This document shows, one piece after another, positions 1 through 64,000 of a stretch of DNA of 64,000 nucleotides. Source of the DNA: Notoacmeibacter marinus (GTDB lineage: Bacteria > Pseudomonadota > Alphaproteobacteria > Rhizobiales > Rhizobiaceae); the NCBI RefSeq assembly GCF_002238045.1, contig NZ_NBYO01000003.1:496001-560000 (forward strand), written 5' to 3'. The notes beneath the pieces were generated by a model. The model was given only the letters and a program-made list of their open reading frames with translations. It was not told the origin of the DNA and did not search any database. The translations under genes were made by a program, and so were the position numbers. Within the stretch, counting starts at the first letter, position 1, and each line of letters starts with the position of its first letter.

Positions 1-127
1 CTTCGATCACCTCGGATCGGTTTAAAAGCGCGCGTGCCGTCGCCGGGCCGGGATCGGCGGCGTCGATGGCGACATGGAACAGGTCGGCTGCTTCCTGACG
101 CAGTTCTTCGACAGTCCGTTTCACCAT
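1..127 (-). CDS. N-terminal fragment of a glycerate 2-kinase-like protein (runs off the window)
   Basis: An open frame reads from ATG at 127-125 leftward off the window edge, giving 42 residues starting MVKRTVEELRQEAADLF. The pattern of an early leucine/arginine-rich helix followed by ATD/AADPG-like residues and a small-residue-rich stretch resembles the N-terminus of the MOFRL/DUF4147 glycerate kinases (GckA, hydroxypyruvate-reductase-annotated), which phosphorylate D-glycerate to 2-phosphoglycerate. An in-frame GTG directly before the ATG is an alternative start. It diverges from folD across about 137 bp. Too little is visible to see catalytic residues, so the family call is tentative, although the frame itself is convincing. 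Confidence 0.45.
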   Translation of the reverse strand, partial: MVKRTVEELRQEAADLFHVAIDAADPGPATARALLNRSEVIE

Positions 128-264
128 CACGCCCGCCCTGCAACCGAATTCTTCGTCAAAAGGTCCAAGGCTCACTGCTTTCCATCGTTCAGGCGGTTGC
201 CGTCACAGGCGTCATCGTGTCATAGCGCCACGGCAACGCCAACAGATCAAGGATGCCACGCCCG

Positions 265-1158
265 ATGACGGCAAAAATCATCGATGGCAAGGCCTTTGCC
301 GCAAATGTCCGTGGTCGCGTCGCCGACCATGTCGCCCGCCTGAAAGAGGTGAACGGGCTGACTCCCGGCCTCGCCGTGGTGCTTGTCGGAGCGGACCCGG
401 CCAGCGAGGTCTATGTCCGAAACAAGGGCAAGCAAACCGTCGCCGCCGGCATGAACTCCTATAAGCACAGACTGCCGGCGGAAACGACGCAGACCGAACT
501 GCTCGGCCTGATCGACAGGCTCAATGCCGACCCGGACGTGCACGGTATTCTGGTGCAGTTGCCCCTGCCCACCCATCTCGACGAAGCCTTGGTGATCAAC
601 GCCATCGCGCCGCAAAAGGATGTCGACGGGTTCCATATCAGCAATGCCGGAAAGCTGGCCACCGGCCAGAAGGCGATGGTGCCGTGCACGCCGCTCGGCT
701 GCCTGATGATGCTGCGCGACACGCTCGGTTCGCTCGCCGGCAAGAATGCTGTTGTGGTGGGGCGCTCCAATATTGTCGGCAAGCCGATGGCGCAGTTGCT
801 GCTGCGCGACAGTTGTACAGTAACGATCGCCCACAGCCGGACCCAGGATCTCGCGACCGTGTGCCGAAATGCCGATATCCTCGTCGTCGCCGTCGGTCGG
901 CCCGAACTCATTACCGGCGATCACATCAAGCAAGGCGCGGTCGTCATCGATGTCGGCATGAATCGCCTGACCAGGGACGACGGCAAGACAAAGCTGGTCG
1001 GCGATGTCGAATTTGCCAGAGCCAGCGAACGCGCGGGCGCGATCACGCCCGTTCCGGGCGGTGTCGGGCCGATGACGATTGCCTGCCTTCTGGCGAACAC
1101 GCTCACCGCGACGTGCCGCGCACATGGGCTGCCCGAACCCGGCGATCTCACACCCTGA
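265..1158 (+). CDS. folD: Bifunctional methylenetetrahydrofolate dehydrogenase / methenyltetrahydrofolate cyclohydrolase FolD
   Basis: FolD interconverts 5,10-methylene-THF, 5,10-methenyl-THF and 10-formyl-THF in the cytosol, using NADP, and feeds purine and formyl-methionine synthesis. The 297-residue protein is of normal family length. It shows the substrate-site segment YVRNKGK (near residue 49), the QLPLP signature, the PCTPLG segment and the Rossmann motif [11 protein letters not shown], ending with the conserved PGGVGPMT. The start at 265 ([11 protein letters not shown]) is preferred because AAGGA at 248-252 sits about 12 nt upstream. An in-frame ATG at 253 would touch that motif. It is a single gene facing the minus-strand operon whose last gene ends at 1171. 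Confidence 0.96.
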
Positions 1159-1170
1159 GCCTTCACACTC

Positions 1171-2415
1171 TCAAAGGCGGTTCTTGAACGCTTTCAAATC
1201 GTAGCCGGCCTCTTCCAGCGCCGTACGGTCCAGTTCGACGCCGGCAGCGAGGAGCCGCCGGGCCATCAGGTGGTCGCCCGGCGCATTGACCGTTTCCAGT
1301 CCGATGTAGCGCCCATCCCGAAAGCAGTGGACCAAAAAGCCGCCGCGGTCATTGCGACGGACCACCCGGCCGTTAGCACCTGCGGTCAGACCCGCGATCT
1401 GGAGCTTGCGGTCGCCCTGATCGCTCCAGAACCAGGGAAAACCCGAATAGGGCGGATGACCGCCACCACCCTGCCCCTCAGCAAGACGAAGAGCCACGGC
1501 CCGCGCCTGGTCCGTCGCATTCTGGACGGATTCGATCCGCATCCGGCTGTCGCCGAGCGGATGGATAAAGGATGCGCAGTCACCGATGGCGCTGATCGCC
1601 GGATCGGCGGTCTGCAACATCGTGTCGACGACGATCCCGTTCTCGACCGGCAGCCCGGCTTCGCGCGCCAGTTCGTCCCGCGCCGCCACCCCGGCGGCAA
1701 CCAGAACCAGATCGGCCTCCACGCGAGTGCCATCTTTCAGAACAACCCCACCGGTATGGCCGTCGTCACGGTCGATGATCTTGTCGACACCGGCCCCGAG
1801 CCGCAGATCGACGCCGATGGATCGGTGAAATTCGTCGAAATAGGCGCTGGTTTCCGGAGCAATGGCACGCGCCATCACCCGGTCCGCCAGTTCCAGAACG
1901 GTGACGTCCGTGCCAAGCCCTCGCGCCATGGCCGCAAATTCCAGCCCGATGAAGCCGCCGCCGATGATCGCGATATGATCGGCGGCGCCCATCCGCCCAC
2001 GAATATCTTCGGCGTGAGCCAACGTGCGCAGTTCCAGCACACCTTCCAGGTCGATCCCCGGAATCGGCAGCGCGCGGTTGACCGCCCCTGTAGCGAGAAC
2101 GAGATGATCGTAGCGCTGGCGTTCGCCATCGGCGAGCACGATCTCATGGGCTTCGCGATCGATCGCCGCAACGCGCGTCTCGTTGCGCAGAACGATGGCG
2201 TTGTCGTCGAAGAAGGTCTGATTGCGGATCAGAAGGCGGTCTGGATTGCCGTCCTTCATATAGGTCTTGGAGAGCGGCGGCCGCTGATAAGGCAAGCCGG
2301 GCTCATCGCCGAACATGAGGATTTCGCCTGCGAATTTCTCCTGCCGCAGGCTGGCGGCGACCTGCGCACCGGCATGTCCCGAACCCACGATCACGATGGT
2401 CTGCGCGTCGCTCAT
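1171..2415 (-). CDS. FAD-dependent ferredoxin/rubredoxin reductase-like oxidoreductase, distal gene after the bufferin operon
   Basis: This 414-residue pyridine-nucleotide-disulfide-type flavoprotein resembles ferredoxin reductases of the putidaredoxin/rhodocoxin reductase group, which pass electrons from NAD(P)H to small iron-sulfur proteins. Seen directly: the FAD-binding GSGHAG near residue 11, YQRPPLSK near 43, the ATGA turn near 108, a second Rossmann GGGFIGLEFA at 152-161, and the C-terminal FAD motif SAIGDCA near 275. The C-terminal reductase domain contains PWFWSDQ. The ATG at 2415 is chosen because GGAGGTGG precedes it by about nine bases. That ribosome-binding site lies inside the 3' arm of a stable hairpin at 2421-2452. 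It follows doxX by 71 bp on the same strand. Its electron acceptor is not in the window. A role in bufferin or copper biology is inference from position only. Confidence 0.85.
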   Translation of the reverse strand: MSDAQTIVIVGSGHAGAQVAASLRQEKFAGEILMFGDEPGLPYQRPPLSKTYMKDGNPDRLLIRNQTFFDDNAIVLRNETRVAAIDREAHEIVLADGERQRYDHLVLATGAVNRALPIPGIDLEGVLELRTLAHAEDIRGRMGAADHIAIIGGGFIGLEFAAMARGLGTDVTVLELADRVMARAIAPETSAYFDEFHRSIGVDLRLGAGVDKIIDRDDGHTGGVVLKDGTRVEADLVLVAAGVAARDELAREAGLPVENGIVVDTMLQTADPAISAIGDCASFIHPLGDSRMRIESVQNATDQARAVALRLAEGQGGGGHPPYSGFPWFWSDQGDRKLQIAGLTAGANGRVVRRNDRGGFLVHCFRDGRYIGLETVNAPGDHLMARRLLAAGVELDRTALEEAGYDLKAFKNRL

Positions 2416-2420
2416 GAATA

Positions 2421-2452
2421 AAGCCACCTCCGATGTTCGATGGAGGTGGCTT
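2421..2452 (-). terminator. Hairpin after doxX whose 3' arm carries the ribosome-binding site of the FAD oxidoreductase
   Basis: On the minus strand an 11-bp perfect stem (2442-2452 pairing with 2421-2431) encloses a 10-nt loop and is followed by TATTC and then the ATG of the oxidoreductase gene. The 3' arm reads GGAGGTGGCTT and so includes the Shine-Dalgarno sequence. It looks like an intrinsic terminator of the bufA-bufB-bufC-doxX unit that also masks translation initiation of the next gene. The U-tract is short, so read-through is likely. Confidence 0.65.
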
Positions 2453-2486
2453 AACGGCTTTGCCGAAGGTCGACAATGGCACCGGT

Positions 2487-2975
2487 CTAGTGAGCGTAAG
2501 AGCGCCCTCCACCGGCTTTTTCGTCCCCGATCCAACGGCCGAGAAGGCGGTCGAGGCTGATCTGACCGGCACCATAAACAACCAGCGCCAGCGCCATGGC
2601 GGCCCATGGCAGATGGAAATTTGCCCAGGCGGACGGCACGGTAAGCTGGATGATCGCCGTCATGAAGAGCAAGCCGAGTGCCGAGAAGCGAGTCATCAGG
2701 CCCAGAACCAGAAGCACCGGCAACAGGATTTCGAAGATACCGGACATCCACGCCATCAGCGATGGAAAGGGATACGGCACTGCCGCACCGAAAATGTGCA
2801 GCCGGAACTCATGGGTAAAGAGCAGCGTCGTGGTGTCGGACAGCTGACCGAACCCGTCCCATTTGGTCAGGCCGGATTTGAAGAAGGGCACAGCGAGCGC
2901 GAACCGCAGGGCAAGCAACGCCACCGGTTCGAAAAAGAGAGCGATTGCGTTCAGGCGTTCGGAAAGGCCATTCAT
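2487..2975 (-). CDS. DoxX family membrane protein of the bufferin operon (BufD/GigD-like)
   Basis: A 162-residue integral membrane protein of the DoxX family with about four hydrophobic segments (near residues 18-36, 62-98 with a break, 100-120 and 123-140). The family signature is visible: LRFALAVPFFKSGLTKW near the N-terminus and the segment RFSALGLLFMTAIIQL. DoxX proteins often accompany MNIO/bufferin genes and are the fourth gene of the Caulobacter gigABCD operon, where their biochemical role is unclear; quinone-linked redox functions have been proposed for relatives. Here it starts 16 bp after bufC and is followed by a terminator-like hairpin. The membrane family is certain; the function is inferred from operon context. 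Confidence 0.88.
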   Translation of the reverse strand: MNGLSERLNAIALFFEPVALLALRFALAVPFFKSGLTKWDGFGQLSDTTTLLFTHEFRLHIFGAAVPYPFPSLMAWMSGIFEILLPVLLVLGLMTRFSALGLLFMTAIIQLTVPSAWANFHLPWAAMALALVVYGAGQISLDRLLGRWIGDEKAGGGRSYAH

Positions 2976-2991
2976 GATGTGTCCTCCTCGG

Positions 2992-3762
2992 TCAGTTCGT
3001 CAGGGTGAGTGCGCCGGCTTCGGTCAGGCGAAGAAGCGTGGCGCCGAAATCGAACGATGAATCGGCTTCGAACGCCGCCATCGCCGCGTCTTCCAGTCCA
3101 CGTCCATCGAGCAGCGCGCTTGCGAACCCCATTTCGGCGTCGGACAGGAACGTCAGTGAAACCGCCTCCTCCCGACGGGTCAGAAGTACGTTCTGCGAAC
3201 CTCTTTCGGTGAGCGGCGCAACTGTCTCATCCTGATGGGCGATCCAGATCGACCCGACCGGATGGGACGACGCCAGAAGGCGGCTTGCCGGATGCTTTGC
3301 GATAGTCGCGAGAACAGCGGCATCGGCAAGGTCCAGCGCCTGAAGATCGGCGATTTGCAGGATCACGGCATCGGCCGCGTGATAGGCTTCGCCGAGCAGC
3401 CATTCCAGCCTTGCGACATCCGGCAGATAGGCGAGATGCCGCGCCGCCTCGACGTCGCCGAGAAACGACGGAAACGCTTCTCCGTAAGAGAACATCAGCG
3501 GCGAGGTCGGCCGGTGCTGTGCGGTAAACTGCGCTGCGACGAAGGCGAAGAACTCGTCGCCGACCAGCCGCCGCGTGACCGGATAACGCTGCTCCAGTGC
3601 ACGGTGAAGACTGCTATTCAGATTGTTGCGATAGATAGCGAAACGCCGCCCATCGGCGCGTCCGTCCGCCGTTCGCATATTGGCAGGGATGCTCGTTGCA
3701 TCCGCCGGCAAGCAGGATAGAAGCTCGGCCTGCGCGGCGTCCGTATCGGAAAGCGCGATCAT
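2992..3762 (-). CDS. bufC: BufC-type DUF2063 partner protein of the MNIO enzyme
   Basis: A 256-residue soluble protein with the N-terminal DUF2063 (HvfC/BufC) domain. The hallmark RFAIYRNNLNSSLHRALEQRYP lies near residues 40-61, followed by FSYGEAFPSFL and YLPDVARLEWLLGEAYHA. The family was first annotated as putative DNA-binding, but in RiPP clusters such proteins bind the precursor and work with the MNIO (DUF692) enzyme as its partner. The C-terminal half is more variable, as usual. The start ATG overlaps the bufB stop by four bases (ATGA at 3759-3762), which points to coupled translation and a stoichiometric BufB-BufC complex. Confidence 0.92.
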   Translation of the reverse strand: MIALSDTDAAQAELLSCLPADATSIPANMRTADGRADGRRFAIYRNNLNSSLHRALEQRYPVTRRLVGDEFFAFVAAQFTAQHRPTSPLMFSYGEAFPSFLGDVEAARHLAYLPDVARLEWLLGEAYHAADAVILQIADLQALDLADAAVLATIAKHPASRLLASSHPVGSIWIAHQDETVAPLTERGSQNVLLTRREEAVSLTFLSDAEMGFASALLDGRGLEDAAMAAFEADSSFDFGATLLRLTEAGALTLTN

Positions 3763-4643
3763 TGCGCGGCCTCCACAGAGGCGCTGACGAAATCGGCCAT
3801 GATCGCATCGGCCATCCGCGCCTCGGCGAACAGCGTTTCGAAGTCGGGCACGTCATTGTCCCATTCGATCAAGGTCGCAACGGGACCGAGCCGGCTCAAG
3901 GCATGGCGGTAGAGGCCGAACACGTCCTTCGAAACATTGCGGTCATGGGTGTCGACCAGAACGCGCTGGCCTGCCTCGTCCTCTATTTCCTCGTGGCCGG
4001 CCAGATGGATTTCACCGACGAACTGCACCGGGAAGCGGTCGATATAGGCAACGGGATCGAAGCCGTGATTGGTGCAGGTGACCATGACATTGTTGACGTC
4101 GAAGAGCAGACCACAGCCGGTGCGCTCGGCGATTCGTCTGAGAAATTCGGTTTCTTCGATCGTGGATTCTTCGAACAGCAGATAGGTCGAGGGGTTTTCG
4201 AGCAGCATCTGGCGGCCGAGCGTCTGTTGTACTTCATCGACATGGGATGCGACCCGGTCGAGCGTGGCATTGGTGTAGGGTAACGGCAGCAAGTCGTTCA
4301 GGAACTGATCCTGATGCGTCGACCAGGCGAGATGCTCGGAAAAACTGGCCGGACGGTAGCGATCCAGCAGATGTCGCAGGCGCGTCAGATGCGCTTTGTC
4401 GAGCGGTCCGGCGCCACCGATGGACAGGCCGACCCCATGAATGGAAAGCGGATAGCGCTCTGCCATTTCCTCAAGAAAGCGGTGCGGCGCACCACCCTCG
4501 CCCATATAGTTCTCGGCATGGATTTCGACGAAACCAAGATCGGGGTTCTGGTCCAGAATATCCGTGCGGTGCTCGGCCTTCAGGCCGATGCCGGCCCGTG
4601 CGGGAAGCTGGCTTGGCGTGAACGAAGGCGATGTGTTGGGCAT
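3759..4643 (-). CDS. bufB: BufB, multinuclear non-heme iron oxidase (MNIO, DUF692) that modifies the bufferin precursor
   Basis: This 294-residue TIM-barrel enzyme belongs to the DUF692/MNIO family. Related BufB enzymes convert cysteines of the bufferin precursor into copper-binding 5-thiooxazoles. The metal-ligand landmarks are all present in order: FVEIHAENYMGEGG (about residue 38), SIHGVGLSIGG (about 67), FSEHLAWS (about 101), LLENPSTYL (about 147), LLFDVNNV (about 179), IHLAGHEE (about 213), VDTHD (about 230) and LIEWDND (about 258). It starts 85 bp after bufA, beyond a hairpin, and overlaps bufC. Length and motif order match functional family members, so the active site appears intact. 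Confidence 0.94.
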   Translation of the reverse strand: MPNTSPSFTPSQLPARAGIGLKAEHRTDILDQNPDLGFVEIHAENYMGEGGAPHRFLEEMAERYPLSIHGVGLSIGGAGPLDKAHLTRLRHLLDRYRPASFSEHLAWSTHQDQFLNDLLPLPYTNATLDRVASHVDEVQQTLGRQMLLENPSTYLLFEESTIEETEFLRRIAERTGCGLLFDVNNVMVTCTNHGFDPVAYIDRFPVQFVGEIHLAGHEEIEDEAGQRVLVDTHDRNVSKDVFGLYRHALSRLGPVATLIEWDNDVPDFETLFAEARMADAIMADFVSASVEAAQ

Positions 4644-4678
4644 GGGTCTGCTCCCGCGCGGAAAATAGGAATGGAAGA

Positions 4679-4716
4679 GAACCGGCGGCGAAGAGAAGGG
4701 ACCTTACCGCCGGTTC
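4679..4716 (-). terminator. Hairpin between bufA and bufB, probable attenuator
   Basis: On the minus strand GAACCGGCGG (4707-4716) pairs perfectly with CCGCCGGTTC (4679-4688), giving a 10-bp GC-rich stem with an 18-nt loop. It lies 12 nt after the bufA stop codon and 35 nt before the bufB start. The downstream sequence is pyrimidine-rich but has no continuous U-run, so partial termination or mRNA 3'-end protection is more likely than full termination. Either would raise the ratio of precursor peptide to its modifying enzyme. Confidence 0.6.
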
Positions 4717-4728
4717 GGAACTGGGCGC

Positions 4729-5034
4729 TTAGCCCTTGTTCATGCCAGGTACGTCCCGGTCGAGCGCGGTGAGCGAACCGGTCCGGTCGCCCGGCAGTTC
4801 CATCGTCTCGCAGGTGCCGGCTGGCACATACGTCCAGGCATTGCCCTGATAGTCGACGGTGGACGTGCCCGCGCAGCTGGTGCCGGGGCCAGCGGCGCAA
4901 TCATTCTGGCCGGCCAGGGAAACGCCGTAGCATTTTACCTTCTCCTGCGCCTGGGCGGGCGTGGCAATGGCTGCAGCCGAGAGAGCGGTTGCCAGGGAGC
5001 CGGCGAGAGCGATGCTGAAGTTGCGACGGTTCAT
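4729..5034 (-). CDS. bufA1: BufA1-type bufferin precursor (DUF2282, copper-binding RiPP)
   Basis: A 101-residue exported peptide of the DUF2282/BufA1 (GigA) family. A hydrophobic signal peptide spans residues 1-29, ending AQA before Q30. The core has four cysteines, C35 (KCYG), C46 (NDC), C54 (SCAG) and C75 (GTC), with the family-typical stretch [20 protein letters not shown]. In characterised bufferins, MNIO-catalysed thiooxazoles formed from cysteines allow copper chelation in the periplasm. ATG at 5034 is chosen over an upstream in-frame TTG because GGAGG lies nine bases before it. The N-terminus reads NRRNF, a twin-arginine-like pattern unusual for a family normally described as Sec-exported. 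First gene of the operon, with a SigF-type promoter at 5098-5123. Confidence 0.92.
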
Positions 5035-5097
5035 GGTGGATACCTCCAAAGAGTCCGATTGGGTTTTTGAACGGCATCACGCCATCCATGGTCAAAC

Positions 5098-5123
5098 ATC
5101 GGGAGCGATCGGAAGGGCGTTAC
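5098..5123 (-). promoter_or_regulatory. SigF-type ECF promoter of the bufferin operon
   Basis: On the minus strand GTAACG (5123-5118) is followed after exactly 16 nt by CGATGT (5101-5096). This matches in pattern and spacing the Caulobacter SigF promoter, remembered as GTAACC-16 nt-CGAA. It would start transcription near 5090, giving a leader of roughly 55 nt before the bufA ATG. The divergent promoter at 5194-5219 has the same layout, which supports both. Confidence 0.65.
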
Positions 5124-5193
5124 ACGGCTCACGATTTCGTGATCGAAACGTGATCGGAAAGGCTGTAGGTTTTCAAAACTCTGCCCCTGTTCT

Positions 5194-5219
5194 GTAACAT
5201 TGGCGGAGGTCGCCTCGAA
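5194..5219 (+). promoter_or_regulatory. SigF-type promoter of sigF-nrsF (autoregulation)
   Basis: GTAACA (5194-5199), a 16-nt spacer and CGAA (5216-5219) match the Caulobacter SigF consensus closely and sit directly upstream of the sigma factor gene. Transcription would begin about 5226, only a few bases before the ATG codons at 5229 and 5235, so the mRNA from this promoter would be leaderless or nearly so. The AGGA at 5221-5224 could act as ribosome-binding site only on transcripts started further upstream. Confidence 0.65.
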
Positions 5220-5228
5220 TAGGATGTC

Positions 5229-5786
5229 ATGCAGATGACCGCACCGCCTTCAACGCCAGATCTCGACGGGCTTTTCACTGCAGGGCTCGAAGGCGACCGG
5301 ATCGCCTATCAACGCTTTCTGGACGAGGTCGCCCGAACGATGCGCGCGTTCCTTCGCAAGAAAATGGCGGGCGGCGGCACCGCGGATGTGGAGGATGTCG
5401 TGCAGGACGTTCTGATCGCCGTTCATACCAAGCGTCATAGCTGGCGGCCGGACAAACCGGTGGCGGCCTGGCTGTTCGCCATTGCCCGTTACAAAGCGAT
5501 CGATCACTGGCGTTCGCAATCGCGCCACTCTCATCTCGATATCGCGGATTTCGAAAGCGTTCTCAGCGACAACCAGTCCGAGCCGGTGATTCTGGATCAT
5601 GAACTCGAGCGTGCCGTCGGTGCGCTTTCCGGCCGTTCCCGCGAGGTCGTTTCGGAGATCTCACTGAAGGGACAGAGCATTTCCGACACCGCCAAGACCC
5701 TCGGCATGAGCGAGGGCGCGGTGCGTGTCGCCTTCCACCGGGGTTTGTCGGCGCTGAACGCGCGTTTCAAGGACAGCGAGAAATGA
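5229..5786 (+). CDS. sigF: SigF-type ECF RNA polymerase sigma factor
   Basis: A 185-residue extracytoplasmic-function sigma factor. Region 2 contains the core-binding and -10 recognition segment VEDVVQDVLIAVHTK followed by AWLFAIARYKAIDHWRSQSR (about residues 56-95). Region 4 has the helix-turn-helix GQSISDTAKTLGMSEGAVRVAFHRGL (about 149-174). It is followed by an NrsF-type anti-sigma gene with a four-base ATGA overlap and diverges from the bufferin operon, exactly as sigF-nrsF accompanies gigABCD in Caulobacter, where the pair responds to heavy metals and oxidants. A promoter with its own consensus precedes it, so positive autoregulation is expected. ATG at 5235 is an alternative start. Confidence 0.9.
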   Translation: MQMTAPPSTPDLDGLFTAGLEGDRIAYQRFLDEVARTMRAFLRKKMAGGGTADVEDVVQDVLIAVHTKRHSWRPDKPVAAWLFAIARYKAIDHWRSQSRHSHLDIADFESVLSDNQSEPVILDHELERAVGALSGRSREVVSEISLKGQSISDTAKTLGMSEGAVRVAFHRGLSALNARFKDSEK

Positions 5787-6421
5787 AAACCAGTCAGCTT
5801 ATCGATCAGCTCAGCGCCGAAGCGAGCACCCATCCACCCAAGCGCCCCCTTTCCTGGCCTGTCGCGCTGGGTCTGGCGGTCGCCGTCGGCGCCGTGTTGA
5901 TGTTCGCTCTTTTCGACGTACGGGCCGACCTTCCCGATGTCGCCATGTATTACGGTTTTCTGCTGAAGCCGATCGTCGCCGCCCTGCTGGCCATTCCGGC
6001 CATCCGGCTGATTATGGACGTTTCCGAGCCGACCAGCGAGCCGACCCGACATCTACCATGGCTCGCCGTGGGCTTCGTCGTGCTGGCCATCGGCATAGCC
6101 TTGGAAATGATGATCGTTTCACCGGCGAACTGGTCCGCCCGGCTGATGGGCGATAACCCGGCGGCCTGTGCGGCGTCCGTTTTCCTGATCGCCCTTCCGA
6201 TCCTGAGCATGGTGATCTTCGCGATCCGCCAGCGCGCCACCGTCCGGCCGGTCATGGCCGGCGCATTGGCCGGGCTCTTCGGCGGCGCGGTATCGACCTT
6301 CCTCTACGCCGCCCACTGCCCGGACGATTCGCCCTTCTTTCTGGCAATCTGGTACGGCATTGCGATTCTTGCGCTGATTGGCACCGGCGCATTGGCCGGA
6401 CGGCTGTTCCTGCGCTGGTGA
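5783..6421 (+). CDS. nrsF: NrsF-type membrane anti-sigma factor (DUF1109)
   Basis: A 212-residue inner-membrane protein with about six hydrophobic segments (near residues 25-44, 57-75, 92-112, 128-147, 155-175 and 185-207). NrsF holds SigF inactive at the membrane and releases it under metal or oxidative stress. Two cysteines, C129 (in NPAACAAS) and C179 (in AAHCPDDS), fall at almost the same positions as the two conserved sensory cysteines of Caulobacter NrsF. It overlaps sigF by ATGA, so sigma and anti-sigma are made together. No other DUF1109 copy is in the window. Confidence 0.87.
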   Translation: MKTSQLIDQLSAEASTHPPKRPLSWPVALGLAVAVGAVLMFALFDVRADLPDVAMYYGFLLKPIVAALLAIPAIRLIMDVSEPTSEPTRHLPWLAVGFVVLAIGIALEMMIVSPANWSARLMGDNPAACAASVFLIALPILSMVIFAIRQRATVRPVMAGALAGLFGGAVSTFLYAAHCPDDSPFFLAIWYGIAILALIGTGALAGRLFLRW

Positions 6422-6436
6422 GCGGCGATACCGCGC

Positions 6437-7099
6437 TTAGTCCGCGTCGGGCTGGTTGGCCGGCAACGCCCTTTCGAACTCTTCGCGTTCGAGACATGTT
6501 TCGACGATCCGACGAATGGTCGGATACGGCCTTTCATCGACATCGAATCGGCGATTGTTGACCGATTGCGCCACTAGGCAAAGATCGGCCATCGTCACCT
6601 GGTCGCCGTGACAGAACCTGCCGGTTTCCGTTTCGCCCGCCAGACGGCGCTCCAGCGCGGAATATTCCACTGCAACCCAGTGGCGGAACCAATCGGCGAC
6701 CGCCTCGTCATCGGCATCGAACTGGCTGCGCAAGCGTTTCAGGACACGCAGATTGTTCAGCGGGTGAATATCGAGCGCCACCGCGTAAGACAGCGTACGG
6801 ACCCGCGCCCGCGCCAGCGGCTCCTGCGGCAGAAGCGGCGGCTCCGGATGGGTCTCGTCGAGCCATTCGATGATGGCAAGCGACTGGCTGAGATGGCTAC
6901 CGTCGGGCAGTTGCAGCGTCGGCACGGCGCCTTGCGCATTGCGTTGAAGATAGCCTTCGGAGCGCTGCTCGCCCGAACGTAGATTATAGGTGACCTGGTC
7001 GTAAGGCAGGTCCTTCAGATTGAGCGCGATGCGGGTGCGAAAGCTGGTGGACGAACGAAAATAGCCGTGCAGCACATAGTCGGCGTTCCGTCCAGCCAT
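6437..7099 (-). CDS. maiA: Zeta-class glutathione S-transferase, maleylacetoacetate isomerase
   Basis: A 220-residue GST with N-terminal thioredoxin-like and C-terminal helical domains. MaiA isomerises maleylacetoacetate to fumarylacetoacetate in tyrosine/homogentisate breakdown, using glutathione. The zeta-class signature is seen as YFRSSTSFRTRIALNLK (about residues 10-26), where the usual Cys is Thr, plus GAVPTLQLPDG and SLAIIEWLDE for glutathione binding, and DIHPLNNLRVLKRL in the second domain. The start at 7099 is chosen because AGAGGA lies five bases upstream. It converges with nrsF (16 bp apart). No other homogentisate genes are nearby, so the exact substrate is inferred from the family. 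Confidence 0.85.
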   Translation of the reverse strand: MAGRNADYVLHGYFRSSTSFRTRIALNLKDLPYDQVTYNLRSGEQRSEGYLQRNAQGAVPTLQLPDGSHLSQSLAIIEWLDETHPEPPLLPQEPLARARVRTLSYAVALDIHPLNNLRVLKRLRSQFDADDEAVADWFRHWVAVEYSALERRLAGETETGRFCHGDQVTMADLCLVAQSVNNRRFDVDERPYPTIRRIVETCLEREEFERALPANQPDAD

Positions 7100-7188
7100 C
7101 GTCCTCTCCCTGCCCAAACGGGCGATCCCTCCAATGCTTCTACGCCCAACCTTTCAAAGCGTCCAGCAAGGAGATCTGCTGCGCCCCG

Positions 7189-8016
7189 CTAGCCGTGCAG
7201 GATCTGACTAAGGAACAGCTTGGTACGCTCATGCTGCGGATTGTCGAAGAAATCGATCGGATTGTTCTGTTCGACGATCTGCCCCTCATCCATGAAGATG
7301 ACGCGGTTTGCGACCTGGCGGGCGAAACCCATTTCGTGCGTGACGCACAGCATGGTCATGCCCTCTTCGGCAAGACCCACCATGGTGTCGAGCACTTCCT
7401 TGATCATTTCGGGATCGAGCGCCGAAGTCGGCTCATCGAACAGCATGATGCGCGGGTTCATACAGAGCGAACGCGCAATGGCGACACGCTGCTGCTGGCC
7501 GCCGGAAAGCTGCCCGGGATACTTGTTCGCCTGCTCGGGGATCTTGACCCGCTCGAGATAGTGCATGGCGACCTCTTCGGCCTCCTTCTTCGGCATCTTG
7601 CGCACTTCGATCGGCGCAAGCGTGCAGTTCTGAAGAATCGTCAGGTGCGGGAAAAGGTTGAAGTGCTGGAACACCATGCCGACTTCACGGCGCACCTCGT
7701 CGATCTTCTTCAGATCGTGCGTCAGCTCGATGCCGTCGACGATGATCTGGCCTTCCTGATGCTCTTCCAGCCGGTTGATGCAGCGAATCATCGTGGATTT
7801 GCCCGAGCCCGAGGGGCCGGCGATGACGATTCGTTCGCCGCGCATGACTTTCAGGTTGATGTCGCGCAGGACATGAAAATCTCCGTACCATTTGTTGACG
7901 CCGATCATCTCTACGGCAACATCGGTCTCGCTGACCTGCATTGCGTCCGGATTGGCGCCGCCTGCGGCGATTGCGGGATCGGGCGAATTGCCCGTGGCCA
8001 TTGTCTGGTCTGTCAT
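7189..8016 (-). CDS. aapP: General L-amino-acid ABC transporter, ATP-binding subunit AapP
   Basis: A 275-residue ABC ATPase that powers uptake of a broad range of L-amino acids with AapQ, AapM and AapJ. It has Walker [10 protein letters not shown] (about residue 68), the Q-loop [12 protein letters not shown], the signature [15 protein letters not shown] (about 168), Walker [13 protein letters not shown] and the switch [10 protein letters not shown]. The first 32 residues form a Gly/Asp-rich extension not needed for the fold, so part of the N-terminus may be lineage-specific. It starts ten bases after aapM and closes the aapJQMP operon. Confidence 0.95.
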
Positions 8017-8026
8017 GGAAGGCCTC

Positions 8027-9517
8027 TTAGCGCTTGTGGCCGGTATCGAGCCGGCGTTCGACGAATAGACTGTAGCGGCTCATGCCGAAGCAGAAGAGCC
8101 AGAAGACGAAACCGGCAAAGACGAGTCCGGTCGCGGCGGTGGATGGCGTGATCCAGTTGGGATCGGAAAAGCCGCGCCGCACGGTGCCAAGCAGATCGGC
8201 CAGGCCGATAATGTAGACGAGCGAGGTATCCTTGAAGAGGCCGATGAAGGTGTTCACAATACCGGGAATCACCAGTTTCAGGGCCTGCGGAAGGATGATC
8301 ATCCGCATGGACTGCCAGTAGGACAGGCCCAGCGACTGCGCGCCTTCATACTGGCCCCTCGGAATGGCCTGCAGGCCGCCGCGAATGACCTCCGCCATAT
8401 AGGCCGCCGAGAACAGCGCCACGCCGACCAGTGCGCGGAGCAACTGGTTGAACGTCACGCCTGACGGCATTAGAAGCGGCAGCATGAAGGCCGCCATAAA
8501 CAGCACCGTGATGAGCGGCACGCCGCGCCAAAACTCGATGAAGATGACACAGACCGTCCGGATCGCCGGCATGTCGGATTGCCGGCCCAGCGCCAGAAGC
8601 ACGCCGAGCGGCAGCGACGCGGCGATGCCGGTCACAGCGACGATCAACGTCAGCATCAACCCGCCCCAGAGATTGGTCGATACCGGGCGCAGACCGTAGT
8701 CCTCGGCGAGCAGTACCGCGACGATCGTGGCGACGATCACAGGCAGGACCGGACGCCATATCTGTACGCCGGCCCGCTGCGCCATTCCGAGTGCAATCGC
8801 ACCCACCGAAAGGATGGCGGACAGGCAGGCCAGAAGGCTCCAAACCGTGAAGGTGATGCCAGCGAACCGGATGGTGCCGGTATCGAGGGACGACATCACG
8901 ATCCCTGCAAAACAGGCGATCAGCGCGATGGCCGCGACCCTTCCGGGCCATGCAGCCAGACCGCCGGCATCGTCGCCGTAGAGCAGATAGGCCGCCGTCG
9001 CCGCCATCAGCATCAGAAAAGCGGTGAAGCCGCCCGACACGTCAAAGCCGGCACCGGTTAGCAGAACGAGTGCAAACACCGGGAAAACGGCGAAGAGAAG
9101 CCATCCGTTCAGCGCCTTGAACGGCACTTTCGGAATGGCGAACCCCGCCACGAGAAGCACGAAGACGATCCCGACGAGATTGGGCCGCCAGCGTAGATCG
9201 ATCGGATAGCTGCCATACATGAACTGGCTGAACTTGGCGCCGACGAAGGCCCAGCACGCGCCTTCGCTTTCGCCGCCTTCCGGGGTCAGGCAGGACGCTC
9301 TGTCGCCGCCGACGAAGGTGGCGTCGAACACGGCCCAACTCAGAATGGACCAGGCGAGCCAGATCGCGAACGCCCCGAAGACGATACTCAGGACGCTGTC
9401 GACGGGCGTCGCAAACAGATTCTTCTGCACCGCGTGGACGATGCCCCTGTCGCTCGCCGGCGCCGGGCGGGAGGGAATTTGCTGATCGGCGACATAGCCG
9501 GAAACCTGTTCTTCCAT
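8027..9517 (-). CDS. aapM: Amino-acid ABC transporter permease AapM, with an enlarged membrane region
   Basis: AapM is the second permease of the Aap system (His/Glu/Gln/Arg permease family) and forms the inner-membrane channel with AapQ. The conserved C-terminal transport domain starts around [30 protein letters not shown] and holds the ATPase-coupling EAA loop [28 protein letters not shown]. The protein is 496 residues, about 110 longer than the 384 typical of rhizobial AapM. The extra part lies between the periplasmic [10 protein letters not shown] segment and the transport domain and contains four or so additional hydrophobic stretches. The N-terminal [10 protein letters not shown] is family-typical, so the start is sound. 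Confidence 0.93.
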
Positions 9518-9526
9518 GGTGTCCTC

Positions 9527-10732
9527 CTACCGCTCGACCAGTTTCACGCGACGGTTAAACCAGTTCATGAACGTGGAAACCGTCAGAGAAATCGTCAGAT
9601 AAACAACCATCCAGATCGCCACGACCTCGACACTCTGGCCGGTCTGGTTGAGAACCGTGGAGCCCACGGCCACCAGATCGGGATAGCCGACGGCAAGGCC
9701 GAGCGAGGAGTTCTTCGTCAGGTTCAGATACTGACTCGTCAAAGGCGGGATAATGACGCGGAACGCCTGCGGCACGACCACGTGGCGGAGAATCTGACCG
9801 CGCCGCAGACCGACGGCGGAGGCTGCTTCGGTCTGACCGTGACTGACAGAGAGGATGCCGGCGCGAACGATCTCGGCGATGAAGGAACCGGTGTAAACCG
9901 ACAGGGCGAGGAAAAGGGCGAGAAATTCCGGTTTGATCTGGAAGCCGCCCTGCAGGTTGAAGCGCGTTGCGGTCGGGTATTCGAACTCCACCGGCAAGCC
10001 GGTCAGAATGAAGACAACGACCGGTAGACCGACAATCAGACCGACCGACGGCCATAGCACCTTCATGCGCTGACCGGTCGCCAATTGCCGCTTGCGCGCA
10101 TACCAGGCGAGAAGAACGGCAGCGCCAATTCCGGCCAATAAGGCCACACCGGTCGCCCAGGCCCCTGTCTGGAACAGCGCCGTCGGGGTCTGGAGGCCGC
10201 GATTGGACAGGAACGATCCGAAGGGAAGCGCGATGGCTCCGGCGGGACGCGGCAGAACGGCCAGGACACCGAAATACCAGAACATGATCACGAGGAGCGG
10301 CGGAATGTTGCGGAAGGTTTCCACGTAGACAGTGGAAAGGCCGCGAATGATGTAGTTGGTCGATAGCCGGCCGATGCCGACCAGAAAACCGAGAATGGTT
10401 GCGAGGACGACACCTGCCGCCGAAACGATCAGCGTGTTCAGAATGCCGATCAGCAGCGCCCGCCCATAGGACGATTCCGACGAGAAGATGATCGGCAATT
10501 GCGAAATCTCGAACCCGGAGCGGCGATCCAGAAAGTCGAAGCCCGATGCGATATTGGCTGATCGCAGATTTTCGATGGTATTGTGAACGAGCCACCAGCC
10601 CAGAGCGACCAGAGCGATGATCAGAGCAATCTGAGCAATGATGCCACGATAACGTGTGTCGTTCAGAAGGGCGAGCACGCCGCCCGATCCGCTACCGGCA
10701 TGGCCCCCGGCCATATCCGTATTAATCGCCAT
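9527..10732 (-). CDS. aapQ: Amino-acid ABC transporter permease AapQ
   Basis: A 401-residue permease that pairs with AapM. The long periplasmic loop after the first membrane span (NLRSANIASGFDFLDRRSGFEI) and the motif ETFRNIPPLLVIMFWYFG are characteristic of the family. The EAA coupling loop is GSFIAEIVRAGILSVSHGQTEAASAVGLRRGQ. ATG at 10732 (MAINTDM) is preferred over a TTG 51 bases upstream because GGAGAGGG lies six bases before it. A strong hairpin separates it from aapJ, so permease levels should be below binding-protein levels. Confidence 0.94.
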   Translation of the reverse strand: MAINTDMAGGHAGSGSGGVLALLNDTRYRGIIAQIALIIALVALGWWLVHNTIENLRSANIASGFDFLDRRSGFEISQLPIIFSSESSYGRALLIGILNTLIVSAAGVVLATILGFLVGIGRLSTNYIIRGLSTVYVETFRNIPPLLVIMFWYFGVLAVLPRPAGAIALPFGSFLSNRGLQTPTALFQTGAWATGVALLAGIGAAVLLAWYARKRQLATGQRMKVLWPSVGLIVGLPVVVFILTGLPVEFEYPTATRFNLQGGFQIKPEFLALFLALSVYTGSFIAEIVRAGILSVSHGQTEAASAVGLRRGQILRHVVVPQAFRVIIPPLTSQYLNLTKNSSLGLAVGYPDLVAVGSTVLNQTGQSVEVVAIWMVVYLTISLTVSTFMNWFNRRVKLVER

Positions 10733-10790
10733 ACCGAGCCCTCTCCACCGGTCGCGCCTCTGCGCTTCATGCGCATCCGTCAAAGTAGAA

Positions 10791-10817
10791 ACCCGCCCGA
10801 ATCCAATTCGGGCGGGT
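10791..10817 (-). terminator. Strong hairpin between aapJ and aapQ
   Basis: A perfect 12-bp GC-rich stem (10806-10817 with 10791-10802) with a 3-nt loop, followed on the minus strand by TTCTACTTT. It begins 14 nt after the aapJ stop. This position is typical for partial termination or 3'-end stabilisation that gives more periplasmic binding protein than permease. Confidence 0.75.
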
Positions 10818-10830
10818 CAAATTTACCGGT

Positions 10831-11883
10831 TTAGCGAACCGGCGGAGCGTATTGCACGCCGCCATTGGTCCAAAGATTGTTCAGACCGCGTTCGATTCCG
10901 AGGGGCGTGCTGGTGCCGACATTGCGCTCGAAGACCTCGCCGTAATTGCCGACGGCGGCGATCGCGTTAGCGGCCCAGTCGTTTTCAAGGCCGAGAACCT
11001 CGCCGAAATTGCCGTCAGCGCCGAGAAGGCGGCGAATGGACGGATCGTCGGAGCTCTTCATCTCTTCGACATTCTCCTGGGTCACGCCCAGTTCCTCGGC
11101 ATTGAGCAGCGCGAAGTGAACCCACTGAACGATGTTCGCCCAGGTGTCGTCGCCCTGACGAACGGCCGGTCCGAGCGGCTCTTTGGAAATGATTTCCGGA
11201 AGAACGATGTGAGCATCGGAATCGGCCAGCTCCAGACGGGTGGCATAAAGACCCGAAGCATCCGTCGTCAGCACGTCGCAACGACCGCTTTCGTAAGCCT
11301 GGTTCACATTGTCCTGGCTCTCGATCACGACCGGATTGTAGGACATGCCATTGGAGTTGAAGTAATCCGTCAGGTTGAGTTCGGTGGTGGTGCCGGACTG
11401 CACGCACACCGTTGCGCCGTCCAGTTCCTTGGCGCTGGAGACACCGATTTCCTTGCGGACCATGAAGCCCTGGCCGTCATAATAGTTCACGCCGCCGAAA
11501 ACGAGACCGAGCTTGGTGTCCCGGTCCATCGTCCAGGTGGTGTTACGCGCCAGAACATCGACTTCGTTGTTCTGCAAGGCCGGGAAGCGCTGAACGGCGG
11601 AGAGCGGCGTGTAGGACACCTTCGTCGCGTCGCCGAAGATCGCGGCCGCAATGGCGCGGCAGTAATCGACGTCGAGGCCCTGCCATTCGCCGGCATCGTT
11701 CTGGGAGGCGAAGCCCGGCAGACCGGTGTTGACGCCGCAGCGCAGTTCGCCGGCGCTCTGCACCGAGCCGAGAGTGCTCGACGAGGCAGCCATGTTCTTG
11801 TCGTCGTCCTGAGCGATCGCGGACGTTCCCGCCATCGTGAGCGACGCGACGCCTGCCAGGCCGGCAATCAGATATTTCTTCAT
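10831..11883 (-). CDS. aapJ: General L-amino-acid-binding periplasmic protein AapJ
   Basis: A 350-residue solute-binding protein (family 3) that captures L-amino acids in the periplasm and delivers them to AapQM. A signal peptide ends at AIAQ (about residue 24). Family landmarks are LRCGVNTGLPGFASQNDAGEWQGLDVDYCRAIAAAIFGD, the motif ALQNNEVDVLARNTTWTMDRD, and VCVQSGTTTELNLTDYF is spread over about residues 45-190. Three cysteines in the mature part (C49, and pairs near 72 and 175) resemble those of other AapJ proteins. First gene of the operon; the upstream 750-bp gap holds its promoter, which I could not define. Confidence 0.95.
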   Translation of the reverse strand: MKKYLIAGLAGVASLTMAGTSAIAQDDDKNMAASSSTLGSVQSAGELRCGVNTGLPGFASQNDAGEWQGLDVDYCRAIAAAIFGDATKVSYTPLSAVQRFPALQNNEVDVLARNTTWTMDRDTKLGLVFGGVNYYDGQGFMVRKEIGVSSAKELDGATVCVQSGTTTELNLTDYFNSNGMSYNPVVIESQDNVNQAYESGRCDVLTTDASGLYATRLELADSDAHIVLPEIISKEPLGPAVRQGDDTWANIVQWVHFALLNAEELGVTQENVEEMKSSDDPSIRRLLGADGNFGEVLGLENDWAANAIAAVGNYGEVFERNVGTSTPLGIERGLNNLWTNGGVQYAPPVR

Positions 11884-12634
11884 ATTGAACCTCTCCCAAG
11901 GTGATCTGGTTTGACCAATCGTTTTTCTTCATCACGCTCGCCACCACCCGTACAATTCGGCCGGTGCCAGCGCTTGCCGCTATACCAAGCAGACTAAAAC
12001 GCTACGTCAAGCGTTTGTCACAGATACAAATTGGAAGTCCGTTCACAATTTCGTGATCTTCCCCAGTTTTCGGCAGCTATCTCAAGGGTTTGAAAATATC
12101 GACACCGCCACCCTTACGCTGTGTCATACCGGCTGTTCAGACCTGCCTATTTCGCGTGCATATAGAAGAGAGGACCCTCGTCGGATCCGTTTCGGAGAGA
12201 CGAAGGGCACCGCTAATACAAGAATGGCCGGGTTGCCCGATCTGGATTTCGCTCACGGATCATCCAGACAACCCTGGGAGTGAACCGCCATCAAACCGGA
12301 TCGTCCAATCGTCCCATTCCTCTTCTGTAAGACCAGCGCCAGCCTATCGTTCTTTTCAGCGTGGTCCGGCGCCCGCCATTAACCAATTCTTCATATTCAA
12401 TGGCCGGATCGGTAGGGGCGGTCGCAAAGATGTGACCTTTCTGCCACGCGGATGCCAACATACAACGTCTCCGCGCCCCGATGGGGGCTTTTGCGTTTGC
12501 GCAGAATCAGAATGATCGTGTTTATGACTTCCAGACGACGCGTTTTGGCGTGGTCGATTGAGGGGTCCGAGGCAGGGACATTTGGAGCAAACGCTCCGAG
12601 CCGACCGACCCGAGTTCAAAAACTGGAGGTCATT
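11884..12634. other. 750-bp intergenic region between aapJ and the porin gene, with RNA-like hairpins
   Basis: No convincing protein frame is seen in these bases. On the plus strand there is a -10-like TATAGA at 12161-12166. It is followed by a hairpin at 12175-12207 (outer arms CCCTCGTC and GACGAAGGG with one bulge; inner TCCG-TTT-CGGA) and a second hairpin at 12230-12274 (7-bp stem 12241-12247 with 12262-12268, continued by 6 bp 12230-12235 with 12269-12274 after a 5-nt bulge). A terminator-like hairpin at 12475-12488 follows. Together these suggest an untranslated RNA starting about 12171. The rest should contain the divergent aapJ and porin promoters. Confidence 0.4.
12475..12493 (+). terminator. 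Terminator-like hairpin with no protein gene upstream
   Basis: GCCCC (12475-12479), a GATG loop and GGGGC (12484-12488) are followed by TTTTGCGTTT. It has the form of a weak intrinsic terminator, 147 bp before the porin start, and would end a transcript arising in the intergenic region rather than a protein-coding one. It could also act as a leader attenuator of the porin mRNA. Confidence 0.45.
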
Positions 12635-13762
12635 ATGACAATCAAGAGCCTGCTTCTCGGCTCAGCCGCTTCCCTGGTTGCGGTTTCTGGCGCTCAGGCT
12701 GCCGACGCCATCATCATCGAACCGGAGCCCGTCGAGTACGTTCGCGTCTGTGACGCTTACGGCGCTGGCTTCTATTACATCCCGGGCACCGAAACCTGCC
12801 TGTCGATCAACGGCTACGTTCGTTTCCAGCTCGGCTTCTCGACCGACGACGACGCCGCCAATAACGGCCTCTATGGCTTCGAAGACGACACCTACAACGC
12901 AAGCGTTCGTGGTCGTTTGAACTTCGACGCTCGCTCCGAGACCGAGTTCGGCACGCTGCGTTCGTACCTGCGTATCCAGGGCGACCTGGCTCCTGATCTG
13001 GACTCGACCATCGGTGAAGACGGCAACGTCGACATGGAAGCTGCCTACATTCAGCTCGGCGGCCTGGTCATGGGCTACCGTGGTTCGTTCTACAGCGTCG
13101 ACGGCATGAGCGACGTGTATGGCGACGACACCATGAACGATGGTAGCGGCTCCGATACGATCCTCGTTGGTTACACCTATGCCGCAAATGGCCTGGCCAT
13201 TGGTATCTCCGTCGAAGACGACGACACGAACGACTTCGCTCCGGACGTCGTCGGTTACGTCTCCTACGGCTGGGACGCTTTCGGCCTGTTCGCTGCTGTC
13301 GCTTATGACGAAGAAGTCACCGTTACCGATGACGACGGTTGGGCTGCCAAGATCGGCGCGACCTACGCGACCGACCGCTTCGGCTTCAAGCTGATCGGCC
13401 TCTATGCCGACAGCGGCAACGCCCATGCACCGGGCACCGGTGACGGCGAGCTCGGCGACCTCGGTGGTACGGCGTTCGGTGGCGGCGCTGAGTGGAGCGT
13501 GATCGCTTCCATGGAATACGCAGCAACCGACAACCTGACCCTGGCTCTTTCCGGTCAGTACTTCTGGGACTTCTATGAAGTTGCTGACCCCTTCGACGGC
13601 ACAGGCGTCGACGGTTACCAGGTCGAAGCTGCCATGATCTGGGAGCCGGTCGAAAACTTCTCGATCCTGACCGGTGTTGCTTACCGCGATCTCGTCGACG
13701 AGCCGGATGGTGCGGACGATGGCGAACTCGAAGGCGTCATTCGCTTCACGCGTTCGTTCTAA
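12635..13762 (+). CDS. Porin_2-family outer-membrane porin (RopA/Omp2b-like)
   Basis: A 375-residue beta-barrel porin for passive diffusion across the outer membrane. The signal peptide covers residues 1-22 (cleavage near SGAQA). The mature N-terminus has the family hallmark ADAIIIEPEPVEYVRVCDAYGAGF with two cysteines (near residues 37 and 52) and SINGYVRFQLGF, alternating strands rich in Asp/Gly loops, and a terminal aromatic in VIRFTRSF, as needed for barrel insertion. ATG at 12635 is chosen because TGGAGGT precedes it by seven bases and the signal peptide begins there. The mature protein is notably rich in Asp. A perfect terminator follows. Confidence 0.93.
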   Translation: MTIKSLLLGSAASLVAVSGAQAADAIIIEPEPVEYVRVCDAYGAGFYYIPGTETCLSINGYVRFQLGFSTDDDAANNGLYGFEDDTYNASVRGRLNFDARSETEFGTLRSYLRIQGDLAPDLDSTIGEDGNVDMEAAYIQLGGLVMGYRGSFYSVDGMSDVYGDDTMNDGSGSDTILVGYTYAANGLAIGISVEDDDTNDFAPDVVGYVSYGWDAFGLFAAVAYDEEVTVTDDDGWAAKIGATYATDRFGFKLIGLYADSGNAHAPGTGDGELGDLGGTAFGGGAEWSVIASMEYAATDNLTLALSGQYFWDFYEVADPFDGTGVDGYQVEAAMIWEPVENFSILTGVAYRDLVDEPDGADDGELEGVIRFTRSF

Positions 13763-13787
13763 GTTCACTTAGAACAATCGACATGGG

Positions 13788-13824
13788 ATTGCCGGCGTCC
13801 AGATGGGCGCCGGCAATTTCTGTT
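13788..13824 (+). terminator. Intrinsic terminator of the porin gene
   Basis: A perfect 10-bp stem ATTGCCGGCG (13788-13797) and CGCCGGCAAT (13808-13817) with a 10-nt loop is followed by TTCTGTTT. It lies 26 bp after the porin stop codon. Confidence 0.8.
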
Positions 13825-13867
13825 TATAGCCGGTGTTCGTCTCTCCTTTACTTGTGAAAGTCATCCG

Positions 13868-14398
13868 ATGACCGATCCAGAGATGTTGCGGCGTATCGAA
13901 ATCGTCACGGACGACATTACGCGACTCGCCGTGGATGCGATCGTCAATGCCGCCAATGAAAGCCTTTTGGGCGGTGGCGGTGTGGATGGCGCCATTCACC
14001 GTGCTGCGGGCCCAAAATTGCTGGAAGAATGCAGGGCCCTTGGCGGCTGCCCGACCGGGGAAGCGCGGATCACCAACGGTTACAGGTTGCCCGCTCGCCA
14101 CGTCATTCATACCGTCGGGCCTGTCTGGCGGGGTGGTACGGCGGGCGAGGAGAGGCTTCTGCGCAGCGCCTACCGACAGAGCCTGATGCTTGCGACATCC
14201 CATCGCTGCGAGACCGTCGCGTTTCCCGCGATCTCGACCGGCGTCTATGGGTATCCCAAGCCGCAGGCAGCCCAAGCGGCCGTTTCGGAAATTTTAGCCT
14301 ATCTGGGTTGTGCGGAGCTGCCGCGAACCGTCCTTCTGTGCGCATTCGATGAGGCAACGACGGTGCTTTATCGCGAGACGTTGAAAAACACAGGCTGA
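13868..14398 (+). CDS. Macrodomain protein, O-acetyl-ADP-ribose deacetylase (YmdB-like)
   Basis: A 176-residue single macrodomain. It contains the ADP-ribose-binding signatures [27 protein letters not shown] (about residues 22-48), [23 protein letters not shown], and the second loop [12 protein letters not shown] (about 118-129), which together match the MacroD/YmdB class that hydrolyses O-acetyl-ADP-ribose and can reverse mono-ADP-ribosylation. The catalytic-class Asn in NAANES and the Gly-rich diphosphate loop are intact. It stands alone after the porin terminator, facing a small minus-strand gene. The cellular substrate is not shown by context. Confidence 0.9.
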
Positions 14399-14414
14399 GT
14401 GCGTCAGTGACGCG

Positions 14415-14669
14415 TCATTCGCGTTCGCGCGTCGCGAAGGGCCGTCGCAATTCGGTTTTCGCCAGCATTGCCGCGATTTTAACCCAATGTATCGCAGTCG
14501 GACCGAAGCCTTTCGATGCTGCGATATTGAACCATTTATGGGCCGCGACCTTGTCGATCGCTCCATTCTTGCCCGTCGCGCAAGCCAGGCCAAGTTCGAA
14601 ATACCGCTCCGCCGGCCCCGCAACCGCGATGGAACCGGCGTCATGATAGGTGAGATCCAGACGCGCCAT
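14415..14669 (-). CDS. Short SEL1-like repeat protein, apparently truncated at the C-terminus
   Basis: An 84-residue protein resembling a small SEL1/TPR-like family common in rhizobia: MARLDLTYHDAGSIAVAGPA, then ERYFELGLACATGKNG and VAAHKWFNIAASKGF, one clear SEL1 helix pair. As I recall, relatives continue past the position where this frame stops, ending in a segment like AREWL. Here the frame reads RERE followed by TGA, where a Trp codon TGG would be expected, so one base change may have removed the last few residues. Such proteins usually act as protein-protein adaptors; no partner is suggested by the neighbours. Confidence 0.7.
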   Translation of the reverse strand: MARLDLTYHDAGSIAVAGPAERYFELGLACATGKNGAIDKVAAHKWFNIAASKGFGPTAIHWVKIAAMLAKTELRRPFATRERE

Positions 14670-14894
14670 GATCCGCAGCCCTTTCGTCTTCGAGATCTAG
14701 ACCGAGAGGATGCTGCCAGCATATGAACAGACAAGCTTAACAAATTTCGGTTGAATAAAAATCGTTCCAACGACGCGTCGCCGGTCGAAAGCTCCCAGTT
14801 ATCCTACTCTTTTATCTACGCTTTTCCAACTTCACTCTAAGGAAAGCATATCCAAATCCGTTTTGCGGGCCATCAAACAGCCACATATTGACCT

Positions 14895-14904
14895 ACGTTT
14901 ACGT
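14895..14904 (+). promoter_or_regulatory. ACGTTTACGT motif upstream of the DUF2147 gene
   Basis: ACGTTTACGT lies 54 bp before the gene at 14959, embedded in a palindromic TTACG-TTAG-CGTAA (14900-14913). A one-base variant, ACGCTTACGT, lies upstream of the ETF-ubiquinone oxidoreductase gene at 19293-19302. It resembles operators of MerR-family LiuR-type regulators of branched-chain amino acid and fatty acid degradation, as far as I remember them. The assignment is tentative. Confidence 0.35.
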
Positions 14905-14958
14905 TAGCGTAAGAGTGAGGGACGCGCTTGCGCATCGCAACGCTATGGGAGGAACACT

Positions 14959-15309
14959 ATGAAATTACACACGATCGCCCTGACAGGTCTTACACTCGGT
15001 CTTTTCAGCGTCGGGCCGGCTTTTGCGGCCGAGCCGATCGTCGGCACGTGGAAGCGGCCGAACGGTACGGTGATCGCCTATTCCGGCTCCGGCCCCTATT
15101 GCGGCACGGTGCGGACCGGCGAGTTCAAGGGCAAGTCGATCGGCTGCATGAACGGATCGGGCGGCAAATATAAAGGCAAGGTCAACAAGCTGGACGAAGG
15201 CAAGACCTATAGCGGCAAAGCCAGCGTGTCCGGCAATTCACTGAAGTTGTCCGGCTGCGTCCTGGGCGGCGTGATCTGCAAAAGCGAAACGCTTCAACGG
15301 GTGAAATAG
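14959..15309 (+). CDS. Secreted DUF2147 domain protein
   Basis: A 116-residue periplasmic protein with a signal peptide (residues 1-24, cleavage near AFA-AEP). It has the DUF2147 pattern, IVGTWKRPNGTVIAYSGSGPYCGTV near residue 27, followed by glycine-rich strands ending GCVLGGVICKSETLQRV. The family is a small beta-rich, lipocalin-like fold of unknown function, sometimes stress-induced. Three or four cysteines in the mature part (C48, C64, and two near 95-103) could form disulfides. GGAGGA directly precedes the start by seven bases. It is a single gene with its own upstream region, which includes the ACGTTTACGT motif. Confidence 0.8.
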   Translation: MKLHTIALTGLTLGLFSVGPAFAAEPIVGTWKRPNGTVIAYSGSGPYCGTVRTGEFKGKSIGCMNGSGGKYKGKVNKLDEGKTYSGKASVSGNSLKLSGCVLGGVICKSETLQRVK

Positions 15310-15501
15310 GCTCTTCCGGTTTTCGGTAGGAAGTCTTCGCGCCGCTACGGCAAAGGCGAGTGATCGGCACGACCGGGTCAACGATGGCCCGGCCGTATGC
15401 GTCGAAAGGATGACACGAAACTTAATCATTGTTGACGCTGATCAAGGTGTTAGTGTGTTCGAACGTCCATCATATCGGACAACCGAAGGAGGACCACACT
15501 G

Positions 15502-16341
15502 ATGACAACGATGATGCTCGATCTGACATGCCCAGAGGCTCTCGACCCTCTCATGAAAGTCGCCGCACCTCTCGCCAAACGACTGCCCGGACGCATCGTC
15601 GGCGCCCATATCTCACCTGCCTTTGAGGGCGTGGCACCGATCGAACCGTTCGCCCTCAGCGATGCCTATTATGACGAGGTTCGTTCCCGTTACGAGCGCG
15701 ATATCGGCAAGCGGGCGAAAGAGGTCGACCAAGCCCTGACCAAGGCGTTGTCGGCAGAGGACCTGCAGGGCAACCTTACCCATGCGACCGCCGGCCCCAA
15801 CGGGATCGGCGCGAAACTGGCGCGCCTGTCGCGCAATTACGATTTCGTCCTCGCCCTGCAGAAAGGCAAGGTGAACGTTGCCATTCCGCCGGAGGTTCTG
15901 GCGCTCGATTCCGGTCGTCCGGTTCTGGTCGTGCCGGAAGCGACATCGGCGACCGATGTCGGCTCCCACGTAATGATCGCCTGGAGCGGAACGCGTGAAT
16001 CGGCACGGGCGGCCTTCGATGTTCTCCCTCTTATCAAGCCGGACGGCCGTATCACCGTGATTGCCATCGATGCCGGACAGGAAGACGCCACGCACGGTTT
16101 CGTGCCCGGTGATACGTTGGCCCGGACGCTTGCCCGCGACGGGCTCAATGTGGAGGCGATGTCGCGCAAGCTGACGTCCAAAACCATCGGCAATGAACTG
16201 CTCAATGCGGCGGCCGATATTGGCGCCGACATGATCGCCATGGGCGCTTACGGTCATACCAGATGGCGTGAAATGGTGTTCGGCGGCGCGACGCGCTCGA
16301 TCATCGATCAGATCACCGTTCCGGTTCTGATGTCGCACTGA
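15502..16341 (+). CDS. Universal stress protein family protein (tandem UspA-like)
   Basis: A 279-residue cytosolic protein with two UspA-like halves. The first (about residues 1-135) is degenerate. The second carries VMIAWSGTRESARAAFDVLPLI (about 154) and the ATP-binding signature MGAYGHTRWREMVFGGATRSII (about 248-269), close to the G-2X-G-9X-G(S/T) rule. UspA tandem proteins are linked to survival under starvation or oxidative stress. GGAGGA lies upstream of the ATG. It is monocistronic and followed by a strong terminator at 16367-16397. The precise stress signal cannot be read from the sequence. Confidence 0.9.
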   Translation: MTTMMLDLTCPEALDPLMKVAAPLAKRLPGRIVGAHISPAFEGVAPIEPFALSDAYYDEVRSRYERDIGKRAKEVDQALTKALSAEDLQGNLTHATAGPNGIGAKLARLSRNYDFVLALQKGKVNVAIPPEVLALDSGRPVLVVPEATSATDVGSHVMIAWSGTRESARAAFDVLPLIKPDGRITVIAIDAGQEDATHGFVPGDTLARTLARDGLNVEAMSRKLTSKTIGNELLNAAADIGADMIAMGAYGHTRWREMVFGGATRSIIDQITVPVLMSH

Positions 16342-16366
16342 CGTCGTCCAGTTATCCGCAAACTTG

Positions 16367-16401
16367 AAAGGGCGGTGGCTTTCGGTCACCGCCCTTTTCC
16401 A
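16367..16401 (+). terminator. Intrinsic terminator of the universal stress gene
   Basis: A perfect 11-bp stem AAAGGGCGGTG (16367-16377) and CACCGCCCTTT (16387-16397) with a 9-nt loop, ending in TTTT. It lies 25 bp after the stop codon. Confidence 0.9.
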
Positions 16402-16548
16402 TGGGCGATGGGAAGCCGCGCGGTCAGGCATATCTCCCTGCCGCGCCGGACACCTGCTTTTTGGCGTTCAGAGCTCGTCAATGATTTTGAACCTCAGGTG
16501 AACGGCGATCTCAGCGTGAGTTCAGTGGTGGCGTGGGATGATCGGGCC

Positions 16549-16749
16549 ATGTTGAACCAGCAGCCGGTGTCCAGTTCCATGATTGTCCGACGCTTCATCG
16601 CCATCTGCCTTCTGACCGCCGGCTTCGGCCTTGGCCTTTCCATTCTGGTCGCAGAAGGCGTCCGTCCCGCATATAGCTTCGGCACTGGCGCCTATCTGCC
16701 TTGTGTGCAGGAGATCCAGCCGACCATCTGCCTTGGCCCGGAACGATAG
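16549..16749 (+). CDS. Small hypothetical membrane-anchored or secreted protein
   Basis: A 66-residue frame with a hydrophobic segment, IAICLLTAGFGLGLSILVA, preceded by two arginines, followed by a short tail with two cysteines (PCVQ and TICLG). It could be a type II membrane anchor or an uncleaved or cleaved signal peptide. ATG at 16549 is used; ATG at 16579 (MIVRRFIAICL) is an equally plausible start. The ribosome-binding site is weak in either case. I do not recognise a family. It lies between the Usp terminator and the convergent DUF922 gene, whose stop is 20 bp away. It may be spurious. Confidence 0.4.
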   Translation: MLNQQPVSSSMIVRRFIAICLLTAGFGLGLSILVAEGVRPAYSFGTGAYLPCVQEIQPTICLGPER

Positions 16750-16768
16750 GCTAGAGCCCAACTCAGGC

Positions 16769-17371
16769 TCAGCGGGTCAACGCCTTGACGAGTTTATCCA
16801 CTTCGCCGCCCCGCCGGTGCTCGACCCTGTCGAAGGCGTTCTGGCGAAGATCGTATTCCTTCCAGATCGCATCCATTCGACGCGCCATTTCGCGCTTGGC
16901 CTTTCCGCAATGTCTGTCGTCGGTTCGCATGGCGAAGCGGCTCAGAAGATCGTCGATCTTGTCCGCCATTTGAATGGCCAGCGCGGCATGCTGGGCCTCG
17001 TGCTTGCGGACACCTTCGATAAAGGCTTGCCAGCGATGCTGGAGTTGTGGGGCGGCTCTGTCGCTCAGACGTGGATAGGTATATCGAATATGCAACCGAA
17101 CGCCCGGGTTGCGAACCCGGCAGATCCCGTTCTCCAGAACCAGTTCGCCATCGTTTCTCGGGCTGTACCATGTCTGCGCGATGTCGCGGGCCAGAAACCC
17201 GCTGCGGGGCCCGCGCCGCGCCATCTCGCGTACGACCTCCCGACCGGTCTGACCGTTCACGATGTAATATCGCGTGCTTTCCGACAGATGCACCCCAGCC
17301 GAAGCGGGCTGTGACACCATCAAACCCATCGCAGCAAGCGCGAAAGCGGCACGTCCAATTTCAAGCGGCAT
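16769..17371 (-). CDS. Predicted secreted zinc protease of the DUF922 family
   Basis: A 200-residue protein with a signal peptide (residues 1-25, cleavage near ASA-GVH). The DUF922 features are present: STRYYIVNGQTGREVVREMARRGPRSG, then a beta region ending RLHIRYTYPRL, and the metal-binding HEAQH (about residue 123), which fits HExxH. The family is predicted to be periplasmic or secreted zinc peptidases; activity has not been broadly shown. A further Cys-containing segment (DDRHCGKAKREM) follows. The gene stands alone on the minus strand, 128 bp before the end of the ETF-QO gene. Confidence 0.82.
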   Translation of the reverse strand: MPLEIGRAAFALAAMGLMVSQPASAGVHLSESTRYYIVNGQTGREVVREMARRGPRSGFLARDIAQTWYSPRNDGELVLENGICRVRNPGVRLHIRYTYPRLSDRAAPQLQHRWQAFIEGVRKHEAQHAALAIQMADKIDDLLSRFAMRTDDRHCGKAKREMARRMDAIWKEYDLRQNAFDRVEHRRGGEVDKLVKALTR

Positions 17372-17499
17372 GGTGGACCCCGATCCTCCAAATCACGCGG
17401 CTCATTGGATCATGGCATCGTCCGTCCGTCCACCACTAAAGGCCGGGCGCGATCATCGCGGTTACGCGATTCTTAGCCGGTGAGGCCTCGATACAGCGC

Positions 17500-19188
17500 C
17501 TAGGTGCTCTGATAGACCGGTCCTTCGCCGCCCTGCGGCGGCACCCAGTTGATGTTCTGATTGGGGTCCTTGATATCGCAGGTCTTGCAGTGCACGCAGT
17601 TCTGCGCGTTGATGACGTAGGTCGCGTCCTCGACCTCCAGCATCTTTTCCGCCGGTATCGCATTGCCTTCGCCGTCGACCCATTCGTAGACTCCCGCCGG
17701 GCAGTAACGCGTCGAAGGGCCGGCATATTCATGCAGTTCGCTGCGTTCCTGAAGGCTCATATCCTTCACCTGAAGATGGATCGGCTGATCCTCTTCATGG
17801 TTGGTGTTGGACAGAAACACCGATGACAGCCGGTCGAAGGTCAGCGTACCGTCCGGCTTCGGATAATCGATCGGCTTGAAATTCTTGGCCTTCTTCGTCG
17901 CGTTGGCGTCGGTCTTGCCATGGCTCATCGTGCCGAAGAGCGAAGCGCCGAAGATCTGGTTCAGCCACATGTCGAAGCCGCCGAGCGCGACACCTAGAAC
18001 GGTACCGAACCGGCTCCAGAGCGGCTTGACGTTACGTACGCGCTTCAGGTCCTTGCCGATGTGGCCGTCCCGCCAGCTCTCCTCGACGATTTGCAATTCA
18101 TCGTGCGTGCGGCCTTCGGCTAAAGCGTCCGCCACGGCGTTGGCCGACAGCAGGCCGGAATGCATCGCGTTGTGGATGCCCTTGATGCGCGGCACGTTGA
18201 CGAAGCCGGCGGAGCAACCGATCAGCGTTCCTCCGGGGAATGTCAGTTTGGGAACCGACTGATAACCGCCCTCGGTGATCGCACGTGCACCATAGGACAG
18301 CCGTTTTGCGCCTTCGAAGACGGGGGCGATGGCCGGATGCGTTTTGAAGCGCTGAAACTCCTGAAACGGGGCGATATAGGGGTTTTCGTAGTTCAGGTGA
18401 ACCACGAAGCCGACAGCCACCTTGTTGTCGTCGAAATGGTAGAGGAACGACCCGCCGCCGGTTTTCATGTCGAGCGGCCAGCCGAAAGAGTGCTGCACAA
18501 GGCCGCTTTGGAAGTTTTCCGGTTTCACCTCCCAGACCTCTTTCAGGCCGATACCGAACTTTTGCGGCTCGCGATCCCTGGACAGATCGAACTTGTCGAT
18601 CAATTGCTTGGCCAGGTTGCCGCGTACGCCCTCTCCGATCAGCGTATACTTCCCGAGCAATTCCATGCCGGGCATGAAGTTGGCGCCTTCTTCGCCTTCG
18701 CGCGTCACGCCCATATCGCCGGTGACGACCCCCCTCACCTCGCCATTATCGCCATAAACGAGGTTGGCGGCGGCAAAGCCAGGATAGATCTCCACGCCGA
18801 GCGCTTCGGCCCGGGCCCCGAGCCAACGGCAGACATCACCGAGCGAGACGATGTAATTGCCGTGATTGTTCATCAGGGGCGGCATCATGAAGTTCGGCAG
18901 GCGAACCGATCCGGAATGGCCAAGGACAAGAAAATGGTCGGCCGTCACCTCCGTCTGGAGCGGGCAGTCGGGATCATCGCGCCAGTCGGGAATAAGCTCG
19001 TTCAGTCCGGATGGGTCCATGACAGCGCCCGAAAGGATATGTGCGCCGACTTCCGAGCCCTTTTCCAATACGACGACCGAAAGATCTTCGTTCCGCTGCT
19101 TCAGTCGGATGGCCGCCGCCAGCCCCGCCGGACCGGCCCCGACGATGACAACGTCGAATTCCATGCTTTCACGCTCAACTTCGCTCAC
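17500..19188 (-). CDS. Electron transfer flavoprotein-ubiquinone oxidoreductase (ETF-QO)
   Basis: A 562-residue membrane-associated flavoprotein that passes electrons from ETF, reduced by acyl-CoA and other dehydrogenases, to ubiquinone. It has the FAD Rossmann motif VVIVGAGPAGLAAAIRLKQ at the N-terminus, GGGSFLYHFDD and the GCSAGFVNVPRIKG segment in the middle, and a C-terminal 4Fe-4S domain with CVHCKTCDIKDPNQNINW (about 530). The GTG at 19188 is chosen because GGAGAGG precedes it and it reproduces the family N-terminus SEVERESMEFD. A LiuR-like motif sits 105 bp upstream. The etfAB genes are not in the window. Confidence 0.95.
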   Translation of the reverse strand: MSEVERESMEFDVVIVGAGPAGLAAAIRLKQRNEDLSVVVLEKGSEVGAHILSGAVMDPSGLNELIPDWRDDPDCPLQTEVTADHFLVLGHSGSVRLPNFMMPPLMNNHGNYIVSLGDVCRWLGARAEALGVEIYPGFAAANLVYGDNGEVRGVVTGDMGVTREGEEGANFMPGMELLGKYTLIGEGVRGNLAKQLIDKFDLSRDREPQKFGIGLKEVWEVKPENFQSGLVQHSFGWPLDMKTGGGSFLYHFDDNKVAVGFVVHLNYENPYIAPFQEFQRFKTHPAIAPVFEGAKRLSYGARAITEGGYQSVPKLTFPGGTLIGCSAGFVNVPRIKGIHNAMHSGLLSANAVADALAEGRTHDELQIVEESWRDGHIGKDLKRVRNVKPLWSRFGTVLGVALGGFDMWLNQIFGASLFGTMSHGKTDANATKKAKNFKPIDYPKPDGTLTFDRLSSVFLSNTNHEEDQPIHLQVKDMSLQERSELHEYAGPSTRYCPAGVYEWVDGEGNAIPAEKMLEVEDATYVINAQNCVHCKTCDIKDPNQNINWVPPQGGEGPVYQST

Positions 19189-19292
19189 CGACCTCTCCCC
19201 TTGTTGACGCGCCTGCGGCGCGGACCTCTCGCTACCTTCATAAAGGTATGACACCGGACCGGCCAATCCAGTCAACCATAGCGCCTACAATG

Positions 19293-19302
19293 ACGCTTAC
19301 GT
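19293..19302 (-). promoter_or_regulatory. ACGCTTACGT motif upstream of the ETF-QO gene
   Basis: TGACGCTTACGTAAA (19291-19305) shares the ACG-N-TTACGT core with the site at 14895. It lies between the divergent ETF-QO and uracil-glycosylase-like genes, 105 bp from the ETF-QO start. ETF-QO genes are known members of LiuR/PsrA-type regulons in proteobacteria, so an operator role is plausible but not shown. Confidence 0.35.
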
Positions 19303-19485
19303 AAAAGTAATTCTAGCGTTCCGTTTCGTTATTCACCAGACCTTCAAAGGCAGTTCCGTCCTCCATTCGTACCACTGTGGATTGCCTGGTGGCCGCCGAC
19401 CAATTCCATCTTGCCGAAGAGGCTTATTGGCCGTTCCTGCCCTTCAATGGCTTGCATAGACACCGTTCGGCTTTCTAGATGGGTC

Positions 19486-20319
19486 ATGGACGATCTCGCA
19501 GGCATTTTGGAATTTTATCGCGATGCGGGGGTCGATACACCGCTCGACGACCAGCCCGCCAATCGGCTGGCTTTGCCTGAGCCCGCCGATACGGGCCCAT
19601 CGCAATCTCCACAGCGCCAGGCCGGTCCTGCCGGGCGGGAGGCAATGCCGAACGTCGTGGCAACGTCCTCCAACGATACGCCGGCCATGGGGCAGGATCT
19701 GCCGGCACGGATTGCAGAAGCCAACGAAATTGCGCGGCAGGCCGATACAATCGACGCCCTGCGAGAGGCGCTCGTCCAATGGGACGGCATCGATCTGGCG
19801 CAAACCGTGCCGACCATGGTGTTCGGCTCCGGGCCGGAGACGGCCGCCCTTCTGGTTCTGGCAGACTGCCCCGAACGTCAGGACGTTTCCGGTGAACAGC
19901 TCTGGAGCGGAGCGGGCGGGCGAATGGTCGATATGATGCTGGCGGCAATCGGTCAAAGCCGCGCCGATACGCGTTTCGCCGCCGCCTGCCCTTGGCGCGC
20001 CCCGGGTGGCATCGCCACCGACGAACAACAGGCGGTGCTTCGCCCCTTCCTGTTGCGGCATATCGCACTCAGCCAGCCGAAAATCGTCCTGACCTTTGGC
20101 CAAACTGCGTTGAAGAGCCTGACCGGACAGCAGGGCAATTTTCTCAAAGACCGGGGGCGTTGGCATGAGATCGAACTGGCCGTCACGGACGAGGCGATGG
20201 AACCCGTTGCCGTCCGCCCGACCTTCCACCCGCATTACCTGATGAAGAACCCCGCTCAGAAACGGTTGACGTGGGCCGACCTCCTTGCCGTGAAGTCACG
20301 GCTGGCGGACGGCGGCTGA
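19486..20319 (+). CDS. Uracil-DNA glycosylase superfamily protein (type 4/5-like)
   Basis: A 277-residue protein of the uracil-DNA glycosylase superfamily, which removes uracil from DNA. The fold is indicated by MVFGSGPETAALLVLADCPE, then SGAGGRMVDMMLAAIG, ACPWRAPGG, IVLTFGQTALKSL and HPHYLMKNPAQKRLTWADLL. The usual type 4 motif GEAPGxxED is altered to ADCPERQD, and the four-cysteine iron-sulfur ligand set is not complete, because only two cysteines occur in this region. The first 90 residues are a low-complexity linker rich in Pro, Ala and Gln. ATG at 19486 (MDDLAGILEFYRDAGVD) matches the family start. Activity is uncertain because of the changed motif. Confidence 0.82.
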   Translation: MDDLAGILEFYRDAGVDTPLDDQPANRLALPEPADTGPSQSPQRQAGPAGREAMPNVVATSSNDTPAMGQDLPARIAEANEIARQADTIDALREALVQWDGIDLAQTVPTMVFGSGPETAALLVLADCPERQDVSGEQLWSGAGGRMVDMMLAAIGQSRADTRFAAACPWRAPGGIATDEQQAVLRPFLLRHIALSQPKIVLTFGQTALKSLTGQQGNFLKDRGRWHEIELAVTDEAMEPVAVRPTFHPHYLMKNPAQKRLTWADLLAVKSRLADGG

Positions 20320-20382
20320 GGACAGCCCGTCACGATTGTCCGCACATCGATGCAGGATATGGCGTCCGAACCTCCGTCAGAC

Positions 20383-21387
20383 TCAGTGAGGGGCCGTCAG
20401 CTTCTTGGCGCGGCGCCGTTCCAGGCCGAGTTTATGTTCGCGCCAGATGATCAGAAGACCGGCGGCGATGACGACGGCGCTACCGACAATCGTGTAGACG
20501 GTCGGCACCTCGCCGAAGATGACGAAACCGACACCGATGGCCAGCAACATCGACGTGTATTCGAACGGCGCGATGGTGGCGAGGCTAGCATAGCGGTAGC
20601 TCTGGGTCAGCAGAATCTGGCCGAGACCGCCCAGCGCGCCGCTGGCCAGAAGAAGCGTCCATTCCTGCGGCGTCGGCATCCGCCAGCCGAAAGGCAAAGT
20701 GGCGAGCGCGGCAAAGCTTGCAACCATGCTGAACCACAGAACGATCGTGGCGGAGCCTTCCGTCTTCACCAATTGGCGGACCGTCACCATGGCGAGAGCG
20801 GCGAAGAAAGCGCCCAGCAGCATGAAAATGACGCCATCTCTCTGCTCGCTGCCAAGCCCTTCGCCCAAAGTCATCTGCGGCCAGGAAATGATGACGACCC
20901 CGATCAGCCCGACGATCACTGCTCCCCAGCGGAACAGTCGGACGACCTCGCCCAGAAAGAGCGCCGATATGATCGTGACGAAAAGCGGATTGGCGTAAAA
21001 CAACGCGGTTGCGTCCGGCAGAGGCAGGAGCGTCAGCGCGTAGAAATTGCAGCCCATCGCCACCACGCCGAACAGGCCACGGATCAAATGGGTGAATGGC
21101 CGATCCGTTTTCCATGCGCCGCGCAGATGACCGCGCATGACGAGCCAGCCAAGTATGAAAGGCACGGCGAAGAAGGAGCGGAAAAAGACGAGCTGGCCCG
21201 GCGGCAGGTCGCCGGCCGCCTTGATGCAACTCACCATGGCCAGAAGCGTGCTGACCGACAGCAGCTTCAGACCGATCCCCTTCAGCGGTTGCGGCTGGGG
21301 AAAGGGCGGGGCGAGCCGCTCTGCCCGGTTCGCTCGCCGACTATCGTTCCCCTCCTCTTCCTCTGCGGTCTGGTCGGCCTGGTTCAA
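20383..21387 (-). CDS. DMT-superfamily EamA-type transporter
   Basis: A 334-residue inner-membrane protein with ten predicted membrane spans in two EamA repeats (about residues 38-170 and 180-310). The first repeat contains FFRSFFAVPFILGW and ALTLLPLPDATALFYANPLFVTIISALFLGE; the second ends with SMLLAIGVGFVIFGEVPTVYTIVGSAVVIAAGLLII. Members export metabolites such as amino acids or riboflavin; the substrate cannot be told. Translation appears to begin at TTG (21387), overlapping the stop of the upstream molybdenum hydroxylase gene as TTGA, so the two are coupled. A charged N-terminal stretch of about 35 residues is unusual, and a later start is possible. Confidence 0.85.
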   Translation of the reverse strand: MNQADQTAEEEEGNDSRRANRAERLAPPFPQPQPLKGIGLKLLSVSTLLAMVSCIKAAGDLPPGQLVFFRSFFAVPFILGWLVMRGHLRGAWKTDRPFTHLIRGLFGVVAMGCNFYALTLLPLPDATALFYANPLFVTIISALFLGEVVRLFRWGAVIVGLIGVVIISWPQMTLGEGLGSEQRDGVIFMLLGAFFAALAMVTVRQLVKTEGSATIVLWFSMVASFAALATLPFGWRMPTPQEWTLLLASGALGGLGQILLTQSYRYASLATIAPFEYTSMLLAIGVGFVIFGEVPTVYTIVGSAVVIAAGLLIIWREHKLGLERRRAKKLTAPH

Positions 21388-23675
21388 TTCCCGCTTGCCT
21401 TGATCGTTTCCCAGACCCGCAGCGGCGTTGTCGGCATTTCGATATGGGTAATGCCGTAGGCGCGGTGGAGCGCATCGACAACCGCGTTCAGAACCGCCGG
21501 CGTCGCACCGATCGAGCCGGCTTCGCCCGCACCCTTGATGCCGAGCGCGTTGGTTGTGGACGGCACATTGCGCATGGAGAAGTCGATGCCGGGAATATTG
21601 TCGGCGCGCGGCATGGCATAGTCCATGAAACTTGCCGAGATAAGCTGGCCGTCCGGCGAATAGACCGCGGCTTCCAGAAGGGCCTGACCGATACCCTGCG
21701 CGATGCCACCCATGACCTGGCCCTCAAGCAGAAGCGGGTTCACGGCGACGCCGAAATCGTCGGTTACGACATAGTTCATGATGACCGTCATGCCGGTTTC
21801 GGGGTCGATCTCGACCTCGCAGATATGCGTGCCGTTCGGATAGGTCGCTTCGTCCTGTTTGACTTCCTCGACCACCGCAAGCTTCGACTTGTCGCTGGCC
21901 TTTGAGGCCAGGTCGGCGAGGCTGAGCGACCGGTCGGTGCCGGCGACACGAATGCCGTCTTCGAAGAATTCCAGATCGGCGGCAGCGGCTTCCAGTTCGT
22001 CCGAAGCGATCTGCCGCAGATTCTTTTCCAGCACTTCGCCGGCGCGGCGGACCGAGACGCCGCCGATGGGGATCGAGCGTGAGCCGCCCGTGCCGCCGCC
22101 CGATGGCAGGGCATCGCTGTCGCCCTGTTCCACATCGATGGCATCGACCGGCACGCCGAAAAGGTCGGCGATGAACTGCGCATAGGCCGTCTTGTGGCCC
22201 TGGCCGTTGCTCTGGGTGCCGATCTTCAGCAGGAGGCGGCCGTCGTCTTTCAGGCGCAGATCGGCCGGTTCCGAGCCGGCAAAAGCGCAGGCCTCGATAT
22301 AGGTAGCCATGCCGATACCGCGCAGGCGGCTGGCGCGTCTGCTCTCCTCCAAGCGAGCTTCGAATCCTGCCCAGTCGGCTCTTTTCATGGCCGCATCCAT
22401 ATGGGCTTCCGGTTCGCCGACGTCGTAATTGCGACCGGTCAGCGTCTTGTACGGAAATGCCGAGATGAAGTTGCGGCGACGGATTTCGTCCTGAGACAGG
22501 CCTATTTCACGCGCGCAGACATCGACCAGCTTTTCGATGAGAAACGCCGCTTCCGGACGCCCCGCCCCGCGATAGGCGTCGACCGGCGCAGTGTTCGTGT
22601 AAACGCCGGTGATAGCCATATGGAGCGCACCGATATCGTAGAGACCGGTCGCCATCGACGCGCCGAGATAGGGGATTAGCATCCCGTTGCGCGAGGTATA
22701 GGCGCCCATATTGGCGATCAGATCGATCTTCAAAGCAAGGAACCGGCCTTCATCGTTCATCGCCATTGACGCAGTGACAAGATTGTCGCGGCCCTGCGCA
22801 TCGGTCAGGAAATGATCGGTGCGATCGGCGCTCCATTTGACGGGTGCGTCGAGACGCTTTGCCGCTTCGCAAACCAGAACATCCTCGCGATAAGCCCAGC
22901 CTTTCGGGCCGAACCCGCCACCGACATCGTAGGTGAGGACCTGGATCTCGCTGCTGTCGATACCCAGGCTGGCGGCAACCTGGGAGCGGGTATTGTGCAC
23001 GCCCTGCGTTCCGGCGGTCAGAATATAGCGGCCGTCGCGATATTCGCCGAGCGCACTGCGCACCTCCATATAATTGGGGACCAGACGATTGTTCCAGAAA
23101 TTCACCGTGGTGACATGCTGGGCGATGTTAAAGGCCTTTTCGGTGTTCTCCTCGTCTCCGATTTCCTGACGGTAGGCAACGTTGCTGGAGAGGTCGGAAC
23201 CGGCCAACGGACTGGCTTTCTCTGCCGCTGCCTCGATGTCCAGTACCGTCTCACCGCCTTCGAAGCTGAGCGGAATCATCTCCAGCGCATCGGCGGCCTG
23301 ATCGCGCGTTTCGGCGACGATAAAGGCAAGCGCGTCACCCATGTAACCGATCTCGTCCCTGGCAAGAATCGGAATGGCGCGGCCATCCGGTTTGCTGCCG
23401 TCGGGCTGCCGGGGTCGAAACCCGGTCTCCAGCGGTTTCAAATGGTCGATATCGTCGGCCGTCAGGATGAGCTTTACGCCGGGCGCGGCGCGGGCATCGG
23501 TCAGATCACCCAGAGAAAAGGATCCTGACGCCACAGGCGCGCGCAACATGACAGCATGAAGGAGACCGGGTCGCTTCTCATCGTCGGTATAGCGGCCATG
23601 GCCCGTCAGCAGTAGATTATCCTCGACGCGTCTCACCGACTGACCGAGACCGAATTTCGGAGGCGCTACACTCAT
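21384..23675 (-). CDS. Molybdenum hydroxylase large subunit (xanthine dehydrogenase / form II CoxL-like)
   Basis: A 763-residue molybdopterin-cytosine-dinucleotide-binding subunit of the xanthine oxidase family. It starts with FGLGQSVRRVEDNLLLTGHGRYTDD and contains GGFGPKGWAYREDVLV, the form II active-site loop DAYRGAGRPE (about residue 384), GTQSNGQGHKTAYAQ and the catalytic glutamate motif IKGAGEAGSIGATPAVLNAV (about 709). It lacks the AYxCSFR loop of true aerobic CO dehydrogenase, so an aldehyde- or heterocycle-oxidising role is likely. The medium (FAD) and small (2Fe-2S) subunits normally encoded next to it are absent from the window. Its downstream partner is a coupled DMT transporter. 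Confidence 0.9.
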   Translation of the reverse strand: MSVAPPKFGLGQSVRRVEDNLLLTGHGRYTDDEKRPGLLHAVMLRAPVASGSFSLGDLTDARAAPGVKLILTADDIDHLKPLETGFRPRQPDGSKPDGRAIPILARDEIGYMGDALAFIVAETRDQAADALEMIPLSFEGGETVLDIEAAAEKASPLAGSDLSSNVAYRQEIGDEENTEKAFNIAQHVTTVNFWNNRLVPNYMEVRSALGEYRDGRYILTAGTQGVHNTRSQVAASLGIDSSEIQVLTYDVGGGFGPKGWAYREDVLVCEAAKRLDAPVKWSADRTDHFLTDAQGRDNLVTASMAMNDEGRFLALKIDLIANMGAYTSRNGMLIPYLGASMATGLYDIGALHMAITGVYTNTAPVDAYRGAGRPEAAFLIEKLVDVCAREIGLSQDEIRRRNFISAFPYKTLTGRNYDVGEPEAHMDAAMKRADWAGFEARLEESRRASRLRGIGMATYIEACAFAGSEPADLRLKDDGRLLLKIGTQSNGQGHKTAYAQFIADLFGVPVDAIDVEQGDSDALPSGGGTGGSRSIPIGGVSVRRAGEVLEKNLRQIASDELEAAAADLEFFEDGIRVAGTDRSLSLADLASKASDKSKLAVVEEVKQDEATYPNGTHICEVEIDPETGMTVIMNYVVTDDFGVAVNPLLLEGQVMGGIAQGIGQALLEAAVYSPDGQLISASFMDYAMPRADNIPGIDFSMRNVPSTTNALGIKGAGEAGSIGATPAVLNAVVDALHRAYGITHIEMPTTPLRVWETIKASGN

Positions 23676-23834
23676 CTGACACCCTTTTGACTTGCCTATG
23701 CCGCCGGCGGCCGAACATAGCCGTTTGGACCGGTCGGCCTATTGCGCTAGACGATGCGGTCGGCAATCTGCAACACATCCCACGCATTATCGATAGACGA
23801 AAACCGCCACCGGCATGACAGATAGGGGACGAAA

Positions 23835-26468
23835 ATGAGAAGCGAAGTCGGCACAACGATCAACCTATCGGACTATGCGCCGCCATCCTATCTTGTCCCC
23901 AGTGTTGCACTGACATTCCGGCTTCACCCCAACCGTACGATCGTGAAGGCGGTTCTGGACGTCCGCCGCCATCCCGATACTGCACCTGGCGACGAACTCG
24001 TCTTCGATGGCGATGGAATCGAACTCGTCTCGTTGAGGCTCAACGGCGCGCCGGTGGATGATGTCGAAATCACGCCGGATCAGTTGCGGATTGCCGGTGT
24101 CCCGCATGAACCGTTCACGCTCGAGATCGAAACCGCCATCGATCCGGAGGCCAATCTGGCGCTGTCCGGCCTCTACCGATCCAATGGCGTATACTGCACC
24201 CAATGCGAGGCCGAAGGTTTTCGCCGGATCACGTACTTCCCCGACCGGCCCGATGTGCTGAGCGTCTATACCGTGCGGATCGAAGCGCCGAAGGCCGACG
24301 CGCCCGTGCTGCTGTCGAACGGCAATCCCGGCGCTGCGGGCGACCTTCCCGATGGCTGGCACTTCGCCGAGTGGCACGATCCCTGGCCGAAGCCGTCCTA
24401 TCTGTTCGCACTGGTCGGCGGCGATATTGTCGGCGCATTCGACCGCTTCACCACCATGGGCGGCCGGGACGTCAAACTCGGTGTCTATGTCGAGCGCGGA
24501 AAGGAGAGCCGAACCGGTTGGGCCATCGACAGTCTCAAACGTTCGATGAAGTGGGACGAAGACGTATTCGGACGGGAATATGATCTCGACGTCTTCAACA
24601 TCGTCGCCGTGTCCGATTTCAATATGGGCGCGATGGAGAACAAGGGCCTCAACGTCTTCAACGACAAGTACGTCCTGGCCGATCCGACAACCGCGACCGA
24701 CACGGATTACGCCAATATCGAGACGATCATCGCCCATGAATATTTCCACAACTGGACCGGCAACAGGATCACCTGCCGCGACTGGTTTCAGCTTTGTCTG
24801 AAGGAAGGGCTGACGGTTTATCGCGACCACGAATTTTCCGCCGATATGCGCAGCCGGCCCGTCCGCCGGATCGCTGAAGTCCGCCTGCTGAAATCCGCCC
24901 AGTTTCCGGAGGATGGCGGACCGCTGGCCCATCCGGTCCGCCCGACGGCCTACCGCGAGATCAACAATTTCTACACGGCGACGGTTTACGAAAAAGGCTC
25001 CGAGGTGGTCCGCATGTTGCGGATCGTAGTCGGCGACGATGCGTTTCGTGCCGGCATGGACCTCTATTTCGACCGGCACGATGGCGATGCTGCGACCATC
25101 GAGGATTTTCTCGCCTGCTTCGAAGAGGCATCGAACCGCCCACTCACGCAGTTTGCGCTCTGGTATCATCAGGCCGGCACGCCCCAAGTCACCGTCGAGA
25201 CGGATTACGACACGGCGAAAGGCCGGCTTACCCTGACGATGCACCAGTCCGTGCCGGCCACGCCCGACCAGACCGACAAAGAGCCGATGCATATTCCGAT
25301 CGCGTTCGCACTGTTTCGGCCGGACGGATCGCATTTTCCCATCGCCGATCAATCCGACCTTGTGAAGAACGGTGTCATTCACCTGACAAAACGGCGCGAT
25401 ACGATCATTTTCGATGGCATTGAAGAACAGCCGGTCGTCTCGCTACTGCGCGGCTTCTCCGCGCCTGTGACCCTCGATATCGACCAACCGGAAACCGATC
25501 GCATTTTTCTGGCGCGCCATGAGGATGACCTCTACACACGCTGGCAAGCGCTGGACCGGCTGGCGACCGACACCATTCTGGCCTCCTACCGCCAGTCGAA
25601 CGGCGAAACGCTTCCGGCCTCCGCCACCTCCCTAATTGGCCTCTACGGTGAAATCGCAGGCGATGAGACGCTTGATGCGGCATGGCGCGCGCTGGCCTTG
25701 ACCTTGCCCGGCGAAACGACGCTCGGTCGAGAGGCGGGTCTGAACGTCGACCCCGACGCCATTCATGTCGCACGCGAAACGTTCCTGGCGGCCATTGCCG
25801 AGCGCCATGCGACGGCATTCGCCGATCTCTACGATTCGCTCCTGTCCGACGAGTCGTATCGTCCCGACGCCCCATCGGCGGGCCGGCGCGCTCTCGAACT
25901 GGTTCTGCTGGACTATCTGACCGTCTCCGAAGCGGATGGCGGGCGCGCCCGAGCGCTCTTCGACCGGGCCGATAATATGACCGAAGAGGCCGGCGCGCTC
26001 GAAGTGCTCATGCTGCGTCAGCCGGAGAGCGGCGAGACCGCCACGGCGCGGGCTGCATTCGAAAACCGGCATGGCGACAACCCGCTTGTCATGGACAAGT
26101 TACTTGGCATGATCGCTCGCATTCCCGGCCCGGATGCACCTGGCCGGGTGCTTCAGGCGATGACACATCCGAACTATATCGAAACGAACCCCAACCGTGT
26201 TCGCGCGCTGGTCGCCAGCTTTGCCGGCGCCAATCCGTCCGGTTTTCATCGGCCCGACGGTTCGGGCTATCGGCTCCTCGCAGATGTCATCGGCCGAGTT
26301 GCATCGCAAAACCCGCAACTGGGCGCTCGCCTGGCCACGCATTTTCGTTCATGGAAAGGTTTGGACGCTGCACGACGTGATGCAGCGCACAAAACTCTTT
26401 CGGACTTACGCAATATGCGCGATCTTCCTCTTGACGTTCGAGACATTATTGATCGAACACTTTCCTGA
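23835..26468 (+). CDS. pepN: Aminopeptidase N
   Basis: An 877-residue M1-family zinc metallopeptidase that removes N-terminal residues from peptides in the cytosol. The exopeptidase motif GAMENKGLN is near residue 264, and the zinc site is HEYFHNWTGNR (about 300) with the third ligand Glu in KEGLTVYRDHEFSAD. The C-terminal Ig-like and helical domains complete the normal length of about 870-880. No signal peptide is present. It diverges from the molybdenum hydroxylase gene and lies 171 bp upstream of the PleC-type kinase on the same strand, an arrangement I recall from rhizobia. Confidence 0.97.
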   Translation: MRSEVGTTINLSDYAPPSYLVPSVALTFRLHPNRTIVKAVLDVRRHPDTAPGDELVFDGDGIELVSLRLNGAPVDDVEITPDQLRIAGVPHEPFTLEIETAIDPEANLALSGLYRSNGVYCTQCEAEGFRRITYFPDRPDVLSVYTVRIEAPKADAPVLLSNGNPGAAGDLPDGWHFAEWHDPWPKPSYLFALVGGDIVGAFDRFTTMGGRDVKLGVYVERGKESRTGWAIDSLKRSMKWDEDVFGREYDLDVFNIVAVSDFNMGAMENKGLNVFNDKYVLADPTTATDTDYANIETIIAHEYFHNWTGNRITCRDWFQLCLKEGLTVYRDHEFSADMRSRPVRRIAEVRLLKSAQFPEDGGPLAHPVRPTAYREINNFYTATVYEKGSEVVRMLRIVVGDDAFRAGMDLYFDRHDGDAATIEDFLACFEEASNRPLTQFALWYHQAGTPQVTVETDYDTAKGRLTLTMHQSVPATPDQTDKEPMHIPIAFALFRPDGSHFPIADQSDLVKNGVIHLTKRRDTIIFDGIEEQPVVSLLRGFSAPVTLDIDQPETDRIFLARHEDDLYTRWQALDRLATDTILASYRQSNGETLPASATSLIGLYGEIAGDETLDAAWRALALTLPGETTLGREAGLNVDPDAIHVARETFLAAIAERHATAFADLYDSLLSDESYRPDAPSAGRRALELVLLDYLTVSEADGGRARALFDRADNMTEEAGALEVLMLRQPESGETATARAAFENRHGDNPLVMDKLLGMIARIPGPDAPGRVLQAMTHPNYIETNPNRVRALVASFAGANPSGFHRPDGSGYRLLADVIGRVASQNPQLGARLATHFRSWKGLDAARRDAAHKTLSDLRNMRDLPLDVRDIIDRTLS

Positions 26469-26639
26469 AGTCTGCATTCATCTCTCACACTCCTTGCCAG
26501 ACGTTGCGAGAACATCAACAGAACAAGCGAATCCGAAATTTTACACTGGACAGACCGAGTCTCCAATGATTCTAATGGGGTGATTCGGCACTGGGGCAGA
26601 GCCGGGTCGACGAGGGACTGAACGGCAAGGCGGAGCCGT

Positions 26640-28970
26640 ATGATGGCGATGGCGGACGCGCTGCGCGCGACTGGCTTGTGGGGACTCGCGCCCCGAAGCA
26701 CCAGGAAGACGAATGAACCGCGGAGCGCGAGCGATACGCGGCTCTTCGCAACCCCACCCGATTACGATCGGCTGCTGAGGCTGGAAACATTTTTCCGCCG
26801 CGTCATTCCGATCCTATGCATAGTCTTTCTGGGCATCGTTGCCAGCATTCGCGGCTACAATCTCTACGATCAATACCAGAATCTGGAGGATAGCGCCGGC
26901 ACCACGTTACGGCTCTCGGCCGACCTCACGGCACTGGATCTGCGCCGCGATCCAAAGCCGGCCGATTCAGGTCTCAGGCGCGACGCCGACGCGGTCTCCG
27001 CTATTGACAGCATCCTATCGACCCGTGGCGGTCGTCTCATTCATCTCGATGGCGACGCAAGGATCATTGCCGGTCAGCCCGCCGTGGCGGCATCGTTCCA
27101 TGGCCGTCCGCTCGAGGATCTGGTCAGGGGCGCTCAGCCGCTTCGCCTGTTCGGCCAGAGCGCCGGGGTCCAGCCAGTGGTCTATCGTGGCAAGGAGGCG
27201 CTTGCCGCCCTCAGCTTCATTAGCGACACGGCATCTGACGGCTCGGTTCTGGCGCTTATCGAGCGCGACGTTCTTATGGCCAATTTCAAGAGGACGGTGT
27301 CGACGAATGCGACATTGTTCGTCTGCACCGCCGGGCTTCTGCTGTTCATTCTCTATGCCTATTTCGGCCAGGCGACTCGCGCCAAAGAGGCCGATCGCCT
27401 CTATGTCGAAACGCACCAGCGCGTCGATCTGGCCCTGAAACGTGGGCGTTGCGGCCTTTGGGACTGGGACGTGGCGCGCGGCCTGATGTACTGGTCACGC
27501 TCCATGTTCGAACTGCTCGGCTATGAAAGCGCCGACCGGATGCTCTCCTTCGGAGACGTGCAGTCGATCATTCATCCGGCCGATATCGACCTGTTTGCCC
27601 TCGCCCAGCGCATTGTCTCCGGCGAAACCCGCCAGATCGATGAAATCTTCCGCATGCGTCATGCCAAGGGCTACTGGATCCGCATGCGTGCCCGCGCCCA
27701 GGCGCTGCCAGGCTGCGATGATGGGGGCGTCCATCTGATCGGCATTGCCGTCGATAGCACCGAGCAGCACGAGCTGGAGGAGTTACACGCGGAAACCGAC
27801 CGTTACCTGCGTACCGCCATCGAAACCATCACCGAGAGCTTCGTGCTCTGGGACGGCTCCGACCGTCTGGTCCTGAACAATACCCGCTATCGCGACCATA
27901 CCGGCCTGCCGTCGGACCTTCTGAAAGAAGGCACGCCACGCGCGGAGATCGAAGCCGCCATGACGTCGGTCACCTCGCAGACCCGGAAGGCCGGCACCGG
28001 CGGCGCCATCAATTATGAGCGGGAACTTGCCGATGGGCGCTGGGTGCAGGTCAACGAAATGCGCACCGCCGACGGCGGAACGGTCTCGGTCGGCACGGAC
28101 ATCACCCAGCTCAAGACGCAGCAGGAGCGGCTAGTGCGGTCCGAGCACCGGCTGATGGCGACGATTGCCGAACTGTCGCAGGCGCGCCGGGCCGAAGAAG
28201 AACGCTCTCGCGAACTGACGGAACTGAACAAGCGGTATGGCGCGGAAAAGGAGCGCGCCGAACAGGCCAACCAGGCGAAAAGCGAATTTCTTGCCAATAT
28301 GAGCCACGAACTGCGAACGCCCCTCAATGCCATTATCGGTTTCTCGGAAATCATGACAACGCGCATGTTCGGCCCGCTCGGTTCCGACCGCTATGTCGAA
28401 TATGCGGACGATATTCACCGCTCCGGTACGCATCTGCTCAACGTGATCAACGACATTCTGGATATGAGCAAGATCGAGGCCGGCCGCTTCGAACTGGAGA
28501 AGGAGTGCGTCGATCTTAGCCCCGTGATCGACGAGACGTTCCAGATGATCGCCGTCCAGGCGGAAGGCAAGTCCATCAATATCGACCTGCGCATCACCGA
28601 GGGCATCACGGTCGAAGTCGACCGCCGGGCGGTCAAGCAGATCGTTCTCAACCTGCTCAGCAATGCCGTCAAATTCACCGATGAAGGCGGACGCATCGTT
28701 CTGAACGCCAGGCAGGTCGGCGACGAGGTGCTGCTGACGATCATCGACAATGGCTGCGGGATCGAGCGCGAGGCAATGCGCCGGCTGGGCCGGCCCTTCG
28801 AGCAGGTGCAGAACCAGTTCAGCAAGAGCCATATCGGCTCCGGCCTCGGCCTGGCCATTTCACGCTCGCTTGCCGAGATGCATGGCGGTTCGCTGCGGAT
28901 GCTGTCGCGTCCCGGCGTTGGCACCGCCGTCAGCGTGCGGCTGCCGGGACAGGCGAAAACGGTTCACTAG
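26640..28970 (+). CDS. pleC: PleC-type PAS sensor histidine kinase/phosphatase
   Basis: A 776-residue membrane histidine kinase. Membrane spans lie near residues 52-72 and 216-240 and enclose an extracytoplasmic domain. They are followed by two PAS-like domains (about 255-385 and 390-500), a coiled-coil ([23 protein letters not shown]) and a HisKA domain with [18 protein letters not shown] (His about 557), where the segment [40 protein letters not shown] is typical of the PleC/DivJ/PdhS group. The HATPase domain has N, G1 and G2 boxes ([25 protein letters not shown]). PleC controls DivK/PleD phosphorylation and cell-cycle polarity in alphaproteobacteria. The position next to pepN and near glnE-degP fits rhizobial pleC. 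Confidence 0.75.
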
Positions 28971-28978
28971 GCGCTTTG

Positions 28979-30049
28979 TTATTCGGCCTCGATGGAACGG
29001 CCCGGCAAGGCCGAATCGTTCGGTGAAACAGGTTCGTCCGACCCCTGTTTCAATATCCACTCGCCGATCCGGTCGAGCGCACCGGATGCGAAGGCATATC
29101 GTCCTTCCACGAGAAACCGTAGCTTTGCATGCCATGGCCACTGTTCGACCAATTGCCAGTTGTAAGGCTCCGCCTTCAACAAACCGTGCGTGGCGTTTGC
29201 AACAAGAACAATCCGGGTTCCCGGAGGTCCGCTTCCAACAACTTCCCGGTAGATAGCGGCGTCACCGCTTGCATCGACATTCAAATCTTCCGCACCCCAG
29301 ATTGCCAGCAACGGCATGTCCAGACGACCGAGATCCTCGCGAGCATCCTGGTCGCGGTTGCGGCGGATAAAGGACCATCGGTCCTCTCCAAGACCTGTGA
29401 CGTCCTTGTTCGGTTCGAACCGAGACTTCGAACCGAAAAACCGTTCATTCGCGATAGCCTCTCGCGCAAGCGCCTGCTCGATCTCCGCATTGTCGGCCCC
29501 CTGCCGTAACAGCCGCATGCGGTTATAATAGCGGCCCTGCATCCGCCACGAAACGGCAGGGCCGACCAGAACGAGAAAATCCACATCGCTGCGGTTCAGC
29601 TTCGGCAGAACCCACCCAGCCTGCGAGAAGCCCAGCGCCCCGATGGAAATACCGTCGAGCTTTCGATCGAGCAAAGCGAGCGCCGCACGAGCCTCTGCGG
29701 CGCGATCAGCCATGGACTGATCCAGCCAATGCCCGGTCGATCCGCCGATGCCCGGCTTGTCCCAGGAGGCCACTGCGATACCCGCATCGAGAAGGTTGTT
29801 GACCAGCGGCGCGTACCCGCCCGCCGAACTTCGGTCCTGAGGGCCATCTCCATGAACCAGTACAACTCCGGCCTGCACCGTACCGTCGGGCAACCATAGC
29901 GTTCCGGTCAGTTCCACGCGCCCGACGCTGAAGCCGAACGGCTCGCTCGCCCTTCGATCCAGATCATGGTCCAGCACCCGCCAGAAGGCGAGCGAAGCAA
30001 CGGCGACGAGGCAGATACCGACCAACACCGCCCATCTCGTCCGGCTCAA
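28979..30049 (-). CDS. Membrane-anchored alpha/beta hydrolase
   Basis: A 356-residue alpha/beta-hydrolase-fold protein with an N-terminal membrane anchor or signal sequence (VLVGICLVAVASLAFW). The oxyanion segment GVVLVHGDGPQDRSS lies near residue 62, the nucleophile elbow GFSQAGW near 142, an acid in WGAEDLNVD near 248, and a His in NATHGLLKAEP near 285, giving a full Ser-Asp-His triad. It resembles dienelactone-hydrolase-like or peptidase S9-like hydrolases and probably acts in the periplasm. The substrate is unknown. It converges with pleC, the stops being eight bases apart, and diverges from the GNAT gene. Confidence 0.82.
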   Translation of the reverse strand: MSRTRWAVLVGICLVAVASLAFWRVLDHDLDRRASEPFGFSVGRVELTGTLWLPDGTVQAGVVLVHGDGPQDRSSAGGYAPLVNNLLDAGIAVASWDKPGIGGSTGHWLDQSMADRAAEARAALALLDRKLDGISIGALGFSQAGWVLPKLNRSDVDFLVLVGPAVSWRMQGRYYNRMRLLRQGADNAEIEQALAREAIANERFFGSKSRFEPNKDVTGLGEDRWSFIRRNRDQDAREDLGRLDMPLLAIWGAEDLNVDASGDAAIYREVVGSGPPGTRIVLVANATHGLLKAEPYNWQLVEQWPWHAKLRFLVEGRYAFASGALDRIGEWILKQGSDEPVSPNDSALPGRSIEAE

Positions 30050-30098
30050 TTGCTTCTCCTCATACGAGCGCCTATCTCCGGAACATAGGAGACAGCCT

Positions 30099-30713
30099 GT
30101 GCAGGTTTCAAAGGCTTCGCAGCCGGATTTTCATATCGAAGACGGGATCCGTCCCGAACATCTGGAACTAGCCGTCGAAGGGTACTGGCAAGCGTTCTCA
30201 TCGAAGCTTCGGTTCCCGCTCGGTCCCGAGCGAAGAGCGCTGGCCTTCCTTCGCGAAGTTGTGGACCCGAACCATGCCATATGCGCCGTTTCATCCCATG
30301 GTCGATTTCTCGGCGTCGCCGGTTATAAGACACAAGATGGCGCCTTCATCGGCGGCACGTTTAGCGATATGGCGGCCATATACGGTATCGTCGGCGCCAC
30401 CTTCCGCGGATTGCTGATCGGTGCGCTGGAACGCCCAATTGAGGATGGAACCCTTCTCATGGACGGCATATTCGTATCGCACGAAGCACGCGGGCTCGGT
30501 GTCGGGTCCGCCTTGCTTGACGCCGTCGAACGCAAGGCCGTCTCTTGTGGCCTGACGCAGGTTCGCCTTGACGTGATCGACACGAACCTGCGGGCTCAGC
30601 ACCTGTACCAGCGGCGCGGTTTTCAGGAGATATCGGTGCAATCGACAGGCATGCTGCGGCATCTGTTCGGCTTTCGCAGCGCCACCACAATGATCAAGGC
30701 CGTGGGCGACTGA
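30099..30713 (+). CDS. GNAT-family N-acetyltransferase
   Basis: A 204-residue acetyltransferase using acetyl-CoA. The GNAT core is visible as LLMDGIFVSHEARGLGVGSALLDAVERKA (about residues 119-147, acetyl-CoA pyrophosphate loop) and QVRLDVIDTNLRAQHLYQRRGFQEI (about 152-176). The N-terminal 90 residues have a motif LAVEGYWQAFSSKLRFPLGPE shared with some putative GNAT proteins of rhizobia. The GTG start at 30099 is supported by an AGGAGA-like sequence six bases upstream. The acceptor substrate is unknown. It lies divergent to the hydrolase and convergent with the EF-hand gene. Confidence 0.82.
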   Translation: MQVSKASQPDFHIEDGIRPEHLELAVEGYWQAFSSKLRFPLGPERRALAFLREVVDPNHAICAVSSHGRFLGVAGYKTQDGAFIGGTFSDMAAIYGIVGATFRGLLIGALERPIEDGTLLMDGIFVSHEARGLGVGSALLDAVERKAVSCGLTQVRLDVIDTNLRAQHLYQRRGFQEISVQSTGMLRHLFGFRSATTMIKAVGD

Positions 30714-30787
30714 TCCGCCATTGGAAAGAAGGCCCGCGCTCATGCGCAGGCCCCTTGCGGTTATTGCAGATCGAGGCGATCCCGATT

Positions 30788-31357
30788 TCACTCGGCAGAA
30801 TCGTTCGATGGGCCGTTATCGTCCATCATCGGCATCCGCTTCATGTGCTCGCCGCCGCGCTTGCCGTGCTCGCCGCGCGGTTCGCTGCGCTCATGACCCC
30901 GTCGCGGCATCTCCTTCATTTCGAGCCTGCCGTCATTGTCGCGGTCGAGACGGGCAAAGAGCCGCTCGCGGCTGGCTTCCCACTCCTCAACGGTCAGCTT
31001 GCCATCATTATCGGTGTCGAAACGGTTGATGATGCGCTCGGCGCGACGCGTCATCCGCTCTTCCTGCCGCTGCTGGATCGCAGCGACCGCTTCTTCGACA
31101 GTGATCGTGCCATTCCCATCGCCATCTGCATTGGCAAGCGGGCCTTCCATGGCCGCGGAAAATTCCGCGAACGTCACGCCGCCGTCATCATCGGTGTCCG
31201 CGGCCTTGAACCGCTCCTCGACCTTGGCGCGGGGACCGCCCTCGCCCATGCCGTGGCGTTTTCCCTGATAGCCGGATTCGGCCAGAGCGGGGGTCAGAGT
31301 GGATGCAATCGTTGCGAGGCCGATAAAACCGGCGGCAAGTTTCAGTTTCTTGGACAT
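30788..31357 (-). CDS. Periplasmic EF-hand calcium-binding protein
   Basis: A 189-residue secreted protein with a signal peptide (residues 1-26, cleavage near ALA-ESG). It has four EF-hand loops: DTDDDGGVTFAE (about 54), DADGDGNGTITVEE (about 77), DTDNDGKLTVEE (about 114) and DRDNDGRLEMKE (about 137). All keep the Asp/Glu ligands at positions 1, 3, 5 and 12, although the second loop has an insertion. The tail is rich in Arg, Gly, His and Met (RGHERSEPRGEHGKRGGEHMKRMPMM) and could bind other metals. Rhizobial relatives with such domains (CasA-like) are calcium sensors. It is 35 bp upstream of glnE on the same strand's 3' side and reads alone. Confidence 0.85.
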   Translation of the reverse strand: MSKKLKLAAGFIGLATIASTLTPALAESGYQGKRHGMGEGGPRAKVEERFKAADTDDDGGVTFAEFSAAMEGPLANADGDGNGTITVEEAVAAIQQRQEERMTRRAERIINRFDTDNDGKLTVEEWEASRERLFARLDRDNDGRLEMKEMPRRGHERSEPRGEHGKRGGEHMKRMPMMDDNGPSNDSAE

Positions 31358-31391
31358 ATCGTTTCTCCAGTCATTTCGTCCCCTTTTCTCG

Positions 31392-34406
<3,015 letters not shown>

Positions 34407-34472
34407 GCTGTCCTCCCGCGAATGGCGTATCATTCGGCGATAGAGACCTTCAGCGGTTCGGTCCAGAGCGCT

Positions 34473-35942
34473 CTAGGCGGATTTGCCGGCCGACTTCTTT
34501 CCCTCCGGCTGGAGCGGCAGACAAAGGCGAGCGGCAAGGCCCGGCGCGTTGTCGTCCAGAACCAGTCGTCCCTGGTGAAACTGTGCAACGGCTTTAACCA
34601 GCGACAGACCCAGTCCCGAACCCGGGCGGCTGCGGCTTTCTTCCAGCCGCACGAAGCGTTCGGTGACACGGCCTCGCTCGGCGGGAGGAATACCGGGACC
34701 GTTGTCGGCGACGGTCAGAACGGCCTGGCCATCGTTCTTGCGCAGGGTGATCCCTATGGCAATCGGCTCTCTTTCCGGCGTACCATGGCGCAGGGCATTT
34801 TCTACCAGATTGGCGAGGGCCTGACCGACCAGTTCGCGATTGGCGCACACCATGACCGGCTCGGCCCCGACCTCGCAGGTGAGCGTTCCGCCGGCTTCTT
34901 CCGCCGCTGGCTCGTAAAGTTCGCATACATCGGCCGCGATCTCCGTCAGATTGACGGTGGTACGATCATCGATCGCATTGCCCGCCTCCAAGCGGCTGAT
35001 CCGCAGGATGGCCGCAAAGGTCCGGATCAGTTGGTCCGACTCCGCGATGGTCTGCTCCAATGCGATGCGCGTCGCCTCCGGGTCGTCATGGTTGGCGAGC
35101 GCCGCTTCGGCGCGGTTGCGAATGCGGGTCAGCGGCGTCTTCAGATCGTGCGCGATATTGTCGGCAACGTTCTTCAAACCCTCGTTCAGCTCGCCGATCC
35201 TGCCCAGCATGATATTGATGCCGTTGGAAAGCTGATCGAATTCGTCACCGGCGGAGGTTACCGGCAGGCGCTGGGACAAATCGCCCGCCATGATCCTGTC
35301 GGTCGCCACGGAGACCTTTTCGACGCGCATGAGGCCCCGACGACCAACCAGATACCAGATCAGCAAGGAACCCAGGCCCATAATGCCGAGCGCCATGACG
35401 ATCGCCTGGCGGGTGATATCGCGCAGCCGCTCAGGTTCGCCGAGATCGCGGCCGACCAGCATGGCCATGCCGTTCGGCAGCATAAAGACCTGTGCCATTG
35501 CGTGGTGGGCATCGTCGCCTTCCAGAAGCGCGCGAAGATTGAGTTCGCCCGAACGGATGGCCTGGCTATCACCGTGGCGCAGATAGGCGAATGGCTTTTC
35601 CGTCCAGCCCTCCCGGTCCAGAAGGTCGGGATCGAGCGCTTCCACATTGCCGGTCAGGATGCGGCCATCCCGGGCCGCCACGAGATAGAGATATGCGCCC
35701 GGCTGACGCGAGCGGCGATCGAGCGTTCGAATGAGCCGGGGCAGACCGCCGTGCCGATAGACCGCGGCCAGTTCGGCCACCTCCTCATCGATAGTCGCGC
35801 GGGTCTGGCTGGCCATCATCCGTGCCGACAACGCCGTCATGTAGAACACGAGCACCAGGGCGCAGGCCATGAAAAGCAGGACGAACAGGGCCGAAAGCCG
35901 GGTTGCCGTCGATCGCATCATGGCCGGTAGCTGGACCGCCAT
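34473..35942 (-). CDS. Two-component sensor histidine kinase paired with the OmpR-type regulator
   Basis: A 489-residue membrane kinase with two membrane spans (about residues 14-38 and 182-204) flanking a periplasmic sensor domain. A HAMP domain (about 205-255) is followed by a HisKA box NIAHDLKTPLTRIRNRAEA (His about 268) and an HATPase domain with NALRHGT, DNGPGIP and GSGLGLSL. The cognate regulator is encoded nine bases upstream. In rhizobia, orthologous pairs sit between degP and glnE, so envelope stress or periplasmic protein quality is a likely input, but the ligand is unknown. AGGA precedes the ATG by eight bases. Confidence 0.9.
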   Translation of the reverse strand: MAVQLPAMMRSTATRLSALFVLLFMACALVLVFYMTALSARMMASQTRATIDEEVAELAAVYRHGGLPRLIRTLDRRSRQPGAYLYLVAARDGRILTGNVEALDPDLLDREGWTEKPFAYLRHGDSQAIRSGELNLRALLEGDDAHHAMAQVFMLPNGMAMLVGRDLGEPERLRDITRQAIVMALGIMGLGSLLIWYLVGRRGLMRVEKVSVATDRIMAGDLSQRLPVTSAGDEFDQLSNGINIMLGRIGELNEGLKNVADNIAHDLKTPLTRIRNRAEAALANHDDPEATRIALEQTIAESDQLIRTFAAILRISRLEAGNAIDDRTTVNLTEIAADVCELYEPAAEEAGGTLTCEVGAEPVMVCANRELVGQALANLVENALRHGTPEREPIAIGITLRKNDGQAVLTVADNGPGIPPAERGRVTERFVRLEESRSRPGSGLGLSLVKAVAQFHQGRLVLDDNAPGLAARLCLPLQPEGKKSAGKSA

Positions 35943-35951
35943 AACTGGTTC

Positions 35952-36623
35952 CTAGCCTTTCAGCATGTAGCCAACGCCCCGCACGGTATGCAGGATGGGT
36001 GTGTCGAAATCGCGCTCGATCTTGCTGCGCAGGCGGGAGATATGCACATCGATCACATTGGTCTGGGGATCGAAATGATACTCCCAGACATTTTCCAGCA
36101 GCATGGTTCGTGTGACCACCTGGCCCGCATGGCGGACGAGATAATCCAGCAACTTGTACTCGCGTGGCTGCAACAGAATGGTCTGGCCAGCGCGTTTGAC
36201 CGTGTGTGACAGCCGGTCCAGCTCCAGATCGCCGACGCGCAGCATGGTCTCGACCTCCGGACCGCCCTTGCGGCGCGAGAGGACCTCGACGCGGGCAAGG
36301 AGTTCCGAGAACGCGTAGGGCTTGGTGAGATAATCGTCACCGCCGGCGCGCAGGCCCGTTACCCGGTCATCGACCTCGCCCAGCGCCGAGAGGATCAGAA
36401 CCGGCGTGTGTATTCCCTTGGCCCGCAAGCCGGATACCACCGACAACCCATCGCGGCGCGGCAACATCCGGTCAACGACCAACACGTCGTAATCGCCGGT
36501 CTCGGCCAGGGCGAATCCGCTCTCGCCGTCGCGGGCGACATGAGCGGTGTGGCCGGCCTCGGAGAACGCCTTTTCCAGATAGTCGGCCGATTCGCGATCG
36601 TCTTCAATGATCAGCAGCTTCAT
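35952..36623 (-). CDS. OmpR-family response regulator between degP and the kinase
   Basis: A 223-residue regulator with an N-terminal receiver domain (acidic pocket near residues 7-9, phospho-acceptor Asp in VLVVDRMLPRRDG about 51, Lys in LTKPY about 101) and a C-terminal winged helix with LQPREYKLLDYLVRHAGQVVTRTMLLENVW and VIDVHISRLRSKI. ATG at 36623 (MKLLIIEDD) is used; a GTG nine bases upstream is possible. It is 193 bp downstream of degP and just upstream of its kinase. It probably binds DNA near degP, where an inverted repeat is present at 38455-38504, but this is inference. Confidence 0.93.
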   Translation of the reverse strand: MKLLIIEDDRESADYLEKAFSEAGHTAHVARDGESGFALAETGDYDVLVVDRMLPRRDGLSVVSGLRAKGIHTPVLILSALGEVDDRVTGLRAGGDDYLTKPYAFSELLARVEVLSRRKGGPEVETMLRVGDLELDRLSHTVKRAGQTILLQPREYKLLDYLVRHAGQVVTRTMLLENVWEYHFDPQTNVIDVHISRLRSKIERDFDTPILHTVRGVGYMLKG

Positions 36624-36816
36624 TCGCTTCACCCATCGATTCGCAGGTCTGAAGATAGGACAGATGACGCAACGGCGGCAGGTCTTTCAACCCACCGCCG
36701 CCGGAAGTGCGCTCTTCCGCAAGAGGAAAACTGGAAAGCGCCTTCGGCCCTTTCGCACGCCCGATCCCGCTCAGGGGACTGGAAACGGTTTGGACGGCGA
36801 TCGGGAGAGGTCTGAG

Positions 36817-38391
36817 TCAGCCTTGCGACACCGGCAGCGCGACGAAGCGTTGGGCGTCATTCGTTCTGACCTGCATCAGCACAGCCTTACGGCCATCCTT
36901 GGTGGCCTTGTCGGTCGCCGCGACCACATCCTTCGCGGTGCTGACAGTCTGGCCATTGACCTTCAGAATGATGTCGCCAGCCGACAAGCCCTTTTCCTCA
37001 GCATCCGATCCCGGTTCGACATCGGTAATCACGACGCCCTTACCGTCCTCGACCGGCGTGACGGTCAGCCCGAGGTCATCGAGAAAGGACGATTCCAGCA
37101 CAGGCTCGTCGCCGCCATCGCGGTCATCTCCGAGCCCCATGGCCATGCGATCGGGCTTTGGCATGAGGCCGAGCTTGACCTTCACATCCTTGGTGTCGCC
37201 ATTGCGGAAGACCGACACGTTGATTTCGCTGTCCGGATCGAATCCGGCGATAGTGCGCGACAATTCGCGTGGGCCTTCGACCTTCTCACCATTGATCGCG
37301 ACGATAATGTCGCCCGCTTCAATGCCGGCCTTCGCCCCGGGACTGTCATCCGTCGGCTGCTGCACGAGCGCGCCTTCGGCAACATCGAGACCGACCGCCT
37401 CGGCAATGTCATCGGAGACCGGAGCGATCTGCACTCCCAGCCAACCGCGTTCGATGGAACCGTCATCGATCAGATCGCTGATGATCCGCTCGGCAGCCGT
37501 GGCAGGAATCGCGAAGGCGATGCCGACATTGCCGCCGGACGGCGAGAAGATGGCGGTGTTGATGCCAATCACCTGACCGGCCGTATTGAAGGCCGGACCG
37601 CCTGAATTGCCCCGATTGACCGGCGCATCGATCTGGATGAAATCGTCATAGGGTCCAGCGCCGATGTCGCGCCCGCGCGCCGAAACGATACCGGCCGTGA
37701 CCGAACCGCCGAGACCGAAGGGGTTGCCGATCGCCAGCACCCAGTCGCCGACACGCACCGCCGAATCGTCGGCGAAGGTCGCGTAGGCCACTTTCCGGCC
37801 CTCGGTATCGACCTTCAGAACCGCCAGGTCGGTGCGTGGGTCCGTGCCAACCAGCGTGCCGTCCATTTCGGTGCCGTCATTCAGCACCACCGTATAGGAC
37901 GAGCCGTTTTCGACGACGTGGTTGTTCGTCACAACATAGCCGTCCTCGGAGATGAAGAAGCCCGATCCCTGACCGCTCGGCCGTTCGCGGCGCGGCCGGT
38001 CACGCTCAGCGCGACGGTTGCGGTTCGGACGTGCATCATCGCCCTCGCCTCCGAACTCGCGGAAGAAACGGCGGAAGGGGTGATCTTCGGGCAATTGCTC
38101 GAAACCGGGCATGCCGCGGAACTGGAAGTTGAAGCCGTTGCGGCTGTCGGAGGTCAACTGGCGGTTGGATTTCACCCGCACGGAGACAACGGCGGGCGAT
38201 ACACGCTCGACCACATCGGCGAACCCGTTGATCGCCGTGGACTGCTCCGTTCTTGGAACGGTGACCTGTTCGGCGAGGGCAGGCGCGGTTTGGTAGGCTG
38301 ACAGGCCGGCGGCGCCGCCGCCGAGAATAGCGACCGCACCGGCGGCAGCCAGAAGCCGGCGGCGGATGGAATTGGAAGGCTGATGCGCCAT
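36817..38391 (-). CDS. degP: DegP/HtrA-type periplasmic serine protease (Do family)
   Basis: A 524-residue periplasmic protease and chaperone that degrades misfolded envelope proteins. An N-terminal signal/anchor (LLAAAGAVAILGGGAAGLSAY) is followed by a linker, then a trypsin-like domain with His in VVTNNHVV, Asp in DPRTDLAVLKV and Ser in APVNRGNSGGPAF, and two PDZ domains (about residues 300-395 and 430-520). An insertion before the catalytic domain is rich in Arg, Asp and Asn (DARPNRNRRAERDRPRRER). The start at 38391 (MAHQPSN) has AGAGGA eight bases upstream. The gene lies between ccmH and the two-component pair. Confidence 0.95.
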   Translation of the reverse strand: MAHQPSNSIRRRLLAAAGAVAILGGGAAGLSAYQTAPALAEQVTVPRTEQSTAINGFADVVERVSPAVVSVRVKSNRQLTSDSRNGFNFQFRGMPGFEQLPEDHPFRRFFREFGGEGDDARPNRNRRAERDRPRRERPSGQGSGFFISEDGYVVTNNHVVENGSSYTVVLNDGTEMDGTLVGTDPRTDLAVLKVDTEGRKVAYATFADDSAVRVGDWVLAIGNPFGLGGSVTAGIVSARGRDIGAGPYDDFIQIDAPVNRGNSGGPAFNTAGQVIGINTAIFSPSGGNVGIAFAIPATAAERIISDLIDDGSIERGWLGVQIAPVSDDIAEAVGLDVAEGALVQQPTDDSPGAKAGIEAGDIIVAINGEKVEGPRELSRTIAGFDPDSEINVSVFRNGDTKDVKVKLGLMPKPDRMAMGLGDDRDGGDEPVLESSFLDDLGLTVTPVEDGKGVVITDVEPGSDAEEKGLSAGDIILKVNGQTVSTAKDVVAATDKATKDGRKAVLMQVRTNDAQRFVALPVSQG

Positions 38392-38454
38392 GAATCGTTT
38401 CCTCTTCACTGTAGCGAGGGAGCTCGCCTCTTTGATAGGAAACGATCTAGAGCG

Positions 38455-38504
38455 CTTCGCCTTACAAGGCACTTTCCGGCAGGTGAAAACTTGGTAAGGC
38501 GAAG
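38455..38504. repeat. 11-bp inverted repeat between ccmH and degP
   Basis: CTTCGCCTTAC (38455-38465) and GTAAGGCGAAG (38494-38504) are perfect reverse complements 28 nt apart, 64 bp upstream of the degP start. They could form a hairpin in the ccm read-through RNA or, more likely given the long spacer, act as a paired operator for a degP regulator. The left arm is preceded by TCTAGAGCG, a sequence often found in dispersed rhizobial intergenic repeats. Confidence 0.5.
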
Positions 38505-38528
38505 TCGGCCGGACAGGACAGACGCCTG

Positions 38529-39020
38529 CTATTTGTCGGAAGGGTCGTTTGCCAGGGCCTTGCGCAGACGGGCCTCTTCCTCAGCCGTCAGCGAAGCCGC
38601 ACCGTCCGTTTCCACTGCCGAATTACCATGCGCCTGCCGGCGGGAGAAGAGATAGAGGCCGCCGCCCAACAACACCAGAAGCGGCGTCGACCAAAGCAGG
38701 ATCGTGGTGGGCGAAAAGACCGGCTTCAGCAGAACGAACTGCCCGTAGCGGGAAACGATGTAGTCGACGACCTCCTCATCGGTCTCACCCGATTCGATCC
38801 GCTCGCGGACGAGAATGCGCAGATCGCGGGCAATGGACGCATCGGAATCGTCGATCGATTGGTTCTGGCAGACCAGACAGCGCAGACCCGCCGAAATATC
38901 CCGTGCGCGTTCTTCCAACACCGGATCGTCGAGCACTTCGTCCGGCTGCACTGCAAAGGCCGATGGCGGGCCAAAAAACAGCCCGCCGATCAGAACGAAA
39001 AGAGCGAATGGGCGTCTCAA
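38529..39020 (-). CDS. ccmH: Cytochrome c-type biogenesis protein CcmH (CycL)
   Basis: A 163-residue membrane-anchored thioredoxin-like protein that reduces the CXXC of apocytochrome c before haem attachment. The signature LRCLVCQNQSIDDSDASIARDLR lies near residue 45, after a signal peptide, and a C-terminal membrane span (TILLWSTPLLVLLGGGLYLF) is present. The start is inferred at TTG (39020), overlapping the ccmF stop as TTGA, because a normal signal peptide begins there. It is the last gene of the ccmI-E-F-H group. Confidence 0.92.
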   Translation of the reverse strand: MRRPFALFVLIGGLFFGPPSAFAVQPDEVLDDPVLEERARDISAGLRCLVCQNQSIDDSDASIARDLRILVRERIESGETDEEVVDYIVSRYGQFVLLKPVFSPTTILLWSTPLLVLLGGGLYLFSRRQAHGNSAVETDGAASLTAEEEARLRKALANDPSDK

Positions 39021-41011
39021 CCGGTCGCCTCCGCCTGGGGCTGGCGAAGCCGTGATTTCGGTGCGCGTGGAGCGCCGACCCGCAAACGGCGGTCCGATAG
39101 AGAAACGAACCCGCCAATCATCATCAGCACCGTGCCGAGCCATATGAGTGTGATCAGCGGTTTGTGCCAGATACGCACGACGGCACCGCCGCCCTCCGAC
39201 AGATCGCCCAGCGATACGTAAAGCTGCGAAAACGCGAAGGTACGAATGCCCGCCTCGGTGGTCGGCATCTGGCGCGCTGTATATATCCGCTTGGACGAAG
39301 AGACGGTACCGAGCGCCCTGCCTTCAGCGGTAGCGATCAGGAACTGAGCGCGGTCGGCGACGAAATTCGGCCCGCGTACGGGAACAATGGCGTCGAAAGT
39401 GATGCTGTAGCCGGCGATATCGACGCTGTCGCCCGGCTTCATCGCCACGATCCGTTCCTGCTCGAATGCGCTGACGGCTACAATTCCAAGCACCGTCAGA
39501 CCGAGGCCGGCATGGCCGAGCGCGGTGCCGAACATGCTGCGCGGTAGCCCGACGAAGCGGCGCATCGCGACCGGCAGGGGCGTACGACCGACACCCGCCT
39601 TTACGGCCAAGTCTGTCACGGCACCCCCAAAGAGCCACACGGCCAGCCCGATACCGAGCGCGGCGAATACGGCGGTCGGATCGACGAAGAGGAGGCTGAC
39701 CGCGACAGCGAGCAGCGAAAAGCCGAACGCCCAGACGAGTCGCATTGCCACGGCAGGCAGATCACCCCGCTTCCAGGACAGGAGCGGCCCGAACGGCACG
39801 GCGACCAGAAGCGGCACCATGAGCGGCCCGAACGTCAGGTTGAAGAAGGGTTCGCCTACCGAAATCTTCTCGCCGCTGAAAGCTTCGACCATGAGCGGAT
39901 AGAGGGTGCCGACCAGAACCGTTGCCGTGGCGGATGCCAAAAAAAGATTATTGAGCACGAGCGCGCCCTCGCGGCTGATCGGCGCAAACAGACCGCCGGT
40001 CTTCAGGCTGGATGCGCGCAACGCGAACAGCAGCAGCGCCCCGCCGATGAAGAAGACCAGAATGGCCAGGATAACGAGACCGCGCGTCGGGTCCGATGCA
40101 AAGGAATGCACCGACGTCAGAATGCCAGAGCGTACGAGGAACGTGCCGAGGAGAGACAGCGAGAAGGTGATGATCGCCAGCAGCAGCGTCCAGATTTTAA
40201 GGGCGTCGCGCTTTTCCATGACGATGGCCGAATGCAGCAGCGCCGTTCCCGACAGCCAGGGCATGAAGGATGCGTTCTCGACCGGGTCCCAGAACCACCA
40301 GCCACCCCAGCCGAGTTCGTAATAAGCCCAATAAGAGCCCATCGCGATACCGGCCGTCAGAAACGTCCAGGCCAGCAATGTCCAAGGCCGCACCCAGCGC
40401 GCCCACGCCGCTTCCATGCGCCCGTCGATGAGTGCGGCGATGGCAAATGAGAAGGCAACCGAGAAGCCCACATAGCCGAGATAGAGAAGCGGCGGATGGA
40501 TAGCGAGGCCGACATCCTGCAGGATCGGGTTGAGATCGCGGCCTTCCATGGGCGCGGGCGACAGTCGCGCGAACGGGTTCGAGGTCAGCAGAATGAACAG
40601 CAGAAACGCGCTGCCGACCCAGCCCTGAACAGCCAGGACCAGCGTTTTCAGGCGCAGCGGCAGGCTCCGCCCGAATGCCGCGACGAGGGCTGTGAAAAGC
40701 GCCAGGATGAAGACCCACAGCAACATGGAGCCCTCATGATTGCCCCAGGTTCCAGTGATGCGATAGAGCGCGGGCTGCTGCGAATGGGAGTTCTCGAACA
40801 CGTTCACGACCGAAAAGTCGGACCGGTAATACGCCGCCAAAAGGACGCCGAAGGACAGGGTTATCAGAGCGAAAACCGAAAGCGCCGTCGGAGCTGCGGT
40901 CGCCATGACGCGCTCATCGTTGCGAAGGGCACCGGCAAGCGGGACCATCGCCTGGAACAACGACAGCGCCAATGCGAGAACAAGAGCAAAATGGCCGGTC
41001 TCGATCAGCAT
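39017..41011 (-). CDS. ccmF: Haem lyase subunit CcmF (CycK)
   Basis: A 664-residue polytopic membrane protein that, with CcmH and CcmI, ligates haem from holo-CcmE to apocytochrome c. It has about 15 membrane spans and the haem-handling WWD motif YYELGWGGWWFWDPVENASFMPW (about residues 230-252), plus conserved histidines in the HPPLLYLGYVGFSV and LLHSAIVMEK segments. Length is normal. It starts 18 bp after ccmE and overlaps ccmH. Confidence 0.96.
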   Translation of the reverse strand: MLIETGHFALVLALALSLFQAMVPLAGALRNDERVMATAAPTALSVFALITLSFGVLLAAYYRSDFSVVNVFENSHSQQPALYRITGTWGNHEGSMLLWVFILALFTALVAAFGRSLPLRLKTLVLAVQGWVGSAFLLFILLTSNPFARLSPAPMEGRDLNPILQDVGLAIHPPLLYLGYVGFSVAFSFAIAALIDGRMEAAWARWVRPWTLLAWTFLTAGIAMGSYWAYYELGWGGWWFWDPVENASFMPWLSGTALLHSAIVMEKRDALKIWTLLLAIITFSLSLLGTFLVRSGILTSVHSFASDPTRGLVILAILVFFIGGALLLFALRASSLKTGGLFAPISREGALVLNNLFLASATATVLVGTLYPLMVEAFSGEKISVGEPFFNLTFGPLMVPLLVAVPFGPLLSWKRGDLPAVAMRLVWAFGFSLLAVAVSLLFVDPTAVFAALGIGLAVWLFGGAVTDLAVKAGVGRTPLPVAMRRFVGLPRSMFGTALGHAGLGLTVLGIVAVSAFEQERIVAMKPGDSVDIAGYSITFDAIVPVRGPNFVADRAQFLIATAEGRALGTVSSSKRIYTARQMPTTEAGIRTFAFSQLYVSLGDLSEGGGAVVRIWHKPLITLIWLGTVLMMIGGFVSLSDRRLRVGAPRAPKSRLRQPQAEATG

Positions 41012-41029
41012 GTCATGCGGCTCCTGGAC

Positions 41030-41545
41030 CTATTGGGTGAGTGGAATGGATGCGGTGGGCTCTGCCGAAACGGTATCCCCGGCGGGTTTGCCATAAGAGC
41101 CGCCGCCCTCGCCGCCCTCCTTCCACATGCCCTTTTCCTTCAGGCTGTCGGCGACCTCTCGCGGCATATATTGTTCGTCATGCTTTGCCAGAACCGTACT
41201 GGCGACGAAAACGCCGTCCAGCGTCATTTCACCCTCGGCAACGACGCCCTGCCCTTCCCGGAAAAGGTCGGGCAGAATGCCCTGATAGCGGACGGGAACG
41301 GATGCCGCGCCATCGGTAACGGCGAAGCGGACTGTTTCGCTCTGTCCCCGTTCGACCGAACCATCGACAACGAGGCCACCGAGGCGGACCTTTTCGCCCG
41401 GCTTCAGCGGCCCGGCGGCGATGGCGGATGGGTCGACGAAAAAGACGATCTGCTGATTGAGCGCGGTGAGGACAAGGGCCAGCGCGAGGCCCAGAAAGGC
41501 CGCTGCTCCGCCGATCAGTCCCAGACGCTTCTGTTTACGAGTCAC
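41030..41545 (-). CDS. ccmE: Haem chaperone CcmE (CycJ)
   Basis: A 171-residue membrane-anchored periplasmic protein that binds haem covalently and hands it to CcmF. An N-terminal span ([20 protein letters not shown]) is followed by an OB-fold. The haem-binding His sits in [14 protein letters not shown] (about residue 123-136), which fits the HxxxY rule. The C-terminal tail is Gly/Pro-rich. The ATG overlaps the ccmI stop by four bases (41542-41545). Confidence 0.96.
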
Positions 41546-42699
41546 GAGCGAGTCTCCGAATTGACTTCGGGGCTGGGAGCATTGCCGGATCGCGACAATG
41601 CGTCCGCCGCCGAACGGATTCTGGTTTGCGCGGGTTCGTCCTCCGGAAACGCTTCAAGAGCACGACGCACCGCATCCTGACCCTTATCCATATCGCCCAG
41701 AACACGGTACGCATTGATCAAGCGCAACCATTCGTCGATCGAACCGCCATTATCTTCAAGTCGCTTGTCGAGCCCGGCGACCATCTGTCCGATCATCGCC
41801 TGCCTGTCGTCTGCCGACATATCGGCGGCGGCGGCTACGGCTTCGCGGTCCGGGCCACGCGGCGCATCCCCGGCGGGCTCGGCGGCAGCAAGCTGCGCCG
41901 CCTGGCGCGCGGCTTCAAACCAGGGCGAGCCTGCATCCTGGCTTTCGGCCAGTTCGTTCCATAGCTGAACGGCGCCGGCATTGTCGCCCTCCTGACGTTT
42001 CGCCAGAGCAAGGAAATAGCGCGCCCGGGGTTCGGAGGGCTCAAGCTCCACGGCCCGCTCGAGCCGCTGCTTCACATCGGCGGTGACAATGCCGCCGCCG
42101 GCGGCGATCTCCGCTTCGCCAAGAGCAGCCAGCAAGGACCCGCTCTCGCCGTTCAACCGAACCAGCGCGCGGAAAGCACTCGCGGCATCATCGTAACGGC
42201 CGACGCGCATATAGATGGGCGCCAGAGCAGACCAGCCACGCGCATCCGACGGATCGGCCGCAAGCGCCCGTTCCGCGCGAGCAATCAGATTGCCAATGCT
42301 ATCGTTTCGTGGATCGGCCTGAAGCCGCGCCTGCAGCGGTTGCGCCGGCATGTCGGGTTCGCCCAGAAAGCCGTAGAGCCCCCATGCGACGAGAGGCACT
42401 GCCAGAACCGAAACGATCAGGAAAGCGCTGGGCAGGCGTCCGCGATCGTCCCCCTTCTGCCGGTCGCGCGCATGCAGCAGCCGACGGCCGATTTCAGCGC
42501 GCGCCTCCGAAGCGGTCGGCGCATCCAACGATCCGCGCTCGATCTCGCGTTCAAGCGATGTCAGCTGATCGCGATAGACCGCTTCATCCGCCGCGTGCTC
42601 GGCGACTGCGTCAGCAGTTTCGGCCTTCGGCAAAAACAAAACGATAGCGCCGATGGACGCAAGGGTCAGAACAGCCGCGATAATCCAGAACAGCGTCAT
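41542..42699 (-). CDS. ccmI: Cytochrome c biogenesis protein CcmI (CycH), TPR protein
   Basis: A 385-residue membrane protein that holds apocytochrome c for the haem lyase. Two N-terminal spans (about residues 2-22 and 90-112) bracket a cytoplasmic coiled segment ([19 protein letters not shown]), followed by periplasmic TPR repeats from about 135 ([37 protein letters not shown] and later units). The ATG at 42699 is used because AGGTG lies seven bases upstream; a GTG nine bases earlier also reads in frame. First gene of the ccm group. Confidence 0.94.
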
Positions 42700-42715
42700 G
42701 ATCGGCACCTGTGGT

Positions 42716-43180
42716 TCAAATCACCGTCCAACTTCCATCCTTGGTACGGCAAGCAGCCCCCTTCAGCGCTCGGACACTGCCTTCGACGGTCAGGGTGTGG
42801 GTGAACTGGCGACAATCCTGTCGGCCGACACGATAGGGCTGGTAAGCGACGACCCGCCCGCTCTCGCCGCTGTCGGACTGCCAGGTGACGGTCTCGCCCT
42901 TCCCTTTGTATTCCAGCGCGCGATACTCAGCAGCCAGGGCCAGCGCTTTCGACGCGCCATCCGCCAGACCGGCATCCGGTGCTGCCGCCAATCCCTTGAC
43001 CATTCCGACAGTGTTTCCCGATGCGGCCGAAGGCGCGAACGCCGATGAGGGCGTACCGCCCGTCAACGTCGTGCAACCCGCCAGTGCGGTGGCCGCAAGC
43101 AAAAGGACCACGCCCTTCGCGGCATGAAAGCGACGGCACGTCAGTAACGATTGAAGTGGCAGCGATTGGGTCAACGCCAT
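42716..43180 (-). CDS. Putative lipoprotein of the rickettsial 17-kDa surface antigen-like group
   Basis: A 154-residue protein with a signal sequence ending in a lipobox, LLLAATALAGC (Cys about residue 36), so it is probably a lipoprotein. The C-terminal half, with YRVGRQDCRQFTHTLTVEGSVRALKGAACRTKDGSWTVI, matches the pattern of RT0821/Lpp0805-type surface antigens, in which two cysteines (about 123 and 144) are conserved. The function is unknown, possibly outer-membrane structure. The N-terminal region before the hydrophobic core is long (about 22 residues), so the start may be later. It lies 16 bp upstream of ccmI, after feuQ. Confidence 0.75.
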   Translation of the reverse strand: MALTQSLPLQSLLTCRRFHAAKGVVLLLAATALAGCTTLTGGTPSSAFAPSAASGNTVGMVKGLAAAPDAGLADGASKALALAAEYRALEYKGKGETVTWQSDSGESGRVVAYQPYRVGRQDCRQFTHTLTVEGSVRALKGAACRTKDGSWTVI

Positions 43181-43204
43181 GGTCCCTTGTTCAAAGCCTT
43201 CCTA

Positions 43205-44623
43205 TCACTTTTGCTGCGGCGCGGAAAAGGGTGCCGCCGGCAAAATCAACCGAGCCCTCAACCCTCCCATATCGGCGCGCTCCAACTGCAACTGCCCGCC
43301 ATATTCGGCAGCCGTATCGGACACGATGGAAAGACCCAGCCCGGTTCCGGGCACGGTTTCGTCGAGCCGCTGCCCGCGCTTCATCGCCCGTTCGGCCTGG
43401 TCCTGAGGAATCCCCGGACCGTCATCATCCACCGTCAATATGACCACAGCACGGCCATTGCGCTCGGCCATCTGACCGGAAAGGCTGAATTTCGAGCGCG
43501 ACCATTTTGCCGCGTTTTCCAAGAGATTGCCGAGCATCTCTTCCACATCGTGCTTGTCGCCGGCGAAAACCAGATCTTCATCGACATCGGACCGGACGAT
43601 TTTGTCGGGTGCGATCTTGCGCATCACCCGAACGAGACGGTCGGTCACGGGCTTCAATTCGGTGCGCTGGCCGAGTGCCGCGCGCTGCGCGGCGATCCGC
43701 GCACGCTGAAGGTAATGGTCGATCTGAAGACGCATCGCGGCAGCCTGTTCGGCGACCAGCCGGCCATGCGGCTCGTCGATCGCATCGGCTTCATTGGTGA
43801 GCACCGACAGCGGCGTCTTGAGCGAATGCGCCAGATTGCCGACCTGGGTGCGCGCACGCTCCACAATGTCGTGATTGGCGTCGATCAACGCGTTCACCTC
43901 GGTTGTCAGAGGGCCGATCTCGGGCGGAAAATCGCCGACAAGACGGCGTGTCTGCCCGGACCGGACCGATTGAAGAGCCAGCCGCACCCGGTTGAGGGGA
44001 CGCAAACCGAAGCGGATGGCGGCAGCGTTGATCGTCACGAGCACGATGCCCAGAAGGGCAAGCCAGCCGAAGAGCTGGCGGCGAAAGCTGGCGACGCCGG
44101 CCCGGAAAGCCGTTTCATTGCCCATGATCCGAAACCGATAGGGCGTTCCCTGTTCGCCGAGTTGCAGTTCCGCTTCGGCGATACGAACCAGCCGACCGTC
44201 CGGACCGGCTCCGGTATAGATGCGTTCGAAGAAATCATTGAACGGCGCCGATTGCGCGCTCGGAACGGGCACATCCGCGTCCAGCTGCACCGACCGAAGT
44301 TGCGCGTCGTCCGACGAGGGTGCGGTGTCGACCGGGCTGACCTCCCAGTACCAGCCAGAACCGGTGTCCTCGTAACGCAAATCGCCAAATTGCGGCTCGC
44401 CGGTCAGCGATCCGTCCGGGTCCAGACCGACGGCAGCTATGAGGTTGTAGCGATGGGCGACGAGAAGCCGGTCGAAGCTGGCACGCGATTCGCCCTGATA
44501 GATCGTCGTCACCAACGAGCCGATGGCCAGAAGGGCCAGAACGGCCAGAAGAGAGGAAAGGATCACCACCCGCGCCGCCATGGACCGCGGCAACAGACGG
44601 CGATCTGCCTTCGACTCGGTCAT
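43205..44623 (-). CDS. feuQ: FeuQ-like two-component sensor histidine kinase
   Basis: A 472-residue membrane kinase. Spans near residues 17-40 and 175-195 enclose a periplasmic sensor of about 135 residues. The dimerisation box is GNLAHSLKTPLSVLTNEADAI (His about 276), and the HATPase domain has NLLENAAKWS, DDDGPGIP and GTGLGLSIV. In rhizobia feuPQ lies upstream of the cycHJKL (ccm) genes, as here, and in Sinorhizobium it controls cyclic glucan export and osmoadaptation. The start at 44623 (MTESKAD) lies four bases after the feuP stop, so it is translated with it. A feuN-like gene precedes feuP. Confidence 0.83.
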   Translation of the reverse strand: MTESKADRRLLPRSMAARVVILSSLLAVLALLAIGSLVTTIYQGESRASFDRLLVAHRYNLIAAVGLDPDGSLTGEPQFGDLRYEDTGSGWYWEVSPVDTAPSSDDAQLRSVQLDADVPVPSAQSAPFNDFFERIYTGAGPDGRLVRIAEAELQLGEQGTPYRFRIMGNETAFRAGVASFRRQLFGWLALLGIVLVTINAAAIRFGLRPLNRVRLALQSVRSGQTRRLVGDFPPEIGPLTTEVNALIDANHDIVERARTQVGNLAHSLKTPLSVLTNEADAIDEPHGRLVAEQAAAMRLQIDHYLQRARIAAQRAALGQRTELKPVTDRLVRVMRKIAPDKIVRSDVDEDLVFAGDKHDVEEMLGNLLENAAKWSRSKFSLSGQMAERNGRAVVILTVDDDGPGIPQDQAERAMKRGQRLDETVPGTGLGLSIVSDTAAEYGGQLQLERADMGGLRARLILPAAPFSAPQQK

Positions 44624-44627
44624 CGCC

Positions 44628-45296
44628 TTAGGTTTCGCGCGGCGCGCGAATGCGGTAGCCCATGCCACGGACCGTCTCGATCAGATCGGCCGAAATCTTC
44701 TTGCGCAGACGCCCGACGAACACTTCGATCGTATTGGAATCGCGGTCGAAATCCTGATCGTAGAGATGCTCGACGAGTTCGGTTCGCGACACGACCTCAT
44801 CCTGATGATGCATCAGATAGGCCAACAGCCGAAATTCCAGAGATGTCAGCTTGAGCGATACACCGTCGATATCGGCGCGCGAAGCCCGCATATCGAGCCG
44901 GAGCGGGCCGCAGACCAGTTCCGAACTGGCGTGGCCCGCGGCGCGCCGGATCAGCGCCCTTAATCGCGCAAGAACCTCTTCGACATGAAAGGGTTTGGCG
45001 ACGTAGTCATCGGCGCCGGCATCGATGCCAGCCACCTTGTCGCTCCACCGGTCCCGCGCAGTCAAAATGAGAACCGGCATGGTGCGGCCCTCGCGCCGCC
45101 AGCGCTCCAGAACGGACAGACCATCGATCTGCGGCAAACCGAGGTCGAGAACGACGGCGTCATACGGCTCGGTATCGCCTAGAAAATGGCCTTCCTCACC
45201 ATCCGTCGCGCTGTCCACCGCGTAGCCAGCATCCTTCAGCGCCTCGCAGAGCTGACGGTTCAGATCGGCATCGTCTTCGACAACGAGAACACGCAT
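44628..45296 (-). CDS. feuP: FeuP-like response regulator (OmpR/PhoB family)
   Basis: A 222-residue regulator with a receiver domain (MRVLVVEDDADLNRQL, phospho-acceptor Asp in DAVVLDLGLPQIDG about 51, Lys in VAKPFHVEE about 101) and a winged helix with LTSLEFRLLAYLMHHQDEVVSRTELVEHLYDQDFDRDSNTIEVFVGRLRKKI. ATG at 45296 gives the typical MRVLVVED start. It is located between a small periplasmic gene and feuQ, as in the feuN-feuP-feuQ arrangement. In Sinorhizobium the targets include ndvA; none is in this window. Confidence 0.85.
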   Translation of the reverse strand: MRVLVVEDDADLNRQLCEALKDAGYAVDSATDGEEGHFLGDTEPYDAVVLDLGLPQIDGLSVLERWRREGRTMPVLILTARDRWSDKVAGIDAGADDYVAKPFHVEEVLARLRALIRRAAGHASSELVCGPLRLDMRASRADIDGVSLKLTSLEFRLLAYLMHHQDEVVSRTELVEHLYDQDFDRDSNTIEVFVGRLRKKISADLIETVRGMGYRIRAPRET

Positions 45297-45408
45297 TGGC
45301 TGATTCACTCCCGACAATCGCTTCGCCAACTGTTTGCCTGCAGTTGCGGTCGGCAATCAAGTCCAGGAAGCGCTTACGGACTGTCCGAACATTGCGCGAG
45401 GCAATGTT

Positions 45409-45690
45409 TCAGCGCATCGGCACCACAATCTCCTCGCGCCTCGGGCGGCCGCCCTCTCCGTCCGGAACGAGCATGACAACCCGGCATTCGCCGCTGCCGA
45501 CCGCGTCGGCCCGTAGCAGCTTCGCGCCGCGCTCCTGCGCCAATCGCTGGCCGACAGCATAGCAATTGTCAGCCACGAGATGGATGGACCGTTCGACCGG
45601 TCGTTCAAGGCTCGGCATGGACAAGGCCTGCGCCGCACCGGGAACGCCAACCATCAACAGAACCGAAAGAAGGGCGGAGAGCTTTTTCAT
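45409..45690 (-). CDS. Small periplasmic protein, FeuN candidate
   Basis: A 93-residue protein with a signal peptide (MKKLSALLSVLLMVGVPGAAQA, cleaved near residue 22). The mature part has two cysteines (NCYAVGQ about 43 and GECRVV about 69), which could form a disulfide, and a basic C-terminus. FeuN of Sinorhizobium is a small periplasmic protein encoded directly upstream of feuPQ that restrains FeuQ. Position, size and export all fit here. I cannot confirm sequence similarity from memory, so the name is withheld. It starts 104 bp after the last GTA gene and ends 112 bp before feuP. Confidence 0.6.
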   Translation of the reverse strand: MKKLSALLSVLLMVGVPGAAQALSMPSLERPVERSIHLVADNCYAVGQRLAQERGAKLLRADAVGSGECRVVMLVPDGEGGRPRREEIVVPMR

Positions 45691-45736
45691 GAGACCATTG
45701 ATACGACATTCTCGCTGAATGCCACATGAACAAATC

Positions 45737-45767
45737 GGCGCCGGCGCATCAAGCGCCAACGCCGGCT
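45737..45767 (-). terminator. Terminator-like hairpin after the GTA cluster
   Basis: On the minus strand a 9-bp stem (45753-45761 with 45739-45747, two G-U pairs) with a 5-nt loop, extended by GC bases, is followed by GATTTGTT. It lies 34 bp after the stop of the last GTA gene and would separate GTA transcription from the feuN-feuP-feuQ set. Confidence 0.45.
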
Positions 45768-45794
45768 TTGCAAGAAGTATTCGAGCGTGGCTGT

Positions 45795-46001
45795 TCAGGC
45801 AATGGCCCGGCGCGCCGTCACCCGCCCCCAAAGGGCGACAAGGCCGGTTGTCGCCGTCAATATTTGCAAAATGCCGTCGGCAACGGCCCCGCCTTCCAAT
45901 CCGCCGGTCGGCACACCGGCAAACGAGGCGGCGGCCAGCACAACCGTGCAGAGCGACGCCCATATCGTCTTGGACAGATACCATGGTTTTAGATCGGTCA
46001 T
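45795..46001 (-). CDS. Small holin-like membrane protein at the end of the GTA cluster
   Basis: A 68-residue protein with the N-terminus MTDLKPWYLSKTIWASL, a pattern seen in small phage holin-like proteins, and two hydrophobic segments (about 14-32 and 44-60) joined by a glycine-rich turn, ending in a basic tail. It overlaps the g15 stop by four bases (ATGA), so it is co-translated with the tail-tip gene. GTA particles need cell lysis for release. In Rhodobacter the lysis genes lie elsewhere, so a linked holin candidate is notable. Function is inferred from topology and position. Confidence 0.7.
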   Translation of the reverse strand: MTDLKPWYLSKTIWASLCTVVLAAASFAGVPTGGLEGGAVADGILQILTATTGLVALWGRVTARRAIA

Positions 46002-49000
46002 TGCAGAAGTCTCCTTTCGTAGCTTGGTGAAATGGCGTCGGGAACGAAGCGGCGGGTCATGGCGATTCCGGCTCCGACGGTGAGGCTGAGCTGGCGCACC
46101 TCCAGCGAATGCGTCGCATCGGGCACGGCGAAGGTGCTTTGCGGAACCGTCCAGTTGGCGGTTTGAACGATCGCCGTCGTCAATGTCTCGCCGGTCGGCC
46201 CCCGGATCGCCGCTTCGTAGTTTTCGCTCTCTTCGCCGAGGGGAATGTCCAGCCCCTCCCAACGATCCGCGTCCTGACGCCCTCGGCGAATCCATCGAAA
46301 GTCGATTGCGCCCTCCACGATCCGGGCTGTCGGATGCACCGGCGCCAGCGGCATGAGCGAACGAAGGCCGCCCGTTCGGGTGACGTCCACACGCTCCGCT
46401 TCGCTCGATTCGCGGCCCGCCGGCTCGATACGCCACGCCATTTCGGTCCCGATCTCCGCATAGTGAAGACCTGCGGCCTCGACTGCATCGTCCAGTAGGA
46501 CGAAAGTCGAGCCCGTGGGCAGGCCGTTGACGGCGATGTCTTCGGTGCCAAGCTGGCCGCGTAGCAAACCGCCGAGCCGCCAGAGATCCGCTGCGATTTC
46601 TTCAGCCCGTTCGAATTGCAGCACTTCCCATCCGGACGGCCCCTTTATGGCCGCCGCATTCGCGCCGGCCAGAAGGGCAATCCGCTCAACCGAAGAGAGA
46701 CTGCCGCTGTAAAGCTGTACCCGCAGCGTAAGCGGGCACACGCGGCCGGGTCTGGCCGGTGGCAGGGCGTCCACCGTCTCGCCCATCGTGGCCGCCTCCT
46801 CCACCACGGTACGCTGGACAAAGACTCCACCCGGCGCCGCCATGGCAGCGACCGGTTTCCAGAAGCGCGACCAGGCAGCCACCTGAAAACGGTTGGCGGG
46901 CTCAGCGCCATCGACAAGCGGCAGATCGAGGAAGGCCACCGCCGGCGCGCCGCCCTGCTCGGCGACGGACTGCGCCGTCAGGCCGGAAGGGAAGAGCGAC
47001 CGGTCGGGATGCGGCGCAAAGGCCTCGTCGCGGCGTGCGCGAATACGGACGTCCAGGCCGGTCTCCACCTCCTCGACCTTCCAGACGACATCCGGCCGGT
47101 CCTTCAGCCGAAAGCGCGAAGCGGGCTGCGGTACGGCAAGTGATGGCGGAAGCGACAGCGTCAGCGAAACCCGCTCCTCCTGCGCGCGACGCAACCGGTC
47201 GGCAACGCGTGCTTCCAACGCGCCCCGATGCATCGCGCCCGGGAAAGCGATCTGCCGCGACCGTTTCTGGTCTGCGCCATCCTCGAACTGGCGGGCGACC
47301 GCCGACTGGTATTCCATAAAGGGGTCTCGCGCGGCGGCGAGCAGTTCGCCGAACGTTTCCATGGGCGATGCATAGGTTTCGATGGCCGGACCGTGGTCCG
47401 GCTGCTCAACCGCATCGGCAACTGTCGGCACCGCGCTCTGTCTGATACGCGAGCGGAATGTCAGACGACCGTCGATTTCGAACGTCTCGATTTCGTGCAA
47501 ATCGAGCAGCGGCTTGAGAAATTGCCGCGTTGACGCGCCCGCATCGACGATGACGCCCTCGACCATGGCGTCGACGCTGGACGTGTCGAATTCGGTGATA
47601 CCGGCCCGCCGAAGAAGCTCCGCCAGACAATCGCCGAGCTCGACCTGATCGAGCCGGCCGTTCAGCCAGTGGCCGCGCGACCATGCCTCGCCATCGGACC
47701 AGATCGCGTCGAGCAAAGGAAAGGCCGGAAAGGGCCGCGTGTCCCATGCCCAGAGGTAAAGGCGTTCCCAGTCGACCGGCGAGCCGGCAAGGCCTTTCCA
47801 GTGCGCCAGATGCGCCTGCAGGAAGCGGCGTTGGATGAGATCGTCACGCCCGCCGTTCGAATCGCGCGGCGCGGCGCTTTCCGAAGATTTACCGTCGATA
47901 AAGAGGTTCGGCTGGTTCGCGCCGCCGTCGATCGCCGGTGCGCCAAGCTCGGTAAACCAGATCGGCTTGGCCATGGGCGTCCAGTCTGTGGGCTCGGCAA
48001 GCTCGACGCCGTTGCGACGTTCGAAATGCTGATTGGCCCACCAATCCTGGATGGCCTTGGGCCGGAAGACCCAATCCTTGCCGTAAGCGCCGTCGCTAAT
48101 CGATGTACGTATCCGGTTCGAACGGTTCTCATCGCTGGCATAGAAACAGTCGCCATATTCGCCGCCATCGATCGCGCGTTGGAGCGCCCTGCCATCGTGG
48201 GCACTCGCGGCGCCGTCCGGATTGTCGCCATAAACATCGTTCTGCCGCCAGTCCGAAAGCGGCAGGTAATTGTCGATACCGATTGCGTCGATGTTGGGAT
48301 CGGCCCAGAGCGGGTCGAGGTGAAAAAAGACATCGCCCGACCCATCGGCCGGCTGGAAACCAAACCATTCGCTCCAGTCGGCGCCGTAGGTGATCTTGGC
48401 ATCGACACCGAGAATCGATCGCACCTCTGCCGCCAATTGGCGCAGGCCAGCGACGAAGGGAAACTCGTTATTGGCGTTGCGCGCCGTTGTCAGACCCCGC
48501 AGTTCGGACCCGATTAGAAAGGCATCGACGCCGCCGGCGATCCTGGCAATGTCGGCGTAGTGCCGGATGAAACGGCCATAGCCGAACGATGTGCTCGAGC
48601 CGAGAAAAACGGCGATCTGCGCATCAATGTTCGAGGACGAACCGGTCGGTGCTATGCGGCCGCGCCAGGGATAGGCCGGCTGGCCCTCCGCGCCATTGAG
48701 GTCGGGCAAAGCGTTATCCGGCGGAATATCCATCATCACGAATGGATAGAGCGTCACGGAAAGGCCCCGCGCTTTTAGATTCCGGATGGCTTGAATTACC
48801 GAGGCGTCCGCCGGCGTCGAGCCGTAGGCCAGGCCGCCATCCACCGTCGAAATCCGATGCGCGGTTGCCGGAGCAAGGCCATCGACCGACCAGACGAGAT
48901 GTTTTGCGCCCTCCGACGGGCCGGTCACGCCCGGCCGGATCGTGCAGACGTCGGCGCGCAAATCATCGCCAAACCAGCTGACCACCAGGGCGACGTGGCG

Positions 49001-49804
49001 AAGATTCGGGCAGAGCGCCATCAATTCGTCAACCGATGCGGCGAAATCGCTCTCCGAAAAGAGGTTGTGCCGGTTGACCCATTGTTCACGTCCCGGCCCG
49101 CCATTGGAAACCAGCCTGGTCGGAAAAAGGCCGAACCCCGTCGAGCCGGGAATGAGGCAGATTGCACGAACATCTTCGGCGATACCGCCAACCGGGCGTA
49201 TCACCTCGAAATGGACCTGTGGCAGGCGGTTGCCGTAGTCTTTCAGCGGCATCCGTTCAAAAACCGCGTAGGCCGTGCCGCGATAGGCGGGCGTCTGGCC
49301 CAGGCCCTGCTTAGCTTCGATCAGCGGGTCGGGCGCCTGATCGTCGGTGCCCGTGTAAACCCGCATCTCCATCCCTGTCAGATCGATCTCGCGACCGTCC
49401 ATCCAGACCCGGCGAATACCGGCAATCTCACCTTCGCAGATGGCCAGAGCGAAATTGGCGTAATAGCTGTATGTCGTTGTCTTCGTCTTTCTGGAGCGGC
49501 GGCTCCCCTTCCCTCCGCTTCGCTCTTCGGTATGGCGCGCCTCTTCATGCCGCGTCATCCAGATCAGCGTTCCGCCTATGCGCGCCGTGCCGAAAATCTG
49601 CGGCAGGGAGACGCCCTCCTCGGCAGTCTGGGGTTGAAAGCCGGCGAGTCGCGGGCCTTCCCGCTCGCCATCCGGCTGCCCGAAGATCTGCTGGTCGAGC
49701 GCATAGCCCGCCATCGCACCGAGCGCCCCGCCAATGGCAGTGCCGACCGGGCCGAAAACGCTGCCGATCGCCGCACCGGCCGTGCGCAGAATCATGGTCG
49801 CCAT
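45998..49804 (-). CDS. GTA tail-tip protein g15 (TIM-barrel glycoside-hydrolase-like, host specificity)
   Basis: A 1268-residue protein corresponding to the last structural gene of the Rhodobacter GTA. The N-terminus has a small glycine-rich hydrophobic stretch (GSVFGPVGTAIGGALGAMAGY), followed by the GTA TIM-barrel domain (about residues 200-640), with GSELRGLTTARN, DAKITYGADWSEWFG and WFTELGAPAIDGGANQPNLF, then the phage-tail domain and a C-terminal receptor-binding region. The homologue forms the tail fibre/penetration apparatus and probably digests peptidoglycan or capsule sugars. Length is as expected. Confidence 0.93.
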   Translation of the reverse strand: MATMILRTAGAAIGSVFGPVGTAIGGALGAMAGYALDQQIFGQPDGEREGPRLAGFQPQTAEEGVSLPQIFGTARIGGTLIWMTRHEEARHTEERSGGKGSRRSRKTKTTTYSYYANFALAICEGEIAGIRRVWMDGREIDLTGMEMRVYTGTDDQAPDPLIEAKQGLGQTPAYRGTAYAVFERMPLKDYGNRLPQVHFEVIRPVGGIAEDVRAICLIPGSTGFGLFPTRLVSNGGPGREQWVNRHNLFSESDFAASVDELMALCPNLRHVALVVSWFGDDLRADVCTIRPGVTGPSEGAKHLVWSVDGLAPATAHRISTVDGGLAYGSTPADASVIQAIRNLKARGLSVTLYPFVMMDIPPDNALPDLNGAEGQPAYPWRGRIAPTGSSSNIDAQIAVFLGSSTSFGYGRFIRHYADIARIAGGVDAFLIGSELRGLTTARNANNEFPFVAGLRQLAAEVRSILGVDAKITYGADWSEWFGFQPADGSGDVFFHLDPLWADPNIDAIGIDNYLPLSDWRQNDVYGDNPDGAASAHDGRALQRAIDGGEYGDCFYASDENRSNRIRTSISDGAYGKDWVFRPKAIQDWWANQHFERRNGVELAEPTDWTPMAKPIWFTELGAPAIDGGANQPNLFIDGKSSESAAPRDSNGGRDDLIQRRFLQAHLAHWKGLAGSPVDWERLYLWAWDTRPFPAFPLLDAIWSDGEAWSRGHWLNGRLDQVELGDCLAELLRRAGITEFDTSSVDAMVEGVIVDAGASTRQFLKPLLDLHEIETFEIDGRLTFRSRIRQSAVPTVADAVEQPDHGPAIETYASPMETFGELLAAARDPFMEYQSAVARQFEDGADQKRSRQIAFPGAMHRGALEARVADRLRRAQEERVSLTLSLPPSLAVPQPASRFRLKDRPDVVWKVEEVETGLDVRIRARRDEAFAPHPDRSLFPSGLTAQSVAEQGGAPAVAFLDLPLVDGAEPANRFQVAAWSRFWKPVAAMAAPGGVFVQRTVVEEAATMGETVDALPPARPGRVCPLTLRVQLYSGSLSSVERIALLAGANAAAIKGPSGWEVLQFERAEEIAADLWRLGGLLRGQLGTEDIAVNGLPTGSTFVLLDDAVEAAGLHYAEIGTEMAWRIEPAGRESSEAERVDVTRTGGLRSLMPLAPVHPTARIVEGAIDFRWIRRGRQDADRWEGLDIPLGEESENYEAAIRGPTGETLTTAIVQTANWTVPQSTFAVPDATHSLEVRQLSLTVGAGIAMTRRFVPDAISPSYERRLLQ

Positions 49805-49819
49805 CGAAACCCTCTCGCG

Positions 49820-50302
49820 TCAGTTCGCAGGGCCGGGCTGAGATCCGGCTGCCGGTTGCGGAAACAGGAAGCGCCCGGCGATCCGCCGTCGCCAGGATGG
49901 CACCAGCGCGCTTTCCACCACACCGATGCCGCTATAGGCATGGATAAAGCGATGCGGCTCGATCGCGATACCGAGATGGCGCGCCGACAGAGTGGGACGC
50001 CAGCGGAAAACGAGCATCTGACCGGCTTCAATGGGGCTATCCGGTTCCACCGGTTCCATATGGCGCGCGGCAGCGTCCAGCAGGCGCTCAGCCGAGCCGC
50101 CACCATCCGCCAGCGAATCCTCGAACGGTGCATAGGGCCCCGCGTCTTCCGGCTCGCGATCGTAGAGGGCGCGCCAGATGCCGCGCACCAGCCCGAGGCA
50201 ATCGCAGCCGACGCCGATGCGCGACTGTTGATGGCGATAGGGCGTACCGAGCCAGCGGCGCGCCTCCTCGACGACGGCCTGTTCGAACGACCCGGCCATC
50301 AT
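49820..50302 (-). CDS. GTA g14 NlpC/P60-type peptidase
   Basis: A 160-residue cysteine peptidase of the phage NlpC/P60 group. The catalytic Cys is in RIGVGCDCLGLVRGIWRALY (about residues 24-43), and the His is in SARHLGIAIEPHRFIHAY (about 108-125). It is part of the GTA tail tip and likely cuts peptidoglycan cross-links during DNA delivery. It overlaps g13 by four bases and is 15 bp before g15. Confidence 0.92.
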   Translation of the reverse strand: MMAGSFEQAVVEEARRWLGTPYRHQQSRIGVGCDCLGLVRGIWRALYDREPEDAGPYAPFEDSLADGGGSAERLLDAAARHMEPVEPDSPIEAGQMLVFRWRPTLSARHLGIAIEPHRFIHAYSGIGVVESALVPSWRRRIAGRFLFPQPAAGSQPGPAN

Positions 50303-51180
50303 TTCACCACCGGCTGGCCGTCGAGCGGCATGGCGCCGCGCACGACGTAGCTATACGCGACATCATTGCCGGGCAGATGGGGGAAGCCGCGGTAGTTCAG
50401 TTGATTGACGAACTTCTCCCGACAGGTGTGAAATGCCTTGTCGCAGCCGGCAATAAGGGTACATGACGCGCCCTGCCCCGGTCCCGAACCATTGCCGTCC
50501 AATTCGAGAACACGACAGTCCGCATTCGCCATTTCCCGCCGGATGCGCGCTGACCGTCGCCGGCCGACAGTATCCGTCCAGAGCAGCACGCCGCCTTCGA
50601 ACCAGCCGGCAAGGAAATCGCCACCGCCATCGACGCGGACGCAGCGTCCCGGTCCGGTGCCGATAGTGGTCACGTGCTCATGCCAGCGGGGATCGTTCAG
50701 ATCGACCTTGCAGGCCTCATCACCCAGTTCAGCGTCGCAACTTCGCCGCACGAAACGGCCCTGTGGCCTGTCGAGCGGCGCGGCGGCGCTTTCCAGACTG
50801 GCGACGAACCGACCGCTCTGAACGGAAATCTCGCCGATTGTGGCACGGCGCAGAAGACGTCGCTCGGTGACATCCGACCAGTTCACCAGCCAGGTTTCGA
50901 CGACGGCGCCGTCAAAGCGGCCGGCGCGGACATCCTCTTCGGTGATCGAGGCGGCGTTCAGCGCGCCTTCCACGTCGGAGCTGTCGACCGCAAGACCGGC
51001 GCTCTCCCGCACCTCGCTGGCGTTCAACCCGCTATTGGGCGTGAATGTCGCGCCGTCGAAGGCGAGCGTCTGATCGGTGTCGGTGAAGCCGAGCACCAAG
51101 CCATCCGCGCAGGTCAGCCGCCAGCAGTGGCAAAGCGTCGTCGCCTGGGCATTTCCAAGCTCCATTGGCTCTGCGCTCAT
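50299..51180 (-). CDS. GTA g13 baseplate hub protein (DUF2163)
   Basis: A 293-residue protein with the N-terminal DUF2163 domain (LCHCWRLTCADGLVLGFTDTDQTLAFDG) and the C-terminal BR0599-like domain. It has many cysteines, including RRSCDAELGDEACKVD (about 145-160) and GCDKAFHTCREKFVNQLNYRGFPHLPGND (about 245-275). The pattern is conserved in GTA hub proteins and probably binds a metal or iron-sulfur cluster. It overlaps both neighbours by four bases. Confidence 0.92.
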   Translation of the reverse strand: MSAEPMELGNAQATTLCHCWRLTCADGLVLGFTDTDQTLAFDGATFTPNSGLNASEVRESAGLAVDSSDVEGALNAASITEEDVRAGRFDGAVVETWLVNWSDVTERRLLRRATIGEISVQSGRFVASLESAAAPLDRPQGRFVRRSCDAELGDEACKVDLNDPRWHEHVTTIGTGPGRCVRVDGGGDFLAGWFEGGVLLWTDTVGRRRSARIRREMANADCRVLELDGNGSGPGQGASCTLIAGCDKAFHTCREKFVNQLNYRGFPHLPGNDVAYSYVVRGAMPLDGQPVVK

Positions 51181-51830
51181 ATCATCACCTCCACCAATGG
51201 CACGCTCGGCACCTCGCCGGCGCGAAATCCAGAAAGGCTTGTCGCCAGATGTTCGATGTCGAAACGCACGGCGATGTCGAAGATGAAGCCAGCACTCACC
51301 GGTGCGCCATCTGCAGGCGGGACGTTGAAGACCACGTCACCCGTCTCGTAATCGAAACCGAAAGCCGTATCCGCGACGGATTGTGCATTGACTGCAACCA
51401 CCACCGTGTCGTTGCGCGGCAACCGGATCGGTCGTGCATAACCACCGTCCCCGCCATAGGTCTTCACGAGCGGAAATCGCGTTGCCGATCCGTCTCCCAT
51501 GCCAAGCGGCTGGTCGGCCGCGCCGATGGCTTGGCTGCGAGGGCTGCTTCGATGATCCAGGGGATCGCGAAAGCGGAACGGATGCATCGCGCCGCCGCGC
51601 GCTTCGAAGAATGCGATCAGCGTTTCCAGATCGGCCAGATCGCGCAGGCCGGTTCCGACATCGAAACGGCGAAGGCTGTGGCGACGACGCTGGTTGCGCG
51701 CTTCGCGCCCGCTGCGTAGCGGAAGAATCTCCACCTGCCGCTCGGGCCCGCCGGTCGCACCAAGGCCGATCGCGATGGGAAACAGCGCGTCATGGAAGCC
51801 GGGTAGCGGAAAGGCATCGCGATCAGACAT
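51177..51830 (-). CDS. GTA g12 distal tail protein (DUF2460)
   Basis: A 217-residue protein of the DUF2460/TIGR02217 family. It shows FHDALFPIAIGLGATGGPERQVEILPLRSGREARNQRR near the start and LIAFFEARGGAMHPFRFRDPLDHRS (about residues 71-95). The homologue forms the distal tail ring joining the tube to the baseplate. It overlaps g13 by four bases and g11 by eight. Confidence 0.93.
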   Translation of the reverse strand: MSDRDAFPLPGFHDALFPIAIGLGATGGPERQVEILPLRSGREARNQRRRHSLRRFDVGTGLRDLADLETLIAFFEARGGAMHPFRFRDPLDHRSSPRSQAIGAADQPLGMGDGSATRFPLVKTYGGDGGYARPIRLPRNDTVVVAVNAQSVADTAFGFDYETGDVVFNVPPADGAPVSAGFIFDIAVRFDIEHLATSLSGFRAGEVPSVPLVEVMI

Positions 51831-52368
51831 GGCGCGTGCCCTTTCGGACCGCTCGCGACAGCATGGCCGTCATCTGCGCTTCCGACTTGCGGAACGAGGC
51901 GGCGTCGCTGGCCTGGACGTTGAAAGTGACGTTGATAGCGCCGCCGCCCTGACCGCCCGCCACGCCGAGCTTGCCATCGCTGCCTCTGCGGAGCGGCATG
52001 ATCGCTTCCGGTCCGGCTTCGCCCATCAGACCGAGCCCACCGGCGAGCGGAAACATCGTCGCGCCATTGACGATACCGCCATTGGCGTTTGGCGTAACCG
52101 GCACGCCGCCTCCACCGAAAAAGCGGCTGAAGAGCCCTCCGACCAGCCCCTGAAGCGGTTGCAGCCCTTTCTGCAAGGACGATCTGGCCAGATCCATCGC
52201 CAGGCTTCGAAGCACATCCTCGAAAGACTTGCCTTCGACGATCGCGCCGGCGAAGGCGGATGTCATTCGCTGACCGAACTGATCGGCCAGCCCCTGAAGC
52301 TCCTTAAGGGCCGTTGCCACCCCGGTGGTGTCGGCGTCGATGCTGACTTCAACCCGCTTTTCCATCAT
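51823..52368 (-). CDS. GTA g11 tail tape-measure-like protein
   Basis: A 181-residue protein with MEKRVEVSIDADTTGVATALKELQGLADQFGQRM, a central glycine-rich hydrophobic stretch (LVGGLFSRFFGGGGVPVTPNANGGIVNGATMFPLAGGLGLMGEAGPE) and the terminal AINVTFNVQASDAASFRKSEAQM, typical of GTA/lambda-type tape measure C-termini. At under 200 residues it would set a short tail. The ATG at 52368 overlaps the stop of the upstream chaperone frame (ATGA), so translation is coupled to it. Confidence 0.9.
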   Translation of the reverse strand: MMEKRVEVSIDADTTGVATALKELQGLADQFGQRMTSAFAGAIVEGKSFEDVLRSLAMDLARSSLQKGLQPLQGLVGGLFSRFFGGGGVPVTPNANGGIVNGATMFPLAGGLGLMGEAGPEAIMPLRRGSDGKLGVAGGQGGGAINVTFNVQASDAASFRKSEAQMTAMLSRAVRKGTRHV

Positions 52369-52586
52369 CGTTTCTCCGTTTCGTCGCCCTTGCGGAAGGT
52401 CTGTTCCAGCGCGGCCAACCATTGCCGCGTCGGACCTGCATCGTCCGCCCCTGTCCGTCCCATCGCTGCCGCCAGTTCGCGCGGCGTCATCGCCCAGAAC
52501 TCACGCGGCGGCAGATGAAGGACACCCAGTCCGATCCGCATGGCGTGCGCCCAGGGAAAGCCCTTCGGTCGCGAGCCCTTTACGGT
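52365..52586 (-). CDS. Tail assembly chaperone frame (g10.1-like), probably read by -1 frameshift from g10
   Basis: This frame encodes the phage tail assembly chaperone pattern FPWAHAMRIGLGVLHLPPREFWAMTPRELAAAM. No ATG, GTG or TTG precedes the conserved FPW part for more than 50 codons; the first usable ATG (52541) lies inside the motif and has no ribosome-binding site. The frame is in -1 relation to g10, and the heptamer GGGGAAA ends six bases before the g10 stop. This is like the lambda G/GT arrangement, where a slip makes a fused chaperone. The given start marks the first codon after the proposed slip. If initiation occurs at 52541, the product has 58 residues. Confidence 0.7.
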   Translation of the reverse strand, partial: TVKGSRPKGFPWAHAMRIGLGVLHLPPREFWAMTPRELAAAMGRTGADDAGPTRQWLAALEQTFRKGDETEKR

Positions 52587-52996
52587 TTCCCCGGTATCGT
52601 GATCGTCGGGTGCGGCGCGCTGGCTTCGCCGAAAGGGCCGGTTTCGTCGTGGCCCTCCGCTCGGCTCTGCGTTTGCGTCTCGTGGCCGAAGGTCGCCATC
52701 AACAATCGGACAACGATCCTGGCAAAGCCGGCGATGCCGTTCTCGCAACGCATGGCCGCCACCGCCTCTTCATCCGCATCCGAATCGCCGCCGCCCCGCA
52801 GCCCTGCCGCGATGATCGTCATGAAGTCCGAGGCCGAGAGACGGCCTTCCGACAAGCGTGCCGCCAGTTCGGAAAGGCCATCGACACCGAAGGCCGTTTC
52901 CAGTTCGGCGAGCGAGCCGAGCGTGAGGCAGAGCCGGCGCGACTCGCCGTCGAGAATGGCGACGATCTCGCCACGCTGTTCGTTGGCCGCCACCAT
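52580..52996 (-). CDS. GTA g10 protein (tail assembly, GTA-specific family)
   Basis: A 138-residue protein that begins with EQRGEIVAILDGESRRLCLTLGSLAELETAFGVDGLSELAARL, the GTA g10 family pattern of an N-terminal beta-hairpin followed by a helix in ALAELE style, and has a hydrophilic tail. Homologues lie between the major tail protein and the tape measure and probably act as tail chaperones. It overlaps g9 by one base (TGATG). Its 3' end carries the putative frameshift site. Confidence 0.88.
   Translation of the reverse strand: MVAANEQRGEIVAILDGESRRLCLTLGSLAELETAFGVDGLSELAARLSEGRLSASDFMTIIAAGLRGGGDSDADEEAVAAMRCENGIAGFARIVVRLLMATFGHETQTQSRAEGHDETGPFGEASAPHPTITIPGKP
52586..52592 (-). promoter_or_regulatory. 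Candidate -1 frameshift site GGGGAAA at the end of g10
   Basis: The last g10 codons are GGG AAA CCG before TAA. A slip of one base back after AAA would let the GGG-bound tRNA re-pair perfectly and continue into the chaperone frame, adding about 73 residues to g10. The A-site re-pairing (AAA to GAA) has one mismatch, so it is not a canonical heptamer. Confidence 0.45.
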
Positions 52997-53406
52997 CAGG
53001 TGGCCTCGAATGTCAGTGCGGCCGCGCTTTCGAACGCGATCTCGAACGTGACTTCGCCATCATGATTGCCGGAATATTCCAGAGATGTGATCTGAAAAGC
53101 GCCTTCGAGCGCGCCGAAATCCGGCATGGCGAATTGCAGTTCCATCGCGGCGCCATTGAAAAAGGCTTCGCGGACCAGCGCGTCGGACTGCGCGTCGCGA
53201 AAGATGCCCTGACCGGAAATAGAGGCCTGGCGCACACCCGCATCGGACAACAGGTGCCGCCAGCGACCCGCGCTATCGCTATCGGTGATATCCACTGTCC
53301 CGTTGCCCAGTGCGAGGCGCCGGGTCTTCAGACCCGCCAATGTCGACCATCCGCCGACCCCATCCGCGACGCGGATGAGCATATCCCGTCCTCTTTGCGC
53401 GCTCAT
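52996..53406 (-). CDS. GTA g9 major tail tube protein
   Basis: A 136-residue protein of the phage major tail family TIGR02126. It starts MSAQRGRDMLIRV and contains GLKTRRLALGNGTVDITDSDSAGRWRHLLSDAG, AGVRQASISGQGIFRD and FQITSLEYSGNHDGEVTFEIAFESAAALTF. It forms the hexameric rings of the GTA tail tube. AGGAGA lies six bases before the ATG. A 93-bp gap without a gene separates it from g8. Confidence 0.94.
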   Translation of the reverse strand: MSAQRGRDMLIRVADGVGGWSTLAGLKTRRLALGNGTVDITDSDSAGRWRHLLSDAGVRQASISGQGIFRDAQSDALVREAFFNGAAMELQFAMPDFGALEGAFQITSLEYSGNHDGEVTFEIAFESAAALTFEAT

Positions 53407-53499
53407 GATCGTCTCCTGTCTATCGTGCCGGTTCGCGGCACAGCTTCGCCGGTGGCATGCCTTCGGCGCGCCATTTCATTGCATCACTCATTCGCCCGT

Positions 53500-53916
53500 T
53501 CAGGCCGTTTCGACCTCTTCCACCAAAGCGCGGTAGCGCGCCGTGCCGCGATAGAGCGCGGCCTCGCTATCGTGCTTGATCTCTTGCATTTCACAGTCCA
53601 GCAGGATCAGCCGAAGCCCATCCCTCTGCGGCGTGAAGTCCCGCAATCTCGTTTCGATGGTCTTCATGACGGTCGCTGCCTCGCGACGCCCCCGCCTGTT
53701 GGACCAGACCTGCAAGGTCAGGAATATTTCCTGACCGCGTTCCATGCCGCTCGACCAGTCGAACCCGCTCGCCCGGCCAAAAGTAACATAGGGAAAGCGT
53801 GCGCCCGGCGACGGCGCATCGTAGAAGCCGGGGCCGGACAGCATCGCCATGAGCGAAGCGTCGCTGCTTAGCCATTGATAGATCGCCTTTTGCAGCGTGA
53901 AGGCCGGCGTCATCAT
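53500..53916 (-). CDS. GTA g8 tail terminator-like protein (DUF3168)
   Basis: A 138-residue DUF3168 protein: FTLQKAIYQWLSSDASLMAMLSGPGFYDA near the start, PYVTFGRASGFDWSSGMERGQEIFLTLQVWSNRRGRREA (about 41-80) and a C-terminal strand pattern ending RYRALVEEV. It likely caps the tail tube at the head junction. Its ATG overlaps the stop of the upstream 58-aa gene (ATGA). Confidence 0.92.
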   Translation of the reverse strand: MMTPAFTLQKAIYQWLSSDASLMAMLSGPGFYDAPSPGARFPYVTFGRASGFDWSSGMERGQEIFLTLQVWSNRRGRREAATVMKTIETRLRDFTPQRDGLRLILLDCEMQEIKHDSEAALYRGTARYRALVEEVETA

Positions 53917-54089
53917 CTGCCCGCTCCCATCTCCGGTTCCGGTTTCAGGTGATCGGCCGGGCGAACGTCCCGCTCTCCTGCACCCGGCGCTTTCAGGTCG
54001 GCGAGGGTCAACGCCTGCCGTCCGTCATGCTCGACAGCGCGCAGGCCGGAAAACAATCCGTCGAAGCGCAACCCCACATTGATCTTCAT
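53913..54089 (-). CDS. 58-residue GTA gene of unknown function between g7 and g8
   Basis: A small frame whose ATG overlaps the g7 stop and whose stop overlaps the g8 ATG, each as ATGA. GGAGGG lies six bases before its start. The product begins MKINVGLRFDGLFSGLRAV and ends in a charged, proline-containing tail. The double coupling and good ribosome-binding site argue that it is translated. I do not know a counterpart in the Rhodobacter cluster. Its N-terminal strand pattern is faintly like HK97 gp10-type proteins, but this is weak. Confidence 0.65.
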   Translation of the reverse strand: MKINVGLRFDGLFSGLRAVEHDGRQALTLADLKAPGAGERDVRPADHLKPEPEMGAGR

Positions 54090-54436
54090 ATCCAGCCCTC
54101 CATTTCCTTGCATCCGCAGACGAGGTAGCGACCCGAACCGTCCAGATCGCGAACGGTCTCGACGCGCATGGCGTGGCCATTGCGCAGAAGCCGCATGGCT
54201 GGCGACACATCATTCCTGTGGCGCAACGTGACGCGGTGCGTGATCTCCTGCCGTTCGGCCTCACCCTCCGTGGTTTGCCTCGCGCCGACCGGCTCGACAT
54301 GAGCGAAGAACTCCCCCACCGCATGCCACTGCACGTCTTGGCCACCCGCCTCGTCCGGCGTCCGCACCGGCGCTTCGAGCACGAGGCGCGTCCGAAGCTT
54401 GCCGGCATCCATGAATTCTACCGCCATGAGGCTCAT
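54086..54436 (-). CDS. GTA g7 head-closure / head-tail adaptor protein
   Basis: A 116-residue protein of the phage head closure type (SPP1 gp16-like). MDAGKLRTRLVLEAPVRTPDEAGGQDVQWHAVGEFFAHVEPVGAR, then HRVTLRHRNDVSPAMRLLRNGHAMRVETVRDLDGSGRYLVCGCKE, is the standard pattern. It closes the portal after packaging. The ATG at 54436 overlaps the g6 stop; an internal ATG at MDAGKL is a possible start. Confidence 0.93.
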   Translation of the reverse strand: MSLMAVEFMDAGKLRTRLVLEAPVRTPDEAGGQDVQWHAVGEFFAHVEPVGARQTTEGEAERQEITHRVTLRHRNDVSPAMRLLRNGHAMRVETVRDLDGSGRYLVCGCKEMEGWI

Positions 54437-54996
54437 ATCCTCACCAGCCGGAAGGGCTGGACCAGAACCTCGTAGCCCTGCGGTACGGCGACCGGTTGTT
54501 CGCTGGCGGAAAAGCCGCCACGCGTCTCATAGCCCTGCCCGATCAGCAGCATCATCGCCTGGCGCAGCGGCGCGGGAATATCGTCTGCGTCGAAGCCGGC
54601 GGCGATGTCGATCTCGACGCCGTTTTCCATGTCGACGGCTGTCGGAAGCGTCCTGAACGCGACCGAAGCCGGGCGGCGGTTGCCGCAAAGGCGATAGCTC
54701 TCGACATCGAGGGCGCGTGCAACACCAAACTCGTCGTAAACGGTCACCGCATCGATGGCGCGAACCGGGTGGAGGGGCAGCAGCGTCGGCTCGGCAGTGC
54801 AGACGGCATCGCATGTCAGCCGCCAGTTCTGACGACCCAAAACAAGGCTGCAGCGCCTTTCCGTTACCTCGCGCGCCATGACGATCAGTGCGGCGATCAG
54901 TTCGTCCTCGGTGTCGTGATCGACCCGCAGATGCGCCTTGGCGTCGGCCAGCGAAATGGGCTCCGGCTCGGGGCCGGCGGTGCGGAACAGCGCCAT
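54433..54996 (-). CDS. GTA g6 head-tail connector protein
   Basis: A 187-residue protein of the phage conserved gp6/TIGR02215 type. EPISLADAKAHLRVDHDTEDELIAALIVMAREVTERRCSLVLGRQNWRLTCD at the start is diagnostic, and IPAPLRQAMMLLIGQGYETRG follows near the end. It forms the ring beneath the portal. It lies 113 bp after g5, beyond a hairpin, and overlaps g7. Confidence 0.93.
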   Translation of the reverse strand: MALFRTAGPEPEPISLADAKAHLRVDHDTEDELIAALIVMAREVTERRCSLVLGRQNWRLTCDAVCTAEPTLLPLHPVRAIDAVTVYDEFGVARALDVESYRLCGNRRPASVAFRTLPTAVDMENGVEIDIAAGFDADDIPAPLRQAMMLLIGQGYETRGGFSASEQPVAVPQGYEVLVQPFRLVRI

Positions 54997-55065
54997 GACG
55001 CACTCCTCGTTCGCAGTGTTGGTTTATCGCCGGATCGGTCCGGTCAGGCATGGATGGAGTGGGAA

Positions 55066-55096
55066 GGCGCGGCGGCAGGGAGGAGACCGCCGCGCC
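55066..55096 (-). terminator. Hairpin after the GTA capsid gene
   Basis: On the minus strand GGCGCGGCGG (55087-55096) pairs perfectly with CCGCCGCGCC (55066-55075) around an 11-nt loop, 13 nt after the g5 stop. The downstream sequence is TTCCCACTCC, without a U-run. It probably limits read-through or protects the capsid mRNA end, so that capsid exceeds connector proteins. Confidence 0.6.
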
Positions 55097-55109
55097 CCTG
55101 TCCGATGCG

Positions 55110-56357
55110 TCAGGCGGCGTATTTTACCAGCTTGATCGCATCGAAATCCTGCACGCCGCCGCCGACACGCTTGGTCGTGTAGAACAACACGTAAGGCTTG
55201 GCCGAATAGGGATCGCGAAGAACACGTACACCCACCCGGTCGACGATCAGGTAGCCGCGCTGGAAATCGCCGAACGCAATCGGCGTCGCCGCGCTCGCCG
55301 CGTCGGGCATGTCTTCGGCCTCAACCACCGGAAAGCCCATCAGCATGGCCTTGGCGCCCGCGGTCGCCGGTGGCGTCCACAGATAGTTGCCGTCGGCGTC
55401 CTTCAGCTTGCGGATCGCGGCCTGCGTGCGCCGGTTCATCACCCAGTGAGCGTTCTGGCGGTAGCCCGCTTTCAGCGCATAGACCGTATCGATCAGGACG
55501 TCAGAGGCATCGGAGGCGGGCAGGTCGCCATCGACGCCCGTGGCGATATGGCCCAGCGCACCCCAGCTCCAGCTATCCTCGGCAACCGAGCCATAAGAAA
55601 GGAACCCGCGCGGCTTGTTGACGCCGTCGCCCTTGACGAAGGCTTCGCCTTCCTGCTCGGCGAAGGCCGCTTCGACCTCGGCGGCGATCCAGGCATCGAG
55701 ATCGACCGCCGCATCGTCCAGCAGCGCGGTCGTCGCCGCAGGCATGGCATAGAGTTCCATCGTCGGGAAGTTCAGTTCGGCCAGCGTACCCGACGCGGTT
55801 TCCGGCCGTACATCGGTTTCGGCGACCCAGCCGGTCGCCGGACCGGAAATGCTGAACGGTTTCTTCAGTACGGCGGAGGAGACCTGCCGCACAGAGGCGA
55901 TGGAGCGGATCGGCGACAGTTCGGCGAGCCGCTTGCCGATCTCCGTTTCGGTTTCCGGCGGCACCAGATAACCGCCCTCGGCGCCGGTCCCGATATTCAT
56001 CGCCTTGGTTTCCATGGCCCGGATGGCGCTTTCATCGCCGCTCCGCATCCAGGCGTGAAAAGCGCCCTTGGTTTCGTCGAGGCGGATCGCGCCGCCGAGC
56101 GCCGGACGTCCGCCCTTGACGATCAGACGGTCGAGCGCCTGTTTCTGCTCGGTGAGCGCATTGTTGATGCGGTCTACCTTGTCGTTTGTCACGACATCGG
56201 CCGTCACGCGGCGTTCGATCTCGTTCAGCCGCTCATCATTGGCCGATTTGAAGGCCTCGAACGCGCCCATGAATTCATCGAACGCCTCCGCCACCTCGAT
56301 GGCGCTGCCGCTTGCCGCCTTGATTTCCGGCGCGGTCTTCCTCGTCTGCATCTGCAT
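55110..56357 (-). CDS. GTA g5 major capsid protein (HK97 fold)
   Basis: A 415-residue capsid protein. The N-terminal helical delta/scaffold domain (about residues 1-110, with EAFDEFMGAFEAFKSANDERLNEIERR) is followed by the HK97 core, starting near AFHAWMRSGDESAIRAMETKAMNIGTGAEGGYLVPPETE and containing WVAETDVRPETASGTLAELNFPTMELYAMPAATTALLDDAAVDLDAWI. The protease encoded upstream removes the N-terminus. The ATG at 56357 has AAAGGA upstream. It should be the most abundant product of the cluster. Confidence 0.95.
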   Translation of the reverse strand: MQMQTRKTAPEIKAASGSAIEVAEAFDEFMGAFEAFKSANDERLNEIERRVTADVVTNDKVDRINNALTEQKQALDRLIVKGGRPALGGAIRLDETKGAFHAWMRSGDESAIRAMETKAMNIGTGAEGGYLVPPETETEIGKRLAELSPIRSIASVRQVSSAVLKKPFSISGPATGWVAETDVRPETASGTLAELNFPTMELYAMPAATTALLDDAAVDLDAWIAAEVEAAFAEQEGEAFVKGDGVNKPRGFLSYGSVAEDSWSWGALGHIATGVDGDLPASDASDVLIDTVYALKAGYRQNAHWVMNRRTQAAIRKLKDADGNYLWTPPATAGAKAMLMGFPVVEAEDMPDAASAATPIAFGDFQRGYLIVDRVGVRVLRDPYSAKPYVLFYTTKRVGGGVQDFDAIKLVKYAA

Positions 56358-56370
56358 TCCGCTGTTCCTT

Positions 56371-57036
56371 TCAGAAAAAGATTGTCGTTGCCCGGCGGAT
56401 CGCGCCGGCCAGTCCATCGCCCTGCGGATGCGCGTCCCGCCCGTCCGTCAGGCTTGCAAACCCTTTGGCGATCACCTGCCGGGCCTGCTTTCGCGTCAGC
56501 TGCGCATCCCGCGTCAGCCAGCGCTCGAATTGTCGCTTGGTGGGCAACACGCCCTTCACCTCGGCGATGCGCGCCGTCGGCAGCATGGGAAAGGTGACGA
56601 CCGAAATCTCCCAGAGATCGGCCTCCATGATGCGTCGTAACCCAGCCTGCTTTTCCGCTCGCGCCCGCACGGTGCGAAAGCCGATCGAAAGACCGTCCAG
56701 CGCGCCGTCACGCATCAGGGCGTGAACCTCCCGGCCCCTTGCGGTGGTCAGGCTGAGCCGCCCGCGTACATAAAGCCCGCGATGATCTTCAGCGATCGCA
56801 TCCCATCGCCCGATGGGCTGGGCCGGATCGTGCTGGAACAGCATGCGCACGCCTCGCGCCCCACGCTGGCGAAGGCTGCGCGCGAAAGCGCCGGCCATCA
56901 CGACGTCGCCGGACAGGTCGGCCTGACCGAAAACGCTGGCATAGCCTTCGAAGCGGCCATCATGGTCGACATCGGCGATTTCCACCGCTGCCTCCTTGCG
57001 TTCCGGCGCACCGCGCAGATCGATATGCCTTGTCAT
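56371..57036 (-). CDS. GTA g4 prohead maturation protease
   Basis: A 221-residue HK97-type (U35) prohead protease. FEGYASVFGQADLSGDVVMAGAFARSL at the start, MLFQHDPAQPIGRWDAIAEDHRGLYVRGRL (catalytic His in QHDP, about 64), and the Ser in DGLSIGFRTV (about 112) are seen. The ATG at 57036 overlaps the g3.5 stop. The C-terminal tail (LTRKQARQVIAKGF) is typical. Confidence 0.94.
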   Translation of the reverse strand: MTRHIDLRGAPERKEAAVEIADVDHDGRFEGYASVFGQADLSGDVVMAGAFARSLRQRGARGVRMLFQHDPAQPIGRWDAIAEDHRGLYVRGRLSLTTARGREVHALMRDGALDGLSIGFRTVRARAEKQAGLRRIMEADLWEISVVTFPMLPTARIAEVKGVLPTKRQFERWLTRDAQLTRKQARQVIAKGFASLTDGRDAHPQGDGLAGAIRRATTIFF

Positions 57037-57380
57037 CGGCGCTCCCCTCGATCCGGGCGGGGGCCGTTGGCGCGATCCATCTGGTCCTGTGCCGCGCCGA
57101 AGGTCCGCATCAGAATGCCGATCGCCCACCAGGCGCAGAGTGACGCAAGGGCCGCCCCCGAAAGCGCGACTTCAAGACCGTTCGCCACGGTGTCGATACC
57201 GAGTTCATGGGCCAATCGCAGACCAGCCACGCCGCCAAAGGCGATGCCGCTCGTCACGCCGACCGCAAACCGCAGAGCGGCTTCCCGACGGCCGCGCGGC
57301 AGCACATAGGCCAAAGAAATCGCCGAGCCGATGATCGCGCCGGCACCCTTTGCCATCCACATGGATTCACTCTCCCCCAT
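57033..57380 (-). CDS. GTA g3.5-like small membrane protein (DUF6107-like)
   Basis: A 115-residue protein with two or three hydrophobic segments (about 12-28, 38-55 and 70-92), including AGAIIGSAISLAYVLPRGRREAALRFAVGVTSGIAFGGVAGL. A small membrane protein at this place, between portal and protease, is usual in GTA clusters; its role is not known. Its ATG overlaps the portal stop by one base (TGATG), and its stop overlaps the protease start. Confidence 0.85.
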   Translation of the reverse strand: MGESESMWMAKGAGAIIGSAISLAYVLPRGRREAALRFAVGVTSGIAFGGVAGLRLAHELGIDTVANGLEVALSGAALASLCAWWAIGILMRTFGAAQDQMDRANGPRPDRGERR

Positions 57381-58609
57381 CAGCGTTGCTCCATCGCCGG
57401 CAGCGGCTGGTAGCCCACCGCCTCGCGCTTCTCGTCGTCGGTCAGAAAGTCCGCCTGACCGATGCGCTGCCACAGCGCGTCGCGCTCGCCGGACAGTCCT
57501 TCGACCGCATCGGCGTCGAACCACAGGCGCAGATCCGGCCCGAAGGCCGGCGTCAGCCAAGCGGAAAGCTCGGTCGCGATCCGTGTCACCAGCGGCAGGA
57601 TCGTCAGCCGATAGAAGGCGCGGTTCGCTTCCTTGTAATTGGCGTAGGTGTTGTCGCCCGGAATGCCGAGCAGCATGGGCGGCACACCGAAGGCGAGCGC
57701 GATGTCGCGTGCCGCTCCATTGCGCGCCTCCACGAAATCCATCTCCTGCGGCGTCAGTCCCATCGCTTTCCAATCGAGGCCGCCTTCGAGGAGAAGCGGC
57801 CGCCCGGCCCGGCTGGGACCGGAATAGCCGTCCTCCAGTTCCGTCTTCAGCCGCTCGAACTGCTCATCGGAAAGATTGCCGCCCTCCTTCGGCGCATAGA
57901 CCAGCGCGCCGGACGGCCGCGCTGCATTGTCGAGCAGCGCCTTGTTCCAGCGGCTCGCGGCATTGTGAATGTCGAGCGCGCTGAGCGCTGCCTGCAGCGG
58001 GGCCAGGCCGTAGTGATCGTCGAGCGGGTGGAACAGCGCGAGGTGCAGTGCCGCCGCACCGCCTTCCGGACCGGCATCTTCAGCCAGTGCGATACGCCGT
58101 GCGGCACCCTTCGCGCCACGATGCTCCAGCGCCACGGGCCAGCCATCCTCATCGGCGACCACCGCCACCCGATCAGGCCGCAGAAGGTGAAGTTCGGCAA
58201 CCGCGCTCGCACCGCTCAACCGCTCGACATATGCATTGCCGGACAGAAGAAGCTGACCGTAGAGCGCTTCCAGAAAGGTGACGCCGGCCTGTTTGGCGTT
58301 CGGACGGTCGAGCAGCGACAGCAGCGGATGCTCACCATGCTCCGTCGCGCCCTCATAGAGAAGCCACGGCACGGCGGCGGCAGTCTGGGCGATCAGCCGC
58401 ACGGCAGCATGCACGATGGCATTGCCGAGATAGCCGTGGCGGGCGAGCGAAGCATAGTCGCGCGGTGTCCAGCTGGCCTGTCCGGCAAGCTGCAGTGCGA
58501 CGAACCCTTCGCCGATAAAGCCAGCCTTGCTTTCCAGCCTTTTCGCCGGGCTCTTCGAAAGCTCCGCCGGCCCGGCCGTGGGCGCGCCTCGTAGCCAGTT
58601 CCATGCCAT
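57380..58609 (-). CDS. GTA g3 portal protein (HK97 family)
   Basis: A 409-residue portal protein. WTPRDYASLARHGYLGNAIVHAAVRLIAQTAAAVPWLLYEG (about 46-86), LHIHNAASRWNKALLDN-like and LRSDEQFERLKTELEDGYSGPSRAGRPLLLEGGLDWKAMGLTPQEMDF segments, and FGVPPMLLGIPGDNTYANYKEANRAFYRLTILPLV (about 300-335) are diagnostic. It forms the dodecameric ring for DNA entry and exit. A 164-bp gap without a gene separates it from the terminase. Confidence 0.95.
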   Translation of the reverse strand: MAWNWLRGAPTAGPAELSKSPAKRLESKAGFIGEGFVALQLAGQASWTPRDYASLARHGYLGNAIVHAAVRLIAQTAAAVPWLLYEGATEHGEHPLLSLLDRPNAKQAGVTFLEALYGQLLLSGNAYVERLSGASAVAELHLLRPDRVAVVADEDGWPVALEHRGAKGAARRIALAEDAGPEGGAAALHLALFHPLDDHYGLAPLQAALSALDIHNAASRWNKALLDNAARPSGALVYAPKEGGNLSDEQFERLKTELEDGYSGPSRAGRPLLLEGGLDWKAMGLTPQEMDFVEARNGAARDIALAFGVPPMLLGIPGDNTYANYKEANRAFYRLTILPLVTRIATELSAWLTPAFGPDLRLWFDADAVEGLSGERDALWQRIGQADFLTDDEKREAVGYQPLPAMEQR

Positions 58610-58773
58610 GAACCATTTCCTCTTGCTTCCGATGCCCGCAGATGGGGCGCCGGTTCGCTGGGCGCCCGGTGCGAGCCGTTCGCCGCTCAGCTCATTTCGT
58701 TGAAGTCATCATGCCATCGACCGCGGGAGCGTGAAGAAGATCTGCGCAAAAATGTTTCTGATATGTTCCCATT

Positions 58774-60099
58774 TCATACGCCCCTCACCCTTGGCGCGCG
58801 TCCAAGGCCATTCATCAGTTCGGCAATAGCCCAGACCAGTGCATCGACACGGTCGGGAGATCTGTTGCCGGTCAGGCCGGACGGGCCGAAATCGCACATC
58901 TCGTCGACCAGTTCAGGAAAATGCGCTGCGTGACCGACACGGCCCTGCGCGTAAAGCGCCGCGACCGGTTCGGCGCGCAGCCATTTGCCCCGGCTGGCGC
59001 GCACGGCTTTCACGGGCACGGCGGGGTCGACGGTGCGGATGACGCTTTCCACCATGGCCCCGCCCTGATTGACTTCGGCGACGATCAGGTCCGCCTCCAG
59101 TGAATGATAGAGGGCTACCGCGCGCGCCGCCCAACCGTCCGGCTGAAGGCCCTGCACGCTGGCGTCGGCCAGCACGACGATGCCTCCACGGAGATCCGTT
59201 CCCGCTGCGATGAGTCCGCAGGCATCAGAGCGTGCATTCGCGCTGGCCGGCGGATCGACGGCAACGACGATGCGCGACAGAGCTTCAGCGGAAACCGGCT
59301 CGACGATCGCTTCCAGCCGATTCCGGCTCCAGAGCGCGTCGGAGCGATCCTCGATCAGTTCGCCGTCCAGCTCCTGGCGACCGAGACGGGTGCCGGCATA
59401 ACGGTCCGTCACGGCTTGGAGAAAGCCCGGCGCGAGATTGCCGGCATTGTCACTGGTCCGCATTCGCGTCACGGTGAAACCGTCCTCGCGCATCAGGCGC
59501 TTGACCAGGGCTGTCGCACGAGGCGTGGTGGTGACAAGCTGGCGCGGCTCTTCACCGAGGCGCAGACCGAATTGCAGCATGTCCCAGACGTGTTCGGCAT
59601 TGTTCCATTTGGCCAGTTCGTCGCACCAGGCGGCATCGAATTGCGGGCCACGCAACGCATCGGGGTCTTCGGATGAGAAGATCTGCGCCGTCGCCCCATT
59701 GTCGAACAGGACACGCCGCCGGCTGGTTTCGAAGCGGGGTCTCTCACTTCCCCTCGCTATGCCCAGAATGCCGCTGGCGCCAGCGACCATCACTTCGCGC
59801 GCATCGCCAAGCGTCTCCGCAACCAAGGCAATCCGCCCGTAGCGCAGCCCGTTCGTCGTGAAGGGTGGCAGGCCGAGCACGAGCGCGCGGACCCATTCGG
59901 CCCCGAGGCGCGTCTTGCCGCTGCCGCGCCCGCCGACAACCAGCCAACGTTTTGGCGCATCGGGTAGCGGGTACTGCTTGGCACGGGCGGTCATGAACCA
60001 TTCACGGCCAGCCATCCGCACATCTTCCGCGTTCAATGCATCCTTCGACCAAGCCTCCTGCTCCGCCAGGCGATCCGGATCGGGTTTGCCGCCGTTCAT
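58774..60099 (-). CDS. GTA g2 large terminase
   Basis: A 441-residue DNA-packaging motor. The ATPase has Walker A GGRGSGKTRLGAEW (about residues 56-69), Walker B near QFDAAWCDELAKWN, and motif III TTTPRATALVKRL. The nuclease domain contains IVVAVDPPASANARSDACGLI and VAEVNQGGAMVES, the metal-binding acid cluster. GTA terminases package host DNA without sequence specificity. It overlaps g1 by four bases. Confidence 0.96.
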   Translation of the reverse strand: MNGGKPDPDRLAEQEAWSKDALNAEDVRMAGREWFMTARAKQYPLPDAPKRWLVVGGRGSGKTRLGAEWVRALVLGLPPFTTNGLRYGRIALVAETLGDAREVMVAGASGILGIARGSERPRFETSRRRVLFDNGATAQIFSSEDPDALRGPQFDAAWCDELAKWNNAEHVWDMLQFGLRLGEEPRQLVTTTPRATALVKRLMREDGFTVTRMRTSDNAGNLAPGFLQAVTDRYAGTRLGRQELDGELIEDRSDALWSRNRLEAIVEPVSAEALSRIVVAVDPPASANARSDACGLIAAGTDLRGGIVVLADASVQGLQPDGWAARAVALYHSLEADLIVAEVNQGGAMVESVIRTVDPAVPVKAVRASRGKWLRAEPVAALYAQGRVGHAAHFPELVDEMCDFGPSGLTGNRSPDRVDALVWAIAELMNGLGRAPRVRGV

Positions 60100-60572
60100 G
60101 CAGCGGAATCCGGTCCGGATACGCTCTTCGCATCCGCGGCTTCGGCCACCTCGCCATTTTTGGCCATTTCACCGGCCAGTTGTAGAATGCGGCTATTGAT
60201 GCGCTCCAACACGGGGCCAAGTTGCTCCGTCTCGTCATGGCTGGTTTCGCCAAGGCGTTCGCAGGCGGCTTCCAGCTTGTCCACGGCCCGCAGAAGAACA
60301 TGAATCGCGTCGATATCGGCTTTTGGCAAAGGCGTCCCGACGGGCCGATCCGTTGCCGCGTCCAGCCGCGCCCACAGCCTGTCGCGCAGTCGCGCCAACT
60401 CCGCCTCTCCGGCTCTGCCGCGATGGCCGCGCCGAATGATCCAGCCCTGCTTTGCGGCCTTCTGCCGGATCGTCATTTCTTCAAGCTCGCTCATCCGAGC
60501 GGCCGCTTCAAAATCGAAGGGCAGATGCTCCGCCCATGCCCGCAGGATGGACCAATGCGCGCTTGCCAACAT
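60096..60572 (-). CDS. GTA g1 small terminase
   Basis: A 158-residue protein. The N-terminal part has MLASAHWSILRAWAEHLPFDFEAAARMSELEEMTIRQKAAKQGWIIRR, a helix-turn-helix-like region of the GTA small-terminase type, followed by a helical oligomerisation segment (DIDAIHVLLRAVDKLEAACERLGE) and a negatively charged C-terminus that recruits the large terminase. GGAG lies seven bases before the ATG at 60572. First gene of the cluster. Confidence 0.85.
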   Translation of the reverse strand: MLASAHWSILRAWAEHLPFDFEAAARMSELEEMTIRQKAAKQGWIIRRGHRGRAGEAELARLRDRLWARLDAATDRPVGTPLPKADIDAIHVLLRAVDKLEAACERLGETSHDETEQLGPVLERINSRILQLAGEMAKNGEVAEAADAKSVSGPDSAA

Positions 60573-60801
60573 AAGGCTGCTCCAATGACCATTTGAAAGA
60601 TGCCGCGCGCCTCCTCGCGCCGCCAACGAAGCATAATGCCAGCTTGCCGACCGTGAAGAAGCGGCCCAAATCCCCGATGGGACGGACAGAGGGTTTCGAA
60701 CGCGCCGGGATCGGCTATCATGCCCGGATCGCGAAGGCGCCGCATTTGCGGACCATAGGCCGGGCTTTGGTCCGGCAGGACATCACGGACTGGAAACGCT
60801 G
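60573..60801. promoter_or_regulatory. Divergent upstream region of the GTA cluster and the PBP1A gene
   Basis: This 229-bp gap must contain the GTA promoter (minus strand) and the promoter of the penicillin-binding protein gene (plus strand). I see no clear consensus for a housekeeping promoter in it. In Rhodobacter, GTA transcription depends on the dedicated activator GafA, which binds here; the equivalent site cannot be recognised by eye. Confidence 0.5.
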
Positions 60802-62946
60802 GTGAACGATAAAAGGCCAACGGGAACACGGCCTCGATTCAAGGTCTCGCGGCTGATCGGCCTCGATGCCTGGCTGGATTCCAGCCTTTACAATCTGCGC
60901 TCCACCCTTGGCGAAGCGTGGGAGCGCATCACGATTTTCTCGCGCAAGTTCCGGGTCTATGGCTGGAAACGCGGGGCGATCGAAGTGCTTTCGGAAGCCG
61001 GAACGCTCGGCACGGTGGGCATCGTTCTGTTTTACGTTCTTGCCATTCCGGCATTCGAGAAGACAGAAGGCGACTGGCGCCAGCAGGACGGCATGGCCGT
61101 CACCTTTCTGGACCGTTACGGCCGAAATATCGGCCAGCGTGGCGATTATCAGCGTGATTCCGTGCCGGTCGACCAACTGCCGGATCACCTCATCAAAGCC
61201 ATCATGGCGACCGAAGATCGCCGCTTCTTCGAGCATTTTGGCATCGACGTTCTGGGCCTGACGCGCGCCATGATGGAGAATGCCCGTTCCGGCGGCGTCG
61301 TCCAGGGCGGATCGACGCTGACCCAGCAACTCGCCAAGAACCTCTTTCTTAGCAACGAACGCACGTTGCAGCGTAAGATCAAGGAGGCCTATCTTTCGCT
61401 ATGGCTGGAGCAGAACCTGACGAAGAAGGAGATCCTGCAGCTCTATATCGACCGCGCCTATATGGGAGGCGGCGTGCACGGCGTCGCGGCGGCGGCCGAG
61501 TTCTACTTCGGCAAGGATGTGCGCGAGGTCAATCTTGCGGAATCGGCCATGCTGGCGGGCCTGTTCAAAGCGCCCTCCGGCTACGCGCCCCATGTCAACC
61601 TGCCGGCCGCCCGCGCTCGTGCGAACGAGGTGCTGACCAATCTGGTACAGGCCGGTTTCATGACCGAGGGACAGGTTAGCTCGGCCCGCCTTCAGCCGGC
61701 TTCCGCCATCGAACGGGACGTCACGGATTCGCCGGACTACTATCTGGACTGGGCGTTCGAGGAGGTGAAGACGATTGCCGGCGACCTTCCCTCGCGCAGT
61801 CTCATCGTTCGAACCGCCTTCGACCCAACCCTGCAACAAGCGTCCGAAGAAAGCTGCGAATTCCATCTGCGGCAATTCGGCAAATCCTACAACGTCCAGG
61901 AATGCGCGCTCGTCATGATGGAACCGGACGGTCTGGTCCGGGCCATGGTGGGCGGACGGGACTACGGCAAGAGCCAGTTCAACCGTGCCGTCAATGCCGA
62001 GCGTCAGCCCGGCTCGTCGTTCAAGCCCTACGTCTACGCGGCGGCGATCGAAGGAGGGATGAAGGCGAGTACGCGGGTCGTCGACGGGCCGGTGAACTGG
62101 AACGGCTGGAGCCCGCAGAATTACAATCTGGATTATCGTGGCCGGACCGACCTTCAGACCGCCCTCATCAAATCGATCAACACCATCCCGGCCCATCTGG
62201 TCCGCCGCTACATCAAGGGCGGCGTCGATACGGTTGCCGATCTGGCCGAGAAGATGGGCGTCGAAACGCCGGTGCTACGTCATAAAACTATGGTGCTCGG
62301 CGCCGGCAGCATCACCGTACTGGATCAGGCAACGGGCTACGCCGTCTTCGCGGCGGGCGGCATCCGCCACGGGCACCACGCCTTTACGCAGATTCTCGAC
62401 CAGGACGGCGATGTCATCTGGCGGCTGAACGAGCGGACCGACCAACCGGAGCGCGTCCTCTCCGAAAACGCTGCGGCGGAGATGAACAAGATCCTCGTCC
62501 AGATCCCCGAATGGGGCACGGCGCGCCGTGCGGCGCTCGAAGGCATTCCCTCCGCGGGCAAGACCGGCACCACACAATCCTACCGCGACGGCTGGTATGT
62601 CGGCTTCACCGGCAATTACGTGGCAGCCGTGTGGCTCGGCAATGACGATTACCGGCCCACCAACCGCATGACAGGCGGCTCACTGCCAGCGCTGGTCTGG
62701 AACCGTCTGATGCGGGTCGCCCACCAGGGTGCGCGATTGAAACCGATACCGGGCGCCGAGCGGCCCGTTCCCGAAACGGTGGACATCGCCGCGGCAGAAG
62801 GCGAAGAGGTCTCGCCTGTATCCAACACGCCGCGGGGTCTACTTCCGGAACTGCAGGACGCCGTAACCGCGCTCGGCGTCCTGTTCGAAAGTGCCCGCCC
62901 GCTCGATCCGCCCCTGTCCGATAGCCAGCTGCGTGCCTCACGATAA
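60802..62946 (+). CDS. Class A penicillin-binding protein (PBP1A family)
   Basis: A 714-residue bifunctional peptidoglycan synthase. A membrane anchor (GTLGTVGIVLFYVLAIPAF, about 68-90) follows a basic cytosolic tail. The glycosyltransferase domain has ATEDRRFFEHFGIDVLGLTRAMM (catalytic Glu about residue 132) and GGSTLTQQLAKNLFL. The transpeptidase domain has SSFKPY (nucleophile Ser about 407), SIN (about 456) and KTGTTQ (about 588). It starts at GTG and diverges from the GTA cluster. It polymerises and cross-links the cell wall. Confidence 0.94.
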   Translation: MNDKRPTGTRPRFKVSRLIGLDAWLDSSLYNLRSTLGEAWERITIFSRKFRVYGWKRGAIEVLSEAGTLGTVGIVLFYVLAIPAFEKTEGDWRQQDGMAVTFLDRYGRNIGQRGDYQRDSVPVDQLPDHLIKAIMATEDRRFFEHFGIDVLGLTRAMMENARSGGVVQGGSTLTQQLAKNLFLSNERTLQRKIKEAYLSLWLEQNLTKKEILQLYIDRAYMGGGVHGVAAAAEFYFGKDVREVNLAESAMLAGLFKAPSGYAPHVNLPAARARANEVLTNLVQAGFMTEGQVSSARLQPASAIERDVTDSPDYYLDWAFEEVKTIAGDLPSRSLIVRTAFDPTLQQASEESCEFHLRQFGKSYNVQECALVMMEPDGLVRAMVGGRDYGKSQFNRAVNAERQPGSSFKPYVYAAAIEGGMKASTRVVDGPVNWNGWSPQNYNLDYRGRTDLQTALIKSINTIPAHLVRRYIKGGVDTVADLAEKMGVETPVLRHKTMVLGAGSITVLDQATGYAVFAAGGIRHGHHAFTQILDQDGDVIWRLNERTDQPERVLSENAAAEMNKILVQIPEWGTARRAALEGIPSAGKTGTTQSYRDGWYVGFTGNYVAAVWLGNDDYRPTNRMTGGSLPALVWNRLMRVAHQGARLKPIPGAERPVPETVDIAAAEGEEVSPVSNTPRGLLPELQDAVTALGVLFESARPLDPPLSDSQLRASR

Positions 62947-63049
62947 GGGTCGCCGCACAAATTCGAAACGTTCGGTGCGTCTGCCATCCGGCTTGCGGCT
63001 TGCCCACACTCTTCGCTAAACCGGCTGTCTCAAAGCGCCAGTGGAACCC

Positions 63050-63637
63050 ATGCTTCGCACGATCCTGCTCACAGCCCTCTCCTGCACGATCGCTCTTGCG
63101 CTGGGCGGCGGCAGCGCATGGTTCGCCCTGGAGCGTGCCGATGCGCTCGGCGCGCTGAATGTCGGCAAATGGGTCGCCTATCCCGAAGCCGGGACCGACC
63201 GCGCCGATCCCTACACACGAGCGCGCATCGCCCGAAACGCCGACCTGCCGCTTGCGCCGGCCGAGGGGCTGGTCTTTTCGCGCCGTCTGGATGAGGCCGA
63301 TCGGCCGCTGCGGGCCGGATGCCAATATCTTCTGGCGGGACGCCTGCCCTCCGCGCGATTCTGGACTCTGCATGCAGCGTCGCTTTCCGCCAATGGCACC
63401 GTTGCCGATGATAACCGGCGAACCGCGCTTCATTCGCGCGCGCTGCTGCGCGAGCCGGATGGTTCGATCCGCATTGCCGTTGGGCCGCGCATCCGTGCCG
63501 GCAATTGGCTTCCCGTCACTGGTAACGGGCCATTCCGCCTCGTTCTGTCGCTCTACGACACGCCGCTTGGCAGCGGCACGTCGATTACGCCGCTCGGCAT
63601 GCCGACCATGACGCTGGAAGAGGCTTGCGATGCGTAG
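63050..63637 (+). CDS. DUF1214 domain protein
   Basis: A 195-residue protein with an N-terminal membrane anchor or signal (ILLTALSCTIALALGGGSAWFAL). The DUF1214 domain is visible as NVGKWVAYPEAGTDRADPYTRARIARNADLPLAPAEGLVFSRRLDEADRPLRAGCQYLLAGRLPSARFWTLHAAS. The family has no settled function, although domains of this type occur with DUF1254 in proteins related to cell-envelope or lipid handling. ATG at 63050 is used; a GTG nine bases upstream is possible. It overlaps the next gene by eight bases. Confidence 0.82.
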   Translation: MLRTILLTALSCTIALALGGGSAWFALERADALGALNVGKWVAYPEAGTDRADPYTRARIARNADLPLAPAEGLVFSRRLDEADRPLRAGCQYLLAGRLPSARFWTLHAASLSANGTVADDNRRTALHSRALLREPDGSIRIAVGPRIRAGNWLPVTGNGPFRLVLSLYDTPLGSGTSITPLGMPTMTLEEACDA

Positions 63638-64000
63638 ACTGCTTCTTTCCCTGGCTGTCGGCCTTGCAGGCGCCGGCCTCGTTCACATCGCCGTCGTGTT
63701 TCTCATTCCGTCTGCCGCACCTGCCAGTGCTTGGAGTCGAATTCGCGAGGTCTCCGAACCGTTCCAACTCCGACGGCTCGATAATAGCGGGATCGTCTAC
63801 GATGCCGATCCCCTCTTCAAGGTCGCTGCATGCCGCTTCGATCTGCGGCGCGGCCCGCTTCGTATCAGGGCCACCGGAAATGTGCCGTTCTGGTCGGTCG
63901 CCATCATGGATGCGCAGGGGCGGACCTCATGGTCGATCAACGACCGCAACGGCACCGATGACGATCTGGATTTGATGGTGGTCAACCGGCTGCAGGAAAT
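63630..64000 (+). CDS. DUF1254-like membrane protein, partial (runs off the window)
   Basis: An open frame of at least 123 codons from ATG 63630 to the window edge. It begins MRRLLLSLAVGLAGAGLVHI with a membrane anchor, and contains DPLFKVAACRFDLRRGPLRI and VPFWSVAIMDAQGRTSWSINDRNG, the pattern of the DUF1254-like proteins that follow DUF1214 genes in rhizobia. The start overlaps the previous stop by eight bases, so the pair is translationally linked and probably works together. The C-terminus is outside the window. Confidence 0.8.
   Translation, partial: MRRLLLSLAVGLAGAGLVHIAVVFLIPSAAPASAWSRIREVSEPFQLRRLDNSGIVYDADPLFKVAACRFDLRRGPLRIRATGNVPFWSVAIMDAQGRTSWSINDRNGTDDDLDLMVVNRLQE

Follow-up and report, generated by a model that had tools for sequence, protein, structure and literature searches.

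Notoacmeibacter marinus carries a complete bufferin-1 locus that is very probably under autogenous SigF/NrsF control. Judged from its genes, the locus is a typical copy, a fresh example of a known system. In the 64,000-nucleotide stretch of DNA that was analysed (the window), bufA-bufB-bufC-doxX follow one another on the minus strand, with sigF and then nrsF divergent on the plus strand (Table 1). The first-pass annotation had proposed six genes at 2487-6421 forming a complete bufferin locus with its own sigma/anti-sigma switch. Their coordinates and strands are right, each family was confirmed by profile HMM, the gene called a DUF1109 anti-sigma factor corresponds to PF06532 NrsF and homology supports the overall reading. 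The ATGA overlap claimed for bufB and bufC is present, sigF and nrsF likewise overlap by ATGA, and GGAGG is found a short way 5' of the bufA ATG. A genome search identified one DUF2282, one MNIO and one NrsF gene in the 3.29-Mb genome. Modification of the peptide, copper binding and induction in N. marinus are what we infer by analogy with studied systems. Elsewhere in the window, cytochrome c maturation genes (CcmF, CcmH/CycH) adjoin a DegP-type protease with PDZ domains (36817-42708), and Pfam matches outline a gene transfer agent-like cluster at about 45998-60099 (GTA TIM-barrel tail protein, baseplate hub / BR0599, portal, terminase).

Table 1. Features of the bufferin-1 locus, in positions of the window.
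Feature	Position	Strand	Evidence
Perfect 11-bp GC-rich hairpin, candidate terminator	2421..2452	-	Between bufD stop and reductase ATG
bufD, DoxX membrane protein	2487..2975	-	PF07681 63.5 bits, E=3e-17
bufC, DUF2063 partner protein	2992..3762	-	PF09836 77.5 bits, E=1e-21
bufB, MNIO (DUF692) maturase	3759..4643	-	PF05114 352.9 bits; NF050167 MNIO_BufB 386.5 bits
bufA, bufferin-1 (DUF2282) precursor, 101 aa	4729..5034	-	PF10048 90.4 bits, E=7e-26
SigF-type promoter of bufABCD, TGTAAC-N17-CGAT	5098..5124	-	Pattern match
SigF-type promoter of sigF-nrsF (autoregulation), TGTAAC-N17-CGAA	5193..5219	+	Pattern match
sigF, ECF sigma factor	5229..5786	+	Sigma70_r2 (PF04542) / r4_2 (PF08281)
nrsF, membrane anti-sigma factor	5783..6421	+	PF06532 NrsF 156.5 bits, E=1e-45

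BufA is a Buf1-type precursor with four conserved cysteines. C35, C46, C54 and C75 are invariant in an alignment of 81 sequences. The N-terminus is basic, then hydrophobic, and ends in AQA/QE, a Sec-type signal as judged by eye rather than by a predictor. Against the NCBIfam BufA2 model the protein scores 26.4 bits, under the cut-off of 60, as expected of a Buf1 protein, and besides PF10048 no curated Buf1 equivalog matched it. In Buf1, the two central cysteines are reported to be modified and the outer pair to form a disulfide bond (PMC12452194); modification of BufA is accordingly expected at C46 and C54, not at all four. The earlier proposal of cysteine-derived thiooxazoles is thus supported by homology, with the correction that only the central pair is a reported modification site. 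A search of solved structures with BufA returned no match. The AlphaFold model (mean pLDDT 65) falls mostly below 50 in the C46/C54 loop and is uninformative on the disulfide.

BufB possesses the complete set of MNIO iron ligands. A phmmer alignment to TglH (8hci), with its nine iron ligands taken from PMC10880893, places TglH H71, H107, E151, D184 and N187 at BufB H69, H104, E149, D182 and N185, and H216, D229, H231 and E258 at H213, D231, H233 and E260. All nine are identical to those of TglH, bearing out the claim that all metal-ligand motifs are present, and none of the nine varies when 80 relatives are aligned with BufB. BufB also exceeds the cut-off of 310 for MNIO_BufB, the sole NCBIfam equivalog it passes; the methanobactin, ApyH, ChrH and HvfB models score under theirs. 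A methanobactin (MbnB) locus was considered and rejected, with BufB reaching 69 bits against TIGR04159 (cut-off 325). The PF09836 match of BufC spans residues 22-101, leaving the C-terminal RRE part of this DUF2063-RRE partner putative. Searching the PDB with a BufC profile gave no match and with the single sequence one weak, unrelated match. BufC, BufD and NrsF match the NCBIfam HvfC, HvfX and NrsF equivalogs, all below cut-off.

The buf operon may end at a hairpin that overlaps the likely ribosome-binding site of the next gene. Past bufD lies an FAD-dependent reductase gene (1171-2415), and the 3' arm of the hairpin includes GGAGGT, a Shine-Dalgarno-like motif that is likely the ribosome-binding site of the reductase. 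In a second genome of the genus (G002, locus L128) the arms are identical and the loop is changed; in a third (G001, locus L127), which is without bufABCD, the hairpin is missing. The hairpin therefore travels with the buf operon and is most simply read as the bufABCD terminator, although it could instead restrain translation of the reductase. An automatic terminator scan found no excess over shuffled sequences, a scan that is blind to a hairpin with a 10-base loop.

The bufA-sigF gap contains two back-to-back SigF-type promoters, a pair absent from the first-pass annotation. The pattern TGTAAC-N17-CGA matches twice in the 64-kb window, where shuffled sequence would give 0.21 matches. The two sites fall within the 194-base gap, one per direction. 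Published consensus sequences are GTAACC-N16-CGAA for SigF (PMC3511200) and (T/C)GTAAC-N17-CGAA for ECF16 (PMC8315932); judged by its partner and promoter, SigF is of the ECF16 type. When the 32 loci with sigF divergent from bufA were scored for (C/T)GTAAC-N16-18-CG(A/T), a site faced bufA in 31 and sites in both directions were found in 24. The sigF promoter is also retained by both sister genomes. SigF control, previously only supposed, is thus backed by two divergent ECF16-type promoters conserved among relatives. Some 10 bases separate the end of the sigF promoter from the ATG (5193-5229), which suggests a nearly leaderless transcript. No sigma-70-like promoters were found within the locus, and Rfam and tRNA scans returned no matches. 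Both cysteines of NrsF, C129 and C179, are invariant in 32 of 32 aligned sequences and correspond to C131/C181 in Caulobacter (PMC3511200) and C129/C179 in Brucella AbcS (PMC8315932). A solved-structure search with NrsF gave no match.

Genome-wide, TGTAAC-N17-CGA occurs at 11 sites compared with 29 for a reversed control pattern, and a looser SigF pattern at 23 compared with 20; since these counts show no excess, the remaining genomic sites do not rise above chance. None of the listed SigF sites is close to the msrP-like genes (PF00174) of N. marinus. Apart from the buf/sigF sites, two sites of the N. marinus genome (C1:327225 and C3:662367) have, by eye, counterparts of similar letters in the sister genomes and may be within coding sequence.

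To investigate the distribution of the locus, genome contigs of 84,980 species were scanned, and at least 569 relatives were confirmed. Among the best 80 of these at least 569 loci, mostly from alphaproteobacteria, bufA and bufC adjoin bufB in all 80, a DoxX match is near 67 and the full divergent six-gene layout is present in 31. In 41 genomes around the host, a BufB relative is encoded by 25 and NrsF by 11, with NrsF occurring without an MNIO in four. One family relative without an MNIO (L164, 3-1484) has sigF-nrsF divergent from a Met-/Lys-rich repeat peptide (MKTDTMKSDTMKKD...), with back-to-back SigF promoters and a likely membrane cytochrome gene past the peptide, an arrangement that resembles Brucella bcrXQP.

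Within the genus, the complete locus occupies the same position in G002, with BufA 94% and BufB 90% identical. G001 (L127, C1:932500-938000) is without bufABCD and has sigF-nrsF and a SigF promoter at L127 1846-3192, in the same gene order of folD, reductase, sigF-nrsF with promoter and glutathione-transferase gene. Loss of bufABCD in G001 rather than gain elsewhere is the simpler reading of the three genomes, because switch and promoter remain. It is possible, at rather low probability, that SigF/NrsF is separable from the bufferin in this genus, bufABCD being a removable cassette and the switch having a second role or being a recent orphan. A second role is conceivable because G001 keeps switch and promoter; other SigF sites are not above chance.

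The closest studied system is that of Caulobacter vibrioides, where CC3252-CC3257 comprise the same six families in divergent layout with SigF-type promoters and two NrsF cysteines. The match claimed earlier agrees with the published sigF-nrsF / CC3254-3257 locus (PMC3511200). Caulobacter additionally encodes another bufferin operon (CC2907-2905), and its SigF regulon takes in an msrPQ-type operon, unlike N. marinus with its one DUF2282, one MNIO and further SigF sites only at chance level. Caulobacter Buf1 is reported to bear thiooxazoles with which it binds both Cu(I) and Cu(II) (PMC12452194). Copper induces SigF and its regulon in every medium and cell type tested, and mutation of sigF makes cells sensitive to copper (PMC8224329). 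Copper, chromate and cadmium induce the SigF genes and reactive-oxygen-generating agents do not (PMC3511200, PMC8224329). Of the induction by "metal or thiol stress" suggested in the first-pass annotation, the metal part is consistent by homology with the Caulobacter responses, whereas reactive-oxygen agents did not induce there.

Other relatives resemble the N. marinus locus in part. In Cupriavidus metallidurans and Legionella pneumophila, published work treats the gig clusters as bufferin clusters that respond to gold, silver or copper; their hosts are beta- and gammaproteobacteria, and the likeness is by description only. Two reports speak against a copper-buffering role: the homologous gig cluster of Cupriavidus had no effect on copper resistance, and the sigF and MNIO genes of Caulobacter were dispensable for chromium and cadmium survival (PMC8224329, PMC3511200). 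Fontiphorin, oxazolin, gonophorin and Buf2 likewise come from a precursor peptide on which an MNIO and a DUF2063-type partner act, but these precursors are of EGKCG-repeat or Cys-Lys types, not DUF2282, and Buf2 clusters are without sigma/anti-sigma genes (PMC12452194). A 2025 preprint counts bufferins, along with other MNIO-DUF2063 products, among the thiooxazole metallophores (PMC12668002). Brucella bcrS-abcS / bcrXQP (ECF16) shares the sigma/anti-sigma family, the adjoining target operon and the promoter consensus. The family is better characterised outside Caulobacter than had been stated: some 14,000 MNIO enzymes across thousands of genomes have been surveyed, the Cupriavidus and Legionella copies have been studied, sister thiooxazole peptides are known in other genera, and large numbers of such clusters, with their sigma and anti-sigma genes, have already been catalogued (PMC12452194).

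By analogy with these systems, the membrane protein NrsF would hold SigF until it is perturbed, via its two conserved cysteines, by metal that is in excess or reacts with thiols, copper foremost. Freed SigF would then fire both TGTAAC-N17-CGA promoters, one driving bufABCD and the other sigF-nrsF. The iron-dependent MNIO BufB, with BufC as its guide, would act in the cytoplasm and oxidise C46 and C54 of BufA to 5-thiooxazoles. The modified peptide would be exported by Sec, form the C35-C75 disulfide and chelate periplasmic copper, with BufD (DoxX) as a putative accessory membrane protein.

The locus could also be a bufferin by descent that serves mainly against another stress (gold, silver, cadmium, chromate, or, via NrsF, an oxidant, for example hypochlorite), copper being a secondary ligand. 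The gig clusters owe their name to induction by gold, the Caulobacter regulon responds to chromium and cadmium too (PMC8224329, PMC3511200), the Brucella NrsF/ECF16 pair answers hypochlorous acid (PMC8315932) and four of the 41 genomes around the host have NrsF without an MNIO. In the closest studied system, however, the metal reported both to induce and to cause a growth defect is copper (PMC8224329, PMC12452194). We consider a main role in another stress unlikely.

Two further readings concern the product and the state of the locus. A methanobactin-type oxazolone-thioamide in place of 5-thiooxazoles would fit the sub-cut-off matches of BufB to the HvfB and MbnB models and the original assignment of oxazolin (PMC12452194), but BufB passes the BufB equivalog alone and in a later preprint oxazolin is given a 5-thiooxazole instead (PMC12668002), making such a product very improbable. 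A silent or decaying locus, a relic en route to the absence seen in G001, where sigF-nrsF is kept without bufABCD, is hardly credible given six intact reading frames, retained catalytic residues and promoters, and a G002 copy with BufA 94% and BufB 90% identical.

The preferred reading, a copper-buffering bufferin-1 locus under its own SigF/NrsF switch, places a complete single-copy system in an alphaproteobacterial genome of 3.3 Mb, where the genetic background is simpler than in two-operon Caulobacter. Sister species with and without bufABCD offer a natural comparison for the contribution of the peptide to copper tolerance.

Follow-up and report, generated by a model that had tools for sequence, protein, structure and literature searches.

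The slippery heptamer from which phage lambda makes its long tail chaperone gpGT, besides gpG, is GGGAAAG, and the type case of bacterial -1 frameshifting stimulated by a Shine-Dalgarno (SD) sequence is dnaX. The lambda heptamer stands near the end of the first of two open reading frames that lie between the genes of the major tail protein and the tape measure protein, the second of which is in the -1 frame and has no start codon, and gpG and gpGT occur at a molar ratio of 30:1 (PMC5009743, whose available part describes G/GT and leaves gene transfer agents, GTAs, unmentioned). Other cases include 6-7% frameshifting in two genes of an HK97-like phage chaperone cluster (PMC3711429, GTAs unmentioned), a chaperone frameshift in most of the R. 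capsulatus phages described in the available part of PMC8601537, a -2 shift in phage 9g (PMC4276943) and a +1 shift proposed in a Wolbachia hydrolase (available part of PMC10299305).

For the GTAs themselves, which are domesticated viruses that package host DNA, no paper describing a frameshift in g10/g10.1 was found in the PMC literature searched. The papers found, in their available parts, present g10.1 of RcGTA as a short separate gene or leave it unmentioned, with no frameshift described, and the available part of PMC9765227 mentions it only for its length of under 300 nt. Likewise, the available parts of PMC8718954, PMC10127595 and PMC10299305 describe no frameshift for GTA g10, that of PMC10885494 does not mention GTAs, and no word beginning with "frameshift" or "chaperone" occurs in the main text of PMC7296036, PMC9632790, PMC11841831 or PMC11150451.

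Here, we analysed a stretch of 64,000 nucleotides of Notoacmeibacter marinus DNA (hereafter the window), in which g10 and the chaperone open reading frame downstream of it very probably (we put it at about 0.87) make up a single unit of programmed -1 frameshifting in an RcGTA-type GTA. A preliminary description of this DNA had proposed a -1 shift from g10 giving a short and a long chaperone as in lambda; comparative sequence evidence strongly supports that proposal, with another slip site than the one first suggested. The kind of recoding predicted here is known (lambda G/GT) and the setting, a GTA, is new.

Results

The g10 region belongs to a GTA-like tail gene cluster

The minus strand carries, in this order, a terminase-like open reading frame, portal, HK97 capsid, g9, g10, g10.1, g11, distal tail protein and baseplate hub, and the family members found in GTA order on that one strand are portal, HK97 capsid, g9, g10, TIGR02216, RcGTA_tape, TIGR02217 and TIGR02218. 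The locus is likened to g10/g10.1 of RcGTA, which we take to be rcc01692/rcc01693, by its gene order and by profile matches to the same families (TIGR02216 rcc01693, the RcGTA-type tape measure, the Rcc01695-family distal tail protein and the GTA baseplate hub). The neighbouring GTA genes examined match their families over the full length, and the cluster is read as an RcGTA-type gene transfer agent.

Table 1. Features of the g10/g10.1 region; positions are counted from the first nucleotide of the window.
Feature	Position	Strand	Basis
g9, major tail protein	52996..53406	-	PF06199 E 1.9e-40; TIGR02126; ordinary start, SD at 5 nt
g10, lambda-G-like tail assembly protein (Phage_TAC_11), 138 aa, 0 frame	52580..52996	-	PF11836 E 7.3e-27
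Chaperone open frame	52769 to 52365	-	134 codons from stop to stop, -1 relative to g10
GGAGGG, candidate internal SD-like stimulator	52653..52658	-	15 nt upstream of the heptamer; -10.0 kcal/mol
Slippery heptamer C CCT TTC, predicted -1 frameshift site	52631..52637	-	no other X XXY YYZ heptamer of the 187-nt overlap is in register; kept in L063/L032
Predicted -1 frame extension: 24-aa linker + chaperone domain (g10.1)	52365..52631	-	fusion with g10 = 210 aa
GGGGAAA, slip site first suggested	52586..52592	-	out of register, not conserved
Phage_TAC_6 / rcc01693-family domain (FPW...FWAMTPRE)	52395..52559	-	PF09550 E 9.4e-16, 60.3 bits; TIGR02216 56.2 bits (cut-off 56.1)
g11, short tape measure protein	51823..52368	-	NF058675 RcGTA_tape 140.9 bits (cut-off 220); PHROG tape measure families

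The genes are tightly joined, the g9 stop being overlapped by the g10 ATG and the chaperone stop by the g11 ATG, which has an SD at 4 nt. An ordinary start is present in g9, g10 and g11 and is absent only from the chaperone between g10 and g11. As in lambda, the g10 and chaperone pair is placed between the genes of the major tail protein and the tape measure protein. The latter is only 181 aa long, with an RcGTA_tape score under the family cut-off.

PF11836 is named Phage_TAC_11, yet it is described as a GTA-gp10 tail tube protein, and in PHROG g10 matches tail or tail tube families, whereas nothing there matches the chaperone. That g10 would be a chaperone rather than a tail tube protein is argued from its position and from the frameshift pairing. 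Neither g10 nor the chaperone gave a lambda sequence match (PHROG, and PDB searched by sequence). The PDB sequence search returned nothing for g10 at E up to 1 and, for the chaperone, solely a chain named HeliScrew4 (E 0.12), while Rfam gave no match across 52200-53100. Among annotated phage records, 2 match the chaperone and 4 match g10.

The chaperone has no usable start of its own

The positions of the open reading frames confirm that the frame of the chaperone is -1 with respect to g10, and a fusion of the two, first estimated at about 210 residues, is computed at exactly 210 aa whatever the slip point in the overlap. It had also been claimed that no ATG, GTG or TTG precedes the chaperone motif. 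This does not hold to the letter, since a TTG occurs at 52748, but it is the sole ATG, GTG or TTG upstream of FPW in this frame and it lies deep inside g10, 189 nt ahead of 52559, where the Pfam domain begins. Among the near-cognate codons CTG, ATT, ATC and ATA, only ATT 52706 is found upstream of FPW, again deep inside g10, and scanning of the chaperone frame from 52706 to FPW revealed no start or near-cognate codon. Non-standard start codons were thus rejected as the chaperone start, TTG 52748 and ATT 52706 being the only candidates before FPW and both lying within g10. The lack of a usable start is therefore confirmed.

A slippery heptamer lies downstream of a strong SD-like sequence

In the 0 frame, the predicted slip site reads GGC CCT TTC GGC, encoding the PF of ...DETGPFGEAS..., and no start codon occurs between it and FPW. 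For the window locus taken alone, shuffling of codons produced a top-ranked in-register heptamer in 6% of cases and any heptamer in 39%. According to the available part of PMC4066793, all-pyrimidine motifs and UUY codons in the A site are favourable, as in C_CC.U_UU.C.

Of the 398 7-mers scored in g10, the one at the GGAGGG stretch upstream of the heptamer pairs most strongly with the anti-SD. Such an upstream SD-like sequence is shared with the dnaX type, and its distance of 15 nt falls within the 6-17 nt before the motif in which SD-like sequences were searched for in PMC4066793 (available part). The locus differs from that type in its product, a tail chaperone gene pair instead of a polymerase subunit, and no downstream hairpin was detected in it. 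A downstream stem-loop was considered as a stimulator and rejected: five stretches were folded, and the four with downstream sequence were no better than shuffles (z of +0.42, +1.13 and +0.73 for the window and +0.45 for the relative L063, folded pseudoknot-free). We do not treat the missing structure as defining, because prokaryotic sites do not always have one (PMC4066793, available part). Overall, the window locus differs from lambda, whose heptamer is GGGAAAG, in its CCCTTTC, in the strong SD ahead of it and in the lack of a clear structure downstream, and it belongs to a domesticated GTA, not to a phage.

A relative of the same genus places the predicted slip site

We compared the window locus with that of its closest relative, Notoacmeibacter sp. 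MSK16QG-6 (locus L063), whose junction is identical to that of L032 in another genome of the genus (G298). L063 shares the missing chaperone start and the frame relation to g10. Its g10 ends in GGC CCT TTC GAC TAA, the -1 frame is closed 16 nt before this TAA, and no ATG, GTG or TTG occurs before FPW; a slip would therefore be confined to the 16-nt stretch that holds CCCTTTC. The heptamer stands 78 nt from FPW in both loci, whereas its start is 55 nt from the g10 stop in the window locus and 10 nt in L063. Moreover, the strongest SD in g10 of L063/L032 (-9.3 kcal/mol) lies upstream of the heptamer at the corresponding position. Identity between the two loci amounts to 10/12 nt at the slip site, 6/11 just upstream, 32/69 downstream as far as FPW and 59/72 in the chaperone domain, counted from its first base; conservation of the 24-aa linker between slip site and domain is poor.

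The GGGGAAA first taken as the slip site is indeed present two codons before the g10 stop (TAA), and slippage there could be imagined, since the sequence is at that place and a glycine tRNA in the P site could re-pair GGG to GGG. The A-site AAA, however, must re-pair to GAA: in the g10 frame the sequence reads CCG GGG AAA and therefore does not fit the X XXY YYZ pattern. The GGGAAAC embedded in it, the only other heptamer of the overlap, has the wrong register. Moreover, GGGGAAA is absent from L063, and the strong SD is located upstream of CCCTTTC, while its distance from GGGGAAA is not that of a frameshift stimulator. GGGGAAA, which is unconserved and whose register does not suit tandem slippage, was rejected, and slippage at this point is extremely unlikely; CCCTTTC, 45 nt upstream, fits. 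Judged on these sequences, the same-genus relative decides between the two sites in favour of CCCTTTC. With the slip site moved, the predicted junction peptide changes as well, from ...IPGK-TVKGS... to ...DETGPF-RRSQRAA....

Start classes in the family

For a wider comparison, 252 loci were taken, made up of the best-scoring search matches and 80 further regions in list order, which is not a random sample, and some of which may be prophages rather than GTAs. A g10-chaperone pair was obtained in 249 of them (L164, L167 and L172 gave none), and 232 distinct loci were left once identical junctions had been removed. Relative to g10, 214 of these have the chaperone in the -1 frame, 12 in the +1 frame and 6 in the 0 frame. 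By our own cut-offs (a start at most 12 nt from the g10 stop, or at most 60 nt upstream of FPW), no start is present in 90 of the 214 loci in the -1 frame vs. 0 of the 18 in other frames. The 12 loci in the +1 frame (including L007, L051, L059 and L126) always have a start, which indicates that the frame relation between g10 and chaperone is not fixed by history. The -1 frame is open across the g10 stop in all 90 no-start loci.

In the other -1-frame loci, starts no more than 12 nt from the g10 stop are common (37 ATG, 26 GTG and 53 TTG of 214). Such NTGA overlaps at the corresponding place favour a reading in which the N. marinus chaperone is made without any fusion, by re-initiation or coupling at the g10 stop, where GTA 52583 is preceded at 4 nt by a weakly pairing SD-like sequence (-5.7 kcal/mol), or from the internal ATG 52541 after FPW. 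To our knowledge, though, GTA is not a start codon, and a start at ATG 52541, where an SD is next to absent (-2.4), would cost the protein its FPW, a motif kept by 77 of the 90 no-start loci. In the same-genus relative, moreover, the g10 stop lies 68 nt before the chaperone domain and no ATG, GTG or TTG is found upstream of FPW. We consider either route very improbable for the window locus.

A second way to do without recoding would be that the chaperone is a decaying, unexpressed gene that has lost its start, or that the frame break is an assembly error. Among the three genomes of the genus searched, the third (G297) gave no match to g10 or the chaperone, which speaks for such decay and suggests that the GTA tail region is missing or lost there. 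The domain of the window locus, on the other hand, is intact, as its Pfam score (60.3 bits) and its identity to the relative indicate, the 90 loci show the same startless arrangement in the -1 frame, and the neighbouring GTA genes are full-length family matches. Decay or misassembly is thus very improbable, and programmed frameshifting at CCCTTTC stays our preferred reading.

Heptamers accompany the missing starts

In-register heptamers were searched within 150 nt before the g10 stop, with expectations from codon shuffles. They were found in 77 of the 90 no-start loci (28.9 expected), the two wrong registers giving 10 and 7. All 8 loci with a start elsewhere within 60 nt have one (2.4 expected), as do 36 of the 53 loci with TTG at the g10 stop (11.8 expected) and 9 of the 26 with GTG (4.7 expected), vs. 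2 of the 37 with ATG (4.7 expected). When only heptamers with a top-ranked E. coli A-site tetramer (A_AAG, U_UUY or C_CCY, ranking from the available part of PMC4066793) were counted, 61/90 no-start loci had one in register, vs. 0 and 3 in the two wrong registers. Even where there is room of at most 45 nt, 9 of 11 no-start loci have a heptamer (2.5 expected). The 13 no-start loci with no in-register heptamer within the 150 nt searched are L014, L021, L038, L047, L075, L101, L127, L141, L158, L175, L199, L207 and L250; several of them have C CCC or C CCT runs, which might permit single-tRNA slippage.

The survey thus agrees with the expectation of missing starts and a slippery site in other GTA loci. 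Relatives with a clear chaperone start and SD, which had been named as evidence against a frameshift, also exist, namely the 37 ATG loci, whose SD profile is strongest 4 nt before the ATG, i.e. at initiation spacing. As they almost lack the heptamer, they point to a different mode in other lineages and do not refute the shift in the window locus.

We also scored SD-like sequences in 213 of the 214 loci, one being too near a contig end. A stretch of at most -8.5 kcal/mol lies 6-25 nt upstream of the heptamer in 37 of the 44 no-start CCCTTTC-type (CCCTTT) loci vs. 86 of 880 positions taken from these genes as controls, and the mean profile of the CCCTTT loci is strongest about 13-16 nt before the heptamer. 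CCCTTT sites carry their SD at frameshift spacing, not at initiation spacing. The signal is weaker in AAACCC loci (19/53 vs. 96/1060 control positions).

Under phylogenetic control (tree of 231 of the 232 distinct loci), the association of heptamer and missing start is weaker: it has the right direction and is not significant. Comparison of no-start with ATG or other-frame loci gave 6 supported independent pairs (mean 4.8 for and 0.0 against, median p 0.0625), the off-register control gave p 1, and comparison with all start classes pooled gave 12 pairs with a median p of 0.219.

Several kinds of site occur in the family

Four kinds of junction can be distinguished. Kind (i) has CCCTTTN before or within the FPW coding sequence; many of these loci (e.g., L083, a Hyphomicrobium MAG, and L119) have no start at all, and the TTT at which the slip would occur encodes the F of FPW. 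Kind (ii), found in Brucella, Rhizobium, Aurantimonas and others, has AAACCCY directly before the g10 stop, with a TTGA overlapping the stop. The heptamer is kept in loci that lack this TTG, which have TTAA (L079, L097, L046 and L053), CTGA (L091) or CTAG (L043) instead; where the TTG is intact, either mode could operate, start and slip being indistinguishable from sequence alone. Kind (iii) has GGGAAAG directly before the g10 stop, e.g., in L189, L200, L215 and L223 (genomes of one genus group), and this is the heptamer of lambda. Kind (iv), in several Devosia, Pelagibacterium and others, lacks a heptamer and has an ATGA overlap preceded by an SD at initiation spacing.

At the g10 stop, AAACCCTTGA is strikingly conserved in L076, L086, L088, L092, L106, L108 and others, from Brucella, Rhizobium, Aurantimonas and relatives, and is followed by a conserved GCCGCAG-like stretch.

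On the tree, 20 changes occur between no-start and ATG or other-frame loci. One joint reading, to which we give even odds, is that across the Hyphomicrobiales and the other Alphaproteobacteria sampled, the GTA tail chaperone repeatedly switched between two modes, translation from an NTGA start coupled to the g10 stop and -1 frameshifting with SD stimulation at CCCTTTN, AAACCCY or GGGAAAG, that the F codon of FPW itself became the slip site in some lineages, and that the TTG of the large AAACCCT-TGA group is a by-product of the slip site and not a start. Since many relatives would make their chaperone from ordinary-looking coupled starts, the fusion is probably not obligatory in every lineage. 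This family-wide alternation of expression modes appears to be undescribed in the literature searched.

Discussion

The case for a frameshift in the window locus is made by the conjunction of the missing start, the register of the heptamer, the spacing of the SD, the same-genus relative and the contrast within the family. We infer the following course. Most ribosomes would read g10 to its TAA and give the short chaperone of 138 aa. In a minority, GGAGGG would pair with the anti-SD of the 16S rRNA, and these ribosomes would pause with CCT in the P site and TTC in the A site, slip back by one base onto CCC TTT, and read on in the -1 frame to give the 210-aa g10-chaperone fusion. The ratio of short to long product would be set by the slip efficiency. 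By analogy with lambda gpG/gpGT, the g10 part may coat the tape measure protein, encoded by the next gene, and the extension may recruit the major tail protein, encoded by the previous one.

GTAs have been maintained by their hosts for a very long time, and our results indicate that in many lineages they keep the lambda-style control of the chaperone ratio by slippage. This would explain the frequent lack of a credible start for g10.1, a gene that annotation pipelines have likely missed or mis-started. As relatives differ in their mode of expression, the family offers a natural comparison by which to ask whether tail building requires the second chaperone to be fused or free. If the joint reading is true, a domesticated virus keeps, loses and regains lambda-style recoding.
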